Origin: Lumbricus terrestris | Taxonomy: Eukaryota > Annelida > Clitellata > Crassiclitellata > Lumbricidae | NCBI GenBank assembly: GCA_949752735.1 | Contig: OX457039.1 | Span: 21,870,830 to 21,934,829 of the forward strand | Direction: 5' to 3' | DNA length: 64,000 nucleotides | Part shown: piece by piece, positions 1-64,000 of the stretch | Layout: each line of letters starts with the position of its first letter | How positions within the stretch are numbered: the first letter of the stretch is position 1 | Translations under genes and position numbers: made by a program | Notes under the pieces: generated by a model | Told to the model about the DNA's origin: nothing | What the model saw: the letters and a program-made list of their open reading frames with translations, nothing else | Database searches by the model: none

Positions 1-2
1 CT

Positions 3-575
3 CAGGAGATGGTTGTTCACCGTCCGGGACGAGGAATGCTACAGTTCACTCCAGCAGAGATTCCGGGTCTTATTCGGGTCCAAAGTATGACGATTTTAGG
101 GGTGGTCATGACTGAAAACCTAGAGTTTTAAGCCCATATCAGGCGAATATGCATCCAGGCAAGACAGTCGCTTTATGCCTTGCGAATCATGACTGCACAC
201 GGCCTCAAGGGACCAGGCCTGCATGACGTTGTTAGGATGACCACAGTGGCCCGCATGTTATATGCGGCCCCAGCATGGTGGGGATTTGCGGGGCAGCAGG
301 AACGCGGCAGACTGCAGGCCATACTGGACTGTTTGATCCGAATGAACTACCTTCCTGAGGACAATTCTACATTCGAGGCTCTGTGTAGAACGGCGAATGG
401 GAGGCTCTTCGCTGCCCTCCTACTTAATCCAGGACATGTACTAAACCCGTTCCTCCCACAATTGAGGCCCCAGCCTTATTCCATGAGGCCAAGACTACAT
501 CATGACCGAATCATTCCTAGGGTGGACAAACTTACGAGGAAATCATTTTTGACAAGGATGCTTTATCATATTTAA
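3..575 (+). pseudogene. LINE reverse transcriptase, C-terminal end (jockey/CR1-like), one in-frame stop
   Basis: One reading frame runs from the window edge to a TAA at 573-575 and is interrupted by a single TAA at 128-130. Upstream of that stop the frame reads like the end of a LINE polymerase (VVHRPG, LGVVMTENLEF). Downstream it continues as AHIRRICIQARQSLYALR, TTVARMLYAAPAWWGF and ends in FLTRMLYHI. These segments are the thumb and C-terminal region that follow the RT domain in jockey/CR1-superfamily LINEs of marine invertebrates. The catalytic RT motifs lie outside the window to the left, so the clade cannot be fixed. The stop codon and the missing 5' part make it a dead copy. What is seen is the open frame and the motifs; family placement is from recognition of the conserved tail. 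Confidence 0.75.
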
Positions 576-1148
576 ATGTAATACCATAATAAACTACAGT
601 GCAGCATAAATTGTTGCATAAATTGTCGGTCATTAAAAGAACGTTTTTTTAATTTAAAATTTATATTGGATTTGGACTTAGGATTTTATGCTATTGTAAA
701 ACATTTTGACATTGATTGGATAGAGAAATGATGCACGTTTGTTTATTATACCTTGTATGTACACCAAAATGCGGATAGCAATTGGTATATAAAAGAATAT
801 TCTTATCTTATTTATCTACTCACCACTCCCCTTCCTCCCATGTAGTATAGACCTAACAGTGAAAGAGTCTCTTTATTTTGCAGCATTACTATTATTACCA
901 CATCGAATTTATTCTGAAACAGTTCAGGGGATCTGTGTCGAAATAGAGTCTGGGGGACTTTAAGGGGTGACCCTGTCACGCGGCACCGGCACTGTCCATG
1001 TAGGCAGATATAATCCAGTGCCTCTCCATAGGTGGAAGAATCAGTGCAGTAAATGGTAAGCTTCCAATTTGCGTTTGAATTGATAAACAGTGGGTAGGTG
1101 TTTAAGGTCAATCAATTTTGTTGTATTCTTTAGCTTATTTAAGCATAT
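576..1148. other. LINE 3' UTR and AT-rich sequence
   Basis: The first ~230 bp is AT-rich and probably the 3' UTR of the preceding LINE, ending near an ATTCTTATCTTATTTATC stretch at about 798. On the minus strand 826-1111 is open for 99 codons and is followed by a donor-like GTGGTGAGT (about 820-828), but no convincing acceptor was found, so I do not call an exon. Confidence 0.4.
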
Positions 1149-1880
1149 TAATATTTACGAAGGTTAATTTTCAATAATGACTCGGTAGCAAGTAAACAAT
1201 ATGGTGGCCACAGATCAGCGCAGAATAGAGCGCTGTCACGTGCGGCAATCAACAGCCCAATAAATAGCCCAATGTTTCCGTGAAAGTAAGCACGTTAATT
1301 TGGCAAGTAAATAATTAAAATGAATGTATTTAGAAATAATATAAAAGGTATTTAGAAATGGAAGCTGGATGCAGGTATTTTTAGACCTGAAATGGAAGCT
1401 GGATTAACGAACATACATGTTGAAAGACTTGGCTTAAAATCATCACTCTAATACATATAACAAAGACCTTATAAGGTCTTTGCATAATGCATATAATATG
1501 TAACACGTGTTTAATTGCTTTTTATTCCGTTTGTAAAAATTATAAGGTTTTTAACCAATCCTACTTCTATTTTAGGAAAATGATTTTCATCAATCCGACT
1601 TCTGTTTACCAAAAATTATTTTCTTCAGTCCAACTGTCATTTGACCACCGCTAAAACTGATTATTAAATAATAAACTATTATTCTGACGTCCTTACTTTC
1701 GTGGAAACTGTTGGAAACATTGCACTATTTTTCGCCGTTGGCTGTTGGAAACATTGGGCTATTTATTGGGCTATTGATCGCCTCACGTGACAGCGCTCTA
1801 TTCTGCGCTGATCTGTGGGCCACCATATTTTTACTTGCTACCGAGTCATTATAGAAATTAACCCTTACGAAAATATACCT
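1149..1880. repeat. Foldback (long inverted repeat) element
   Basis: The left arm at about 1149-1315 contains ACTCGGTAGCAAGTAAAC, GATCAGCGCAGAATAGAGCG and GCCCAATAAATAGCCCAATG. The reverse complement of these strings makes up the right arm at about 1665-1880. The arms are 170-210 bp and close to identical in their outer 130 bp. The interior has two copies of AATGGAAGCTGGAT (around 1357 and 1390), the same motif that builds the large arrays inside the foldback element at 38371-47298. No coding sequence is visible. A clear target duplication was not found, so the outer limits are approximate. Confidence 0.7.
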
Positions 1881-2150
1881 TTTCATGGTTTTTTGACCAT
1901 TGACTATTAAGCGGAATAATTGGGCTATCAGACCGCTCTATTCTGCCTCTATTTGTGACGGCCATACTGCTTACGTGCTACCGAGCCGTCGGTAACATCT
2001 ACCGGTTTATTTTTCCGGAAACATTGGGCTATCGATCGCCGTATGTCAGAGCGCTCTATTCTGCCCGATCTGTGACGGCCAGTGTTTACTTGCTGCGTGT
2101 CGGCTACCGAGACGTCGTTAGCATCTACCTTTCTTTTCCGCGGTGTTCAT
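1881..2150. repeat. Two degraded extra copies of the foldback arm
   Basis: Two further copies of the right arm follow in the same orientation: GGGCTATCAGACCGCTCTAT...GCTACCGAGCCGTC (about 1921-1990) and CATTGGGCTATCGATCGCC...GGCTACCGAGACGTC (about 2022-2118). They are more diverged than the main arms. Confidence 0.6.
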
Positions 2151-2171
2151 TTTCAAAATCAAATGACTCAC

Positions 2172-2328
2172 CTTGTATTGACCTCTTGGCTGGCTCCTCT
2201 GTTATGAACAAGTCCACAACTTCAGCTTGACTACAAGCATCGGGGAGACGTAAATAGCTGAACCATTCGTCTTCGTGTAGGCTCGCTGAACTCTGGATAC
2301 GTTCCATGTTTACTTCATTATCGCTCAT
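2172..2328 (-). CDS. Possible first coding exon of an unrecognised gene
   Basis: On the minus strand an ATG at 2328 opens 52 codons (MSDNEVNMERIQSS...EEPAKRSIQ) and runs into an excellent splice donor, CAAG|gtgagt, with the exon ending at 2172 in phase 1. The peptide is acidic and not low-complexity, which supports coding. I do not recognise a domain. The next exon would lie below 2166, where foldback repeats and LINE sequence sit; no partner exon with a good acceptor was found. It could be the start of a host gene whose remainder is beyond the window, or the first exon of a transposase. Codons upstream of the ATG are also open, so the true start is uncertain. Confidence 0.35.
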
Positions 2329-2329
2329 G

Positions 2330-4558
2330 ATGACATTCGAAGGCAATTACACCAACATTTTGCTAAAGCCGTTCTAGGCACCCCTTAAAAATTTGCCACT
2401 ATGCACAAAGTAAAAACATGCAACTAAGTGAATAAACATGAATATTCTTCTTAAGTTCTAAATCTTAAATGCCATGATTATCAAACTAACACAAGCTCCC
2501 ACAAGATTCAAATTTGGTAATGTTTTCGATCCTACAGATCACAGTAACTGTTAAGAACACATATCTTCTGAAAACGGTAGCATCTCTAATCGTTGAGCAT
2601 ATATTCATTTAATGGTAACAACAACTGACAGACACACCGCTATCAGGTTTTAAAAAAGCAGTTGATCAAATACAATATAATACCTAAGCCCTATAGAATG
2701 TTTTTAGCCTTGTCTGTTGGATTTGTCTTGGAATCATGGGCGGATACTTAGGGGGGGGGGGAGACAGGAGGGACGGTCCTTCCAAAGTTTGTGCATGGTG
2801 TAGGGGACGGAGATGCTTATAATATCCCTTCAAATATTTAAAGAATACCGTTCTAAATTTCTAGTGTTATCCGCTGTTTATTCATAATGAGCAATTTTGT
2901 TAAGATGACGTACACCTTCAAATTTACCATTACGCTACAGTCTGGAAATTGAAAATTTGTAAACAGTGGGAGGGGACATTTATTGAAGTCTTAAATCATG
3001 TTTCTGAGCACTGAAATCATGAATAATTTCGTGAAGATGACTAGTTTAAAAAGCTACGGTCAGGGGTTATTTTAACGTGCAGCTGGACACAAAGTGTGTA
3101 GTTGGAAAAGAGATTTGTGCAGTTGAAAATCAGATCTTGTGCAGTTACTTTTTGCCTTGTTGCGTGAACCGACGATAAGTTAGTGGTAAAAGTTGGACAC
3201 AAACATGATAGTAACAGCCCAAAGTGAACATCTTTGAGGCGGTTTATTTGGGTGATATTTATGTTCAGGAAAAGAGCAGTCCTGTTGAAATTTGGCGTGA
3301 ACCATAGAATTGATATGGTGATTACATGCAGTTTTCAAGTCAAGCATTAGACCGATACGGCGTACATGTAGGTCACCCGTGTGCATGAAGTAAGAGCGCG
3401 GAAAATGGGTGATGTAATCGAAGACAACTTAGACAAGGTTCTGCTAAAAATCACACATAGGCTTCAGACAGAAGCATTTGCAGTAGGCAGCACTGTAGGC
3501 TAAATGTATGGGCAGATGCAGATTCAAGGCCTGCTGTAGGTTGATATCCTGATAAAGTTGTAAAGGCCGGGGTTATGCTTCATACCATAATGACAATTTC
3601 TTGGCCATCGTATATTCTACTTTCTCCTGTTTTTGCCGCTTGCTCTGACAAGCTGAAGCAGGAAGGGACGTACATGTAGGGGAGACCGGGGCTGGTTGCA
3701 ACATGTGTTGGTTGCAACACCATCGATATTTCGCCGGTACATAATAGCAACTCAAAATTAAGCAAACTATATTGTAAAGAATACATTTTAGGCCAATGTG
3801 TCCTAATTTCTTAGCAGGCAATTGATAAAGACTACCGGAAAAAAATCATTTTTGGCAATCGAAAGTAAATTTGTCGTTTTTTTGTTTTTTCGTTATATAG
3901 ACCTAACCGAATGTTTTGAAGAAATATTTTTCGGTTTGGTTTTATAAGTTGGACAAGTAATTAAGCTTGAAAATGCATTTAGTCATTTTATTTATGATCA
4001 GCGCCGTGGTCGAAATTTTGCTCCATAACACTGTCCAGGCATTGCTTCGGGGTTGGTTGCAACATTTTTTTTCGGGGATGGTTGCAACATGTTGCAACCA
4101 ACCCATATATTTATTTCAATAGGCCGCTTTTATTGTTGGCCTGCTCGTCGCAGTTAGAGCACATTGTGCCACATTGTATTAAAGTATTACAGGCTATATG
4201 CATTCTATAAATTGGTACACTGATTGAATAATTAAGCCACGTTACATGCTCTAATCAATTGACCTTTTTTGGTCTATTTTTAATCTCTAAACTATCCACG
4301 ATGATGAGAAATTGTTAGCGAAAACTGATTGCGTTCTGTTAGTAAAGAAGCAATGATCGGTATAGAAAAATAAGTCACTGATAGTGGTGCTAGTCTTGGA
4401 CTGTCAAAGTCACAAATTTACTTATTTAGATAACCAAAATCAATTGCTGACTATTTGGTGATGGTTGGTGTCATGTTTAATGGGTTATTTTGGAAGCAAG
4501 TGAACTTGTTGTATTTGCCAACATGCCACTAACTTTAACATCAATATAACAACCTAAG
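2330..4558. other. Non-coding, old repeats
   Basis: No credible gene. A G-run sits at about 2752-2761. The block 2810-3060 is a diverged copy of the satellite-like family seen at 12600-13390 (shared TGTTATCCGCTG, GTAAACAGTGGGAGGGGAC, ATTTATTGAAGTCTTAAA). 3679-4100 has three GGTTGCAACA-type motifs, including a perfect 20-bp palindrome at 4080-4099, and may be an old MITE. Confidence 0.5.
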
Positions 4559-4562
4559 TATC

Positions 4563-6009
4563 TGTTACGCCCGCCCTAACCGCTAGGGGACCGGAAGCGC
4601 TTGCAAGGGATGCCCCACTTACTCGCTTACTTTCGCCCCCCTCCCCTAGTGTGGCGGCGTACTGCCGGGGCGACAGGGAACCACCTACGGGAACCTCAAG
4701 TGTGAACGACAGGGTAGAACGTCCAGATTCTCTTCTTTCATGGGTACCAGGGCCTACAGGACATGTCTCCGCGGCGGTTTGTCGACGCGCGACAGCACCC
4801 TCTTTCCGGTGCTCGTCTGAGTTCGTTATCCCCACGGCAGCTTTGGGCGAAAGGGACTTGAACTCCTGAAGAGGTGGCGGAGAGTATTTGGCTGGATATA
4901 TCTGGCGCTCTATCAATCTCTCATCACTACTGACTGTCCGCCCTCCCTCCGAATCATCCGATTCCTCTAGGGCGTCTCCCCTCAACGAGCTGGCACGAGA
5001 CATGGAATTATTCTGTTTTACAATTAATTGCAAGTCAGTCAGTGAATCACCTTCAATTCTCGTTCGATATGCAACGCTTTATTTATTCTTGCAACACTAC
5101 TTAATTAATATACAATTGGCAGCAACCTGTACAAATACAATTCTGCCTATAATACTTATCAGTTCAACACAAAGTATTCCTAACACTACACAGCATTTAT
5201 GGCTGGTTATCACACACTCTGCATTACTTGATATCTATCCTTTATGCTCCTGCATGTAACTAGACTATCAGTTCAGTTCCTATTTCCTTAACTACTGCAA
5301 AAGGTCAAATCACGCTATTAATCCGTTACACGAAAGCAACGAATTAACATCAACACTTTACACTAATTTACCACGACCACAGCAACAGTTATATTGCAAG
5401 GCTACTTCTAGCAACTCTTTCACTATATTCACGATTCTTAATACAAGCGCTAATTTATCCTTCGTTCTACCTGTAATGCGCTATATAATCTATATCAACG
5501 CGTTCCGGCCATTTTAAACATTCATTCATTTACAGATTCAGCACGCTACACTTTAATTTATTTCTACTTCCCTGATTCCTAAGCGGTTTCGCTTATTTCG
5601 ACGTTCTCCTTCCACCGGAGGCAACCAGCGGTCGTTTACTTTATTATCTATTACTTTAGTTAATTTGCTTATTAATTTAGATGCCCGAAAACTTAGTTTT
5701 AATCGAATTTCTATTCAAAAAGATGGCCTAGTCTTTCTCGTCGGTTTCACTTCTTCGCGTCTCTTCGTCCTACTGACCTAGATTGGACCAACAGCCAATC
5801 AGAAGCGACCTTTTACCGCTGTTTTAGATCACGTGCCGCTCTTGGCCAATCAGCGGCGCCCACACCTTCGCCACGTCATCTAAAAGGTCACACGTCATGC
5901 TGGCGTAATGTCTGCAGCCTCGCTCTGGTGCAGCATAGAGTTAATTAACCGTTATGGCCAACATGGATAAAAATAAGTATAATTTTGTAGCTTTTCCCAA
6001 AACGCTACA
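4563..6009 (-). repeat. 3' LTR
   Basis: Left copy of the 1447-bp LTR, in transcription order starting TGTAGCGTTTTGGG and ending GGCGTAACA. The first part of the leader ORF is repeated here but leads nowhere after the LTR edge. Confidence 0.93.
5078..5087 (-). terminator. Putative polyadenylation signal in the LTR
   Basis: The minus strand reads AATAAATAAA here (same site at 11412-11421 in the other LTR), about 400 nt downstream of the TATA-like element. It would mark the end of R in transcripts finishing in this LTR. Confidence 0.5.
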
Positions 6010-6022
6010 CTCTCCCCTCCTT
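6010..6022 (-). promoter_or_regulatory. Polypurine tract
   Basis: The minus strand reads AAGGAGGGGAGAG directly against the TG start of the 3' LTR. This is the usual plus-strand primer position and confirms the orientation. Confidence 0.88.
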
Positions 6023-8709
6023 AACCCGAATTTTCCATATTACTGGAAAATTCAGCAGTGGTCGCGTACTGAATCCGTTGTACATGAGTTGCTAAGGCAG
6101 GGTCATCACTACTATACTAAAAGACATTGCTGCTTGAGAACAGTCTGAACAGTAAGCAGGCAATTCTACATCAACAACTGTATGAAATCTCATCTTACTC
6201 TAAGAACCAACAGGGCTCCTAATTCACAACAGGAGAATCAACTAATTAGCCTCCTAGCAACGCTTGTTGTAAAAGTTCAGGCATACAAAGTACAGCATCT
6301 TAGCACGGCTTTACTCTTAACAACTTAACTCTAACAACACAGCCGCTTAAATTCTCAAGGTGACTGCAGGGCAATGTTTACGCTCATGTAACATCCTTAC
6401 TTTGCAATCTCCCTGAAACCATACGTTCGGAATCACCAGCAAAAAGAGGGAGGGACGTCTACTTAAATTGAAGGTCTCCAACTCACTCTCGCTCCCTACT
6501 CCACGCAGACCACAATTCAGCAAAGGCATATCGGTCAGGGTATCAGGCGATTCAGAGAAAGCATACCACTAGGCCAGCCTTTACCTCACTAGGGTTACTA
6601 ACTACGTCCATTGGTTACCCAATCCTCGTCGGAATACAGGCCATTGGTGTTTAATCACCAGTCTCTGCTTCCACGAACCCCGGGACTACTAACTACCAGA
6701 CACAAAGTCTCTGAACTAAAGCAGGGTTGGAAATCCCAATAGAAATATTATCCATACTCTTACACATTATCAGGTGCTATCGGGTTATCCTCTCCCCCAG
6801 GTTTCAGGTAATGCACATCAAACAGTTACAGTAAACAATGTACTACAATCCATTTCAGCAACAGCTCGAAGCCACAAACCAAGAGAATGTCCTCTAACAC
6901 ATACAATCATGCTTCGGCTCCAAATCCTACAGATAATCCTAGCGCAGTTAACATGTTATTAGCTACAACATTAACGACAACTTAGACTAACACGAAATAT
7001 AAGCAATTTGACTTAAGCAGTTTCATCCAAAAAGCAACTAAACTTAAGATGAATCCTTTTTTTTTGTCATTATGTATCCAGCCCAAAGTTAACTCTCAGC
7101 AGGCACAAATCATCACATCAGTAGCTGACACATTATTACAGGCATAACACGTTACAACAAGGCTTGAACCAGCTGCATAAGGCATTACCGCTTAGTGAAG
7201 CGTACCTATGCCTACTAGGACGGATTGACTCCATGACCTACGCTGTTACCTCTACGTCACCTTTCCACACAGGAAGTTTACACAGGACCAAGTACACACA
7301 TTTCCACCAACGGAAAGAATATCTCACCATCATTTCCACACAGGAAGAAGTTTACATCCATTTCCACCAACGGAAAGAGTACATCTCATGCATTCCCACA
7401 CAGGAAAATTCTCAAGCAACCAATAACGACGATTGGACGGATTACCGCTTATTCATTCATTCCCACACAGGAATTCTCAAGCAACCAATAACGACGATTG
7501 GACGGATTACCGCTTATTACATCTCATTCATTTCCACACAGGAAGAAGTTTACATCCATTTCCACCAACGGAAAGAGTACATCTCATTCATTCCCACACA
7601 GGAAAATTCTCAAGCAACCAATAACGACGATTGGACGGATTACCGCTTATTACATCTCATTCATTTCCACACAGGAAGATTCTCAAGCAACCAATAACGA
7701 CGATTGGACGGATTACAGCTCATCTAACTAACAGACCACCAGTCTCCTCTTCTATGTAACCCTTAATGCCTGCAACAATTTCAGTCTACCTACAAGTTTA
7801 CCACCGATCTGTTTACTTAACTTCTTCAGGGCAATACACACCTTAGACTCCTAGCTAATTATTACTACTGTTTCCCAGTTACTGCTTAGTCAGGAGCTCA
7901 ATCCTTACAACAACTTTTATATAAGAATTTAGACTATTATTCAACATGACAAATAGCTAAGTATCAACAGCAATCTTGCATATATGCAGTGTTCTTTAAG
8001 AATTCTATTATCCTATGTCAAACCATTTCCACAGCCGTACTCTCCCAGTAAGATAAAATCATAGACATTGGCACTAATCATTATTACAGGCAAGACACAT
8101 TACATGAAGGCTGAGCTACCTACACCAGGCCTTACCGCTTAGAGAAGCGTACCTATGCACCATGACCTCTACACCTCCATTTCCACACAGGAAAGAGTAC
8201 ACTTGAGCAACCAATAGCGACGATTGGACGGATTACCGCTCTTACCAAATAACAGGTCCTTAGTCTCACCTTCGCATGCAATTCTTAATGCCTGCAACAA
8301 CATCAGTCTGCCTACTAGTCTACAACTTACTCACTTACCAACTACTCAGGCCAATGCATACATCAGGATAATTCACCAAATTCTAGCAGACTGCTTTTCA
8401 ATCAATGCACAAATGCAATTTGCTCCTACTCTAGCACCCTTTAAATTCAAAATTTAATCTGCAATCAAGGTTATGCACATCAAATCTTAAACTAACATGC
8501 AAGCACAACATTTTGCCTTTCTTCTGTGGCAATAAAAGCAACAATGCAATAAAACACAAGTAAACAATGCTAATCTACCCCCAATGATCTAACCTAGATC
8601 AAAGTTATAAAATAAACATTTTATTCATCGAAAGGAACTAAAACCTAGGCTTCTTGCCACAATCTCTACTCGTCGCCATTACGCGACGTTACCATCACCT
8701 TACACTACA
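6023..8709. repeat. Non-coding interior of the LTR element with tandem repeats
   Basis: No pol motif appears in any frame. Between about 7260 and 7735 blocks such as CCACACAGGAAGAAGTTTAC, CCACCAACGGAAAGAGTAC and CAACCAATAACGACGATTGG recur in tandem, with the 'ACGACGATTGGACGGATTAC' block present four times. A diverged second copy of the 7140-7800 segment occurs at 8080-8330 (shared TTACCGCTTAG, GAAGCGTACCTATGC, CTTAATGCCTGCAACAA). The region may hold packaging or dimerisation signals; nothing proves that. Confidence 0.75.
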
Positions 8710-10692
8710 TTACTCTTTATCCCCCCAAGGCTGCACGAAGCTTTCTTGGTGATCTCGCCAGCGATGGTGAGGAATGGTGCCTCTCGACAGAACGTGACGA
8801 TTCTGCGGAACTCTGGTGCGTTTCCTCTCTCTGTCTCGATAGGCGGCGAGACCAGAGGAAGGATGCATGTTAGCACCACGAAGCCCGACGAAAGTCGGTA
8901 GAGGCCACATTCCACCGTAGGTAGGGCTGGCGAAGTGGGAGGGCAGATGCACACCCCGACGAGGCGGGACTCGGGCCACCACCTTGGGCTGGTCGATCTT
9001 CCCCCCAGGACTGGCTGGAACAGGAACTCCTTCTGGTGGTAGCGCTTCCGCTTCGACCGATGCTCGTGGGATAACACAGGATTTTCCAGCGACTTTTGGA
9101 TTCGAACGCCTCACTGAAGGCTTTTCTTTTACTTTGCGGTTCGAAGACACCGGGACAGCGGTTGAGACGATGACTCGACGACACTGCGCAGGGCGGCTCT
9201 TCTGCTGAACCTGGAAGCGACGCTTTCCTACCAGGATCCAGTTAAGTCCCACATGCCACAGTACATTTTCATGGACTTGTCTCTGACTGTCAGCAGGGGC
9301 AGAGTCTATTTCCTTTACAGTTTTTACCCGACTGGGTCGATGTTCATCGCGGCCGAGGTTACCATCATCTGCTTGACGGTAACCCTCTAAACGCATGGCA
9401 GTCTTATAAGCATGGTCCAAGGTGGTAGGTTCTCTCTCACGAACCTTCATGGCTAAGTCTCTGTCTCGCAGGGCGTCGAGAAAGGCACGAATCGCTATGA
9501 CTTCACTGTGCACCGAGGTGGGACCAGGGAACGCCAGGATCATGATTCGTCGAATGTCTCGTACTACAGAGCTGAGGTCTTCACCCATCTTTTGACGTCG
9601 TGTGCTCAATTGGGTCTGGTAGAGGACGGCTTGATCGGAGCTTCCATACCGCAGGCGTAGACGATCAACCAGGTCAGACCAGGATGCTATGGTCTCGGAG
9701 TCGAACTCGTAGAGCAGCTGATCAGCTGGCTCTGTCAAGGCACAGGTCAGCTGGGCGAATTTCTCCCCATCTGTCCAACCATTACTGTTCGCACAGATCT
9801 CGAATTTCTTTAGGAAAGCTTCGACCGATGTCTTTCCATTGTACCTGTCCAATTTCATATACTGTCTGGATTTCGAATCAACAGTTCTGCTCACGCGTGA
9901 TTGGGACTGCACAGTGACCGACGAGGATGGAGTCGTACTCGGCTGAAAACGACCTTGGATCGTTGGTTGAGGTTCAGCTGTAGGCGGTTCAGCATACTGT
10001 TCGAACTGGAACTGACTGTTTTCGCTCCCGGATGTAGACACAACATGGAACTTCGCTTCCAGGTTGTTCTGGGCTGCTCGTGTGGTTACCCAGGATCGTC
10101 CATCGTAGGCGGAAGCTGGCCGACACAGAGCGGTTGTTGGTTGACAACCTGACAGGTGAGCGGAAGGGCCAGGGTTCGAGGGCAGATAGGCGGAACTTTG
10201 TGTAACCTGTGGTTTCAACGACGAGGACAAGGTCGACATGATTGACTGAGTCGACGACACGACGGATACGGACAGTTTGCACACCGAGGCTGTGACCGGG
10301 GTGACGGTTCTCACCCAAGGATTCGACTTGACGACACCACCGATTGTGTTCGGGGTCGGAGCAGGAGGGGCTCGGACGGCGAAAGGGTGCGACGAGGGAG
10401 GCGGTGGTGGGAAGGTGGTAGCCCGAGGGTGGACTAGGGTTGGGTGCCCGGGATGTGCATCCGAAGTCGGGAGTCCCAGTTCCCTCGGCAGCGCCGAATC
10501 CCCATCCTCCATATCTGAAACTATACACTCAGAGTTAGCAAAGATCCCAACACAACCTTTATCCAAATTCAACATATTAGGATGCAACAGAACATTATGA
10601 AAGGGTCGCAGATCAGTTACCTCCGAACCTTCACTTTCATAATTATTTCCTCCAAGCTTTCTGTTAATCAACCTCGCTTGTTTATCTCTCAT
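8710..10692 (-). CDS. gag: Gag protein of LTR retrotransposon (660 aa)
   Basis: An ATG at 10692 opens 660 codons. The N-terminal ~280 residues are rich in P, S and T. From about residue 285 there is a retrotransposon Gag domain: YMKLDRYNGKTSVEAFLKKF, then WTDGEKFAQLTCALTEPADQ, SWSDLVDRLRLRYG and the R-rich helix LSTRRQKMGEDLSSVVRDIR. This pattern is known from Ty3/gypsy Gag capsid domains. The C-terminal third is basic (KRRFQVQQK, RNRKVKEK-like stretches) and has no CCHC zinc knuckle, so nucleic-acid binding probably rests on basic residues. The start lies six nucleotides after the stop of the leader ORF. The whole frame is intact, fitting a young element. No protease domain follows. Confidence 0.85.
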   Translation of the reverse strand: MRDKQARLINRKLGGNNYESEGSEVTDLRPFHNVLLHPNMLNLDKGCVGIFANSECIVSDMEDGDSALPRELGLPTSDAHPGHPTLVHPRATTFPPPPPSSHPFAVRAPPAPTPNTIGGVVKSNPWVRTVTPVTASVCKLSVSVVSSTQSIMSTLSSSLKPQVTQSSAYLPSNPGPSAHLSGCQPTTALCRPASAYDGRSWVTTRAAQNNLEAKFHVVSTSGSENSQFQFEQYAEPPTAEPQPTIQGRFQPSTTPSSSVTVQSQSRVSRTVDSKSRQYMKLDRYNGKTSVEAFLKKFEICANSNGWTDGEKFAQLTCALTEPADQLLYEFDSETIASWSDLVDRLRLRYGSSDQAVLYQTQLSTRRQKMGEDLSSVVRDIRRIMILAFPGPTSVHSEVIAIRAFLDALRDRDLAMKVREREPTTLDHAYKTAMRLEGYRQADDGNLGRDEHRPSRVKTVKEIDSAPADSQRQVHENVLWHVGLNWILVGKRRFQVQQKSRPAQCRRVIVSTAVPVSSNRKVKEKPSVRRSNPKVAGKSCVIPRASVEAEALPPEGVPVPASPGGKIDQPKVVARVPPRRGVHLPSHFASPTYGGMWPLPTFVGLRGANMHPSSGLAAYRDRERKRTRVPQNRHVLSRGTIPHHRWRDHQESFVQPWGDKE

Positions 10693-10698
10693 GTAAAA

Positions 10699-11337
10699 TT
10701 AAAAATCAAAACCCGTATCAATTGCTGCGGTAACAGGGTAGTCCGAAGGACGCTTGGGTCTAGCGCCATAATAAGCCATTTCTTCGCCTTCCCACTTCTC
10801 TCTCTCTCCAGGAAATTCTGTCCTTCCAAATTTTCTTGGTTCCACCTGTTCCACTTGTTCCCCTTGTTCCACCTCTACCCCACTTCTGGTACCATTTGTT
10901 ACGCCCGCCCTAACCGCTAGGGGACCGGAAGCGCTTGCAAGGGATGCCCCACTTACTCGCTTACTTTCGCCCCCCTCCCCTAGTGTGGCGGCGTACTGCC
11001 GGGGCGACAGGGAACCACCTACGGGAACCTCAAGTGTGAACGACAGGGTAGAACGTCCAGATTCTCTTCTTTCATGGGTACCAGGGCCTACAGGACATGT
11101 CTCCGCGGCGGTTTGTCGACGCGCGACAGCACCCTCTTTCCGGTGCTCGTCTGAGTTCGTTATCCCCACGGCAGCTTTGGGCGAAAGGGACTTGAACTCC
11201 TGAAGAGGTGGCGGAGAGTATTTGGCTGGATATATCTGGCGCTCTATCAATCTCTCATCACTACTGACTGTCCGCCCTCCCTCCGAATCATCCGATTCCT
11301 CTAGGGCGTCTCCCCTCAACGAGCTGGCACGAGACAT
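10699..11337 (-). CDS. Leader ORF running from 5' LTR across the primer site
   Basis: An ATG at 11337 (MSRASSLRG) opens 212 codons that start inside the U5 part of the 5' LTR, cross the LTR edge and primer binding site, and stop at 10699, just before the gag ATG at 10692. The predicted protein is hydrophilic, rich in R, S, E and G (ESDDSEGG, GEQVEQVEP), with no domain I recognise and no membrane segment. Being intact may reflect youth rather than selection. It could be an upstream ORF that tunes gag translation, or a small regulatory or RNA-binding protein. The same sequence in the 3' LTR ends shortly after the LTR edge. Confidence 0.5.
   Translation of the reverse strand: MSRASSLRGDALEESDDSEGGRTVSSDERLIERQIYPAKYSPPPLQEFKSLSPKAAVGITNSDEHRKEGAVARRQTAAETCPVGPGTHERRESGRSTLSFTLEVPVGGSLSPRQYAATLGEGGESKRVSGASLASASGPLAVRAGVTNGTRSGVEVEQGEQVEQVEPRKFGRTEFPGEREKWEGEEMAYYGARPKRPSDYPVTAAIDTGFDF
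10877..10894 (-). promoter_or_regulatory. Primer binding site, tRNA-Leu type
   Basis: Two nucleotides inside the 5' LTR the minus strand reads TGGTACCAGAAGTGGGGT. From general knowledge this matches the complement of a eukaryotic tRNA-Leu(UAA) 3' end (ACCCCACTCCTGGTACCA) with one mismatch. Confidence 0.8.
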
Positions 11338-12343
11338 GGAATTATTCTGTTTTACAATTAATTGCAAGTCAGTCAGTGAATCACCTTCAATTCTCGTTCG
11401 ATATGCAACGCTTTATTTATTCTTGCAACACTACTTAATTAATATACAATTGGCAGCAACCTGTACAAATACAATTCTGCCTATAATACTTATCAGTTCA
11501 ACACAAAGTATTCCTAACACTACACAGCATTTATGGCTGGTTATCACACACTCTGCATTACTTGATATCTATCCTTTATGCTCCTGCATGTAACTAGACT
11601 ATCAGTTCAGTTCCTATTTCCTTAACTACTGCAAAAGGTCAAATCACGCTATTAATCCGTTACACGAAAGCAACGAATTAACATCAACACTTTACACTAA
11701 TTTACCACGACCACAGCAACAGTTATATTGCAAGGCTACTTCTAGCAACTCTTTCACTATATTCACGATTCTTAATACAAGCGCTAATTTATCCTTCGTT
11801 CTACCTGTAATGCGCTATATAATCTATATCAACGCGTTCCGGCCATTTTAAACATTCATTCATTTACAGATTCAGCACGCTACACTTTAATTTATTTCTA
11901 CTTCCCTGATTCCTAAGCGGTTTCGCTTATTTCGACGTTCTCCTTCCACCGGAGGCAACCAGCGGTCGTTTACTTTATTATCTATTACTTTAGTTAATTT
12001 GCTTATTAATTTAGATGCCCGAAAACTTAGTTTTAATCGAATTTCTATTCAAAAAGATGGCCTAGTCTTTCTCGTCGGTTTCACTTCTTCGCGTCTCTTC
12101 GTCCTACTGACCTAGATTGGACCAACAGCCAATCAGAAGCGACCTTTTACCGCTGTTTTAGATCACGTGCCGCTCTTGGCCAATCAGCGGCGCCCACACC
12201 TTCGCCACGTCATCTAAAAGGTCACACGTCATGCTGGCGTAATGTCTGCAGCCTCGCTCTGGTGCAGCATAGAGTTAATTAACCGTTATGGCCAACATGG
12301 ATAAAAATAAGTATAATTTTGTAGCTTTTCCCAAAACGCTACA
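10897..12343 (-). repeat. 5' LTR
   Basis: Right copy of the 1447-bp LTR. It carries the start of the leader ORF and the promoter-like region, and is followed by the TATC duplication at 12344-12347. Confidence 0.93.
11815..12215 (-). promoter_or_regulatory. Putative LTR promoter (U3)
   Basis: On the minus strand there are ACGTCA-like, ATTGG (two inverted CCAAT) and CACGTG motifs between about 12215 and 12125, then a TATA-like GATTATATAG near 11825. Order and spacing fit a polymerase II promoter with the start of R below 11800. Confidence 0.45.
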
Positions 12344-12347
12344 TATC

Positions 12348-13400
12348 TAACTGGAGACAGGCGATGAAAAGAAAAGAATTAATCAGGCAGACATCCAGAA
12401 TGAGCTAGCCTTTCAGCCACACAGGCTATCCAATACATACATACATGATGTAGGATTGTAGGTCAATGCATACTCAAATTTGCTTCAAAATTCTCCATAT
12501 ATCCCCATATTACACGCACCCTTTTTCAGTTTATGTGATCCCATCCAAAAATCACCATCCTCAGAATCTGAAAGATACAATGTACACGTAGGCCTATGTT
12601 ATCTAACTAGCATCCCGCACAGGGGTGTAGACTAAGATGGGATAGGATCGAGGAACGGAACCCGGAACTTGTGGTGGTGACGGAGATAGCTTATATCTTA
12701 TATCCCCCAAATAATTTCAGAAATATTATCACCAACATTATTATAGATTTCTACGGTGTTATCCACTGCTTGTCCATAATGATCAATTTTGATACAGATG
12801 ACAGCCTAAACTGCCACCATTACGTTGTGTACTTGTGTAAATAAAAAAAATTAAGATACTTGTATAGGGGGAATTATTCAATTCTGAAACCACGTCTCTG
12901 AGTACCAAATTATGATTGAATTTGTCGAGGTAACAGCCTAAAATGCTATTACAACAGTGGGCAAATGACTTTTTTCCAGACAATGAACGAGGGAAGAAAA
13001 TTATGAGTTTTTTTTTCAAATGACAGCTTTAAACGCCAGATTAACAGCGTGCATATGAAAAAATTAAACAATAAGGAGGAGACTCTCTAAACTCTAAAAA
13101 CCTTAGCTGTCAGCATTTAAAAAAGGCAATTTTGCTCAGATGACAGCTACAGTGTGAAAACTCAGAAATGTAAACAATGGGGAGGGCATTTATTGAAGTC
13201 TCAAACCTTGCCTTTTGGCGTAAAATTTGTGAGAAATCTTTTTAAGATCACAGTCTAAAAGTTGCCATTATAATGCTGTAAAAAATATTTAGACAATGGG
13301 ACGGGACACTTATTAAAGTCCTAAACCATGACTATCAGCACTGAAATGATGAGCAACCTCGCTAAATTACAACTTAGAACACCACCAGTGCAGTGTGGAA
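12348..13400. repeat. Old satellite-like repeat block
   Basis: From about 12690 there are five or so diverged units of 130-150 bp containing GTAAACAATGGGGAGGGCA, ATTTATTGAAGTCTCAAACC, CAGCACTGAAATGATGAGCAA and AAGATGACAGTCTAAAA-like strings. The same family is at 2810-3060. No coding potential. Confidence 0.6.
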
Positions 13401-14650
13401 ATTAAACAAAATTCGAAAATGGGATTGGTACATCACCTTCCAAAACCCCTACCCAGCTATACATGTAGGTGCTCGTGCATTGGAAATTATTGTCCTTCGG
13501 TCGCTCGTTCGTTTCCACAAACCCAGGACCAAGTCTGCGGCTATTTGTTCACACACACACATTCTGGTTCTCATGGATGAGTGACACCAGAGCTTGTAGC
13601 ATACAAAATTTCCAGCAGTCGTACCCTAAGCCAAGTCATGGTGTGGTAAAATATCATTTACATGTAGATCGGCGATGCGGCTCCTGGTTAAAACTGCTAT
13701 TACCCTAAACAGTACATATTCGTGTTGATGTGGGTGTCAGTATAGGCCTATCGATCAATAATGACCATTTGGGAGGTTTGCTAATGATATTTATCGGTCT
13801 TACATCGTATTTTGCAGTTAGTGTGTTATATTTTATACAAAATTTTAAATTAGCTCAAAGATTTTATTTCTTGGGGAAATATCTCATCTTGTCTGCTAGT
13901 TTTAGCTTTAGCAAAAACAATATCATGTTGGTCTTAATGACCAGGGTTTCAGAGCAGAAAAGCAACATTTAGACCTACCCTTACATAGGTCTACTAACGA
14001 AACTTTGGAAGTGTTCAGGAACATAGGACCATTTAACTTGATTACACTTAACAATCGTTCTGAGCTATTTCCAATTCCAGCAACAACAGAGGATCTGTAA
14101 TATAAGGGATCTTTTAAGGGATCTCTAGTCGATTAAGGATATTGAACGTCTAGCTGATTTCATTCGTTAATTTATCTGGAGATTTTGCCATGATGAACTT
14201 TTAGTCAAAGTCAAACATTGTCATAACAATTGATTTTGATCTTTAATATGAATTTTTATAAAGTCGGAAAATCTTAATATTCAAACATCTAAAGCTCCAG
14301 TCGAAGGCCAAGCGCAAAGCACCAGCTTATTAACGAGCGGTCACCAAAAGCTGCTTCCGCTTTGGGGGACAAATCCCTGGTCAAGGACTTTCTTATGTCC
14401 AGTCTCAAAATACGTCATTTATGTGCAGTTGAGAAAATTCCTTAAAATAACCCCTGGCTACGGTTACAAAGCGGAAATCCAAAAATTCTTAGACAATTGG
14501 GATATATGCATGCGAGCCATGGTTACAATGGAGATAGATGGCTTCGAAGCTATTTTTTCTATCAAAAAATTGATAACATACCTCTAAGTGGGATGAAAAT
14601 CTTCAGACCAAAACAAGAAGCAGGATGACTTATCTGATTTTTTAGTGCAA
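13401..14650. other. Nothing recognised
   Basis: AT-rich sequence without a supported gene or element. The segment 14400-14470 is an inverted relative of 3050-3140 (CCCCTGGCTACGG against CTACGGTCAGGGG). Confidence 0.5.
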
Positions 14651-15425
14651 CAAATGCGATGATTGATGCAAATATCTAGTTTCGGGGGGGGATAATCTGA
14701 AATCGGTTTCAAGTTACCGGGGGGGAATTTTTAGTCTGAAAAAAGAAATGTCGAAAGAAAAATATGGGGGGCATTGCCCTCAGCCTCTGCATCTATGCCA
14801 ATGACTGTAATGATCAGTACTTGATGTAGAAACTCAAAGATCTTTTAGTTGTAGTCTATTACATCCTTCATTCAATATAAATCTTCGTTTTGTATTTTTC
14901 TTAGAATTTATTGGGGGATGTGCCACAATTACCCCCAGAGTCTACTTAGGGTACACAAGCATACTAATTATAATGTCTTGATACCAAGAAATTGATTAGC
15001 ATAGAACTTCTAATGGTTTGTTAAATTTTTTCCTGGCACCAATTTTTGCCTGAATAACAGGAAAAGGTCCGAAGAAAAAATTGTTGGGGGGGGGGACATT
15101 TCCCCTCTGTCCCGTCCCTATGCCATAACCGAACAGCACTTGATGTATAAACTAAAAGATCTTTTATTTGCATTACATCTTTATACACATATAAATCTTC
15201 GTTTTGCATTTTGCTTAGAACACAAGGGAGACAAGTGCCCCAATTGCCCCCAAAGTTCACTGTCGGTATATAGTATACTTATTAAAGTTCTGAAACCGAT
15301 AGATTATTTAACATTGTTGTTAGAAGACATAATTTTCTACTATGTTGAAGTCATCAGCAATCCGGCAATATATATATAAAACACAGTTTAACACACGAAA
15401 AATCATTATATTTCCCCCCCCCCCC
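14650..15425. repeat. Two tandem diverged copies of a ~320-bp repeat
   Basis: 14800-14960 and 15110-15270 share TTGATGTA.AAACT.AAAGAT, CTTTTA.TTG and AATCTTCGTTTTG..TTTT. A third partial relative is at 26790-26870. G and C runs at 14686, 15086 and 15415 flank the units. 14690-14730 is also related to 39960-40050. Confidence 0.5.
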
Positions 15426-15777
15426 CATTTTGGGGGGTGATCCCATGGTCCGATTTTTTTCGATTTTGGGTATGTTACTCAGTTAAATGATTCTGAGCAG
15501 AAAACCGTTTAAAGACCTTCTGAAGCATTTTTGCCCAGGTCAAACTGTAAATGGCCTGGACTATGCTGGATTATTTAAGGAAGCTATAGGCCTATAGGCC
15601 TAGAGTGTAATAATTATTTATTTAGCGTATGCAGTTCGCGCTAAGCCAGCATACAACAGCCTCATCAGCAACGTGGAGTGCGGTTAATCCGCCCGGGAAA
15701 CAAGTTGTTGTACAGTCATTAACGATGTGGGACATAGTTTGAATTTCTCCACAGTTGCAGAAAGGGGACGTAGCCTG

Positions 15778-16911
15778 TAGGGAATGTAATCCCGGGGCAC
15801 TTGCTCAATCCCGGGATTCCGGGATTATGAATGAGTCAATCCCGGGATACCGGGATCCCGGGATTGGCTTATAATGGCAATTTAAAAAATTCTTAGACAT
15901 AGTATAATAATAGGCCAAATACAGTACAGCTTTCTCTTTGCTATAGGCACTTCAACGGGGATCAATTATGACTGGCGCAAGGGCTTTAGTCAGTGGTCCC
16001 TGGCAGCAGTGAGGTTTGTTTGAAACTTAATAGTGATAGGCCTAAGACCAGTGGTTTCTATCCCCACTAAACAAACAAGTTAGAACCCTCTCCTCCCCGC
16101 CCTGGCCTGCCCTCTCATGTCTCTCCTTTGACCTAGATTACCGTGAGATGAGCTCATATCATTCCCCCCCTCTTTAACTGGGCCTAAGTTGCGATCACTC
16201 TGAATAGGGTAATTAACCTCTGCATACGACGACCCGGAATTAGGTCAGAGGATACGATGTGACCAATGCACCGAATGCCCACAGCGCGAGGAGCACAACA
16301 GGTAGCATGCTAGTCAAGATTCACCAGTGAGTGACTGATCTTGCAGGCTAGCTTAGCTGCAGTCCACTGATATTAAGGCAACAAGAGCCCGTCTGTATGC
16401 TGTCCAGGTCCTTTCACTCACCAATCGGGGTAATTATACGGGCGGGGATGTCATCAACACGCGTCAATCGGAGTTAGGCCCTTTGACGTCGCAGGCCTAG
16501 TCGGTCAGCTCTGCTAGCATCTGACATCTGTTTATCTTCTATCAGTCAACTGAATGCTGTGTGGATGATTGTTGTGGAGGACTCTATCTGTATACATGAA
16601 CCAAGCAAGGAATGGGAGGGAGCAAACCGAAACCTCCTTCCTGATCACTCAGAAACGCCTAACTCCAGTCACCCCTCTGGGTTTTCTGCTGGCTGCCAGC
16701 TTACCTTCAGGGCGTCTGCTTATCCGTCGTTTTGGCGTCTATTGACTGAGGAATTGTTGCAAAATTGGTCAAGTAATTTAGTAAAAAATCCGAATTTTGG
16801 GTAATCCCGAAAAACGGGATTCCATGTTTGTCAATCCCGGGATTACGGGATTGTAAAATGTCCGGGATTCCAGGGATCCCGGTATTCGGGATCCCGGGAT
16901 TACATTCCCTA
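15778..16911. mobile_element. Non-autonomous hAT element (1134 bp)
   Basis: TIRs TAGGGAATGTAATCCCGGG at both ends, an 8-bp duplication GTAGCCTG at 15770-15777 and 16912-16919, and perfect restoration of the LINE frame on removal. The ends carry several degenerate copies of AATCCCGGGATT. The interior has no transposase that I can see. Confidence 0.93.
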
Positions 16912-17046
16912 GTAGCCTGCTTCCAACGAAATTGATTTGCCGCACAGCGGCCCTGACCGGATCTGAACTGGTTCAGTGCGGACCAGAGACGACGTGGTAG
17001 GTTGAAGCCAGACAGACGGCACGGACACGAGGGAATGGTTTACAAC

Positions 17047-17299
17047 CAGTGGCGGCGCCAGGATTTCAGTTTCGGGGGGCTGAAGCCCGCGGCAAAAATT
17101 TCACATTTTCGCCGCCAAAATTTCTGACTTTTTTTAGTCGTCAGCCGAAATTTTTTGAAAATTTTCCGTTTTCGCTGCCAAAATTTCTGACGACCTTTTT
17201 TTAGTCGTCAGCCGAAAATCGTGGATATTTCAATGTAAATAGTCCGGATGGCCTTTTTTAGGGGGCTGAGCCCCCCAGCCCCCCCTAGCGCCGCCACTG
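17047..17299. mobile_element. hAT MITE (253 bp)
   Basis: Ends CAGTGGCGGCGCC and GCGCCGCCACTG, with the 8-bp duplication TTTACAAC at 17039-17046 and 17300-17307. GC-rich ends flank a short T-rich core with repeated TTAGTCGTCAGCCGAAA. Confidence 0.93.
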
Positions 17300-17415
17300 T
17301 TTACAACATCAATTGCCGACCACTTAGCACTCCAGTCCGAATTGGCTTTCATGTGCACCGGTGGATTCAGCCAAACGGGCCGTCTCGACGGTAGACGCAC
17401 TGCTGGATGGAACAT

Positions 17416-18066
17416 CGCGCCTATAGAACTACATAGTTCTATGTCCACTTTTTGCGAAACTGAGAAAAACGAATTTTAAGATTTGGTGACGAAAATGTTT
17501 TTCCTTGTTTCATTGATGGCGATTAAATTTACATTTTCGGACAACACTGTTTTTTCATAGTATGATCATAAAATTTATTTTGATCATAATTTAAATTAAA
17601 TATGAGTAATTTATATATAAATATGGCAGGGGTGACAATTTTTGCACATAGAGCAGTATAGCATTAGTAATGGACACACAAAAACTATACGATTGCGTAC
17701 TATGTCCACTAGCAACTCTGTTACGCAACAATTTTGAAGCCACGTCGTACTGTCATATTTCCGTTTGGCTTGAACTTTTTCACAGAATACTATTATATTT
17801 CTTAAAAGCTATCGTTTTAACCTTAGATTCGCACTGCCGGTTAAAACAATCGTCTACATTTCGGTTTTTTTGCAATTTGCCTAAGCGTCACATTACTTAA
17901 ATCAACAACACGTGACCCTGTTAGGGTCACGTGGTCTAATCTCTCACTGCTATTGGCCATGGACATAACGCTGTATAGAAATATTTCACACATCCATAAA
18001 TCGCTGCTATTTTTGAGGACATAGCCCATGTCACCTAACAACCACGTGACACAAATTACACTTTCT
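17416..18066. repeat. Left part of element A
   Basis: Non-coding. Contains a 25-bp hairpin CACGTGACCCT-gtt-AGGGTCACGTG at about 17911-17935 and GAGGACATAGCCCATGTCAC at 18015, which recurs in the right part of A at 47374. Confidence 0.75.
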
Positions 18067-18078
18067 ATTGGTTGTGGA

Positions 18079-18495
18079 GGATAGCGAAGGCAACAGGAGC
18101 ATTGGCGGCCTTCGGGAACCTATGGAGGAGTCGCGAAATCAGCATAAAAACAAAAATAGAAATTATAAAGACATGCATATTTAGCATATTACTATATGCA
18201 TGCGAGACATGGACTCTACGTAAGCGGGATACAAACAAACTATTGGCATTTGAAATGAGATGTTACAGGAGGATATTACACATCAGATGGGAGCAGAAAA
18301 TAACAAATCTGGAGGTGCGCGCACGTGTCGGAAACAAGAAAAACATCAAGCAAATAATAATGGAAAGAAAACTTAACTTTTTTGGACATGTGTGCCGAAT
18401 GGGAAATGAGAGACTCATCAAGCAAACTATTTTTGGGATGATGGACGGAGCAGGGATTAGGGGAAGACCGTGTAGGGAATGGCTGGATGACATTA
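18079..18495 (+). pseudogene. 5'-truncated LINE, C-terminal coding part 1
   Basis: Open frame for about 140 codons: ALAAFGNLWRSREISIKTKI, FSILLYACETWTLRKRDTN, AFEMRCYRRILHIRWEQKI, NFFGHVCRMGNERLIKQ and GRPCREWLDDITDW. This is the post-RT region (LLYACETW, CxRRIL, W..FGHV.RM, GRP..W.D) typical of RTE-like 'endonuclease-reverse transcriptase' LINEs. The frame is cut by the 19.7-kb element at 18504 and resumes at 38185. The 12-bp duplication ATTGGTTGTGGA at 18067-18078 and 38318-38329 marks the original insertion. Its small size (about 560 bp without the insert) shows strong 5' truncation. Confidence 0.88.
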
Positions 18496-18503
18496 CAGAT
18501 TGG

Positions 18504-18535
18504 GGGTAATACGAATCCTCGGGGCGGGGCGGATC
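18504..18535 (+). repeat. Left TIR of Mutator-like element
   Basis: 32 bp identical to the reverse complement of 38153-38184. It merges directly into the 42-bp unit array, whose core (CTCGGGGCAGATCGACGGGG) resembles the TIR interior (CTCGGGGCGGGGCGGATC). Confidence 0.93.
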
Positions 18536-19215
18536 GGCGGGGCGGGGCAAAAACACTACGAATCCTCGGGGCAGATCGACGGGCAGGGCACAAGCAACGA
18601 GTGCTCGGGGCGGTTCGGGGCAAATCGACGGAGCAGGCACAAACAACGAATGTGAACAGGTCGGATAGACGGGGCAAGGCAAAAACATAAATAATCCACG
18701 ACGGGGTAGGGTAAAGGCATAGCACATGCTCGAGGCAGATCGACGGGGCAGCGAAAAAACATAACACATGCCCGGGGCAGAACGACAGGGCAGGGTAAAA
18801 CATAACACATGCTCGGGGCAAATCGACGGGGCAGCGAAAAAACAACACATGCTCGGGGCAGATTGACTGGGCAGGGTAAAAAATATAACACATGCTCGGG
18901 GCAAATCGACGGGGCGGGCAGCGAAAAAAAATTACCCATGCTCGGGGCAGATCGACGGGGCAGGGTAAAAACATAACACATGCTCGGGGCAGATCGACGG
19001 GGCAGCAAAAAACATAACACATGCTCGGGGCAGATCGACGGGGCAGCGAAAAAACATAACACATGCTCGGGGCAGATCGACGGAGCAGCGAAAAAACATA
19101 ACACATGCTCGGGGCAGGTCGACGGGGCAGCGAAAAAGCATAACACATGTTCGGGGCAGATCGACGGGGCAGCGAAAAAACATAACACATGCTCGGGGCA
19201 GATCGACGGGGCATG
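18536..19215 (+). repeat. Left subterminal array of ~42-bp GC-rich units
   Basis: Tandem units of the form CTCGGGGCAGATCGACGGGG followed by CAGCGAAAAAACATAACACATG. The first units next to the TIR are the most divergent; the inner ones (18960-19215) are near-identical. The unit length is a multiple of three, so several frames stay open; I treat these as non-coding. Confidence 0.93.
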
Positions 19216-20200
19216 CATGCAAACATAGGCGAAAATTTTTTTGAGCCTTTTTTGATAGGAGAGTTATTGAAATTACCTCTGTTCATAGGCGGAGACTTGT
19301 TCATGGTTTTAGGGGACTGTCAGATGTATATACATGAACTGATAGGGGCGTGTCGTTCAATATGTATATGATGGAATAACTTATATTATATATATATATA
19401 TATATATATATCATGTCATAGACTAGGTAATGATTGGACACCAGAACATTAGCAATTAGCCAATCAAATTGTATAATAGGATTTTATATTGTTTGTCTGT
19501 GTATATATGTCTTGAATTTACATAATAAAATTAGTCAGACTCTAATCTTTGTTGGAGTGGTGACTCGTGGAGCTGTAAGCAGTCACTGAGGTGGCTGGGG
19601 CTTACAGGGACGTACTCGCAGTCAAAGGCCGATCGCCGAGCAGGGAAGGGCCGATGGGACTTGGGGAGGGTATGTGCTCCTAACCATTTTCGAATATTTT
19701 CTTGCCACACTGCGATGGTAGCATCTTAGGTTGCAATTTTTACGAAATTGTCGTGGTTTAAGACTTGAAAGCATCCCTGCTGTTGTTTTTAAAATTTTCC
19801 ACACGACATGAAATAGTGACATTTTCAACTGTTATCTCATCAAAATTTTCCATTATTTCATTGTTTAAAGACACGATTTAATACTTCCAAAAATGTTCTT
19901 CCCAATTGTTTAAAAGATTTGATCACTCTTTGGATCAACATGTAATTCTTCTTGAATCCACAAGAATAAAAGCACAATCTTCGTTAGCATGGGCATCTTG
20001 GAGCAGTCTCCCCTAATTAGGTCTACACTCAACAGACTCAAATTTTGCACAAGAAATAAAAAAATCTGCCTACATTAACCACTATTTAGTGAGCCAATAT
20101 TGACATTGTGAAAGATAGTTTTTCAAATAGTTATCATAGACAATTAATTTAGTCAGGGCTGTTAATAGCCTATGTTAATTAACGCATACAAAACAACATC
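19216..20200. other. Non-coding, with (TA)n tract
   Basis: No gene recognised. A pure TA microsatellite lies at about 19384-19411. Confidence 0.6.
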
Positions 20201-22440
20201 CAGCTTTTTTTAATGCAAAAAAAGTAAAAAGCACAACATATCTCGAGGAGAGTTCTTCTCACTATCTCTTAAACAGCCTTGGCACGTCGGTTGAAACAGA
20301 ACTCGGCAAAAATATAAAAGTATTTCTTTAAAAAACCCATCCACACTTCAAAAGGATATTTGCAAAAAGTCAAAGGCAAAACAAGTCACGAAAAGAAACA
20401 TGTTGTCACTATTATTATTATTATTATCAAACGTCCACACTGCAAAACCATATCGACAAAAAGGAAAGAGCACAATATGTCACCAAAAGAAACATATACA
20501 GAGTGGGCCATAAACAACTAACCCCAACCGCTTTTAACCGATATCGTGGCCAAAAATAATAATTTTAAAATGAAACTTTACAGTCTTAAAGACAATTCAT
20601 ATTTACGTACAATTCTCAAAGTTCAAAAAAATATTTCAAACAGAACAAAAGTTATATAACTTTTAGTAAGGCCACCCACCGTTTTTTAACATTTAGAAAC
20701 GCAACAAAAAACAAAATAAAACCGATGTAATTATTCCCACCAATAACTTGGCCGGAAGTAAGAATTTCAAAATGATATCTTACAGGCTTAAAGACAATTC
20801 ATGTCTACACATGATGGCCAGATTTCAGCAAAAGATTTCAAACAGAATAAAAGTTACATCACTTTTAATGAGACCACCCACCGTTTTGACCATTGAAAAA
20901 CGTAACGCAGCAAAAAGTAGCAAAAGCACGATTTTATTAAGGTAAAGGGGTTAAGACAAGTTAAGCAAGATCCTGACGATATGAGCAACCTTTACTCTGA
21001 TAAACAGTGATCTCGAGCGCAAAAATTAAGAGTTGAGAGTTAAGAGATTTGCCGTGAATGAAAGGAGATTGTTCTAATTTCATTGTGAAAGCCAATGGCA
21101 CAAAATCTCCGGATTTCAACCTCATGGATTGACACTCAATTGCAGAGAGCTAAGCTGGAGAAATATCACAATCTGCAACCAAAACCAGGAGCGGTAAGAG
21201 AATTGATGGGCGCATTGGAGTTAATATGGGAAGATTTGCCTTTGTAACGCATCAACAGGGCCATCAAGAACTTTGCAAAGACACTCAAAAGAAGTTTTGC
21301 ACTGGTCGTGGGCACATTGAACACAAGTTGTGGAGCACAAATAAGATCATTTGACAACAGTTATTTCAGATTTGACTTAATAAAATCTTTTTTCTCACTT
21401 TTTGCTGCGTTACGTTTTTGAATCGTTAAAAAACGGTGGGTGGCCTCACTAAAAGTTGTGTAACTTTTGTTGGGTTTGAAATATTTTGATGAAATCTGGC
21501 CATCATGTGTAAATATGAATTGTCTTTCAGACTGTTTAAAAAACCGTAGGGGGTTGCTTTTTATGGCCTACCCTGTAGTCGCTATATCTGAGGTAGCCAT
21601 GGCAATTCGCCTACACACAGAACTTAGGAAAAAATGCAATTAATCCTTACTATGATCAGACACATGTCCAAACTTTACAATCATGCATAAAAAGGAAAGA
21701 GCACAACATGTCATCAAACGAAACACATCATCACTGTATTTCAGGCGCACCATGACAAGTCCTTTAAATGCAAAACATTGTATAAATATGCAAGTAATCT
21801 TTCCCACTGTGAGACATATTATGTCCGCACTTCAAAACCATACGTAGGCCAACAAAACGTAAAGGGCACAATATGTCACTAAAAGAAACATCTAGTCACT
21901 ATATCTGAGTTAGCCATGTATATCACTTAAACACAAAACTTTCCATATAATTATGCAAGTAAGATGTCCAGAGTTTAAAATCACATGTACACGAAGTAAC
22001 GATCCTAACCATCATTCCATGTAAACAATCATCATATTTCTACAACTGATACAGCTACGGCAAGTAATTTAAATTCATAGCACTGTAGAAATCTGAAAGC
22101 AATCTTTACTACCGTGAGACAAACGTTCACACTTCAAAACCATACGTAGAACTGCAAAAAGTAAAGAGCACAAGATGTCACAAAAAGAAATACGTAGTCA
22201 CTCTATCTGCGGTAGCCATGGCAATTTGCTCAAACACAGGACTTTACAAAAATGTTTCAGTAATCCTTACAAATATGATACTGATAACACATACAAAAAC
22301 GTGAGGAGCCCACCATCTCACCGAATGAAACACACCATCATTATATCTCAGGCAGCCATGGCAACTCATTTAAAAACAGAACTTTACAGAAAATGTGCAA
22401 GTAATCCCTGCTACCATGAGGCAAATACAAAATATAAATC
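20200..22440. repeat. Degenerate tandem repeat block interrupted by a mariner
   Basis: Diverged units share 'CAAAACCATA', 'AAAGAGCACAA.ATGTCA', 'AAAAGAAACAT' and 'GTAGCCATGGCAA'. Copies are seen near 20340, 20450, 21690, 21840, 22140 and 22300. The unit length is about 200-300 bp and irregular. No coding sequence. Confidence 0.6.
20508..21577 (+). mobile_element. Decayed mariner transposon
   Basis: The ends are inverted copies over some 200 bp: ACAGAGTGGGCCATAAA at the left and the complement of TACAGGGTAGGCCATAAA at the right, with matching CCACCCACCGTTTT and GACAATTCAT.T segments. The left repeat is present twice (20508-20735 and 20735-20945). Between them the plus strand has remnants of a transposase C-terminus: KSPDFNLMD, then LRELMGALELIWEDLPL and INRAIKNFAKTLKRSF. 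PDFNxMD is the region around the third catalytic Asp in mariner transposases. Stops and frameshifts make it inactive. A related end fragment is at 54670-54905. Confidence 0.75.
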
Positions 22441-22575
22441 TATAAGCACATACGTATATATATATATACACATAGACACATACACATATACACACATACA
22501 TACATACATCCATACGCACACACACCCATATATGCACACACAAACACAGCCATATACACACATACACGCATAGAA
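22440..22575. repeat. Alternating purine-pyrimidine microsatellite
   Basis: Interspersed TA, CA and CATA units (ATATATATATACACATAGAC and so on), immediately downstream of the protease gene. Confidence 0.85.
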
Positions 22576-22585
22576 ACACCTATTC

Positions 22586-22819
22586 TCATCTGTCCACTAG
22601 GTCTTGGACACGACTCAAGTCACTCAACCGTTCTGGTGGTGTTTGGTTCTTTCTGAGCCATGTCTCAACTATCGTCCTTCTGACTTCCTCCTGCACGGGC
22701 GCCTTAAGGTACTTTTGGCTGTCCTGGTATTGTAGATCGTTTTGTGAGCTTTGCACTACTTGGGGCAGCGATTTTCGGTATTGGTAATTCAATAACATTT
22801 TACTGTGTAACTTGTCCAT
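22586..22819 (-). CDS. Small ORF overlapping the end of the protease gene (77 aa)
   Basis: An ATG at 22819 opens MDKLHSKMLLNYQYRKS to RVQDLVDR with balanced amino-acid use (VQEEVRRTIVETWLRKNQ). A strong acceptor-like tract (CACACCCTGCAG|G) ends at 22822, so this could be an alternative last exon that replaces the protease C-terminus, or a chance ORF. It overlaps the protease stop by 20 nt in another frame. No family recognised. Confidence 0.35.
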   Translation of the reverse strand: MDKLHSKMLLNYQYRKSLPQVVQSSQNDLQYQDSQKYLKAPVQEEVRRTIVETWLRKNQTPPERLSDLSRVQDLVDR

Positions 22820-23745
22820 CCCTGCAGGGTGTGCACAAGAAAGACTGCCGTTTGTCTCGCACTGCCTTGTCGAATGCACTGTCAGACAAAGCTGTACACT
22901 TCGGATGAAACCATTCGCGACATGCTGTGCACTGGATCATCCCCTGCCCTGGTAAATGCATCTGTCTACATGAACAATAAATTTTCTGCTGCAGGTTGAA
23001 TGAAATGGCCTTTCGGACAGTTCTGTGGGAAAGACTTGGAAACGGTGTTATGTGTTTAACGACAAAACAGTGTAACAAATGCTTTCTCAGTCTGTTTTGT
23101 TCATACACCACATTAACTGGATCCTGATCCATACAAATGCTGGTTGCATATGCTAGAGCCAGCAATCCACAGTCAACTCCACCCTTCTGTCGTTCAACAT
23201 TCATACACTCCATAGCGATAGCAGATTCGGCACTAAGACAAAGTGCTGCTATTTGGTTCTTGATGCTGACGGTTGGTAATTGATGCAAGCTATCGTAGAT
23301 GCGCACAGTATTCTTGCAACAGTTTTTTGATGACACTGTAACCCAATGATTACTGCCGTTGAAAAGTACTTGACAAAACACCTTGTCTTTACAATGGATA
23401 CGCAGAGCCTCTACCATGAGTGGATCAGACAGGCCGTCAACATCGGGAAATTCTTTTCGCAGCAAGAGTTGGCCAGCATGTATTATCCTGTCATTTAACC
23501 AATCACTGTCTGATTCCAGTATTTTTCTGTCGGACTCATGTAGCATTAATTCTCGGATCCAGAGTGGGTCTTCAGTTCCATCCGGTGATTGCTGCAATGC
23601 TCGCAGCAGATCATCTTCGTCCAGCGTAGTGTCAACTCTAATAACGTCAACAAACCTTCGCCTAATCTTCTTGGGTGTAGACGTCGCTAAAGGTGCAGCC
23701 CGGCACTTGAAAGCGTCTGCCGCGTCTGCACTTGGTTCGTCATTG
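22800..23745 (-). CDS. ULP1/SENP-type cysteine protease with PHD finger, main exon
   Basis: Acceptor TACACAG|C ends just above 23745; the frame is open to a TAA at 22800-22802 (about 314 codons). The start NDEPSADAADAF joins upstream mini-exons in phase. The C48 protease core has WLNDRIIHAGQLLL, GSNHWVTVSS (His), VRIYDSLHQLP (Asp) and KGGVDCGLLALAYA (Cys), the standard ULP1 His-Asp-Cys order. After about 60 residues comes a Cys4-His-Cys3 PHD-like finger: YCSCRQ, IQCTACREWFHPKC and FLCTPC. Known ULP1 proteases cut SUMO or related modifiers in the nucleus; PHD fingers read histone tails. All key residues are present, so it may be active. The same class of protease is carried by some plant Mutator-like and by KDZ elements. 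It lies downstream of the transposase on the same strand. Confidence 0.85.
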
Positions 23746-24314
23746 CTGTGTATTTACAAGAACATTACATCTAACTGAAACAGCTTCAAAAATTGCATAC
23801 TCCACCACACATCAGAGTAAATGAGGTTGCCTTTATAAAAAAAGGCTAAAGTAAGTCGAGTTGTAATAACATCGTAACTGTGTGATATGCAACAATTTCA
23901 AGTCATTTTCATTTCACAAAATGTGAAAAATAAGGAAATGAAAAAATGGAAAGAATTAAAGAAATGAGAAAAAAATTTAAGAAATATAAAAATTTAAATT
24001 TCTTTTAAAATAGGAAAAATTATGAAATTAATAATTTAAAAAAGGGAAAAAATGAAGAAAATGAAGAAATTACAAGATGAAAAAAGAACAAAATGTTTAA
24101 AAAATTGAAATCATAAATGTTTAAAAACATGAGAAAAAAGGAAAATGTAAAACAACAAAATAAAGAAAAGAAAGAAAAAGAAAGGAAAAAGATCCCAAAA
24201 CAAAATAAAAACAAGAAAAGAATTTTTTTGAAACAGACAGTAAAATAAAAACATTCACGGATACCAGAGATATTCTAGTATATAGGCCTGCCCTGTCCAT
24301 CGTCTGTCACTAAC

Positions 24315-24398
24315 CAGCTCTCAATGTCCGGCAGAAATGAGTCGTCCTTGACCAATGGGGTTGATGGTTTAGACGGCAAATGCACTTGTTTCGGAGTC
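24315..24398 (-). CDS. Protease mini-exon, copy 1 (84 nt)
   Basis: Acceptor TTCTTATTAG|G and donor AGCTG|GTTAGT bound 84 nt encoding TPKQVHLPSKPSTPLVKDD, SFLPDIES. It enters and leaves in the same phase, so any number of copies keeps the frame. Confidence 0.65.
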
Positions 24399-24602
24399 CT
24401 AATAAGAAACATAAAAAAAAGCACTCGTACACAGAAGTTTTCAGGAAGTCAGCGGTATTCGCTTTAGTTTCTTGCAATTAACTATCATAGTGACATGTGT
24501 CTGATGCTCATAATTTCCATTCAATCGACCGTACGACACCAATCAACTTCATTACCCATTTAGGACGGACAAGTAAAATATTACAAAAAATTGAAATAAG
24601 AA

Positions 24603-24935
24603 ATGTTTCAGAACTTTGGCTGTGCTCCGTCATACTTGCGTGATCTTTGCTGTCCAGTCTCTGACGTTGCAGCGCGTCGTGTACTTCGCTCTTCGGCTAG
24701 GGGTGAACTTCTGGTCCCGCGGGCCCGCTTAGCTATTAAGCAGAGCCGTGCTTTCTCGGTTGTGGGGCCTACAGTCTGGAACGACCTCCCGATTACGCTT
24801 CGCTCTCTACTTGTGGCCCATCCGGCTGGGTTCTACAAGTCTCTGAAGTCTTTTTTCTTTGTTCGTGGTTGGGCTGGGAGCGCCTCTGAGTAGTTTCTTG
24901 AAGGGGCGCTATATAAATGCTATGAATGAATGAAT
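24603..24935 (+). pseudogene. L2/CR1-like LINE 3' end
   Basis: Codes YLRDLCCPVS, ARGELLVPRARLA, SRAFSVVGPTVWNDLPITLR and ends GWAGSASE-stop. The 3' UTR GAAGGGGCGCTATATAAATG is followed by (ATGA)n. This is the conserved LINE tail LVPRA, R.FS..GP..WN.LP. It is inserted inside the tandem exon block. Only the 3' tip is present, so the copy is 5'-truncated. Confidence 0.88.
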
Positions 24936-25087
24936 GAGAAAAAAGGAAAATGTAAAACAATAAAATATAAAAGAAATAAAGAAAAATAAAGGAAAAAGGT
25001 ACCAAAACCAAAACAAGAACAGAATTTTTTTTGAAATAGACAGTAAAATAAAAACATTCACTGCCCTGTCCATCGTCTGTCACTAAC

Positions 25088-25171
25088 CAGCTCTCAATGT
25101 CCGGCAGAAATGAGTCGTCCTTGACCAATGGGGTTGATGGTTTAGACGGCAAATGCACTTGTTTCGGAGTC
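25088..25171 (-). CDS. Protease mini-exon, copy 2 (84 nt)
   Basis: Same splice sites and same peptide as copy 1 (KQVHLPSK). The downstream intron differs because a 30-bp block after the exon is missing here. Confidence 0.6.
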
Positions 25172-25571
25172 CTAATAAGAAACATAAAAAAAGCACTCGT
25201 ACACGCAAGTTTTCAGGAATTCAGCGGTATTCGCTTTAGTTTCTTGCAATTAACTATCATAGTGACATGTGTCTGATGCTCATAATTTCCATTCAATCGA
25301 CCGTACGACACCAATCAACTTCATCACCCATTTAGGACGGACAAGTAAAATATTACAAAAAATTGAAATCAGAAATGTTTAAAAACATGAGAAAAAAGGA
25401 AAATGTAAAACAATAAAATATAAAAGAAATAAAGAAAAATAAAGGAAAAAGGTACCAAAACCAAAACAAGAACAGAATTTTTTTTTGAAATAGACAGTAA
25501 AATAAAAACATTCACGGATACCAGAGATATTCTAGTATATAGGCCTGCCCTGTCCATCGTCTGTCACTAAC

Positions 25572-25655
25572 CAGCTCTCAATGTCCGGCAGAAATGAGTC
25601 GTCCTTGACCAATGGGGTTGATGGTTTAGACGGAAAATGCACTTTTTTCGGAGTC
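25572..25655 (-). CDS. Protease mini-exon, copy 3 (84 nt)
   Basis: Acceptor TTCTTACTAG|G, donor GTTAGT. It encodes KKVHFPSK in place of KQVHLPSK. The open frame and splice sites are intact. Confidence 0.6.
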
Positions 25656-26055
25656 CTAGTAAGAAACATGAAAAAAGCACTCGTACACGCAAGTTTTCAG
25701 GAATTCAGCGGTATTCGCTTTAGTTTCTTGCAATTAACTATCATAGTGACATGTGTCTGATGCTCATAATTTCCATTCAATCGACCGTACGACACCAATC
25801 AACTTCATCACCCATTTAGGACGGACAAGTAAAATATTACAAAAAATTGAAATCAGAAATGTTTAAAAACATGAGAAAAAAGGAAAATGTAAAACAATAA
25901 AATATAAAAGAAATAAAGAAAAATAAAGGAAAAAGGTACCAAAACCAAAACAAGAACAGAATTTTTTTTTGAAATAGACAGTAAAATAAAAACATTCACG
26001 GATACCAGAGATATTCTAGTATATAGGCCTGCCCTGTCCATCGTCTGTCACTAAC

Positions 26056-26139
26056 CAGCTCTCAATGTCCGGCAGAAATGAGTCGTCCTTGACCAATGGG
26101 GTTGATGGTTTAGACGGAAAATGCACTTTTTTCGGAGTC
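26056..26139 (-). CDS. Protease mini-exon, copy 4 (84 nt)
   Basis: Same coding variant as copy 3 (KKVHFPSK). It is the first mini-exon in transcription order. Confidence 0.6.
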
Positions 26140-26353
26140 CTAGTAAGAAACATAAAAAAAACACTCGTACAGGGACGTTTTCAGGAATTCAGCGGGATTC
26201 GCTTTAGTTTCTTGCAATTACCTATCATAGTGACAATTGTCTGATGCTCATAATTTCCATTCAATCGACCATAATTATGACACCAATCAACTTCATTACC
26301 CATTTAGGACGGACAAGTAAAATATTCAGCTGATTTCACATAACATTAATCAC

Positions 26354-26425
26354 CTTTCCAAATGCTCAATGCTGGACTGTGCACGCTTCATCGGCTGTTC
26401 AGAACAATTTAACTCGCCACCATTC
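26354..26425 (-). CDS. Upstream protease exon (72 nt)
   Basis: Acceptor TTTCTAACAG|G and donor GGAAAG|GTGATT bound 72 nt encoding NGGELNCSEQPMKRAQSS, IEHLE. It enters and leaves in the same phase as the mini-exons. An internal Met could be a start; otherwise a further 5' exon, or splicing from the transposase gene, is needed. Confidence 0.5.
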
Positions 26426-26582
26426 CTGTTAGAAACATTTGAAGTACGCAGATAATTGATTAGGTTTTACAACACAGCAGTGACGTCATTTCAGGTTTGT
26501 CCAGGGTTGGGGGCGGCAAAACAAATTGTATTCGTGGACGATAAAGTTGTGGCCCTGTTTTGGTTCCTTAAATCTTTTAAAA

Positions 26583-26651
26583 ATTACAAAACCAAACCTC
26601 ATAGAGAAGCATATAGTTATTTGCTTCTCTGTGAGGGTTGGTTTTGTAATT
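26583..26651. repeat. Imperfect hairpin (miRNA-like or tiny MITE)
   Basis: Arms of about 33 nt, TTACAAAACCAAACCTCATA and its complement with four mismatches (GAGGGTTGGTTTTGTAA), are separated by a loop of about 4-6 nt. Size and pairing resemble a miRNA precursor, but a short palindromic MITE is equally likely. Confidence 0.4.
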
Positions 26652-26968
26652 TGCAAATGCGCTGACATACATGTTATAATTTGGAAATGTCCTGAAGATC
26701 AGGGGAACAAAGAACCATTATTTCGTCAAATCCAATTATAATTACTAATATACACCATATCTATAAAGTTCAAAATCTGGAAATCATGGTGGGGCAATTG
26801 CCCCCTGCCTCTCACCCAATGACGTCCCTGTAACACAGCACTTGCATCAACAATTAAAAAGCATCAAATAATGGTGATCTCTGACAAAGAAGATGTGCTG
26901 ATTAATAAACTTAAGTCGGATATAGGTGGCAATGAAGTATTCATGTTTCAAAGAGTAATGGAGGAAAC

Positions 26969-27146
26969 TTAAAGTGCCCATAAAAGTAAATGCAATGACC
27001 TCCAGGTGTGCATAGCTACATTGATAGAGAAGGATAAATGTTCGCTTAAAACAAACTGAAGTGTGCATTCGGCGTCCCGAGCTGCAATGTAGGTCAGGTC
27101 CCCAAGACGAGGTTTCTTTCGACCTGAGACTTTGTCAGCTCTCTTT
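26969..27146 (-). CDS. Transposase exon 5
   Basis: Acceptor ACTTGTGCAG|AAAGAG. It codes KRADKVSGRKKPRLGDLTY and stops at 26969-26971. An internal, weak donor at 27000 (CTGGAG|GTCATT) is in phase with the protease exon at 26425. Confidence 0.7.
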
Positions 27147-30100
27147 CTGCACAAGTTATACAAAAGACAGGTGCCAATGAAGTAAACAATTTGCAAACAA
27201 CAGACAATATTCAAACGTTAAATTACAACAAGTGTGCATCTTGTCAAGTCATATGTAATTGAGATGGTAGGTACAATTTTATGGTGATACTGAGTAAAGA
27301 ATATAAGAAGAAAACATAAGAGTTTCATCTACAATATCAAGACAATGCTTTGTCTATTTGTTGCCATAGAACTTATGGTAATTCGGCATTGTGGTTAAAC
27401 CAAAATGAATACTAACTTACACTGCCTATTTAATTTTTTCTGTCATAAAAGTGCTATACCTTGATCGCTTTCTCAAAGTGCTGAGCATCAGAACTTTACG
27501 TTCAACAATTGCCAATCCAATGCTTCGCATAGCTGCAATGATGTGACAACACCTTTTCGAAGCCGGACACGTGCAGGATTCCTTTGGAAACAAATGCACT
27601 GCATGCGTATCACCACCACCCGTTGTTACTGTAAAGACTTGCTGTTGTGGAACGTGGCATACGGTTAGGCTACTAGCGAGCACATTGATAGATGCAGGAA
27701 TTGGTTGCTTGGTTTCACCAGACAGAGATGCTCGCAATCTGTCCATCATCGCACATATGTCATGCTCTGAATAGTCCTGAGCAGACTGAGCTGTAGCCAC
27801 ATTCACAGCTACAACAAATGTACAAAAACGTAAGAAATTGTCTGAAATTACTGGACTTCTGCTACCGTATTGTTACTGGCAGCGATGGCAGTCAACTGGA
27901 AGTATTCTTCAAACATAAATTGCTACTGTACAGATCTCATTTTGTAACTTCCTTTTTTGTCATCATTGTCATCATAACGTAAGTTTGGTATCTTGCTGCT
28001 GTGTACACATTGTATGATAATAACATGCCGTGAGTAAACAAAGATTAGTAGGAAACAGTTACCATTGCAAGCTTGATCTCTAAGGAAGCTACCTCAATTT
28101 GTTTGCTTTCAGTTGAAACTACACGTTGAAAGTTGTAATTACACATGGTAAAAAAATAGTAAAAGAGAAATGTAATTACTCATCTCTTAAGCAGAAAATT
28201 GTAACATAGTTGTTGTGCAAAGATACTAACAGCAGGTCTTTGTAGTGTCAACAGTGTAAGGTCCAAATCCTTTTAGGCTCCTTGTGATTTGCGACTTGTA
28301 AAACACCTGCATCTTTTGCAACACCAAAACCATTGCATCAATGGAAACTTCTTGCCAGTCCTGGTGGCGCTTCAGGACTCCATTGAACGATTCTGAAATA
28401 TTGTTTGTGACCGATTCCAGAGAGCTGTTAAGTGATTTCAGGTAACCAGTGTATGCTGAAAGAACTCTAGTTGACAAGTATCTGGTGTAGTAATCCTTGA
28501 AAAGTTCAGTCCAAGTAGTACTGAGAGTCAACAATTTGGACTTGTACTCCTCCAACGCTTGACACTGTAGCAGCTCATGAATGGTACTCTTGTAAATGGC
28601 AATCTCAGTTGCGCATACATGGTGTTTCTTCAGCCATACTTCAACGTCAGTGAGAATATGATTCCAGCATGACACCATATTCCAGTGCGGAAATGTCGAA
28701 TTTATTGCATTAACAGCAGCCAATTCTCCATCGGTGACGACAATGGGAGTAAAAGTGGATGTCACATGCTTTTTCAAGTTCTTGAACAATGTCAGATGTG
28801 TCTCTTCAAATTTTCGGTCATGAACAAGAAAAGCCACGGGGAAGCAAGGGCGTTCGACGAAAGCTTCAACCTGCGCCACCAATGCCGATATGTAGAAGTC
28901 TCCAAGATTGAATGTTGTGTCATAGGACAACATAAACAATGATGCCTTCTGCATGACTTCAGTGAAGAATGGCATACCACAAGTCACAATCAGATCGGGA
29001 TAGGTTGTGATTGACCAAACGAATCCTGGTAGCATGTAAGCCAATTCATGAAGTGTTACAAAGTCGTCCTTGGACACTTTAGCGGCAGAGTTGATCGACG
29101 TCTTAAAATAAGACACTTGATTGACATTTCTAGGCTGAAATTGAACAGGCTCGCAGGTGGTCTCAATCTGCACATTCTTGAAAGTGTCATGACCACTTTT
29201 AAGCTTTGCAACGAGAGATGGAGCACTTGGAAGGAAGTTGATGCCTCGTGTAGAATTACCTACATGCAACAGTTAATTAAATTATCAATGATTTACAGTA
29301 ACTCTGTCAGACACTGTTACAGTCAACTCTCTGTAATGGACTCCTTGACCCTGAAAATACTAAAATCGACGCTTAATTTGTTACTGTAGCTTATATGTGA
29401 GCTCATAGATGCAAACTTGTTACTTTTGGCTGCTATCTTGAAGTCTTTGGAAATTTTAGCTGGCTCCCCTACTAACAATAATTAATTAGGTGAGGGGAGG
29501 GGGAGAGGGAGGTAGGGATGGAGATGGAGTGCTCTTTTCAGCCACTGCAACGCGTGGCCGGGTATAAGTGTTTATTCTCAGCAGCGTTTAGTTTTCTTTA
29601 TTCCACATCTCTGCGGCACCTCAGCTGTTGATTTGGAATTAGCAGTAACAACACTGCAACACACATAGGCCTAGACCCAAAAATTATCAGACATCCGACC
29701 CGATTTTTTGTCAGCGGTGCAGTTTTTCAGACGGGGTCAGCCGGTGTCACAAAAATAGAGTAGGCCTACCTCCCGTATTAATCTTATTTCCCCAGATGAA
29801 GAACAGTTGAAAATGCCACTTCCGCGTGCATTTATTTTTGCAAATTGACTTCCATCTGCTTCTTTGAACGATGACACTAACGGGTATAATGTTTATTCCC
29901 ACCATATAGAAAACTTTGTTTGCTTTTGGTTTTAGAGCACTTAGAACATTTAGAACACTTATAAGAATTAGCACTTAGGCTAGAGCCACTAAATGAATGA
30001 TAGCTTTAAGGGGATCGAATATTCCGTGACACAGGCATGGGTGGATTTAGCAATTGGCTTGATGTAAACCACCCTCCCCGCCCCTCCTGGCTGTATGTCA

Positions 30101-32983
30101 GAGCCCCTAAGACCAGACGCGCTGGTCGTGGAGGGTTGCCATAACAGTGCACATCATTCATTCTAGGTTCAACTGTTTCTCCCAAATAGTTATGTTCTGT
30201 CTATATATGAGTGGAGAGGGGCCGGAGGAGTAAAGAGAAACACACACAACATCGACCGGTTTGCCATGGAAGATTGACACGTGACCCTGACTTGACCCTC
30301 ACCGAGCTTACTCTCCCATTCTGTTTCTCCCAAATAGTTATGTTCTGTCTATCTATGGTACATGTATATGAGTGGAGACGGGCCGGAGGAGTAAAGAGAA
30401 ACACACACAACATCGACCGGTTTGTTTGCCATGGAAGATTGACACGTGACCCTGACTTGACCCTCACCGAGCTTACTCTCCCATTCTGAAATGTTTATAC
30501 TCATACCGATGCAGACTAAAAGTTCCAAAGTCCAACAGAATCTTCCCCCCCCCCCCCATGCACAAGCCAATGAGTCCTCATAATTTTAACATCCCAACAC
30601 AACCAGCCAGCTGGCTGTGTTTGGATGACACCCTTAAACAGGCAGCCTATCAATTTCATTGTAGGTCTATAAGCTTTTACGTGTAACCTATCTTCATTTA
30701 TTATTATTGCATCAGAAACATTCGAGTGACAAACCGCAATCAATGAAAAGATACAGGGGCCTAATATTTTATTTTTTCTAAGATAAAAGAAGCTTAATTA
30801 GGCCCTATGTTATTATATATTTTAAAATATTGCATGGGCCTACTAAAACGAGCGGTTCCGTTCATAGGGCTATCAAGTTTCTTCTACCCTCGATGCGAAT
30901 TCTCCTATATTTCGTCTCCTCCGTCCCTGTGATATATTGCCCGACTGACTCACAACGTGTAGTAGATGGGGTTACAGTTCAACGAACCTTGTGACATCTC
31001 AGATAAATTATATATATATGGATTGGCATTCTTCTTTCATCTAGCGGGGTATGATTAGAAGGTGTGACATAACATGTGCCAGGTGGCATCTACAGGAAGA
31101 GCTTATTATTTGGAGACTATCGCTCTAACCAACTTCAGCCAGTGTCAAATATGCTTGTGTATATTTATGCAAATGTATATATATATGTGTGTATATATTT
31201 ATTCTTACGCATCCTATGTTAATTTTAAATAGTTAACTATATAGAATGTAGTGTTTTCCGATAATCACGAAGCGAAACGTGTTGTAATAATTAGAACAAT
31301 GAAATAATGGACATTCCTCTGCAAATACGCGCAGAATCCAGAGGGGCGCACATGCGCCCCCTTGCGCCCCCCTCCGGACGCCCATGCTTGTATCAGCGTG
31401 GTCGAGTTACGGCGCCATATAATTTTTTCGTAATTATCATTATTATTGGTTTTAGACCACTTAGAACATTTAGAACACTTATAACACTTCTAACACCAGG
31501 ACACCATAGTTAATTAATTAGCATTTTAAATATATACTCACTCTTCCTTTTTACCCAAATAGCTGTCTCGTTAATCGTGCTATTTAGTCTCGCTAAAGGA
31601 TAGTCTAGCTACTAATCTAAGAGCCCAAGGCTTAGATTGCCCACGTGCCCCCGGCCAGGTTGTTACGCCACTGTGAATACTATGATACTTGTACCAGCTT
31701 TCTCCATTAACTATAACAACATAAAAGTCCAGGTAATCCTTACCATGAGGAAAATCGACAGCTTCCTTTTCATCACCAACGTAATGTATAACCAAGAAGT
31801 CTGGTTCATTCAATTGTTGATATACAAATTTCTTGAATGTCCCTCTTTTCCCATCTGGCAGACATATCTGGTAATGAATTTTTTTCACCAAAGGTCGATT
31901 TCTTGGGATTAAACTTGACCCATTCTGGCGGAATCGGTAACCATCAGCCAACCAATCTTCTGCAATTTAGGTGAAAGCACAAAGAAAAATGATATTGGCA
32001 TGAATTTAGTTATGCCTCATTTTATATTTCTACGGCACAGAAGCACATAACAATATGTTCCCTAAACAGTCATGGTGCAAAAATCAAACCATTATGTAGT
32101 CGATGAAGAAAAGGGATCTGATGGTTTGTTCCATTCTGCTGGGCCAGCAAGGGTGAATGCTCGCTTTCAAGTTCTCTCAATGAGCGCATGATGGCAACAG
32201 TTCAATGTGATGAAGAACATAGTTCTTCATGAGATGAAATGTACGAGGATGAGGATTACAATTAAACATGAAGGTCAAAATTCATCAGAATCATCATGTA
32301 CATTTACTAACCCTAACCCTTAAAGACATTTACTCAGAAGCTAACCCTAACCCTAAAAGACATCTACTCAGAAGCGCTCCCAACCCAAATATTGCGAAAA
32401 GCAATAGTCTTAAGAGTGGTGTAGATTGATGAAGAAAAACAATACTCTTAAGAGTGGTGTAGATTGTAGAAGACATTACAGTGGCCTGAATCCCGTTCCA
32501 TGTGACAGGGCCCTTTGAAAAGAAGGCACAGCACTCAGAAGTAAAGGTACCAGAAACAAGGGAGCAAATGAGACAGAGCGAGAAAAGCTAGACCAAGGTA
32601 GCTACTCCACAGGTAGTAATGCGCTGCTGCAGTGGAAGCCAGTCCACAACATCTCTCATGTAATCATAAATAGGTCTAAACTTGGGGATCACGGCCAACC
32701 GCCTGCGATGTCATAGGACGACGTTAAACTGTGGATAAATAAAAGAAATAATTGGAGAAATAAAATTAATAATAAAACCAATCCGGCGCGCAGTAAGTGA
32801 GCAAAATAATAACGGTTATTAGTAATGAGAGAATATATTACTGCTTTTTCCGCCGTTTGTGTTAACAATAAACACATCTCCGCCGTCGGGCTTGGAAAGT
32901 CTTTCGACTGCCTCCGATCGTCTTGTATTTAGGATATCGATAACTTTATCGATACTTAAATTTTCAGCTTTAAGTAACGCCAT
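26969..32983 (-). CDS. Mutator-like transposase, five-exon model (about 637 aa)
   Basis: Exons 32983-32842, 31959-31744, 29259-28231, 27808-27460 and 27146-26969 join with matching phases (142+216+1029+349+178 nt = 638 codons). N-terminal residues 1-120 (GYRFRQNG, KKIHYQICLPDGKRG, FKKFVYQQL, LVIHYVGDE) resemble a CG-1-type DNA-binding domain; this is my inference. The DDE core follows: SYDTTF (Asp233), VVTDGE (Asp296), SCWNH (Cys317/His320) and NNISESFN (Glu409). A SWIM finger CTCPASKRCCH is at 541-551, then a basic RKRADKVSGRKKPR tail. All catalytic residues are present and no stops occur, so the gene may be active. It reads away from the right TIR; a CCAAT/E-box module lies just upstream. 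Confidence 0.85.
27460..27808 (-). CDS. Transposase exon 4 (SWIM finger)
   Basis: Acceptor TTGTTGTAG|CTGTG, donor ATCAAG|GTATAG. It contains C-x-C-x5-C-x-H (CTCPASKRCCH). Confidence 0.82.
28231..29259 (-). CDS. Transposase exon 3 (DDE core)
   Basis: Acceptor GCATGTAG|GTAATTC, donor CTGCT|GTTAGT. It holds all three acidic catalytic residues and the C-x2-H motif. The donor is weak but phase-correct. Confidence 0.85.
29260..31743. other. Transposase intron 2 with nested repeats
   Basis: Non-coding. 29735-29985 is a dispersed repeat related (inverted) to 53091-53340, with TTAGAACATTTAGAACACTT. 30176-30322 and 30323-30486 are a recent tandem duplication of about 150 bp (GTTATGTTCTGTCTAT, AACATCGACCGGTTTG, CACGTGACCCTGACTTGACC). 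A C-run lies at 30546-30557. 31440-31490 has another TTAGAACATTTAGAACACTT copy. Confidence 0.7.
31744..31959 (-). CDS. Transposase exon 2
   Basis: Acceptor AAATTGCAG|AAGATTGG, donor CATG|GTAAGG. It codes DWLADGYRFRQNG through EAVDFPH, the main part of the CG-1-like domain. Confidence 0.8.
31960..32841. other. Transposase intron 1
   Basis: Non-coding. Contains two short CTAACCCTAACCCT tracts (32310-32365) and a duplicated CTTAAGAGTGGTGTAGATTG (32410-32465). Confidence 0.6.
32842..32983 (-). CDS. Transposase exon 1
   Basis: ATG at 32983 (MALLKAENLSIDKVIDIL...), ending in AAAAAGCA|GTAATA. The only ATG consistent with the frame downstream of the promoter module was chosen. Confidence 0.75.
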
Positions 32984-33027
32984 TGTAACGACGCTACGGA
33001 AAAGAATCGTCTACGATGCGACTCGAT

Positions 33028-33104
33028 ATTTTCGAAAGACACTACGAAACCTCGGATCAGCCACGTGACCGCGCTGACCAATCAGGCTGTGCCCCGATGA
33101 TCCG
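33028..33104 (-). promoter_or_regulatory. Putative transposase promoter module
   Basis: 77 bp upstream of exon 1 with inverted CCAAT (TGATTGGTCAG) and an E-box (GTCACGTGGC). It is duplicated with few differences at 38082-38158, next to the right TIR. Confidence 0.55.
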
Positions 33105-33245
33105 ACGATGGAACAGCGGATGGTAGGGGCAGCCTCCCTTGGGCGTACGGTTCGTAGGGGTGCGATGATTGATGCGTCATGGATAGTAAACTCTTGTCCC
33201 GTTTGAGTTTTCCGGCAGGCACCCGTAGGCCTGGCTTCTGTAGAG

Positions 33246-33420
33246 CAGCGGTTCTCAACCTTTTCACACTGACGGACCCCTTTTTCATTTTTGGTCCCGG
33301 TCACGGACCCCCACCGAAATTTGGCGCCTTTAGCGCATTATCGTGACTGTGCGACTCTATAATCCTATATAATAGTAGGCCTACATGTAGGCCGTATGCT
33401 ACAATACAGCATAGATATGC
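33246..33420. mobile_element. hAT remnant (one end only)
   Basis: Begins CAGCGGTTCTCAACC and continues with ACGGACCCCTTTTTCATTTT and TTTTGGTCCCGGTCACGGAC. It is an inverted match to the right end of the hAT element at 62574-63873. No matching second end was found. Confidence 0.7.
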
Positions 33421-34480
33421 CTAGACCTGGGAGTCGACCCCAATAAGTCGACCCCAGTCGACTTGGTCATCCCAAGTCGGGTCGGGTCATTTCTGCTCAC
33501 CGCAACTGACCCCAAGTCGAATTTTTTAGATAGAAGTCACTTGAAGTTGTTTTTACCTCAAGTCGACTTAAACCGACTTGAGACACAAACATAGTTAAAT
33601 TTGTCACTTCAAATCAATGATTTTGACAACATTTAAGCAGCTTTTGTTGCCTAGTGTGTTTGCAAGAATGAATGAGGCCTTTGTAGGCCTAATGTTATGC
33701 TTAAACGTCATGCGCTTAATTAAAATGGTGAAACAAAATGTTAGCCTACTAAAATATTAGCACGTGTGCTTATCAAGCAATCAGTGAGCTTCCATGCAGT
33801 GGTCAGTGAATTCGGCGCAAAGAAAGCTGGATCTTCAAGGTCAAATCGGTAGTTTGGCGATACTTTGGAGCGCTGCAGACGGAAAAACTATTGTAGGGCA
33901 AATTGGACAATGAAAGACTTTACTGTCAGTCAGTTGGCCTAGTAGCTGTAGTAGCCTACTGTAGGATGATGCGCTTGCAACGCTATATGCTAAGTTGCGA
34001 AATGATGCTATAGGGGCCAAATAATTATGAAAACAGAATAACAAATTACGCTTATCATAACCACGTAGGCCTACGCCATTCAGTGCAAGGGATAGGCTAC
34101 CGGTAACGGACCGCGGTCCGCTATTTTATCTTAAACCTTGCGCTTTTTACAAATTTATTTAATATTAATATTAAATAATAATAATAATGAGTGTAATCTG
34201 AACAGCCTAATCGCAAACAATGGACAAGCTAGAATTCATAGGCCTAAATAATTTGCCGTCGCATTGTCTAGGTTACTATAGATGGCCCAAAGCATCACGA
34301 ACTATTAAAACTGAAACACGAACAGCTTGAAATGGGCTTAATAACACTTTAACAAAATTAATTCATGCATCAATTATGTGTTGAGGTCTCATTACTCATT
34401 TGGGCGCCTAAAGGAAATTAATGCTTGCGGGAAAATTAGCTTGACTTCTTTTAGCCGTACGTAGACCTGAAGGCTAATGG
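33421..34480. other. Non-coding between hAT remnant and right array
   Basis: A cluster of GTCGAC/AAGTCG motifs at 33430-33590 (AAGTCGACCCCAGTCGACTT) may be a decayed repeat. Several TAGGCCTA palindromes. No gene. Confidence 0.5.
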
Positions 34481-34489
34481 CTAGTACCA

Positions 34490-37440
34490 TGTCAGAAGCA
34501 TGTGTTATGTTTTTTGCTGCCCCGTCGATCTGCCCCGAGCATTTGTTTTGTTTTTACCCTGCCCCGCCGAACTGCCCGAGCATGTGTTATGTTTTTTCGC
34601 TGCCCCGTCGATCTGCCCCGAGCATGTGTTATGTCTTTACCCTGCCCCGACGGCAGCCCCGTCGATCTGCCCAGAGCATGTGTTATATTTTTACCCTGCC
34701 CCGTCGATTTGCCCCGAGCATGTTATATTTTTTCGCTGCCCCGTCGATCTGCCCCGAGCATGTGTTATGTCTTTACCCTGCCCCGACGGCAGCCCCGTCG
34801 ATCTGCCCCGAGCATGTGTTATGTCTTTACCCTGCCCCGACGGCAGCCCCGTCGATCTGCCCCGAGCATGTGTTATATTTTTACCCTGCCCCGTCGATCT
34901 GCCCCGAGCATGTTATATTTTTTCGCTGCCCCGTCGATCTGCCCCGAGCATGTGTTATGGTTTTACCCTGCCCCGTCGATCTGCCCCGATCATGTGTTAT
35001 GTTTTTTCGCTGCCCCGTCGATGTGCACCGAGCACGTGTTATGTTTTTTTGCTGCCCCGTCAATCTGCCCCGAGCATTTGTTTTGTTTTTTACCCTGCCA
35101 CGTCGATCTGCCCCGAGCGTGTTTGTTATGTTTTTTCGCTGCCCCGTCGATCTGCCCCGAGCATGTGTTATGTTTTTACCCTGCCCCGTCGATCTGCCCC
35201 GAGTATCGGTTTTATGTTTTTACCCTGCCCCGTCGATCTGCCCCGAGCATGTGTTATGTTTTTACCCTGCCCCGTCCATCTGCCCCGAGCATGTGTTATG
35301 TTTTTACCCTGCCCCGTCGATCTGCCCCGAGCATGTGTTATGTTTTTACCCTGCCCCGCCGAACTGCTCCGAGCATGTGTTATTTTTTTCGCTGCCCCGT
35401 CGATCTGCCCCGAGCATGTGTTATGTTTTTTCGCTGCCCCGTGGATCTGCCCCGAGCATGTGTTATGTTTTTTCGCTGCCCCGTCGATCTGCCCCGAGCA
35501 TGTGTTATGTTTTTTCGCTGCCCCGTGGATCTGCCCCGAGCATGTGTTATGTTTTTTCGCTGCCCCGTCGATCTGCCCCGAGCATGTGTTATGTTTTTTC
35601 GCTGCCCCGTTGATCTGCCCCGAGCATGTGTTATGTTTTTTCGCTGCCCCGTCGATCTGCCCCGAGCATGTGTTATGTTTTTACCCTGCCCCGTCGATCT
35701 GCCCCGAGCATGTGTTATGTTTTTACCCTGCCCCGCCGAACTGCTCCGAGCATGTGTTATTTTTTTCGCTGCCCCGTCGATCTGCCCCGAGCATGTGTTA
35801 TGTTTTTTCGCTGCCCCGTGGATCTGCCCCGAGCATGTGTTATGTTTTTTCGCTGCCCCGTCGATCTGCCCCGAGCATGTGTTATGTTTTTTCGCTGCCC
35901 CGTTGATCTGCCCCGAGCATGTGTTATGTTTTTACCCTGCCCCGAACATGTGTTATGTTTTTACCCTGCCCCGCCGAACTGCCCGAGCATGTGTTATGTT
36001 TTTTCGCTGCCCCGTCGATCTGCCCCGAGCATGTGTTATGTCTTTACCCTGCCCCGACGGCAGCCCCGTCGATCTGCCCAGAGCATGTGTTATATTTTTA
36101 CCCTGCCCCGTCGATTTGCCCCGAGCATGTTATATTTTTTCGCTGCCCCGTCGATCTGCCCCGAGCATGTGTTATGTCTTTACCCTGCCCCGACGGCAGC
36201 CCCGTCGATCTGCCCCGAGCATGTGTTATATTTTTACCCTGCCCCGTCGATCTGCCCCGAGCATGTTATATTTTTTCGCTGCCCCGTCGATCTGCCCCGA
36301 GCATGTGTTATGGTTTTACCCTGCCCCGTCGATCTGCCCCGAGCATGCGTTATGTCTTTACCCTGCCCCGTCGATCTGGCCCGAGCATATGTTATGTTTT
36401 TTCGCTGCCCCGTCGATCTGCCCCGAGCATGTGTTATGTTTTTTCGCTGCCCCGTCGATCTGCCCCGAGCATGTGTTATGTTTTTTGCTGCCCCGTCGAT
36501 CTGCCCCGAGCATTTGTTTTGTTTTTACACTGCCCCGCCGAACTGCTCCGAGCATGTGTTATTTTTTTCGCTGCCCCGTCGATCTGCCCCGAGCATGTGT
36601 TATGTTTTTTCGCTGCCCCGTCGATCTGCCCCGAGCATGTGTTATGTTTTTTCGCTGCCCCGTCGATCTGCCCCGAGCATGTGTTATGTTTTTACCCTGC
36701 CCCGTCGATCTGCCCCGAACATGTGTTATGTTTTTACCCTGCCCCGCCGAACTGCCCCGAGCATGTGTTATTTTTTTCGCTGCCCCGTCGATCTGCCCCG
36801 AGCATGTGTTATGTTTTTTCGCTGCCCCGTCGATCTGCCCCGAGCATGTGTTATGTTTTTACCCTGCCCCGAGCATGTGTTATGTTTTTACCCTGCCCCG
36901 CCGAACTGCCCGAGCATGTGTTATGTTTTTTCGCTGCCCCGTCGATCTGCCCCGAGCATGTGTTATGTCTTTACCCTGCCCCGACGGCAGCCCCGTCGAT
37001 CTGCCCCGAGCATGTGTTATATTTTTACCCTGCCCCGTCGATTTGCCCCGAGCATGTTATATTTTTTCGCTGCCCCGTCGATCTGTCCCGAGCATGTTAT
37101 GTCTTTACCCTGCCCCGACGGCAGCCCCGTCGATCTGCCCCGAGCATGTGTTATATTTTTACTCTGCCCCGTCGATCTGCCCCGAGCATGTTATATTTTT
37201 TCGCTGCCCCGTCGATCTGCCCCGAGCATGTGTTATGGTTTTACCCTGCCCCGTCGATCTGCCCCGAGCATGTGTTATGTCTTTACCCTGCCCCGTCGAT
37301 CTGGCCCGAGCATATGTTATGTTTTTTCGCTGCCCCGTCGATCTGCCCCGAGCATGTGTTATGTTTTTTCGCTGCCCCGTCGATCTGCCCCGAGCATGTG
37401 TTATGTTTTTTCGCTGCCCCGTCGATCTGCACCGAGCATG
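34490..37440 (-). repeat. Right subterminal array of ~42-bp units (about 2.9 kb)
   Basis: Around 70 units by length of TGTTATGTTTTTTCGCTGCC and CCGTCGATCTGCCCCGAGCA, the reverse complement of the left array. Variants (TTTTTACCCTGCCCC; CCGACGGCAGCCCCG; CCGCCGAACTG) recur in blocks at about 34560, 35970 and 36900, showing higher-order duplication. Very long ORFs in all three forward frames are a by-product of the 42-nt period. Confidence 0.95.
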
Positions 37441-37499
37441 CGACTCTTCAACCGTCTTCGTGCCGAGGACGTAGGCCAGTCAAAAATACGGGAAAGTCA

Positions 37500-38047
37500 A
37501 CATGAACCCACTCATTTACTATGGCAGACCGTTTTTGGAAACACCTTCTTAACCTACAGTAAAAATCCGAATGAATTCAAACATGGGGAAATATGTTTAA
37601 ATCGGTAATCATTATGATGCAAATTATGACTGTGTAGTAGGCCTATAGCGTTTCGCATGGTCATGGCCTATGCATTATGACCGTGGCCTTAAGTGCGTGG
37701 TAGTTATCGACCACAGCCTGCAGAGTTCTTGCATAAAATTTTATTTAATTTTGTCTCCAAGATCGACATTTACATTGTTCAGATAATAAATATATTAATC
37801 GATATTTAATTTGTTTAAATCGGCAATTTCACTGCATTTCCCGCAGATAAATCGTATTTTCGCCAGTACTTGAAATGTAAACAAACTCGTATAGGCATGA
37901 CTGTTGGTCGGCTGTTCAAAACTAAATTCAAAATTTTAATTATTCCCTATATCGCATTTTGTTAGGAATTCTACCATATATTCTTTAGTCCATTTAGAAA
38001 CTTTTCGTGCAAAAATTTGCCTGCCATAGTAAATGAGCGGGTTTAAG
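37500..38047. repeat. Inverted-repeat element near the right TIR
   Basis: CCACTCATTTACTATGGCAG at about 37506 is repeated inverted as CTGCCATAGTAAATGAGCGG near 38020. The AT-rich interior has no ORF. Possibly a MITE; no clear target duplication. Confidence 0.5.
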
Positions 38048-38081
38048 ACTTAATTGACCGGATTAAGGGTTGAAGAGAGAG

Positions 38082-38158
38082 ATTTTCGAAAAACAATACG
38101 AAACCTCGGATCAGCCACGTGACCGTGCTGACCAATCACTCTGTGCCCCGATGATCCG
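38082..38158 (-). promoter_or_regulatory. Second copy of the promoter module at the right TIR
   Basis: Same 77-bp length and the same CCAAT and E-box as 33028-33104, running straight into the TIR. This is probably the ancestral location. Confidence 0.6.
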
Positions 38159-38184
38159 CCCCGCCCCGAGGATTCGTATTACCC
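38153..38184 (-). repeat. Right TIR of Mutator-like element
   Basis: 32 bp exactly complementary to 18504-18535, followed by the CAGATTGG duplication. Confidence 0.93.
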
Positions 38185-38317
38185 CAGATTGGTGCGAAAT
38201 GGAGATATACAAATTGAGCAGAATGGCACAGGAGAGAGACAAGTGGAGACGGATGGTGAATCATGCGATAGACACCAACGGGCACTGAGCCCATGGACCG
38301 CAATGATGATGATGATG
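38185..38317 (+). pseudogene. 5'-truncated LINE, part 2 and microsatellite tail
   Basis: After the second CAGATTGG copy the frame resumes as DWCEMEIYKLSRMAQERDKW, RRMVNHAIDTNGH and stops at 38286-38288. A (GAT)n tail follows at 38303-38320, the usual LINE 3' end, then the ATTGGTTGTGGA duplication. Confidence 0.88.
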
Positions 38318-38689
38318 ATTGGTTGTGGACATGTGCCTCTATAGACTTGAAAAACCTTCCAAATTTATGGTTCCACGACAACTGGTCTACAGACAACTGG
38401 TCTAACGACAACTGGTCTCCAGACAATTCGTCTACGACAACTGGTCTACGACAACTGGTCTACACACAACTCGCACACGACAAAACGTTCACTGGGAATT
38501 TTTTAGTCAATGGCTGTTGGCGCTGAAAGGGAAGCTGTATTGATTAAAAGAACTCCTTATAAAACGAAAATCGACAAATGAAACCCTCAATGGAAAAACA
38601 AACCGACGAAATGCACGTCTTTTTAACGAAGCAGAAATGATGAAAATTATGTGAATTTTAAAGTAGCTTCACGAAATGATCGCACTGGT

Positions 38690-41090
38690 AAACACAATTA
38701 TTATTCATCCAGCTTCTATTTCAAATATATAATACCTTCATCCAGCTTCTATTTCTTAAGCGTTTTTATTCATCCAGCTTCTATTTCTTAAGCGTTCTTC
38801 TCATAAATTCAGCTACTATTTTTGATATTTTATACCTTCATCCAGCTTCCATTTCTTTAGCGTTTTTCGTCAATCCCGCTTCTATTTCAGGTATATAATA
38901 ACTTCATCCAGCTTCTATTTCTTTAGCATTCTTCTCACTAATCCAGCTTCTATTTCAGATATATAAATGCCTTAATCCAGCTTCCATTTCTAAGGCGATT
39001 TTCATTCATCCAGCTTCTATTTCTTTAGCGTTCTTCTCATTAATCCAGCTCCTATTTCAGATATATAATTACACTCATCCAGCTTCCGTTTCTTAAGCGT
39101 TTTTCATTCATCCAGCTTCTATTTCAGATATATAAATACATTCATCCAGCTTCTATTTCATATTAATAAATACACTCATCCAGCTTCCATCTCTTAAGCG
39201 TTTTTCGTCAAATCCGCTTCTATTTCAGATATAGAATACCTTAATCCAGCTTCCATTTCTCAAGCGTTGTTTTCGTCAATCCAGCTTCTATTTCACCTAC
39301 AGAAAACCTTCATCCGGCTTCTATTTCACCTCTAGAGAAACTTCATCCAGCTTCCATTTCTCAATCCTTGTTTTCGTCAATCCAGGTTCTATTTCACTTC
39401 TAGAGAACTTTCATCCAGCTTCCATTTCTCAAACGTTGTCTTCGTCAATCCAGCTTCTGAGTTTTTGATGTCTAACACTCAGTTAAATGGATTGACGAAA
39501 TTTTTTGTGTGAAATGGAAGCTGGATGAAGGTTCTCTGTAGATGAAATGGAAGCAGGATGAAGGTTCTTTGCAGGTGAAATAGAGCTGGATTGACGAAAA
39601 CGACGCTTGAGAAATGGAAGCAGGATGAAGGTTCTCTGTATGTGCAATAGAAGCTGGATGAATGTTCTCTGTAGGTGAAATAGAAGCTGGATTGACGAAG
39701 ACGACGCTTGAGAAATGGAAGCTGGATAAAGGTTCTCTGTAGGTGAAATAGAAGCTGGATTGGCGAAAACAACTTTTGTGAATTGGAAGCTGGATGAAGG
39801 TTCTCTGTAGATGAAATGGAAGCAGGATGAAGGTTCTTTGTAGGTGAAATAGAAGTTGGATTGGCGAAAACGACGCTTGAGAAATGGAGGCTGGATGAAG
39901 GGTCTCTGTAGGTGAAATGGAAGCTGGATATACGGAATTCATTCGGAATTCAGAGGGAGCAACCTGAAACTGGGGGTAGGATGAAACCGGTTTCAGATTA
40001 CCCCTAGGGGGTAATCTGAAACCGGTTTCAAGTTACCGGAGGGTAATGTTTAGGAGGGGGGAATTTGAAACCTTTAGAGGTCCGGTCCTAACTTCTGTTG
40101 GTGGTACACAAGTTGGACTGATGAAGAGAATTGTCTTTAAATAGAAGTCGGATTTAGGCAAATTGTGTTCTACTCAAATGGACGCTGGATTGATGAAATC
40201 ATTCCCGGTTAAATTGGAGATATATTGATGAAAATAACGCTGGAGTAATCCAGTTCCAATTATGCAAAATTTCATTTGGTTCGTTAGTCCAGCTTCTATT
40301 TAAATAGCAACAATTGTATTTATCAATCCAGCTGGAGTAATCCAGTTCCAATTATGCAAAATTTCATTTGGTTCGTTAGTCCAGCTTCTATTTAAATAGC
40401 AACAATTGTATTTATCAATCCAACTTCCATACACTTAACAATTATATTTCATCAGTCCAGCTTCCATTTTAAGCGAAACACCATTTTTCATAGCTGAAGT
40501 AGACGCTGGAATAATTTAAGCTAGGACATTTTCCATCAATCCACCTTCTGTTTCAAGTAGCGCTATTTTCATCAATCCATATCCAATTTAAATAAAAATA
40601 ATTTCATCAACCCAGCGTCCATTGGAGTAGAACAGAAAATACGTCTGAAATAGAAGCAGGATGAAGGTATAATATATCTGAAATAGAAGCTGGATGAATG
40701 AACGAACGCTAAAGAAATAGAAGCTGGATCAAGGTATTATATATCTAAAATAGAAGCTGGATTAATGAGAAGAACGCTGAAGCAATAGAAGCTGGATGAA
40801 TGAAAAACGCTTAAGAAATGGAAGCTGGATGAAGGTATAATATATCAGAAATTGTAGCTGAATTCAAGAGAAGAACGCTTAAGAAGTAGAAGCTGGATGA
40901 ATGAAAAACCCTTAAGAAATGGAGGCTGGATGAGTGTATTTATAGATCTGAAATAGTAGCCGGATTTATTAGAAGAACGCCAAAGAAATGGAAGCTGGAT
41001 GAAGGTTTCTTTATTTCTGAAATCGAAGCGAGATGATGGTTTAATATATAGGTAAAAAGAAACTGGATTTATTCAGCAACGCGATCATTT
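38690..41090. repeat. Facing minisatellite arrays of the CATCCAGCTTCTATTTC unit
   Basis: 38700-39475 has the unit on the plus strand (CATCCAGCTTCTATTTCTTA with AGCGTTTTT or ATATATAA spacers). 39500-39930 and 40630-41060 have it on the minus strand (GAAATGGAAGCTGGATGAAG). The middle (39940-40620) holds a palindromic stretch at 39983-40033 and a tandem duplication of about 100 bp (40230-40430). Confidence 0.88.
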
Positions 41091-41330
41091 AGTGAAGCCA
41101 TCATATACTTTACAAGCATTATTTTATCAATTCGTTCATTAGGTCGGTCTACTTTTTTGCATCGAGGGTTTCATCAATCATTTTTCGCTTTATAAAGGGT
41201 TCTCTATGGTCACGTGACTATGGTGGTTGGATAAAATATGACCGGTGAATATTTAAAACAAATCATGTAATTACAGCTAGTTTTAATACTCAATTTTTCA
41301 CTGCAATTGTTCAATCGTATTCGAATAATA

Positions 41331-41898
41331 ATGCCGAAAAAAGAAAACTCAAAGTATGAGCGTGAGGACTTAATTGACGCACTTAAAGATGACCGAGTCT
41401 GGGAAGGTCTTACTGTGCACCTGAAAAGCATCGTTAAGACTGTTGTTGACGAGGCCATCACATCTCATCTTGAAAAGTTCAAAGCATCTCTTAAAGAATC
41501 GATTGAACAGATCACCAGTGAATTAATTGATGCCAAGCTACAAACATATGAAGTGGAAATTAATCAACTGAAGTCGCAAAACACTCAGTTGATGTCTCGT
41601 TTGGATGACTTGGAAACATACTCGAAAGCTGACAACCTCCTCATATACGGGCTTCCTGAAATTTCCCTTGCGGAGAAGGCTTCTAACACACACGGATCCT
41701 ATGAATCATCTGACGCCACTTGTGAATCGGTAATAGCGCTCTGCAATAATCATCTCGGAATCAACATTACCAAGCAAGACATTTCCACGGCGCATAGAAT
41801 CCATGCTGGAAAGTCACTCAAGACTCGTCCGCTTGTCGTAAGGTTCACTACACGACGGGTCCGCGATCAAGTCTATCGTGCGAGAAAGTCACTACGAG
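41331..41898 (+). pseudogene. LINE ORF1, N-terminal part
   Basis: Starts MPKKENSKYEREDL. A coiled coil at about 40-110 (LKESIEQITSELIDAKLQTY, INQLKSQNTQLMSRLDDLET) is followed by an RNA-binding-like domain (DNLLIYGLPE, GINITKQDISTAHRIHAG, RPLVVRFTTRRVRDQVYRAR). This is the L1-type ORF1 layout of trimer-forming RNA chaperones. The frame is broken at KSLR by another LINE fragment; the rest is at 43149-43313. The foreign sequence starts right after a second copy of GTGGAAATTAATCAACTGAA (also at about 41552). Confidence 0.85.
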
Positions 41899-42500
41899 TG
41901 GAAATTAATCAACTGAAGTTATCTTCGCGAACTCTTCACCATCCAACCTACCCGTTCTACCCGATCATCCTCCTGCCTTACACTTTCTCGACCGCCGGTC
42001 ACAAGTCATCTCAAGTTCTCCAACCGAGCCATATCCATCTCAGCACCACGCCTTTGGAATGAACTGCCTCCTGAATTCCGATCCTTTTCAGTCCATCCGC
42101 CATCATTACTAATCACACACCATCACCTTCCTCAGGCTCCTCTATCCATCACACCTCGGGCTTTTCATTCAAAACTCAAGACACTCCTTTTCACGAACTC
42201 TTACCCTGTCTCATCTGATCCTCCACCTTCCAATTCCCGGCCCAAACGACACCCGCCTTAATAGCTGTTCCGCCCCTCTGATCCTATGGAATTTCGACCC
42301 TGACCACCACGGACTACTCTCACGGACAACCCTTCTAACTCAACGCATTTGATCCTGATCTTATGGTAACTCGACCCGGACCACCACGGACTACTCTCTC
42401 GGACAACCCTTCTAACTCAACGCAGCGCTCGTGAATAAGCTGGTGCCCCGCGCTTGGCTTTCGAGTGGCGCTTTAGAAATTTCGAGTTTACGATTACGAT
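41899..42500 (+). pseudogene. LINE 3' fragment inserted in ORF1 (first)
   Basis: The frame from about 41915 reads RELFTIQPTRSTRSSSC, LKFSNRAISISAPRLWNELP and FHSKLKTLLFTNSY. It ends with a 3' UTR (GGCGCTTTAGAAATTTCGAG) and (ATTACG)n. R.IS..AP.LWN.LP marks a CR1/Rex-type LINE tail. Confidence 0.78.
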
Positions 42501-42623
42501 TACGAGAGATCGGCCCCAACCATCCACCGATATTCATCAACGAACAAGTTGTTCGTTGATGAATATCGGTGGATGGTTGGGGCCGATCTCTCGTAATCGT
42601 AATCGTAAACTCGAAATTTCTAA
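42473..42623. repeat. Near-perfect 151-bp palindrome
   Basis: Two 75-nt arms with no mismatch around a single G at 42548. The left arm is the 3' tail of one LINE fragment, and the right arm leads into another. Confidence 0.93.
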
Positions 42624-42629
42624 TTTGGA

Positions 42630-43145
42630 CTGCCTAAGGTTCGCCTAGCTCCTCTGCAATCTGTACTCAATGCCGCTGCTAGGCTCATTGCCCGTCTTCC
42701 TCGATTCTCCCACATTTCTACATTCATGACTGAACAACTTCACTGGCTTCCACTCTCGGCCCGTATTCAATTTAAAGTCCTGATTTTGGTCATTAAGTCT
42801 CAAATGGGTCTTGCTCCGAAGTATCTGTGTGATCAGATACATCGCCCCCTTTCTGCCACTTCACTGCGTCCTCTTAGGTCCTCTGATCGGCTTGACCTCT
42901 TTGTCCCCCGAGTCAGGACTGCCATGGCTCAATCCAGATCATTTGCCTGCATTGGTCCCTCCCTATGGAATGGGCTTCCTCCATCAGTTCGCTCTGCCAT
43001 CCTCTCTGGTAGTGTGTCCTTGTCTTTCTCTCGTCTAAAAACTTGTCTTTTTTCTCGGAGTTAAACGCACTGGGAGCGCTTCTGAAAGGCCCTTGCTGCA
43101 AGAAGCGCTTTATAAATGGTCAGATAAGATAAGATAAGATAAGAT
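42630..43145 (+). pseudogene. LINE 3' fragment inserted in ORF1 (second)
   Basis: Codes LAPLQSVLNAAARLIARL, HWLPLSARIQFKVLILVIKS, RSSDRLDLFVPRVRTAMAQS and SFACIGPSLWNGLPPSVRS, stopping at 43064. The 3' UTR GAAGCGCTTTATAAATGGTC ends in (AGATA)n at 43121-43145. The A.RLI...R..HI and HWLP motifs are the conserved end of CR1/L2-like polymerases. Only the 3' part is present. Confidence 0.87.
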
Positions 43146-43148
43146 ACG

Positions 43149-43313
43149 AAACGTACATCGGATATATTCTTCAATGCGCGGAAACTCCTAAGAAGTAAGA
43201 AAATCGCCGGAGCTTGGACGATGAATGGGCAAGTCTACATCAAACGAACGGCTTTGGCAAGCGAGAAACCCATCCGAATCGATGACCTCAGTGACCTGCC
43301 GAAACCTGACTAA
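43149..43313 (+). pseudogene. LINE ORF1, C-terminal part
   Basis: Resumes as KRTSDIFFNARKLLRSKKI, GAWTMNGQVYIKRTALAS and ends LSDLPKPD-stop. One nucleotide out of frame with the first part across the insertion. Confidence 0.82.
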
Positions 43314-43439
43314 ACCCTTGTGGATTCTTTTCAAAGTCACTCTGTGCAAGTTTTCAGTTTTCCTAATTTCTCACATTATTGTCAATTTCACAACTAGTTT
43401 GTATAATTATTATTTTCTTCACCTTATTCTATTCTGTGG

Positions 43440-46400
43440 ATGTCTAGCACCGATCCACAGCGACCTATGTTATTGACTTGTGCGTGCACAGCTGAATCGT
43501 CAGTTAAACAGAATTCTCTAACCATGTTAACTTGTAGTGTTTGCGCATGTGAATTTTATGTAAATTGCCTGTGTACTTATACTCTGACTCTAGAATGGCG
43601 TTGCAGTGAATGTTTAAATAGGGCTAGTAATTTGAATTTCTCTGTTGCCAATGATGCTGAATCTATGTCTATCCCTGTTAATAAGGATGTCCCTGATTGC
43701 TATAAAAGTTCTAGATTAGAGTTATTTAAATGTGAAGATGTACATCGACCATTACTTAATAACAAGGACTTGGACCCTGATGGAAATTACTTTTGGAATA
43801 TTGCTAAAGAAAGTGACTATTTTACTTCGTCTCAGCTCTCATCAAAATTTGCTAATTACCGCTCCTCTTTCTCTCTGATGCACCTCAACTGTCGCAGTAT
43901 TTCTCCTAAAATTAGTGAAATCCAAATTTTATTACATCAGCTTCCGGTTTCTGTCCTTGCACTTACTGAAACCTGGCTAAATGAATTAATGTCTGACACA
44001 ATTCACATCCCTGGCTACAACTTCATACACAAGAGCAGAAAACAGGGAATAGGAGGAGGTGTTGGATTTTTAGTAAGAGAGGACATTACATTTTCTAAAA
44101 TTGAGCAAACTAGCACTGAACCAGATTCATTTGAAAGTTTATTTATCAATATATCTCAACACAAATCAATGGATAAGCAAATTGGTGTTATATACAGACC
44201 CCCGGGACTGAATGTAAATGAATTTAATACGGATCTTGAAGTACTTCTAAACACTTTTAATAAGAATAAGAATAAGACCAGAGAAATTTTCTTGGCTGGT
44301 GATTTTAATATTGATTTGTTGGCTTCTGGTAATCATTCCGCTACAAATGAATTTATAGACTGTATGGCTACCTATCATTTCTTTCCATTGATCCTACGAC
44401 CAACCAGAATTACCCCGACTACTGCCACGCTAATAGACAACTTCTTCACTAACTCTCTTAATTCTGTTATTGACTCTGCTATAATAACTTCAGAAATATC
44501 TGATCACCTGCCTATAATAACCTGGACTAACAATGTTTCTCACACAATGCATAACATAGGTAAGACTGAAATGAAGAGAAATTTCACTGATGAAACCTCT
44601 GCTACTTTTAGAAATAACTTATCTAACATTGATTGGAATCCAGTTTTGCATTTGTGTAATGAAAATGAACCGGACATGGCATATAATCTGTTTTTGAAAA
44701 TGGTCAGGATAAGCTATGATGAAGCCTTTCCTCTTAAGCCCATTAAAATCTCAAAAAGCAATACCTTTCACCAACCATGGATGACACGAGGCCTATTAAA
44801 ATCTACCAAAAAAAAGGAAGCACTATACATTAAATATATAAAAAAGCCTACCATTGAAAATAAAAACAAATTTACTACTTACCGTAACAAATATAAATTA
44901 ATTCGTACAAATATAGAACGTTCTTACTATTCAAGTGAATTCATGAAACATAGTAAGGACATTAAAAAAACCTGGCAGGTTATTAGAACAGTAATTAAGT
45001 CAGCTAAGAAGGACACACTTATTAATGAAATTAAACTGGATGGAAATTTAACAAATGACCCTTTAGTAATGGCTGAAAAATTCAACTCATATTTTACAGG
45101 CTTAGCAAAATCTTTATCATCCAAAATCCCTCCATCTGAGAAATGCTTTCAAGACTATCTCCACCCATCCTCCTCTAATTCCTTTGCCCTACTTTCAACT
45201 ACCTCCCAGGAAATATTAGCAATTAATAACTCTCTTAAATCGACCCACAGTTCTGGCACTGATGATTTGAATCCTATGATATTATCACCGGTTATGGAAC
45301 TTCTTGCCAGTCCGCTGGCTGAAGTGATTAACTGTTCACTAAAAAATGGTATTGTTCCATCAGAAATCAAGCTTGCCAAAGTTCTCCCCATTCACAAACA
45401 AGGTGCCAAAAATGAAATTAATAATTACAGACCCATTTCTATACTACCTTTTTTCTCTAAATTATTTGAAAGAGTAATGTATGACAGATTACTTTCATAC
45501 ATAAAGCATAAGGACATATTATATCCGTTTCAGCATGGCTTTCAGCCGGGTCACTCTACCTCCATGTCACTGATTGATATACAGGACAAAATTACCAAGG
45601 CCATGGACAATAATGAGTACTCAATTGGTATCTTCCTTGACCTTGCAAAGGCATTTGATACTGTGGACCACAAAATACTTTTGTATAAACTTGAACACTA
45701 TGGTATTAGAGATAATGCACTTCGATGGCTTAGTAGTTATTTGGACAATCGTCTACAGCAGGTGCTTTGTAATGGAAAATTGTCTAACTTTCAAACTATA
45801 GAATTTGGAGTACCTCAAGGATCTATCCTTGGTCCTCTCCTGTTTTTAATCTATATCAATGACCTCCCAAATTCATCATCCATCTTACACTATATTCTAT
45901 TTGCAGATGATTCTAATGTATTTTTATCGCATGCCTCCTATGATCAACTTCTTCAGTTAGTCAATAATGAATTAATATCAGCTAGTGATTGGTTCAAGGC
46001 AAATAAACTTTAATTAAATCTATCTAAAACTAATTATATCATATTTCGCTCAAATAAAAAACCAATACCTATAACAAATAATGAGCTGCTTATTGACAAT
46101 AAAGTAATTCCTCAAGTTTACACGACAAAATTCCTTGGCGTTCATATTGATCAGCACCTAAAATGGAAAGTTCATATAGACGAAATAAGTAAAAAAAAAT
46201 CAAAAAGCATAGGCATTATTAAGAGAGTCTCTTACTTGCTTCCCTCTCATGTGCTTATCAATCTATATTTCACCCTAGTCTATCCATACCTTACTTACTC
46301 TAATTTAATTTGGACTTCAACCTATGATACCCATCTCCATGTTTTAAGGACCTTACAAAAAAAAGCCATACGAGTTATCACTAAATCCACTGTTAACTGT

Positions 46401-46730
46401 CATACTGGTCCCTTATTTGCTGAGCATAAACTCCTAAATATTAAGCAGATTAGATTTGAACAGACATCTCAATTTATGTATCAATACATCAATAACCTCC
46501 TCCCTTCTTCCTTTGCATCTTACTTCTCTCCTGCATTGCATCCTGGACTCACTAGAGGTAATAGAGACTTCAGTATTATTTTTGCAAAAACAAATTTTCG
46601 GAAATTTTCTATTAAATTCCAAGGCCCTGTTATATGGAATAAAATTCCGATTCACATTCGTAAGGCTACTAACTTAACTCATTTTAAACACCTGTTACGT
46701 GTGTATACATTATGTAATGTTTTCTGTTAA
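43440..46730 (+). pseudogene. LINE ORF2: endonuclease-reverse transcriptase with a single stop codon
   Basis: Open from ATG 43440 to a TAA at 46011-46013, then in the same frame to 46730 (1096 codons in all). It begins with a Cys-rich PHD-like segment (LTCSVCACEFYVNC, WRCSECL). The APE endonuclease spans about residues 140-365: MHLNCRSISPK, LTETWLNE, GVIYRPPG, FLAGDFNIDLL and SDHLPI. The reverse transcriptase spans about 590-860: NNYRPISILPFFSKLFE, FQHGFQPGHSTS, IFLDLAKAFDTVDH, VPQGSILGPLLFLIYINDLP and the catalytic FADDSN. The tail has KFLGVHID, AIRVIT and GPVIWNKIP. The stop (ANKL-stop-LNLSKTN) cuts off the thumb, so the copy is inactive unless read through. Clade: CR1/jockey group. Confidence 0.9.
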
Positions 46731-47119
46731 TATAGCATGAGGGGTTACCCATGCTAATGCTGATTTATTTGATTGTTTGATTGCTTTTGCTTTTATTTTG
46801 TTCTTTCTCTGAGTTTTTCATGTAGTGTTAACTACATTAGTTTTGCTTTTTATAATAATTTTTTTCTTTCCCTAGTTAAGTAATATCTCTGTATTCCAAT
46901 ACTCCCTTCAGCTTTCACTTTCTCACTTCACTTTGTTAATTAGGCCCCTGCTTAGCGGGACTTGTCCCTTTTGGTGTGCCTATTTGCTCCCTCACTCTTA
47001 TAATACCTATTCACTTTGAGTATTTTCTTATTGCGAATTATGTCTATACTTTGTTAAACATACATGTACAATTGAATTGATGGGATCAATAAAAATATGT
47101 CTATGTCTATGTCTATGTC
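46731..47119 (+). other. LINE 3' UTR and microsatellite tail
   Basis: T-rich 3' UTR, then ATAAAAATATGTCTATGTCT. The hexamer ATGTCT is repeated four times, as is typical of CR1/jockey-group 3' ends. Confidence 0.75.
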
Positions 47120-47471
47120 TTTTAATCAATCCAGCTTCTCTTTGAACGGCAACAGCCATTGACTAAAGAATTCCCAATGAATGTTTTGTCGTGTACGAGT
47201 TGTGTAGACCAGTTGTCTGTAGACCAGTTGTCGTAGACGAATTGTCCGTAGACCACTTGTCGTTAGACGAGTTGTCGGTAGACGAGTTGTCGTGACACCC
47301 AAATTTATGGACATAGAACTATTTTGAACTGGCATATGAGCTTTACAAAGCGTTTCCAGTTAAGCTAGACGGCTGAGGACATAGCCCATGTCACCGCCAT
47401 AACGGATATAGCATTAGGTTGATTTTTCAAAAAAGTGGACATAGAACTATATAATTCTAAGGGCGCGACAT

Positions 47472-47573
47472 GATATCTTCGTTCAGCGGGAGTCTGTCAT
47501 TCAAGCTGACTTTGACGAGTAGTCTTGCCGTCGCCTCCCGTCTTCTGAGATGTGGTGTAATAATACACTGGCA
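47472..47573 (-). pseudogene. LINE part 2 (upstream piece of the copy at 15612-17415)
   Basis: The minus strand reads VICQCIITPHLRRREATARL, then VKVSLNDRLPLNEDI, which continues in frame at 17415 after removal of element A. Upstream is an (ATT)n tract at about 47583-47605, where this truncated LINE seems to begin. Confidence 0.8.
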
Positions 47574-47679
47574 TATCACGCTAATGTATTATTATTATTA
47601 TTATTTTTTGCGCCCGAGGTATAAATGATCCCTCAGGCTTTAAAATCAATAAATAATAAAAGCTTTTTTACAGGTTCTC

Positions 47680-47950
47680 GTCTCCAACGTGCTCAAATGT
47701 GCCCCTAAATGCAACGACATTAAACCGCTGCGTGCATATTGACAACCGCTGGAACAGGTGCGTGCTTTCTCTGGGGTCGCCCGTTGCCTCTGTCATGCGG
47801 CGGCCTAGCTCCTGAAGAAATGATAGACCCGTCCGGTTTATCGGGCCCAGTGACTCAATTGCCACGGGGATGAATTCATGCGTAGCGGGAAGGGATGTAT
47901 AAGCCTACTTGATGCTTTTTCGTTCAGCAGCTTGCTCCGCCGCTCCACCC
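47680..47950 (-). pseudogene. LINE C-terminal fragment
   Basis: The minus strand codes AEQAAERKSIK-stop-AYTSLP, HEFIPVAIESLGPINRTG, LSFLQELGRRMTEATGDPRE and LFQRLSICTQRFNVVAF. PVA.E.LGP....G..F...LGRR, then GDPRE...LFQR.S...QRFN is a well-known LINE tail in marine invertebrates. One stop codon; both ends truncated. An (ATT)n tract follows at 47973-47995. Confidence 0.8.
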
Positions 47951-48009
47951 GTTACTGTCGACGTCAGATGAATATATTATTATTATTATTATTATTCTTC
48001 TTCTTCGTC

Positions 48010-48425
48010 TCTCTTCCGTCAGGCGCATGTCCTACGCCAACGATGAGGCCTCAACATGCCGTCTCCAGCTTGCTCGGTTTCTGATTTTATCCACTGCATC
48101 TCTCATATCAGTCTTTTCAGCCACAGCAACGTGTGGCCAGGTACAGCTAGTAGCCTACCCCTTCCGCTCCCTTCGTTCGACTGAACAAAGTCTACTCTCA
48201 GTACCTTTTGCTCGAACTTCCACTATGCAGAGCCGTGCTTTCTCGGTGGTGGGACCCTCAACCTGGAATGGTCTTCCTCTGACCCTCCGCTCTCTTTGTA
48301 AAAATCCTTCTCAGACTTTCCTCTCTCATCTTAAAACAGTTTTATTTGGCCGCGCTGAGGTTGGGAGCGCCTCTGAGTAGCCCCCTTGAAGAGGCGCTAT
48401 ATAAATGCATATAATGAATGAATAT
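48010..48425 (+). pseudogene. L2/CR1-like LINE 3' end
   Basis: Codes YPFRSLRSTEQSLLSVPFAR, MQSRAFSVVGPSTWNGLPLT and ends GRAEVGSASE-stop. The 3' UTR GAAGAGGCGCTATATAAATG is shared with the copy at 24603-24935, so the two belong to one family. Confidence 0.86.
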
Positions 48426-48429
48426 AAAT

Positions 48430-49425
48430 GCGTAGGGCTCTAGGGCCAATGGCATTTTGTTGAAATATAGGTTAGACTGTGTCCTGTGTAGTTTATCTTG
48501 ATTCTGTATTTCTGTTGGATTTTCAAAGTTTATACAACTGTTGGATTATGCTTATTTGAAGGAGAGAACAACAGCCCTGAGGCAGGCATAAAAAATTATG
48601 TTGTCTGAAGTGCTAGTGATTTGAATTCTCAGCTACAGCATGCAACGGTGGGTGGACAGTCCTCTTCCATGCCGTCCCAGCTTCCCATTAACAGTGTACG
48701 GCAAGTGAAGCCTACTGATCAAGTGATCATAGCTGGACGTATACCAAATTTCTGCACTGACGTTTGGTCAGTGCATAAAGTGGTGTGAAAATTTGCCAGT
48801 CTGTTTCATGGTCAGAAGGTGTTAGACACTGATGTTTAAACTAGTCCTAATATGAGCCCTGTGTTTGGTTGAGTGGTGACAATTACGATTGGTTGAGTGG
48901 CAACAGTGGTGCTTACCGTAGTTCACTTTTGGCGGTGATGCTTGGTTAAGTGGTAAAAGTGCAGTGTTTATCTAGCCCGGGTAGCCTCTCCTCTCAATGG
49001 GGGGATCCCGGTCTCTCGAAGAAAGGGGGAGACAATCGAGTGTCCAATGGACGATCACCGATGCGCGTAGCGCTTAGAGGACTTTTGTTTGACTTTCCAC
49101 ATTGCAAACTGCCCCCTCAATGGATGGGGTGGGGGATGCCCCTGCATTTGTCCCCTCCCCCAATCGTTAAGTGTCAGGACATGTACACACTCCACTCAGA
49201 AGAACAAATGAGGCAATGACTAAAAAAGGACATCAACTTTTTTGACAGACAAAATTGGGTTTTTTCATCGACATTTCGGACGGATGACTAAAAAAAGGTC
49301 GACAGAAATTTTCGCGGGCAAAAAGATGGAACATTTCATCGGCGGCTCAGCCATCCGTTCGCCCAAAATCTCGCGTCCTTCCTTCGGCCGCTTGTTCGTC
49401 CCCCACAAGTCTCCGCCCATGGTCG
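48430..49425. other. Nothing firmly recognised
   Basis: Mixed sequence without a supported gene. 49240-49340 has TTTTTT-rich ends and GACTAAAAAAAGGTCG.C, weakly like the core of the hAT MITE at 17047. Confidence 0.45.
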
Positions 49426-49429
49426 AGTC

Positions 49430-49965
49430 TCTGTATACATGCGGGATGCACTCCATTGGCTCTATTATCCATAGCGCATTGCTATCCGAATTTCTGTTTT
49501 GGTCTGATACTGTATCGAGGGTATGGTCCTGCTATACTTGCAGAAGCACTCCTGCTCCACCACGCATGTAGAGCACCGCTGCGCTCTCCGCTCAGCTGCG
49601 CAAGAGGAACTTATTGTTCCCCGCTCACGGACTGCAATCACCGATCTTTCTCTATGGCTGACCCTGCGACTTGGATTGGTCTCTCTACTATTCCAAGTCA
49701 AATGCCCATTGGTCTAGCTCATTTCTCACTGTTCTTAAGACTGTCCTATGAGACCGGGGTTGAACTGCGAGTGTTCCTGAATAGACAACCTTGAAGGGGT
49801 GCCAAATATAATTGCAGCAATAACTAAATAAATAAAATATTCAAAATACTTAACAATTGTTAAGACCTTTCTTTTCAAGGCATTTCTTTTCACCCAGGCC
49901 TGGGTTGGGAGCGCCTTGGAGTAGAGATATTGAAGGTGCTATATAAATTTAGGTGATTGATTAAA
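49430..49965 (+). pseudogene. Degraded LINE 3' fragments
   Basis: Frames shift between RDALHWL-like, ISVLVWYCIEG, QEELIVPRSRTAIT and FSMADPATWIGLS, recognisable as a CR1/L2 tail (LIVPR.RTA, P.TW.GL). A second 3' UTR piece GTTGGGAGCGCCTTGGAGTA...GGTGCTATATAAATTTAGG is at 49895-49955. Several frameshifts. Confidence 0.65.
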
Positions 49966-50086
49966 CTTTTTAAAAAATTCCAATTTAATCAAAGCATAAA
50001 CGGTTGCACAATTGTGGAAATTATGCTATGCAGTATGCACGAAAGATATCCAAGAGAAATGTCCATGCTGTCTTTGTCACACGTTT

Positions 50087-50506
50087 GGGGCCGTCCATAA
50101 AGTACGTCACGCTCCAGGGGGGGAGGGGGTGTAAGAAAGTGTGACAGAGTGTGACAGGGGGAGGGGGGGTCAGGCCATGTGTGACGTCACACATTTATTT
50201 TTTAAATTCTTTATTATTATTTTGTTTTTAGTACCTAAAATCCGACCCGGCCTGGCCAGGCGTGTCTAAAACCCGGCCTGGCGGGATAAAAGTTTATTTC
50301 CCGTCACTATCAAAGCGTTTAGGGACACACGTCACTATCAGAGGGATTAGGGATAGTATCCTAGGGTTGAGAAGGTTAGGTAAATGGGTATGTTTTTAAA
50401 TTTGTTGTTCGAAAGTGTGACGTACTTTAGGGGGGGGGTCCGAGATTTGTGACAGTTTGTGACAGGGGGAGTCAAAAATAGCGTGACGTACTTTATGGAC
50501 GGCCCC
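50087..50506. mobile_element. Harbinger-like MITE (420 bp)
   Basis: TIRs GGGGCCGTCCATAAAGTACG (26 bp, extending to TCACGC) at both ends, flanked by TTT on each side. G-rich subterminal stretches and no ORF. The TIR is a relative of that at 56686-57617. Confidence 0.82.
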
Positions 50507-50509
50507 TTT

Positions 50510-51400
50510 GTCATGCAGTCTGCAAGATGCAATTAATCAATTTGACTAAGCATTTTAAAAAACTTCATAAACTTTCAATAAGACACAATTATTCATAAGT
50601 TTTTCAGTGCATGATCAAAATACTGCATTATCACTTATGAATTAAGCAATTAATGTTTCTAATTTTATATGTCTTATGGTTAAGATGATGGTTGAAAGAA
50701 TTTGAAACTGGGCCAATCAACTAATTCTCATGATTTCTGTGTCACTTAAAGAAATGCTTCATTTACCAAACTACTTGTTGAGGAATTTGCCCATGGTGCG
50801 ATAAATAAATGCATCTGTGCACTCATACACTTACAAGTGATGCAAACTTTGAGAACTTTGAATATTGAATGAACGCGCAAAATGAGATAACAAATTTGTT
50901 ACAATCTTAAGCAGTTTGGTCATGTGTGTGGCTGATTGATACATAGGATTGTCTGAACAATCCAAGCAAGCAGAAAAAATGTACACACATGGACTCTACT
51001 ACAGATAACAATACATATATATGCACATTTAAACATTTTACATGTTTTAATGTCCTTAGAAGATAAATACTGAAACAATAGACTCATTCTGCTTAATTAT
51101 TCTGCATACAGTAGGCCTACATAAAATGTTCAATCGAATACATCGCTCTAGACTTCTACTAGCAGCAAACATATTCATATAACAATAAGTAAAACTAACT
51201 AGGAGGGAATGTTTCCTTTGTTCTTTTAACACAACTGCTAGGCAGCCATGTCCAAACAATTCACAATGGGAAAAGATTGCTTTTAAGTATACATTTGGTG
51301 GCCAGAAGAACCTCTTTTCTCGTCCACGCCATTATGCTGTGCCTCTTCAGAACCATTTGATGACTGGCTTCTACTCAGCTGATTCTAAAAAATGTAAAAC
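50510..51400. other. AT-rich, nothing recognised
   Basis: No supported gene or element. Confidence 0.5.
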
Positions 51401-51486
51401 TTTGGCATTCACCGCAACGGCTGATAGAGCCCTGCCAGACAAAGATGTAAGCAGTAATTAGTGTATAGGTAACGATAACAAATAAG

Positions 51487-51605
51487 TAATGATTATTGTG
51501 AATGAAGGACTTGCCCAAGGTCCCTACACGACGACTTGAGGTGGATTCGAACCTCGAGCCTTCCGGCTTCAAGGCAATGACGCCACCACTATACTACCGT
51601 GCCCC
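51487..51605 (-). repeat. tRNA-derived SINE, 5' part
   Basis: The minus strand from 51605 begins GGGGCACGGTAGTATAGTGG with an A-box-like TAGTATAGTGG, then B-box GGTTCGAATCC, then GGGACCTTGGGCAAGTCCTT, a core-SINE-like segment. The 3' tail is missing or too diverged to see. Confidence 0.78.
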
Positions 51606-52411
51606 ACATCTAATATAGATGGGATACCTCGATTGTATGGGTTCAACGTTAAGCTAAATACATATACATGTACACAAATTGTACATATACATTACACAAT
51701 GGGTCATTAAAACCTGTTCCTACATAATTTAACATAATTCTTGTAGATAACCTTATGAAATTTAGTGAAACGTCAGTATATTGACACTTGATTGTCTAGC
51801 CATCCGCTATATAAAAATTACTTTTGATAAAAACTGAACCGCAACAAACTGATGCTTGCCAAAGAAGATGAACATATTATAACACTTCAAACAAAGAATG
51901 AAAATTACAGTGTGAACTGGGTGTTAAGGTCAATGGGCAATGTTCTACACACACAGGTTATAACATGCCAGATATTTGTGAGATGACGTGAGATATGAAA
52001 TATGTCACTTCAGCAGGACAGCACTCTGGAACACAGAGCTCAGGTTACTGTCGAAAGTTACTACAAACTGAAACACCCGATTTCACCATACCTTTGTAGC
52101 CACCTAACAATCCTGACTTAAATCTGGTAGACCAGTGCTGTCCAACCTGCAGCTCCGAGAGCAGCCTGTTTTTAAATGGCCCACTTGCCCTAGTTAATTA
52201 AATGTTTGCATTCTGTGTAAAAATGAAGTAAAGATTAAGCCACGTGCCTACTTGCATAGCTAGGCTATTCGTTTGTAACTTGGCTTATTATTAACAATGT
52301 GTACAAAAGTAAACAAAAACCAAACAGTAGCCGCCTACAGCTAAATACATGTTTCATAGATGACTTTAACTGAATAGACTTCGTTATGGGGGGGGAGGTG
52401 GTAGAGAAGCT
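51606..52411. other. Non-coding with a hAT-like end
   Basis: CAGTGCTGTCCAACCTGCAG at about 52134 looks like the left end of a hAT element (CAG..GTCCAAC), but no right end was found. A G-run is at 52387-52395. Confidence 0.4.
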
Positions 52412-52577
52412 CAGTGGCGTAGGCAAGGGGGGGGGTTTCGGGGGTTAAAACCCCCCCATTGGCTCCGAAAAAAAGGTTTTTTAAGGTCATTTTTCCATTT
52501 AAGTAAGAAAAAATAGCAAAAAACAGGGTTTCCGGCCACAAAACCCCCCCCATGAAAAATTCCTGGCTACGCCACTG
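52412..52577. mobile_element. hAT MITE (166 bp)
   Basis: Ends CAGTGGCGTAG and CTACGCCACTG, 8-bp duplication GAGAAGCT at 52404-52411 and 52578-52585. Confidence 0.93.
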
Positions 52578-52741
52578 GAGAAGCTTATTTGCACGTGCGC
52601 ATGGGGATCTGCAAAAATTTATGGTATGTACAGGGGGTTAAAAAGATGTGTATGTAGCAAATAGATGCCCCTATGCTACTATTTCTTTTTGTTAAACAAC
52701 ATATTTGCAAGCTAAAATTTGCTCACGTTTATGGTTTACTG

Positions 52742-53597
52742 CAGAGGTCTCAAACTCAAGTCAGCATGCAGGCCGCATTTGGAATATATAATGACTCGCG
52801 GGCCGCAACATAAAAATATTAGGCCTATCGTGCACATGAAACTATAGAATTAGTTATGTGTCATTGCACCACAATATTGTAATGATGATATAACCCTTTA
52901 AAATTCACATAATATATTATAAGTGTAACTATATGGTACTAAAAAAATTGAAAACTATTCTATCCTAATTATTATTGAAAAATGCGTAGGCGCTGTGAAT
53001 TAAAAAATTATGCGGTAATCAAAATTTAAAATGACTCTAGATCTAATTGTTCTAAGTAGGCTATCCTAAGCAATGTTCAGAGCAAGGCAACTCAAATTTA
53101 GTAAGAGACTCGGAGTGTTCCTAACTGTTCTAAATGTTCTAAGTGCTCTAAACCAAAGCCACCAAAATTATCTAGTAGGAATAAACATACCCGTAAGTGA
53201 CAATGTTCAAAATCAAGCAAATAGAAGTCAATTTGCAAAAATAAACACACGCGGAAGTGACATTTTTCAACTTCTCCTCATCTGGGGAGATACATTTATT
53301 ACAGGGATACTCTATTTTGCGACACCGGCATAAACGCTGTAGCATACTTCTGCTTCGGTGCTGCATTACACTGAGGGTTCACTAAATCCATCTGCATTTG
53401 CCTATATCTGCTGTTGTGTACTCAATGTCCACGGCAAAAAGAGTAGAAAGCAGTTTAAACCTTGGTCCAAACCGTAAAAGAACTATAAAATTCATTTATA
53501 CCGATTTCTAACTTTAAAAGTTTAAATAATCAAAAGCCAGGTGGCTGTTCGCGGGCCGCATTAAACGGGTTCGCGGGCCGCGTGTTTGAGACCCCTG
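52742..53597. mobile_element. Non-autonomous hAT element (856 bp)
   Basis: Ends CAGAGGTCTCAAAC and GTTTGAGACCCCTG, with 8-bp duplication GTTTACTG at 52734-52741 and 53598-53605. Subterminal CGCGGGCCGC motifs occur at both ends. 53091-53340 is a nested copy of the repeat found inverted at 29735-29985. Confidence 0.92.
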
Positions 53598-53605
53598 GTT
53601 TACTG

Positions 53606-54669
53606 CTTAGATCTTAACACTTATATTACGATATTATCAATGCTTCATCATCTGTCTGATATAATATATTTTTATGCTGACATCTGGGGAAAGTCCTGTG
53701 TCAGAACAAAATTTATGGCAATTTCTTACCATAGACTTCATTATGCATTATGTAGGTGACCATAGGCAACGTCAAAACGCATACTGACGTTATATACTAT
53801 TGAGGAATATATCTGGCACTCATGGGAATATGATTTGTTTTCTCCGCTGGATATATCTGGTACGCATGGTAGTAAGGCCAAAAAAAAATTATGTTGTGTT
53901 TCCGGTAACCCGACCGACCCTCTTTTATTGCCGCGACTCAAATAATTTTGTAAAAAAAATTTATTTAAACAAAATTTTATGAAATTTTTTTTTTTAAATA
54001 AATTTTTTTTTTCTCCAAAATTTGTTTTGACATAATACGGTGACATTGCCTCCCGTATAGAGTTGGATCTTAGGCAAAAAATGTTGCGTTCCCGGTAACC
54101 CAACCGACTCACTTTTATTGCAGCGACTCGGAAAATTTTGCGTAATTTTTTTTATTTACATTGACATTGCCTTAGAGTTTCACGCCTGCCTAACTACTTC
54201 CTGGCTGCCAGTCTTGAGAAACCTCTAGCCTTATCATTCTCACTTGAGTCACTTCTAACGGTGACTAGGGAAAATAAATCTAGCAACCTCTAGGTGTAAC
54301 TAGCCACTGGCTCAATCAGTCTGGAACGACCTCTAGCAGTGATGTTTTGTTCGTGCTCATCTTCCCATTCCCTTCCCACTTAATCTTATCAGAAAGAATG
54401 TCAACAAAATGAAATTAATAGAATTGTTTTCTAGAGCAATTTTAGGTACAGGGAAATAGGCAGTTTATACTTGCTTAGAACACGTACTTTGTTGTAGCGT
54501 GTACCTATATGCAAAAAAGAGTATTTCGGTATAATTTTTCGTATAGTCACTGTATAAAAATATTTTACCAAAATAAAAATATTTTTCGACCTACCTACCC
54601 AATTTTTTTTAGCTCTGTTACCGGAAACACAGCATTATTTTTGGGGGGCCTAAAAAGGGTTAATGACTC
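53606..54669. other. AT-rich non-coding
   Basis: Contains two relatives of a short block (TGTTTCCGGTAACCCGACCG at 53898; CCCGGTAACCCAACCGAC at 54091; an inverted GTTACCGGAAACACA at 54617), probably ends of an old element. No gene. Confidence 0.45.
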
Positions 54670-54905
54670 ACCATGTACAGGGTGTGCCAAAAAGAGTAAT
54701 CCCTTACAGTTTTTGCCAAAAAATAAGAATTTTAAAATAAAGCTTTACAGATTTAAAGGCAATTCATATCTACATACAATAGCCAAATTTTATCAAAATA
54801 TTTCAAACAGAACAAAAGTTTATATCACTTTTAGTGAGCCCACTCACTGTTTTTGACGATCCAAAAACATGACACAACAAAAAGTAAAAAAGACGATTTG
54901 ATTAA
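54670..54905 (+). repeat. Isolated mariner end fragment
   Basis: TACAGGGTGTGCCAAAAAG through TTTCAAACAGAACAAAAGTT is closely related to the ends of the mariner at 20508-21577. Confidence 0.65.
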
Positions 54906-56685
54906 GTCTCAATATTGTTTTACACTTTGTATTACTGGATCAATAAAATGATCTGAATTTGATTTGAATTAACTCATATGGTTGGGACATTTTTAGCAGT
55001 TGTTTTGTAAAATGAAGCAAACAAACACATAATGAAAAACTAAGTCATAGAGTTGTGGTTTGGGGTAAACCAATTTAAGGGAAATTTATATCTTCTAAGT
55101 GCAAGTTAACTTCGCCTCAGGTTACATTATGGAACCTGTGCTGGTCCCAAGCCCGGGTAAAGGAGGAGGGTTCTGCAGAGGGTTTGCAGCCCTCCTGGTA
55201 AAACTCTTCATTGCAACAGAAACAACACAGAAAAAACACAAACACACGGTCAGGGCGGATCTGAAAAGTGATGGGAAGGCTGAAGACCTGTATTTATGAC
55301 AGGGAATGGTGAAAGCCGAAAGAAAGCCATAACCCAGAGATCCCAGATCTTGACGACCAAGGCCAAGACAATACGATGCTGGAACGTGAGAATTTATGTA
55401 CAACGTGGGGAGGCTGGCACAGGTGATGGCGGAGACGAAGAGATACAAGCTGGAGATGTTGGAAATGAGCGAGATGAGGTGGACTGGGAGTGGAGTACTA
55501 TATCTGAAGGAATGACCATATATCACTCTGGAGGAGAGAGGTACAAGAGAGGAGTAGGCATAACAATTGATGTCAGGATGGCAAAGGCTGTCATTGGATG
55601 GGAACCAATAAGCAACAGAACCATTACCATCAGAATACAGACGAGGCATACAAAAATAAGTGTAATTCAGGTATACGCGACAACTAATATGGCCACAGAC
55701 GAAGAAAAGGATGACTTCTACGAACAACTAAAAGATGTCATGGATGCAGCACCAGACATGATCAAAAATAGTCATGGGCGACTTTAATACACAGTAACTG
55801 TTAACTGTTATGTAACTGTTATGTTATGTTAGTAACTGTTATGGAAGAAAAGAGCCGGATGGACGGATGTGATAGGAGCAGATATTGCGGTTGAGGAGAG
55901 AAATGGTAATGGTGAGAGAATGCTTAGCTATTGTAGCAACAATAAGCCAAAGGTAGGAGGCAGCAAGTTTAACAAGCCACAAGATGGAGGGAGCACTTCA
56001 ACAAGATCTTAAATAACCCAGAACCAGAGATAACACATGACATCACCCATGCCCAATGTTTACCTATGTTAGACATAGATTTAGGTGATTTATGAAGAAA
56101 GAAGTAGAAGAAGCTGTAAAAAGGCTAAAAAATGGAAAATCGGCATGGATTGATGATATAAAAATGGAGAAAAGAAATGACCAAAAATCTAAAGCAATAA
56201 TGCAACATGATATGGAACACTGGAGAAGTACCAAGAGATTGGCGCGACGGGATCATTATACCAATTCCGAAAACAAGGAAACCTTAGCGACTGTAATAAC
56301 TGGAGAAGAATAACCCTGCTCTCCATACCAGGGTAGGTCCTACCCAGCATAATCCTGAATAGAATACAAAGGGCGGTAGATGGTGTGCTAAGACAACAAC
56401 AGGCAGGCTTTCGAAAGAGTAGATCCTGTAGTAACCAGATCTTCACATTAAGACAGAAATGCATGGCGGAAAATACAAATATACTTGTCAACTTTATAAA
56501 TTTTCGAAAAGCTTTCGATAGGGTTCAGAGACCTGCGATGTGCAACATTCTTGCACAATATGGAATACCAGGAAAAATCATAAATATCATTAAAGAAAAT
56601 GTATAAAGAAAGCAGACATGCAGTGAGAGTGGAGGGGAGACTAGGGAAATGGTTCCAGATTGTCACCGGGGTGAGGCAGGGATTA

Positions 56686-57617
56686 GGGGTCATTGCATAA
56701 TTACGTAACGCTCGAGGGTGGGTGGGTGGGGTTATTGAAAACGTTACGAAGCGTTACGTGGGTGGGTGGGGGGAGCTGAGCGTTACGTAACGCCATGAAA
56801 AAATTTATTAATGAATATAAAGTTACCATAGAATGACACTTTACACATGATGTGATCGAAGTTTAAATGTCGTGACATTGATTTAAAATTTAACGGAAGT
56901 AGGTCTATTTATCTGAATAAGGTGAGCTGAGCTAGAGGTATATACAGGGCCTATATATACGCCAGTTAGCCTATACATGCCAGGTCAGTTCTGTTCTCCC
57001 ACTGTGCAAACCGGAAACCGCTCTTCGAATTGTTTGAATCTGTGATAGCTTTACCAACGGAACAACGTGGTAGGCCTAATTCTTCTTGAATTCCTGACAT
57101 CGAAGAGCCGCTTTGAAGCATGTTTTACTTAGTGGAACGATATCAAACATATAAAATTAATGCTCCACAAAACTCGGCAATATTTTTATTAATAATTATC
57201 GAAGTGCCCAGACTAAGCAAATAATTAGTTCATCTTAATTTTGATTAATAATTATTAATGTTCGTGAAACTTTTCAGCAGTGTAAAATTATATTATTCTT
57301 GCTGTATAATTTAAGAAAATTGCAGTTCACGCATGACTGTCGTTTATATAAATAAGACACTGTGTATATTTTAATCCTATATTCTACTGTCAAATTAGCC
57401 TACTGGGCTATATTAAATACACTATGAAAATATGCATTATAATTACGCGCTCACATAAGTAAATAATAGACCTAAATCTCAACCAATTTTTGGTAACAAT
57501 TGTTACGTAACGCTGGGGAGGGTGGGTGGGTCAAGGGCAACGTTACGAAGCGTTACAGGGTGGGTGGGTGGGTCGAAAATGGTCATTTTCGGCGTTACGT
57601 AATTATGCAATGACCCC
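56686..57617. mobile_element. Harbinger-type MITE (932 bp)
   Basis: TIRs GGGGTCATTGCATAATTACG (26 bp, to TAACGC) perfectly inverted at both ends, 3-bp duplication TTA at 56683-56685 and 57618-57620. Removal restores the RT motif region of the host LINE. GGTGGGTGGGT-rich subterminal blocks; AT-rich core without ORF. Confidence 0.92.
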
Positions 57618-58311
57618 TTATTTTATCACCAATGGTGTTCCTACTAACGATTAATTGAGCAACAAGGCGAAGCTTGAAGGAAGAGAGATGGGGATTGGAA
57701 TGGAGAGATGAGAAGCTGGCAGATCTGGATTTTGCAGGATATAACACTTCTGTAGGATTCCTGGGAGGGAATGAGCGACCTTACAGGCAGGGTGGAGTCT
57801 GAGTGGAGAAGGAAGCAGGTTTGGTTGGACTGAGAATCAATACTTCAAAAACAAAGATCATGAAAGTGGGGAAATGGGAATTGAGAGAAAACATCAAGGT
57901 TGAGGCTGAAGTGATAGAAGAGGTAGAACACTTTGCTATTTGAGAAGTGTTATTGCAAACAATGCAGCTGTGACAAGGAGATAAGTCAGGATAGGCAGGG
58001 CCAATGCCATGTTCAGAACATTGAACAGCATATGGAAGAAAAAAGGATTAAGCTCAACAACAAAGACAAGATCATACAGAGCCTTGGTTCTGACAACACT
58101 GCTCTATGGATTGGAGAAATGGCCTATGACCAAAGCTAATCTGAAGAAGTTAGAGACGGCACGTCATGAATGGTAGAGAAGGATATTAGGGATCAATTGG
58201 AGAGATAAGAAAGAAAATGAAGATATAAGAAAGAGAACATCTCTGGAGAAAATGGAGGATATATTGAAAAGATCACGTTTGTGCTGGCTGGGTCATATAC
58301 ACAGGTTGGAC

Positions 58312-61300
58312 CAGGGCCGGATTTAGGGTGGTGGGGCCATGGGCACCCATTAAGGTGGGGCTCTTTATGCAATAGGTATTTTACTTTTCGACGCACAGTC
58401 TCCGGCAGGGACAAGCCCTGTATAGTCATAGCATATCAACCACAAGCAAAGGTGCTGAAAGAAAATGTTTAAATTGTTATTTAATTTAATGTATTTAATT
58501 GTGAGGGACAATATTGTAGTGAAGACAAAAAACTACTTACAAGGTGAAGATGTGGTCTTTGATGATTTTGCGAAATCAAGAAAAGAGCTACGAGATACCC
58601 AATTATAGTACTGGCCATTCTAAGAAACCACACCGAGTTGAAATAAACAGTGGAGATTGCTATTGCTGCCTTGATTGATTACACTACTTTGGTGGTTGAT
58701 CACAAAAAAGAAGAGAGCTCAGGAGAGAGTTATGAGGGAACTTGATGCAAGGTTTAAAGACAGAATTCAGCGTGATGGCCTCAGTTTATTTTCTTTGATG
58801 GACATAAACATGAAACCATTGCAAGGGCGTGTTGACTGAAGAACTTGAGGATGATTGTCAAGTTCAGCGTTGGGGTGTATTGTTAAGTGGTCCAATGTAA
58901 ATAGAAATCACAACTGGACACGGGGACCAGGCATCCTTTTTGCAGGTTACAACTGATCGAGGAACAAAGAGAAGAGGAGAAAACGATTGTCATGCCTACA
59001 ATGAGGTCTGCTTGGCATAGTTCTAGTAGTGTGTAATGTGTGCTCCAAGAAATGTTGTGCAGTAACGAGGAACAGGAAAGAAATTATGCAGTGGAGAAGA
59101 TAATGATGATCAGAAGTGAAGGAGATGACATAGCTTGGAGATAGGCGGGTGAGACCAAGGAGAGCCCCAGACATCAACCCTGAAGCGATTACAATCTCAC
59201 AATTGATTGACTAGAGCTCCAGGGTTTGTTATCCCCCTCTTACCTACTCTCTATAGCAACAGTATAGAGATCAAGGCGATTTAAGGCAACCCAATGGTTG
59301 CTCCAGACTGGCCATCGCACGCACGGTGGTGGTGTTTGCAGTTTAACGTCACTGTGTGGTAACAAAGACCATTAGCGATGCCCTCCTCCTCTATCCAGGC
59401 TTTGGACTGGCACTGGCAGAGTCCAACCAGTGGCGGAGTTGGAAAGGTTTGTGAAAATGACAACCGAGACTGCTTGCCATGCATACAGCGATGAGAGGAG
59501 GACTCACTACATCAGAGGTCAAATGGTCAGCAATAGGTCGAAACAGAAGCAAGCAGGACATGATGCCTTTGGTTCATTTTGCACAATTCCATTAATTTGA
59601 CTTTATAAATGGCATTTGATATGACACTGTGTAGCTAAAGATTTTCTTCAGTTCAATTGTATGTTTAAATCAATAGCATGTAATTATAGCTCATTTCAAC
59701 TGTAAATTGAAGTAGCTAGCACTCCATAAAAACTGTTTCTGAAGTTATATTCGAATTCAGCATGCAAAACTGCACATTTTCATCACTAGGCGTTTTTGAA
59801 ATTCAAAAATTTTTGATGTGACCCCTGAAATTGACACACCCTATTATATTATTTGGTATCAAATCATTTCTCAAATACAAAGTTCAAGAATAAGCGTCAA
59901 GCTTCTTATCCAGTGTTTTTAGTAGGCTTTAAGTCACTGCATGTATGCAGACAAACAAACACAGAAAGTAAAAATAGTGATAAGAGAGACCTCCTGAAAA
60001 AGATAGCCTAGTCAGTTAAATATCTTGGTTAGGCCACGGTAGGCCTATAGATCTCAATTCGAGTAGGCCCAGTAGAGACCTTTCGCATTTTTCTATTGGC
60101 AAAGTCATAAATTAACTGATTAAAATTTGATGACCGATCATGTATGTTTTTTTATTAATAATCTTGCCTTAAAACAAGTGGAAACCTTCAAGTACTTGGG
60201 GTCGATGTTGAATGCTAAGGGAGGATGTGAAGTGGATGTTAGAAACAGGATAAAAGCAGCCTGGCAGAAGTGGAGAGATTTGATGGTGGTGCTGTGTGAC
60301 CGAAAGATCTCTGTCCAACTCAGGGGCAAGGTGCATAAGACGATAAGGCTGGTACTGATTTATGGAGCAGAGCTGGGCATTGAGGAGGAGGGAGGAGGAG
60401 AGGTTGGAGAGGATGGAGATGAAAATGCTGCAGTGGATACCGGGGTATCACTGCGGGACAGAAAAAGAAATGAAGACATCCGGAAGATGTTGGGAGTGAC
60501 ATGTATCACAAGCAAGGTACGGGAGGCCAGACTATTATAAGATGGCATGGTCACGTGGAGAGGGTGATGGAAGATGACAGCATCAAGAGAGTGATGAAGG
60601 AGGAGGTGGAGGGACGACCGAAGAAGAGATGGATGGATGCGATCAAACACGACTACGAACTTCTCAACCTCAAGAAGGAAGATACGGTAAACAGAGTGCT
60701 GTGGAGAAAAGGATCCGAGTGGCTGACCCCTCCCCTGCGAGGGATTAATTCCAACCAAGGAAAAGAAGATTAATAATTTTTTACTTGGCATAGAATATTA
60801 CTCTCAATGCTAAACGCTGCAAGGCTGCTAAGTAACTCGTGTGTCATACTTGAGCAAAGCATGTTCTTAATTATCGTTGTCTTGGAGAATGAGCATTCAG
60901 CACTACAGTGTGTGACCATGAGCACCAAGTATTTAATTAAGTATTTAACTAAGTATTAATATTAACTTGCACTAAAAATAGTTTGGAGCTAGGGGTCAGG
61001 GTTGTATAAGCTGTTAGCTTTTTCTGATTCCTATTGCACTCTGTTTATTCAAGTAGCCTACATTGTTAGCATTGTTTTCATATTTGGAAATGAACTTTCA
61101 TCACCTTTGTCAAGTATTAGGCTTATAATATTGGTTCATGAACTGATCCTAACTTAGGCTATGCCGAGGCTGTTCTTCCTGTTTTGTCTGGAAACATTTT
61201 GACAAGATAAGAAAACTGCATTAGCTAATTGCAAGGGTATTTATCAAGGTCATCATCATTATGCTGCTACATGGTTTTTCGCAAACTTGAGTATTTCTTC

Positions 61301-62229
61301 ATCACTAGGGGCTACACGATTCAAGCTTAGAAAGAAAACCAAACCTAGAGCAGAGCAGAGCAGAGTTCGTTTGATTATAGTCTTTTTGTCATCCACAGTG
61401 ACAGCAGATGTACTTAGAGTTGTTGCCTGCAGTAATACGAGTTATCTTTGCAAGTAGCCTACTTTCTTATTTTGAGATGCTTTTTCTTTACTGAACTTGT
61501 GCCTCTGAGAGCCGCACTACGCCTATTAGTGCCCTTCCACTGATCTTCAATTCAGTTCATGTCTATCGGTTGAAAGTACTTAGAATCTTCAAATTATATT
61601 AAGTAATGCTGATTCAAAACTCACACTGTGCTGTATGCATTATAAACGGTGTATATTATAAACGTACAGTCCTATAGGACTGCAGTCTTAACAACTCTGA
61701 CAGCACAGAAATGACAGCAAACAGCTGTGCGCTACCACAGATGTGAACATTGGGTCACTCAAGGTCAAAAGCGCCAGCCAAACGCTGGCTGGAGATAAGA
61801 CAGAAAACCACTGTCTGCAGCAGGACCTTTCACTCCGCAACATGATACTTGGAGTGGGGTGGAGCTCAGGACACTGGTCACCACACAAGGTCTCGATCTG
61901 TCTGTTGTCTGCTGCATGCAAACCAAGTCCAGGGAAACACTTCTGACACTGTGTCTGTCTACATCAGTATACGCTATATGAGCTTGAGTCAAAAGGAAGT
62001 TAAAAGATGTCAGGCTTAGAGCGGTACTGGTGAACAATATTAACGAGCATATAGCGGTCAAATCAGAGGCATACTACTCACTGTTCACAAGACTCTTAGA
62101 ATACCTTCCTTAATCAAAATTAATTGAGTACGCAAAGAAGGGATAAAAAATAAAATAGCAACTGGTGGGGCCCTAAGTGGTGGGCCCCTGGGCTGGAGCC
62201 CGTGTAGCCCATGCTTAAATTCAACCCTG
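58312..62229. mobile_element. hAT element (3918 bp) with a nested LINE fragment
   Basis: Ends CAGGGCCGGATTTAGGG and the complement of CAGGGTTGAATTTAAGC, 8-bp duplication GGTTGGAC at 58304-58311 and 62230-62237. The host LINE resumes at 62238. Subterminal GTGGGGC..GGGCCC blocks at both ends. Between 58450 and 60100 short open stretches (LDARFKDRIQRDGLSLFSLM at about 58745) could be decayed transposase, but no hAT motif is secure. 60780-62100 is AT-rich and empty. Confidence 0.88.
60120..60775 (+). pseudogene. RTE-like LINE 3' fragment inside the hAT element
   Basis: Frames carry LKQVETFKYLGSMLNAKGG, CEVDVRNRIKAAWQKWRDL, RKRNEDIRKMLGV, then after frameshifts WHGHVERVMEDDSIKRVMK, GRPKKRWMDAIKHDYELLN and LTPPLRGINSNQGKED-stop. 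F.YLGS.L...G, R...DIR..LG, W.GH..R and GRP.KRW.D are the post-RT hallmarks. At least two frameshifts. Confidence 0.85.
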
Positions 62230-62573
62230 GGTTGGACAATGAAAGAATTCCAAAACACACTGGACCTCGACGAGATGGAAAAGAAATCGCGGGAGGCTGA
62301 GAAAGACTTGGCAAGACATGGTCTGAACGACAGTGGAATGACCTGGGAGGAGGCTGAGAGGATTGCGGAGGACAGAGTGGTGTGGATGAGCTGTGTCACC
62401 TGATGGCTGCCAGCAGGTGGAAGGATATATATATATATGTCTAAGGTAAGGTAAGTGCAAGTTTTGTCATAAAAACACTAAGTCCAGTGTTTGGACTTCA
62501 TTAAATGCAGCAAAACTGTTGTTGACGAATTGAATGATCCAAAGCTCACAGCATTGGCGTTCTGCATCTAACG

Positions 62574-63873
62574 CAGCGGTTCTCAACCGGGGGTCCGCGG
62601 ACCCCAGGGGGTCCGCGACCATCTGCCTGGGGGTCCGCGAGCACGTCCTGAAAATTACATATTTCTTAGTTAAAAACATAGAAACAGGTAAATCTTTGTC
62701 AATATTTCTCCTTTTCAATAGCGACATGAAACTAATAACACGCTGATTAATGACAAATTAATTTGTTTTAGATGGGTCAGTTTGTAACCGACTCTAGATT
62801 TCGGGATGCTTTTGAGAGAGTTTCTTATAGAAAAAGACCACAGCCTGTAATTCATTTAAATAAACAACTCATGAGTTTCAACTTTGGCTTACCTGGCTGA
62901 CATTTTTGAATTAACTGAATTCCTCTACGCAAGTGATGCAGACAAATCTAATCACCCTTAATTAGTGCATGATAAAGTATCTGCCTGTACAAAAGAGATG
63001 ATCTCTGGTGCAAAACGGATAGGGGTTGATAACTTTGACACATTTTGATCGATTGCATGAATTCACATAAAAATAAAGAAATGCTCAGATCAATCAACCA
63101 AAATTTGTTAATTTAATTTCTGTTCAATCATAGCTGGATCAGTTCAACTTCTAATTTGGTAATTTGAACGTACACAGTTTTTAGTGAGCTTCCAGTCAGT
63201 TTCTTGAAAACTTTGATTCGTAGAATTAACCAACCTCAGAATTTAGCCAAACCATTGAACCATTTGTTTGTTTGTATGTGCACTTGTTATAGCGCCCCTT
63301 CAAGCTCGCTACTCAGATGCGCTCCCGACTGCAGAGCGGACACTGCTTAGGAGTTTCACGCGAAACTCCGAAACGCTCAGCAATTGCGAGTGAAGGACTT
63401 GCCCAAGGTCCCTACGCGGCGACGTGAGGTGGATTCGAACCTCGAACCTTCCGGCTTCAAGGCAACGACGCCACCACTACACCACCGCACCCCACAATTG
63501 ACTAGTGACATTAGGCCTACATTGAAGATGTACGTTGCATCCATGCAAGAGTTAGCTTGATGCATGAGTGTTTCGAGCAGATAAACTGTGCTCGAATATG
63601 CATGCCCAAAGCTTACATTAAAATAAACTACAGTTTTTTCTAATAAATTTCAAATAATCTTATCAGTAATATAAATTTGTACTACAGGATTGCAGGGGCA
63701 TATCTATATAGCATACATGCAGGCCTACTATTATATAGGATTATAGAGTCGCACAGTCACGATAATGACTGAAAAATATATTGAACAGGTTGAACCAAGT
63801 TTCGGTGGGGGTCCGTGACCGGGACCAAAAATTAAAAAGGGGTCCGTCAGTGTGAAAAGGTTGAGAACCGCTG
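62574..63873. mobile_element. Non-autonomous hAT element (1300 bp) with a nested SINE
   Basis: Ends CAGCGGTTCTCAACC and GGTTGAGAACCGCTG, 8-bp duplication ATCTAACG at 62566-62573 and 63874-63881. GGGGGTCCGCG-type subterminal repeats at the left, GGGGGTCCGTGACCGGGACC at the right. No transposase ORF. Confidence 0.93.
63290..63493 (-). repeat. Full tRNA-derived SINE with LINE-like 3' tail
   Basis: The minus strand from 63493: GGGGTGCGGTGGTGTAGTGG (A box), GGTTCGAATCC (B box), GGGACCTTGGGCAAGTCCTT (core), then GGAGCGCATCTGAGTAGCGA and CTTGAAGGGGCGCTATAA. The last part matches the 3' ends of the LINEs at 24870-24920 and 48365-48405. Confidence 0.85.
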
Positions 63874-63881
63874 ATCTAACG

Positions 63882-64000
63882 CATCTGTTGAATGGGTGCT
63901 TAGCCATACAGTTCCATAGCAGTCTAATGTTAACACCATAGCGACTGAATATGAGTGAAAATATCGACACATATAATAATTCTCAGAATCAATTCTAAAC
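63882..64000. other. Window edge, nothing recognised
   Basis: No gene or repeat can be supported in the last 120 bp. Confidence 0.5.

Follow-up and report, generated by a model that had tools for sequence, protein, structure and literature searches.

The 19.7-kb element described here is a Mutator-like DNA transposon, a known kind of element. It occupies positions 18504-38184 (19,681 bp) of the 64-kb stretch of Lumbricus terrestris DNA that was analyzed as a whole, hereafter the window. Very probably it would move by cut and paste, and its one predicted gene encodes a single protein composed, from N- to C-terminus, of a CG-1/WRKY-like domain, a DDE transposase domain, a SWIM-like finger, and then a protease of Ulp1 type followed by a PHD finger. 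The ends and the sequences associated with them are located as follows.

18496..18503, plus strand: left target site duplication CAGATTGG
18504..18535, plus strand: left TIR, 32 bp, array-type end
18727..19214, plus strand: left subterminal array, 12 units of ~42 bp, all on the plus strand
33025..33104, minus strand: internal match (74/80 bp) to the 80 bp adjoining the right tip, located 41 bp upstream of the ATG
34497..37440, minus strand: right subterminal array, 64 units, all on the minus strand
37459..38152, no strand assigned: right-end block, matched at ~94-99 % along its entire length or the greater part of it in 11 of 17 other retrieved copies (L028 included)
38153..38184, minus strand: right TIR, 32 bp, CACGTG-type end
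38185..38192, plus strand: right target site duplication CAGATTGG

The two TIRs are identical over 32/32 bp, and CAGATTGG is found at both flanks of the element with no third occurrence in the 64-kb window. Two occurrences of an 8-mer in 64 kb correspond to chance level (68 of 100 shuffles had as many) and, because the mere count equals chance, the weight of this duplication lies in its placement at the ends. Joining the flanks without the element yields a single LINE frame, DDITDW-CEMEIYKL. Perfect TIRs, the 8-bp duplication and a LINE ORF restored on removal of the element had all been proposed in an initial annotation of this DNA, and our analysis confirmed each of them. The assignment to Mutator-like elements held as well, based on a MULE domain (PF10551) above its cut-off with D, D and E in place, on the TIRs and on target site duplications of 8 or 9 bp, that of the window element lying within 8-11 bp. 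A TIR of 32 bp is short for a MULE. Neither Rfam families at gathering score nor tRNAs were detected in the 64-kb window.

One gene was predicted within the element, on the minus strand. It consists of exons E0 to E7, with GT at the donors of E0-E5, AG at the acceptors of E1-E7 and compatible phases along the entire chain.

32842..32983, minus strand: E0, the exon in which coding is predicted to start, with its ATG at 32983; the ATG context is also present in L011 and L018
31744..31959, minus strand: E1, CG-1/WRKY-like domain, predicted to bind DNA (profile and model matches)
28231..29259, minus strand: E2, MULE DDE catalytic domain (Pfam, alignment)
27460..27808, minus strand: E3, SWIM-like zinc finger (Pfam, alignment)
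27057..27146, minus strand: E4, basic stretch KVSGRKKPR, 3' end uncertain
26354..26425, minus strand: E5, putative linker exon (phases, splice sites), missing from the second coding copy
25061..26326, minus strand: 484-bp tandem repeat, 2.6 copies, 97 % matches, with E6a-c (26139-26029, 25655-25545, 25171-25061)
24600..24893, plus strand: intronic; its translation is presumably a LINE-like RT C-terminal fragment; similar DNA at 48224-48423
24288..24398, minus strand: E6d, the fourth occurrence of a phase-symmetric linker exon of 111 bp; its GC donor is non-canonical
22800..23745, minus strand: E7, C48 (Ulp1-type) protease and PHD finger, terminal stop codon

The putative parts of this model are the 3' end of E4 and the linker exons E5 and E6, for which the copy with the GC donor was used. 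Within 28226-29272 (minus strand) the MULE domain scored 34.6 bits against a cut-off of 27.6 (E 2.8e-8). The catalytic triad of the model is D233, D296 and E409; in an alignment of 12 sequences, the window model among them, D233 and E409 never vary and D296 hardly does. The SWIM match within 27426-27872 (minus strand) reached 16.0 bits and thus stayed under its cut-off of 19.6, while the ligands C541, C543, C549 and H551 are invariant across 12 aligned sequences. Of the intact-looking DDE plus SWIM transposase noted earlier, the DDE part is therefore above cut-off and the SWIM-like part is conserved but below it. A ULP1 protease with all catalytic residues plus a PHD finger, also noted earlier, was recovered in full: His133, Gln186 and Cys192 of E7 are invariant in six sequences, the Asp of YDSL is present, and C48 and PHD each score above cut-off within 22800-23753 (minus strand; PHD 26.8 bits versus 24). 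NCBIfam gave only IS256-type and similar matches, far under cut-off. An assignment to KDZ was dropped in view of the MULE match of the DDE domain, which exceeds its cut-off; no KDZ family was matched when the exons and the model as far as E4 were scanned against Pfam, in a library that may or may not include a KDZ model.

The initial annotation had regarded ULP1/PHD as a separate accessory protein. We conclude that this region is very probably the C-terminus of the transposase, because the exon phases fit and in two relatives, P0005 and P0016, a single chain bears MULE, C48 and PHD, arranged as in the window (C48 is below cut-off in both, MULE also in P0016). E7 aligns with their C-termini at 35 % identity over 231 residues (P0005) and 30 % over 255 residues (P0016); in both, Cys replaces the catalytic Asp. 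The Hydra protein P0002 is continuous from SWIM via KSGRKKPRPGD into the start of the protease and hence spans the junction. If instead the transposase ended after E4 and an accessory protein began in or near E7, this would suit the distance of ~3.3 kb between E4 and E7, which holds the weakly supported linker exons E5 and E6, the single long open frame of E7, and the second coding copy, in which E0-E4 are open and E7 is cut. In plants, moreover, there are MULEs that bear separate ULP genes. Against the compatible phases and the single-chain relatives we consider two genes improbable, and a separate ULP1/PHD gene was dropped. For the transposase part at least 68 relatives were found at E 0.001 (among the 7998 candidates with the most shared words), and for the whole model at least 2 at E 0.01 (among 7991 such candidates). 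With the ULP1/PHD region alone (residues 735-984) none of 626 candidates reached E 1e-3, and scans of viral_contigs with E2 and with alignment A1 revealed no relative.

Further copies with different duplications, for which a TIR-based genome search had been suggested, were indeed found. The 27-bp TIR core gave 42 matches, 37 of them perfect, and none in the control; 34 of the 37 form 17 pairs that are 1.2-24.2 kb long and include the window element. Perfect 32-bp TIRs are present in 16 pairs and 29-bp TIRs in one. Every pair is polar, with one array-type and one CACGTG-type end. The duplication is exactly 9 bp in 13/17 pairs and exactly 8 bp in two, the window element among them; one further pair has a 9-bp duplication with one mismatch, and one (L016) has none. 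The 8 bp stated before thus apply to the window copy but not to the family, where 9 bp is the norm. That other copies might lack the genes had been raised as an objection to the earlier interpretation, and the transposase gene is absent from 15 of the 17 copies; a second coding copy exists. Such a gene-less majority is the usual pattern for non-autonomous derivatives. In the second coding copy E5 and E6 are missing, as are the initial 284 nt of E7, which may mean either that the protease is dispensable or that this copy is damaged. Over E0-E4 and the retained part of E7 the two coding copies differ at 6 of 2488 bases (0.24 %) without any indel, compared to 72 of 7317 bases (0.98 %) and 16 indels outside the exons (Fisher p 1.1e-4). 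Exon divergence is lower than that of the rest, and we therefore infer that the gene was under constraint. Two constrained coding copies would fit recent mobility of the family.

Close to the gene, 41 bp upstream of the ATG, there is a second copy of the 80 bp adjoining the right tip, and therefore 33025-33104 is a displaced terminus and likely the promoter. In the gene-less relatives L011 and L018 the tip leads into a matching leader with the ATG at base 157. The copies show the displacement of an end, with the terminus joined to the start-codon context in two gene-less relatives and internal in the window element. An end swap or duplication in the past may well lie behind this arrangement. 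Promoters of MuDR lie in its TIRs. In the window element the old terminus would be internal owing to the addition of the array block of the right end on its outer side, and transcription likely begins there.

Between the left TIR and the left array, positions 18504-18726 change gradually from TIR into array unit, and the TIR stretch TACGAATCCTCGGGGC (18510-18525) is repeated at 18557-18572, where the next unit begins. Array units occur nowhere else in the 64-kb window, and shuffles contained none. Compared to shuffled sequences, the likeness between unit and tip was above 1000/1000 for the left outer 50 bp and above 998/1000 for the right 50 bp. For the bare 32-bp TIR it was above only 975/1000. 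Since the results are weaker for the right 50 bp and the bare TIR, the likeness is carried mainly by the left end; the resemblance of unit and TIR claimed in the initial annotation stands for that end and is less firm for the TIR as such. A scan of viral_contigs with the 24-base array core found no relative.

The working proposed for the element is as follows. The N-terminal domain would bind the TIR and the tip-like array units, and so the arrays would bring numerous transposase molecules together at either end. Cutting would be done by the DDE domain, the Ulp1 part may remove SUMO or a like modifier from the transposase or from target chromatin, and the PHD finger may anchor the complex on modified histone tails. 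The fifteen gene-less copies would be moved in trans.

It is quite possible, if not the reading we prefer, that the arrays have no role and merely stem from tandem duplication of the ends, with slippage and unequal exchange as the means of their spread. The unit number varies across copies from 3 to 64 per strand, and higher-order repeats within the array reveal block duplication. On the other hand, plus units lie left of minus units in 17/17 copies, and the gradual passage of the left array into the TIR also speaks against this reading. To regard the element as a dead relic, or the gene as a host gene domesticated within repeats, appears quite improbable: the gene is retained in only two paired copies, one of them with a cut protease, but the perfect TIRs, the duplication, the open exons and the constraint between the two coding copies argue against decay. 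The internal right terminus could also suggest that the outer right 5 kb are a second element nested against the first, with the TIRs derived from different elements. This is by far the least probable reading, since the duplication lies at the outermost ends and the outer 26 bp of the tip are missing from the internal copy. Moreover, the right half is shared by the second coding copy, which has an exact 9-bp duplication of its own, for which reason the nested composite was rejected and the element is taken to move as one unit. The initial view that both TIRs belong to one element is thereby upheld, with 17 paired copies at hand.

The earlier interpretation had missed a predicted N-terminal domain that matches CG-1 and is modelled like WRKY. 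On E0-E1 of the window the CG-1 profile scored 17.6 bits, under the cut-off of 23.5, but in relative P0047 it reached 24.8 bits and was above it; at E up to 1, CG-1 was found in 5 of 15 members of alignment A2. With E1 alone, no match to Pfam was obtained at E up to 1. Among PDB entries the family profile matched WRKY4 best (E 0.0097), and WRKY domains top the Foldseek listing for the structure model of E1, in which no row reached E 0.001. WRKY domains bind zinc through a C-C-H-H pattern, whereas E1 has a single Cys, which is not conserved in aligned relatives, and no H-x-H at its end. WRKY-GCM1 domains occur in transposons. It is tempting, although we regard it as doubtful, to see this head as a link between CG-1 of the calmodulin-regulated CAMTA factors and plant WRKY, with CG-1 being a zinc-less WRKY fold that came from a Mutator-like transposase in which the DNA-binding head had been fused with a SUMO protease and with a reader of histones into a single mobile machinery. 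The CG-1 profile match and a predicted fold nearest WRKY speak for the likeness; the non-conservation of the four WRKY zinc ligands and the position on a transposase set the domain apart from CAMTA and WRKY factors. If true, the link would bear on the origin of a calcium-regulated transcription factor family. CG-1, MULE and transposase were not found together in the literature searched, with most subscription journals and Repbase Reports outside its reach.

The plant Kaonashi/FARE elements belong to the related literature. Nearest among the species-named relatives in the matches listed are Hydra proteins (41-48 % identity); other protein relatives in the matches listed reach up to 62 % identity over 58 % of the query. 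The suggestion of an undescribed lineage was too strong: the accessible part of PMC2836005 reports, citing Repbase reports, that Mutator transposons from Hydra and lancelet contain Ulp1, and it presents an alignment of Ulp1 and PHD that includes Mutator transposases. These animal elements, compared by description alone, are the closest counterpart in Ulp1 and PHD, and a CG-1/WRKY-like domain and array ends are unmentioned in that part. Thus, animal Mutator transposases bearing Ulp1 (with PHD) are already known (PMC2836005, in part), as are the tandem-unit TIRs of Muta1 and Tm1. As far as searched, the combination, the polar ends, the array size and the CG-1/WRKY-like head are new. A role of the Ulp1/PHD parts for the transposase has been suggested in print (PMC2836005, accessible part), and one full-gene copy, a near-identical second and 15 gene-less copies with defined ends are a ready system to address it. 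The same set could show whether tip-like arrays raise transposition.

Rehavkus, compared by description alone, shares a PHD finger in the transposase, a minisatellite before the 3' TIR (here 34497-37440) and a 9-bp duplication, which is exact in most family copies here but 8 bp in the window copy; it is present in arthropods and annelids, and Ulp is unmentioned in the accessible text (PMC6446971). Phantom/Muta1 of mosquito and Tm1 of root-knot nematodes likewise have 8-9-bp duplications, TIRs of tandem units (Muta1 9 x 12 bp, Tm1 1-9 x ~14 bp) and many non-autonomous derivatives. According to the same partly accessible sources they differ in transposases of ~500 residues, a FLYWCH-type finger in Phantom and the 3.2-kb size of Muta1 (PMC5225508, PMC3169594), whereas the window element has 42-bp units, up to 64 of them, and a likely fused protease and PHD finger. 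Phantom is listed with none, FLYWCH or SWIM in Table 1 of PMC6446971 (seen in part); the Pfam search of the window model gave no FLYWCH match and CG-1 instead. Ginger1 combines a cut-and-paste transposase with a C-terminal Ulp1, and Ulp1 plus PHD in one listed family, but its DDE domain is Gypsy-integrase-like, in contrast to the MULE DDE found here (PMC2836005, accessible part). Pack-MULEs of one study, as far as its text is accessible, measure up to 7 kb (PMC6431247).

The Mutator-like transposon contains eight readable predicted exons (E0-E7), with phases compatible throughout.

Features of the element and of its second coding copy
18504-38184, transposon; coding parts on minus strand, 32-bp ends identical
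32983-32842, minus strand, E0; starts with ATG
31959-31744, minus strand, E1
29259-28231, minus strand, E2; MULE DDE domain
27808-27460, minus strand, E3; SWIM-like, below cut-off
27146-27057, minus strand, E4; 3' end a weak point of the model
26425-26354, minus strand, E5; weak point of the model
E6; a 111-bp exon present four times, with three of the copies inside a 484-bp tandem repeat
23745-22800, minus strand, E7; C48 (Ulp1-type protease) and PHD
C5:28164291-28178795, second coding copy, 14.5 kb

The predicted protein has 984 residues when one E6 is used, and any E6 copy number retains the frame because this exon is phase-symmetric. The E6 copy chosen for the model has a GC donor, which is also a weak point. 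The 484-bp repeated segment with this exon occupies 25061-26326, and the fourth exon copy 24288-24398; by eye, 29 bp at the exon 3' border are missing from one copy, so that the splice donor varies among copies. The multi-exon frame and the MULE DDE domain of the transposase described in the initial annotation were recovered, but its SWIM domain only below the cut-off. Over E0-E1, CG-1 scored 17.6 bits against a cut-off of 23.5 (profile positions 10-113 of 116).

ULP1/PHD had been regarded as a separate accessory protein. Relatives of the transposase part comprise at least 68 proteins, a lower bound since the best candidates were scored. One of them, P0005, carries MULE and PHD above and C48 below the cut-off on one chain; another, P0016, likewise combines PHD above the cut-off with MULE and C48 below it. 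E7 aligns with their C-terminal ends (35% identity over 231 residues and 30% over 255, respectively). Furthermore, the Hydra relative P0002 spans the junction, from SWIM through to the protease start, and the exon phases are compatible. Judged from sequence, ULP1/PHD is therefore very probably part of the transposase protein and not a second protein. All six aligned sequences keep the His, Gln and Cys of the protease site, and the window also has the catalytic Asp, in agreement with the claimed complete catalytic set. In P0005 and P0016 a Cys replaces this Asp, hence the protease may be altered in these two.

Ulp1 encoded by Mutator transposons of hydra and lancelet is already reported in PMC2836005, where a figure shows Ginger1 and Mutator transposases aligned over Ulp1 and PHD. 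On this published account the element appears to be a variant inside a known kind rather than an undescribed lineage. Rehavkus combines PHD with a minisatellite (PMC6446971); the main text of that paper contains no words starting with Ulp, and that of PMC13359780 none of PHD, Ulp, C48, CG-1 or SWIM.

The two coding copies differ at 6 of 2488 exon bases and have no indels there; in the 7317 bases compared outside the exons, 72 differ and 16 indels occur (Fisher p = 1.1e-4). This lower divergence of the exons points to constraint on the gene. Among the 608 codons of E0-E4, five differ (two silent, three non-silent). E5 and E6 are absent from the second coding copy, whose E7 is missing the initial 284 nt. 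Among the 17 TIR-paired copies the whole gene is found in the window copy only; further whole-gene copies may exist elsewhere in the genome.

The initial description of the insertion was confirmed: the TIRs are perfect, the 8-bp target duplication CAGATTGG lies on both flanks, and in silico removal of the element with one duplication copy restores the LINE frame. Just outside the element, 38700-39930 is a minisatellite whose units contain ATCCAGCTTC and fall into two oppositely oriented halves. Long open frames at 41271-46730 (263, 868 and 238 aa) look LINE-like by eye only, seeming to encode an endonuclease and a reverse transcriptase as well as an N-terminus rich in cysteine. Two neighbouring minus-strand frames at 8710-11412 (662 and 237 aa) look Gag-like by eye. 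A 168-column repeat match (84.5%) links 33241-33392, in the element, with 63711-63878 at the far window end.

Across the 1.056-Gb host genome, the 27-bp TIR core gave 42 matches, 37 of them perfect, and the reversed-pattern control gave none. Thirty-four perfect matches formed 17 pairs, spanning 1.2 to 24.2 kb with the window element counted; the 16 others were retrieved whole. Three unpaired perfect matches (L028 being the locus fetched) and five imperfect ones were excluded from the family counts. The proposed search for copies with other duplications thus yielded a family, but its duplications are mostly exact 9-bp ones (13 of 17; exact 8-bp in two, one-mismatch in one, none in one). Every copy has one array-type and one CACGTG-type end, and all + units lie left of all - units (17/17 each). 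Lack of genes in other copies, named beforehand as evidence against the proposal, holds for 15 of the 17, but two, the window copy included, carry the transposase. The gene-less copies share sequence with the coding copies mostly at the ends, and several have interiors in common with each other.

In the window, 12 + units lie at the left and 64 - units at the right, and none elsewhere in the 64 kb. The left end passes gradually from TIR into array unit; the likeness of the bare 32-bp TIR to the unit is weak (matched by 25 of 1000 shuffles). Array-borne TIRs are already described for Muta1 and Tm1 (PMC5225508, PMC3169594), where units of 12 to about 15 bp in up to 9 copies are reported; those of the window element measure 42 bp.

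The 80 bp at 38079-38158 have an internal copy at 33025-33104 (74/80 identical), 41 bp upstream of the ATG; this internal copy is a putative promoter. At the genomic loci L011 and L018, the right tip is followed by the 80-bp stretch and then by the same leader and ATG context, the start codon lying at base 157 as counted from the tip; these right ends apparently represent an earlier arrangement. Both loci are gene-less, and the leader/ATG context (L011, 7609-7779; L018, right end) is as in E0. A 25-bp leader piece also occurs once in the window, at 37438-37462, the junction of right array and outer block. In the simplest history, the ancestral gene would have started ~157 bp inward of the right tip; the end sequence would then have been duplicated, with the 64-unit array between the copies, in an ancestor shared by the two coding copies.

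Complete arthropod MULEs are reported to measure 1.4-10.0 kb (PMC13359780). The 24.2-kb copy (G000:C5:24358373-24382586; loci L023-L025) has perfect 32-bp TIRs and an exact 9-bp duplication; a search of it for a transposase match found none. Simple repeats abound in its interior, where fragments resembling LINEs were also noted by eye.
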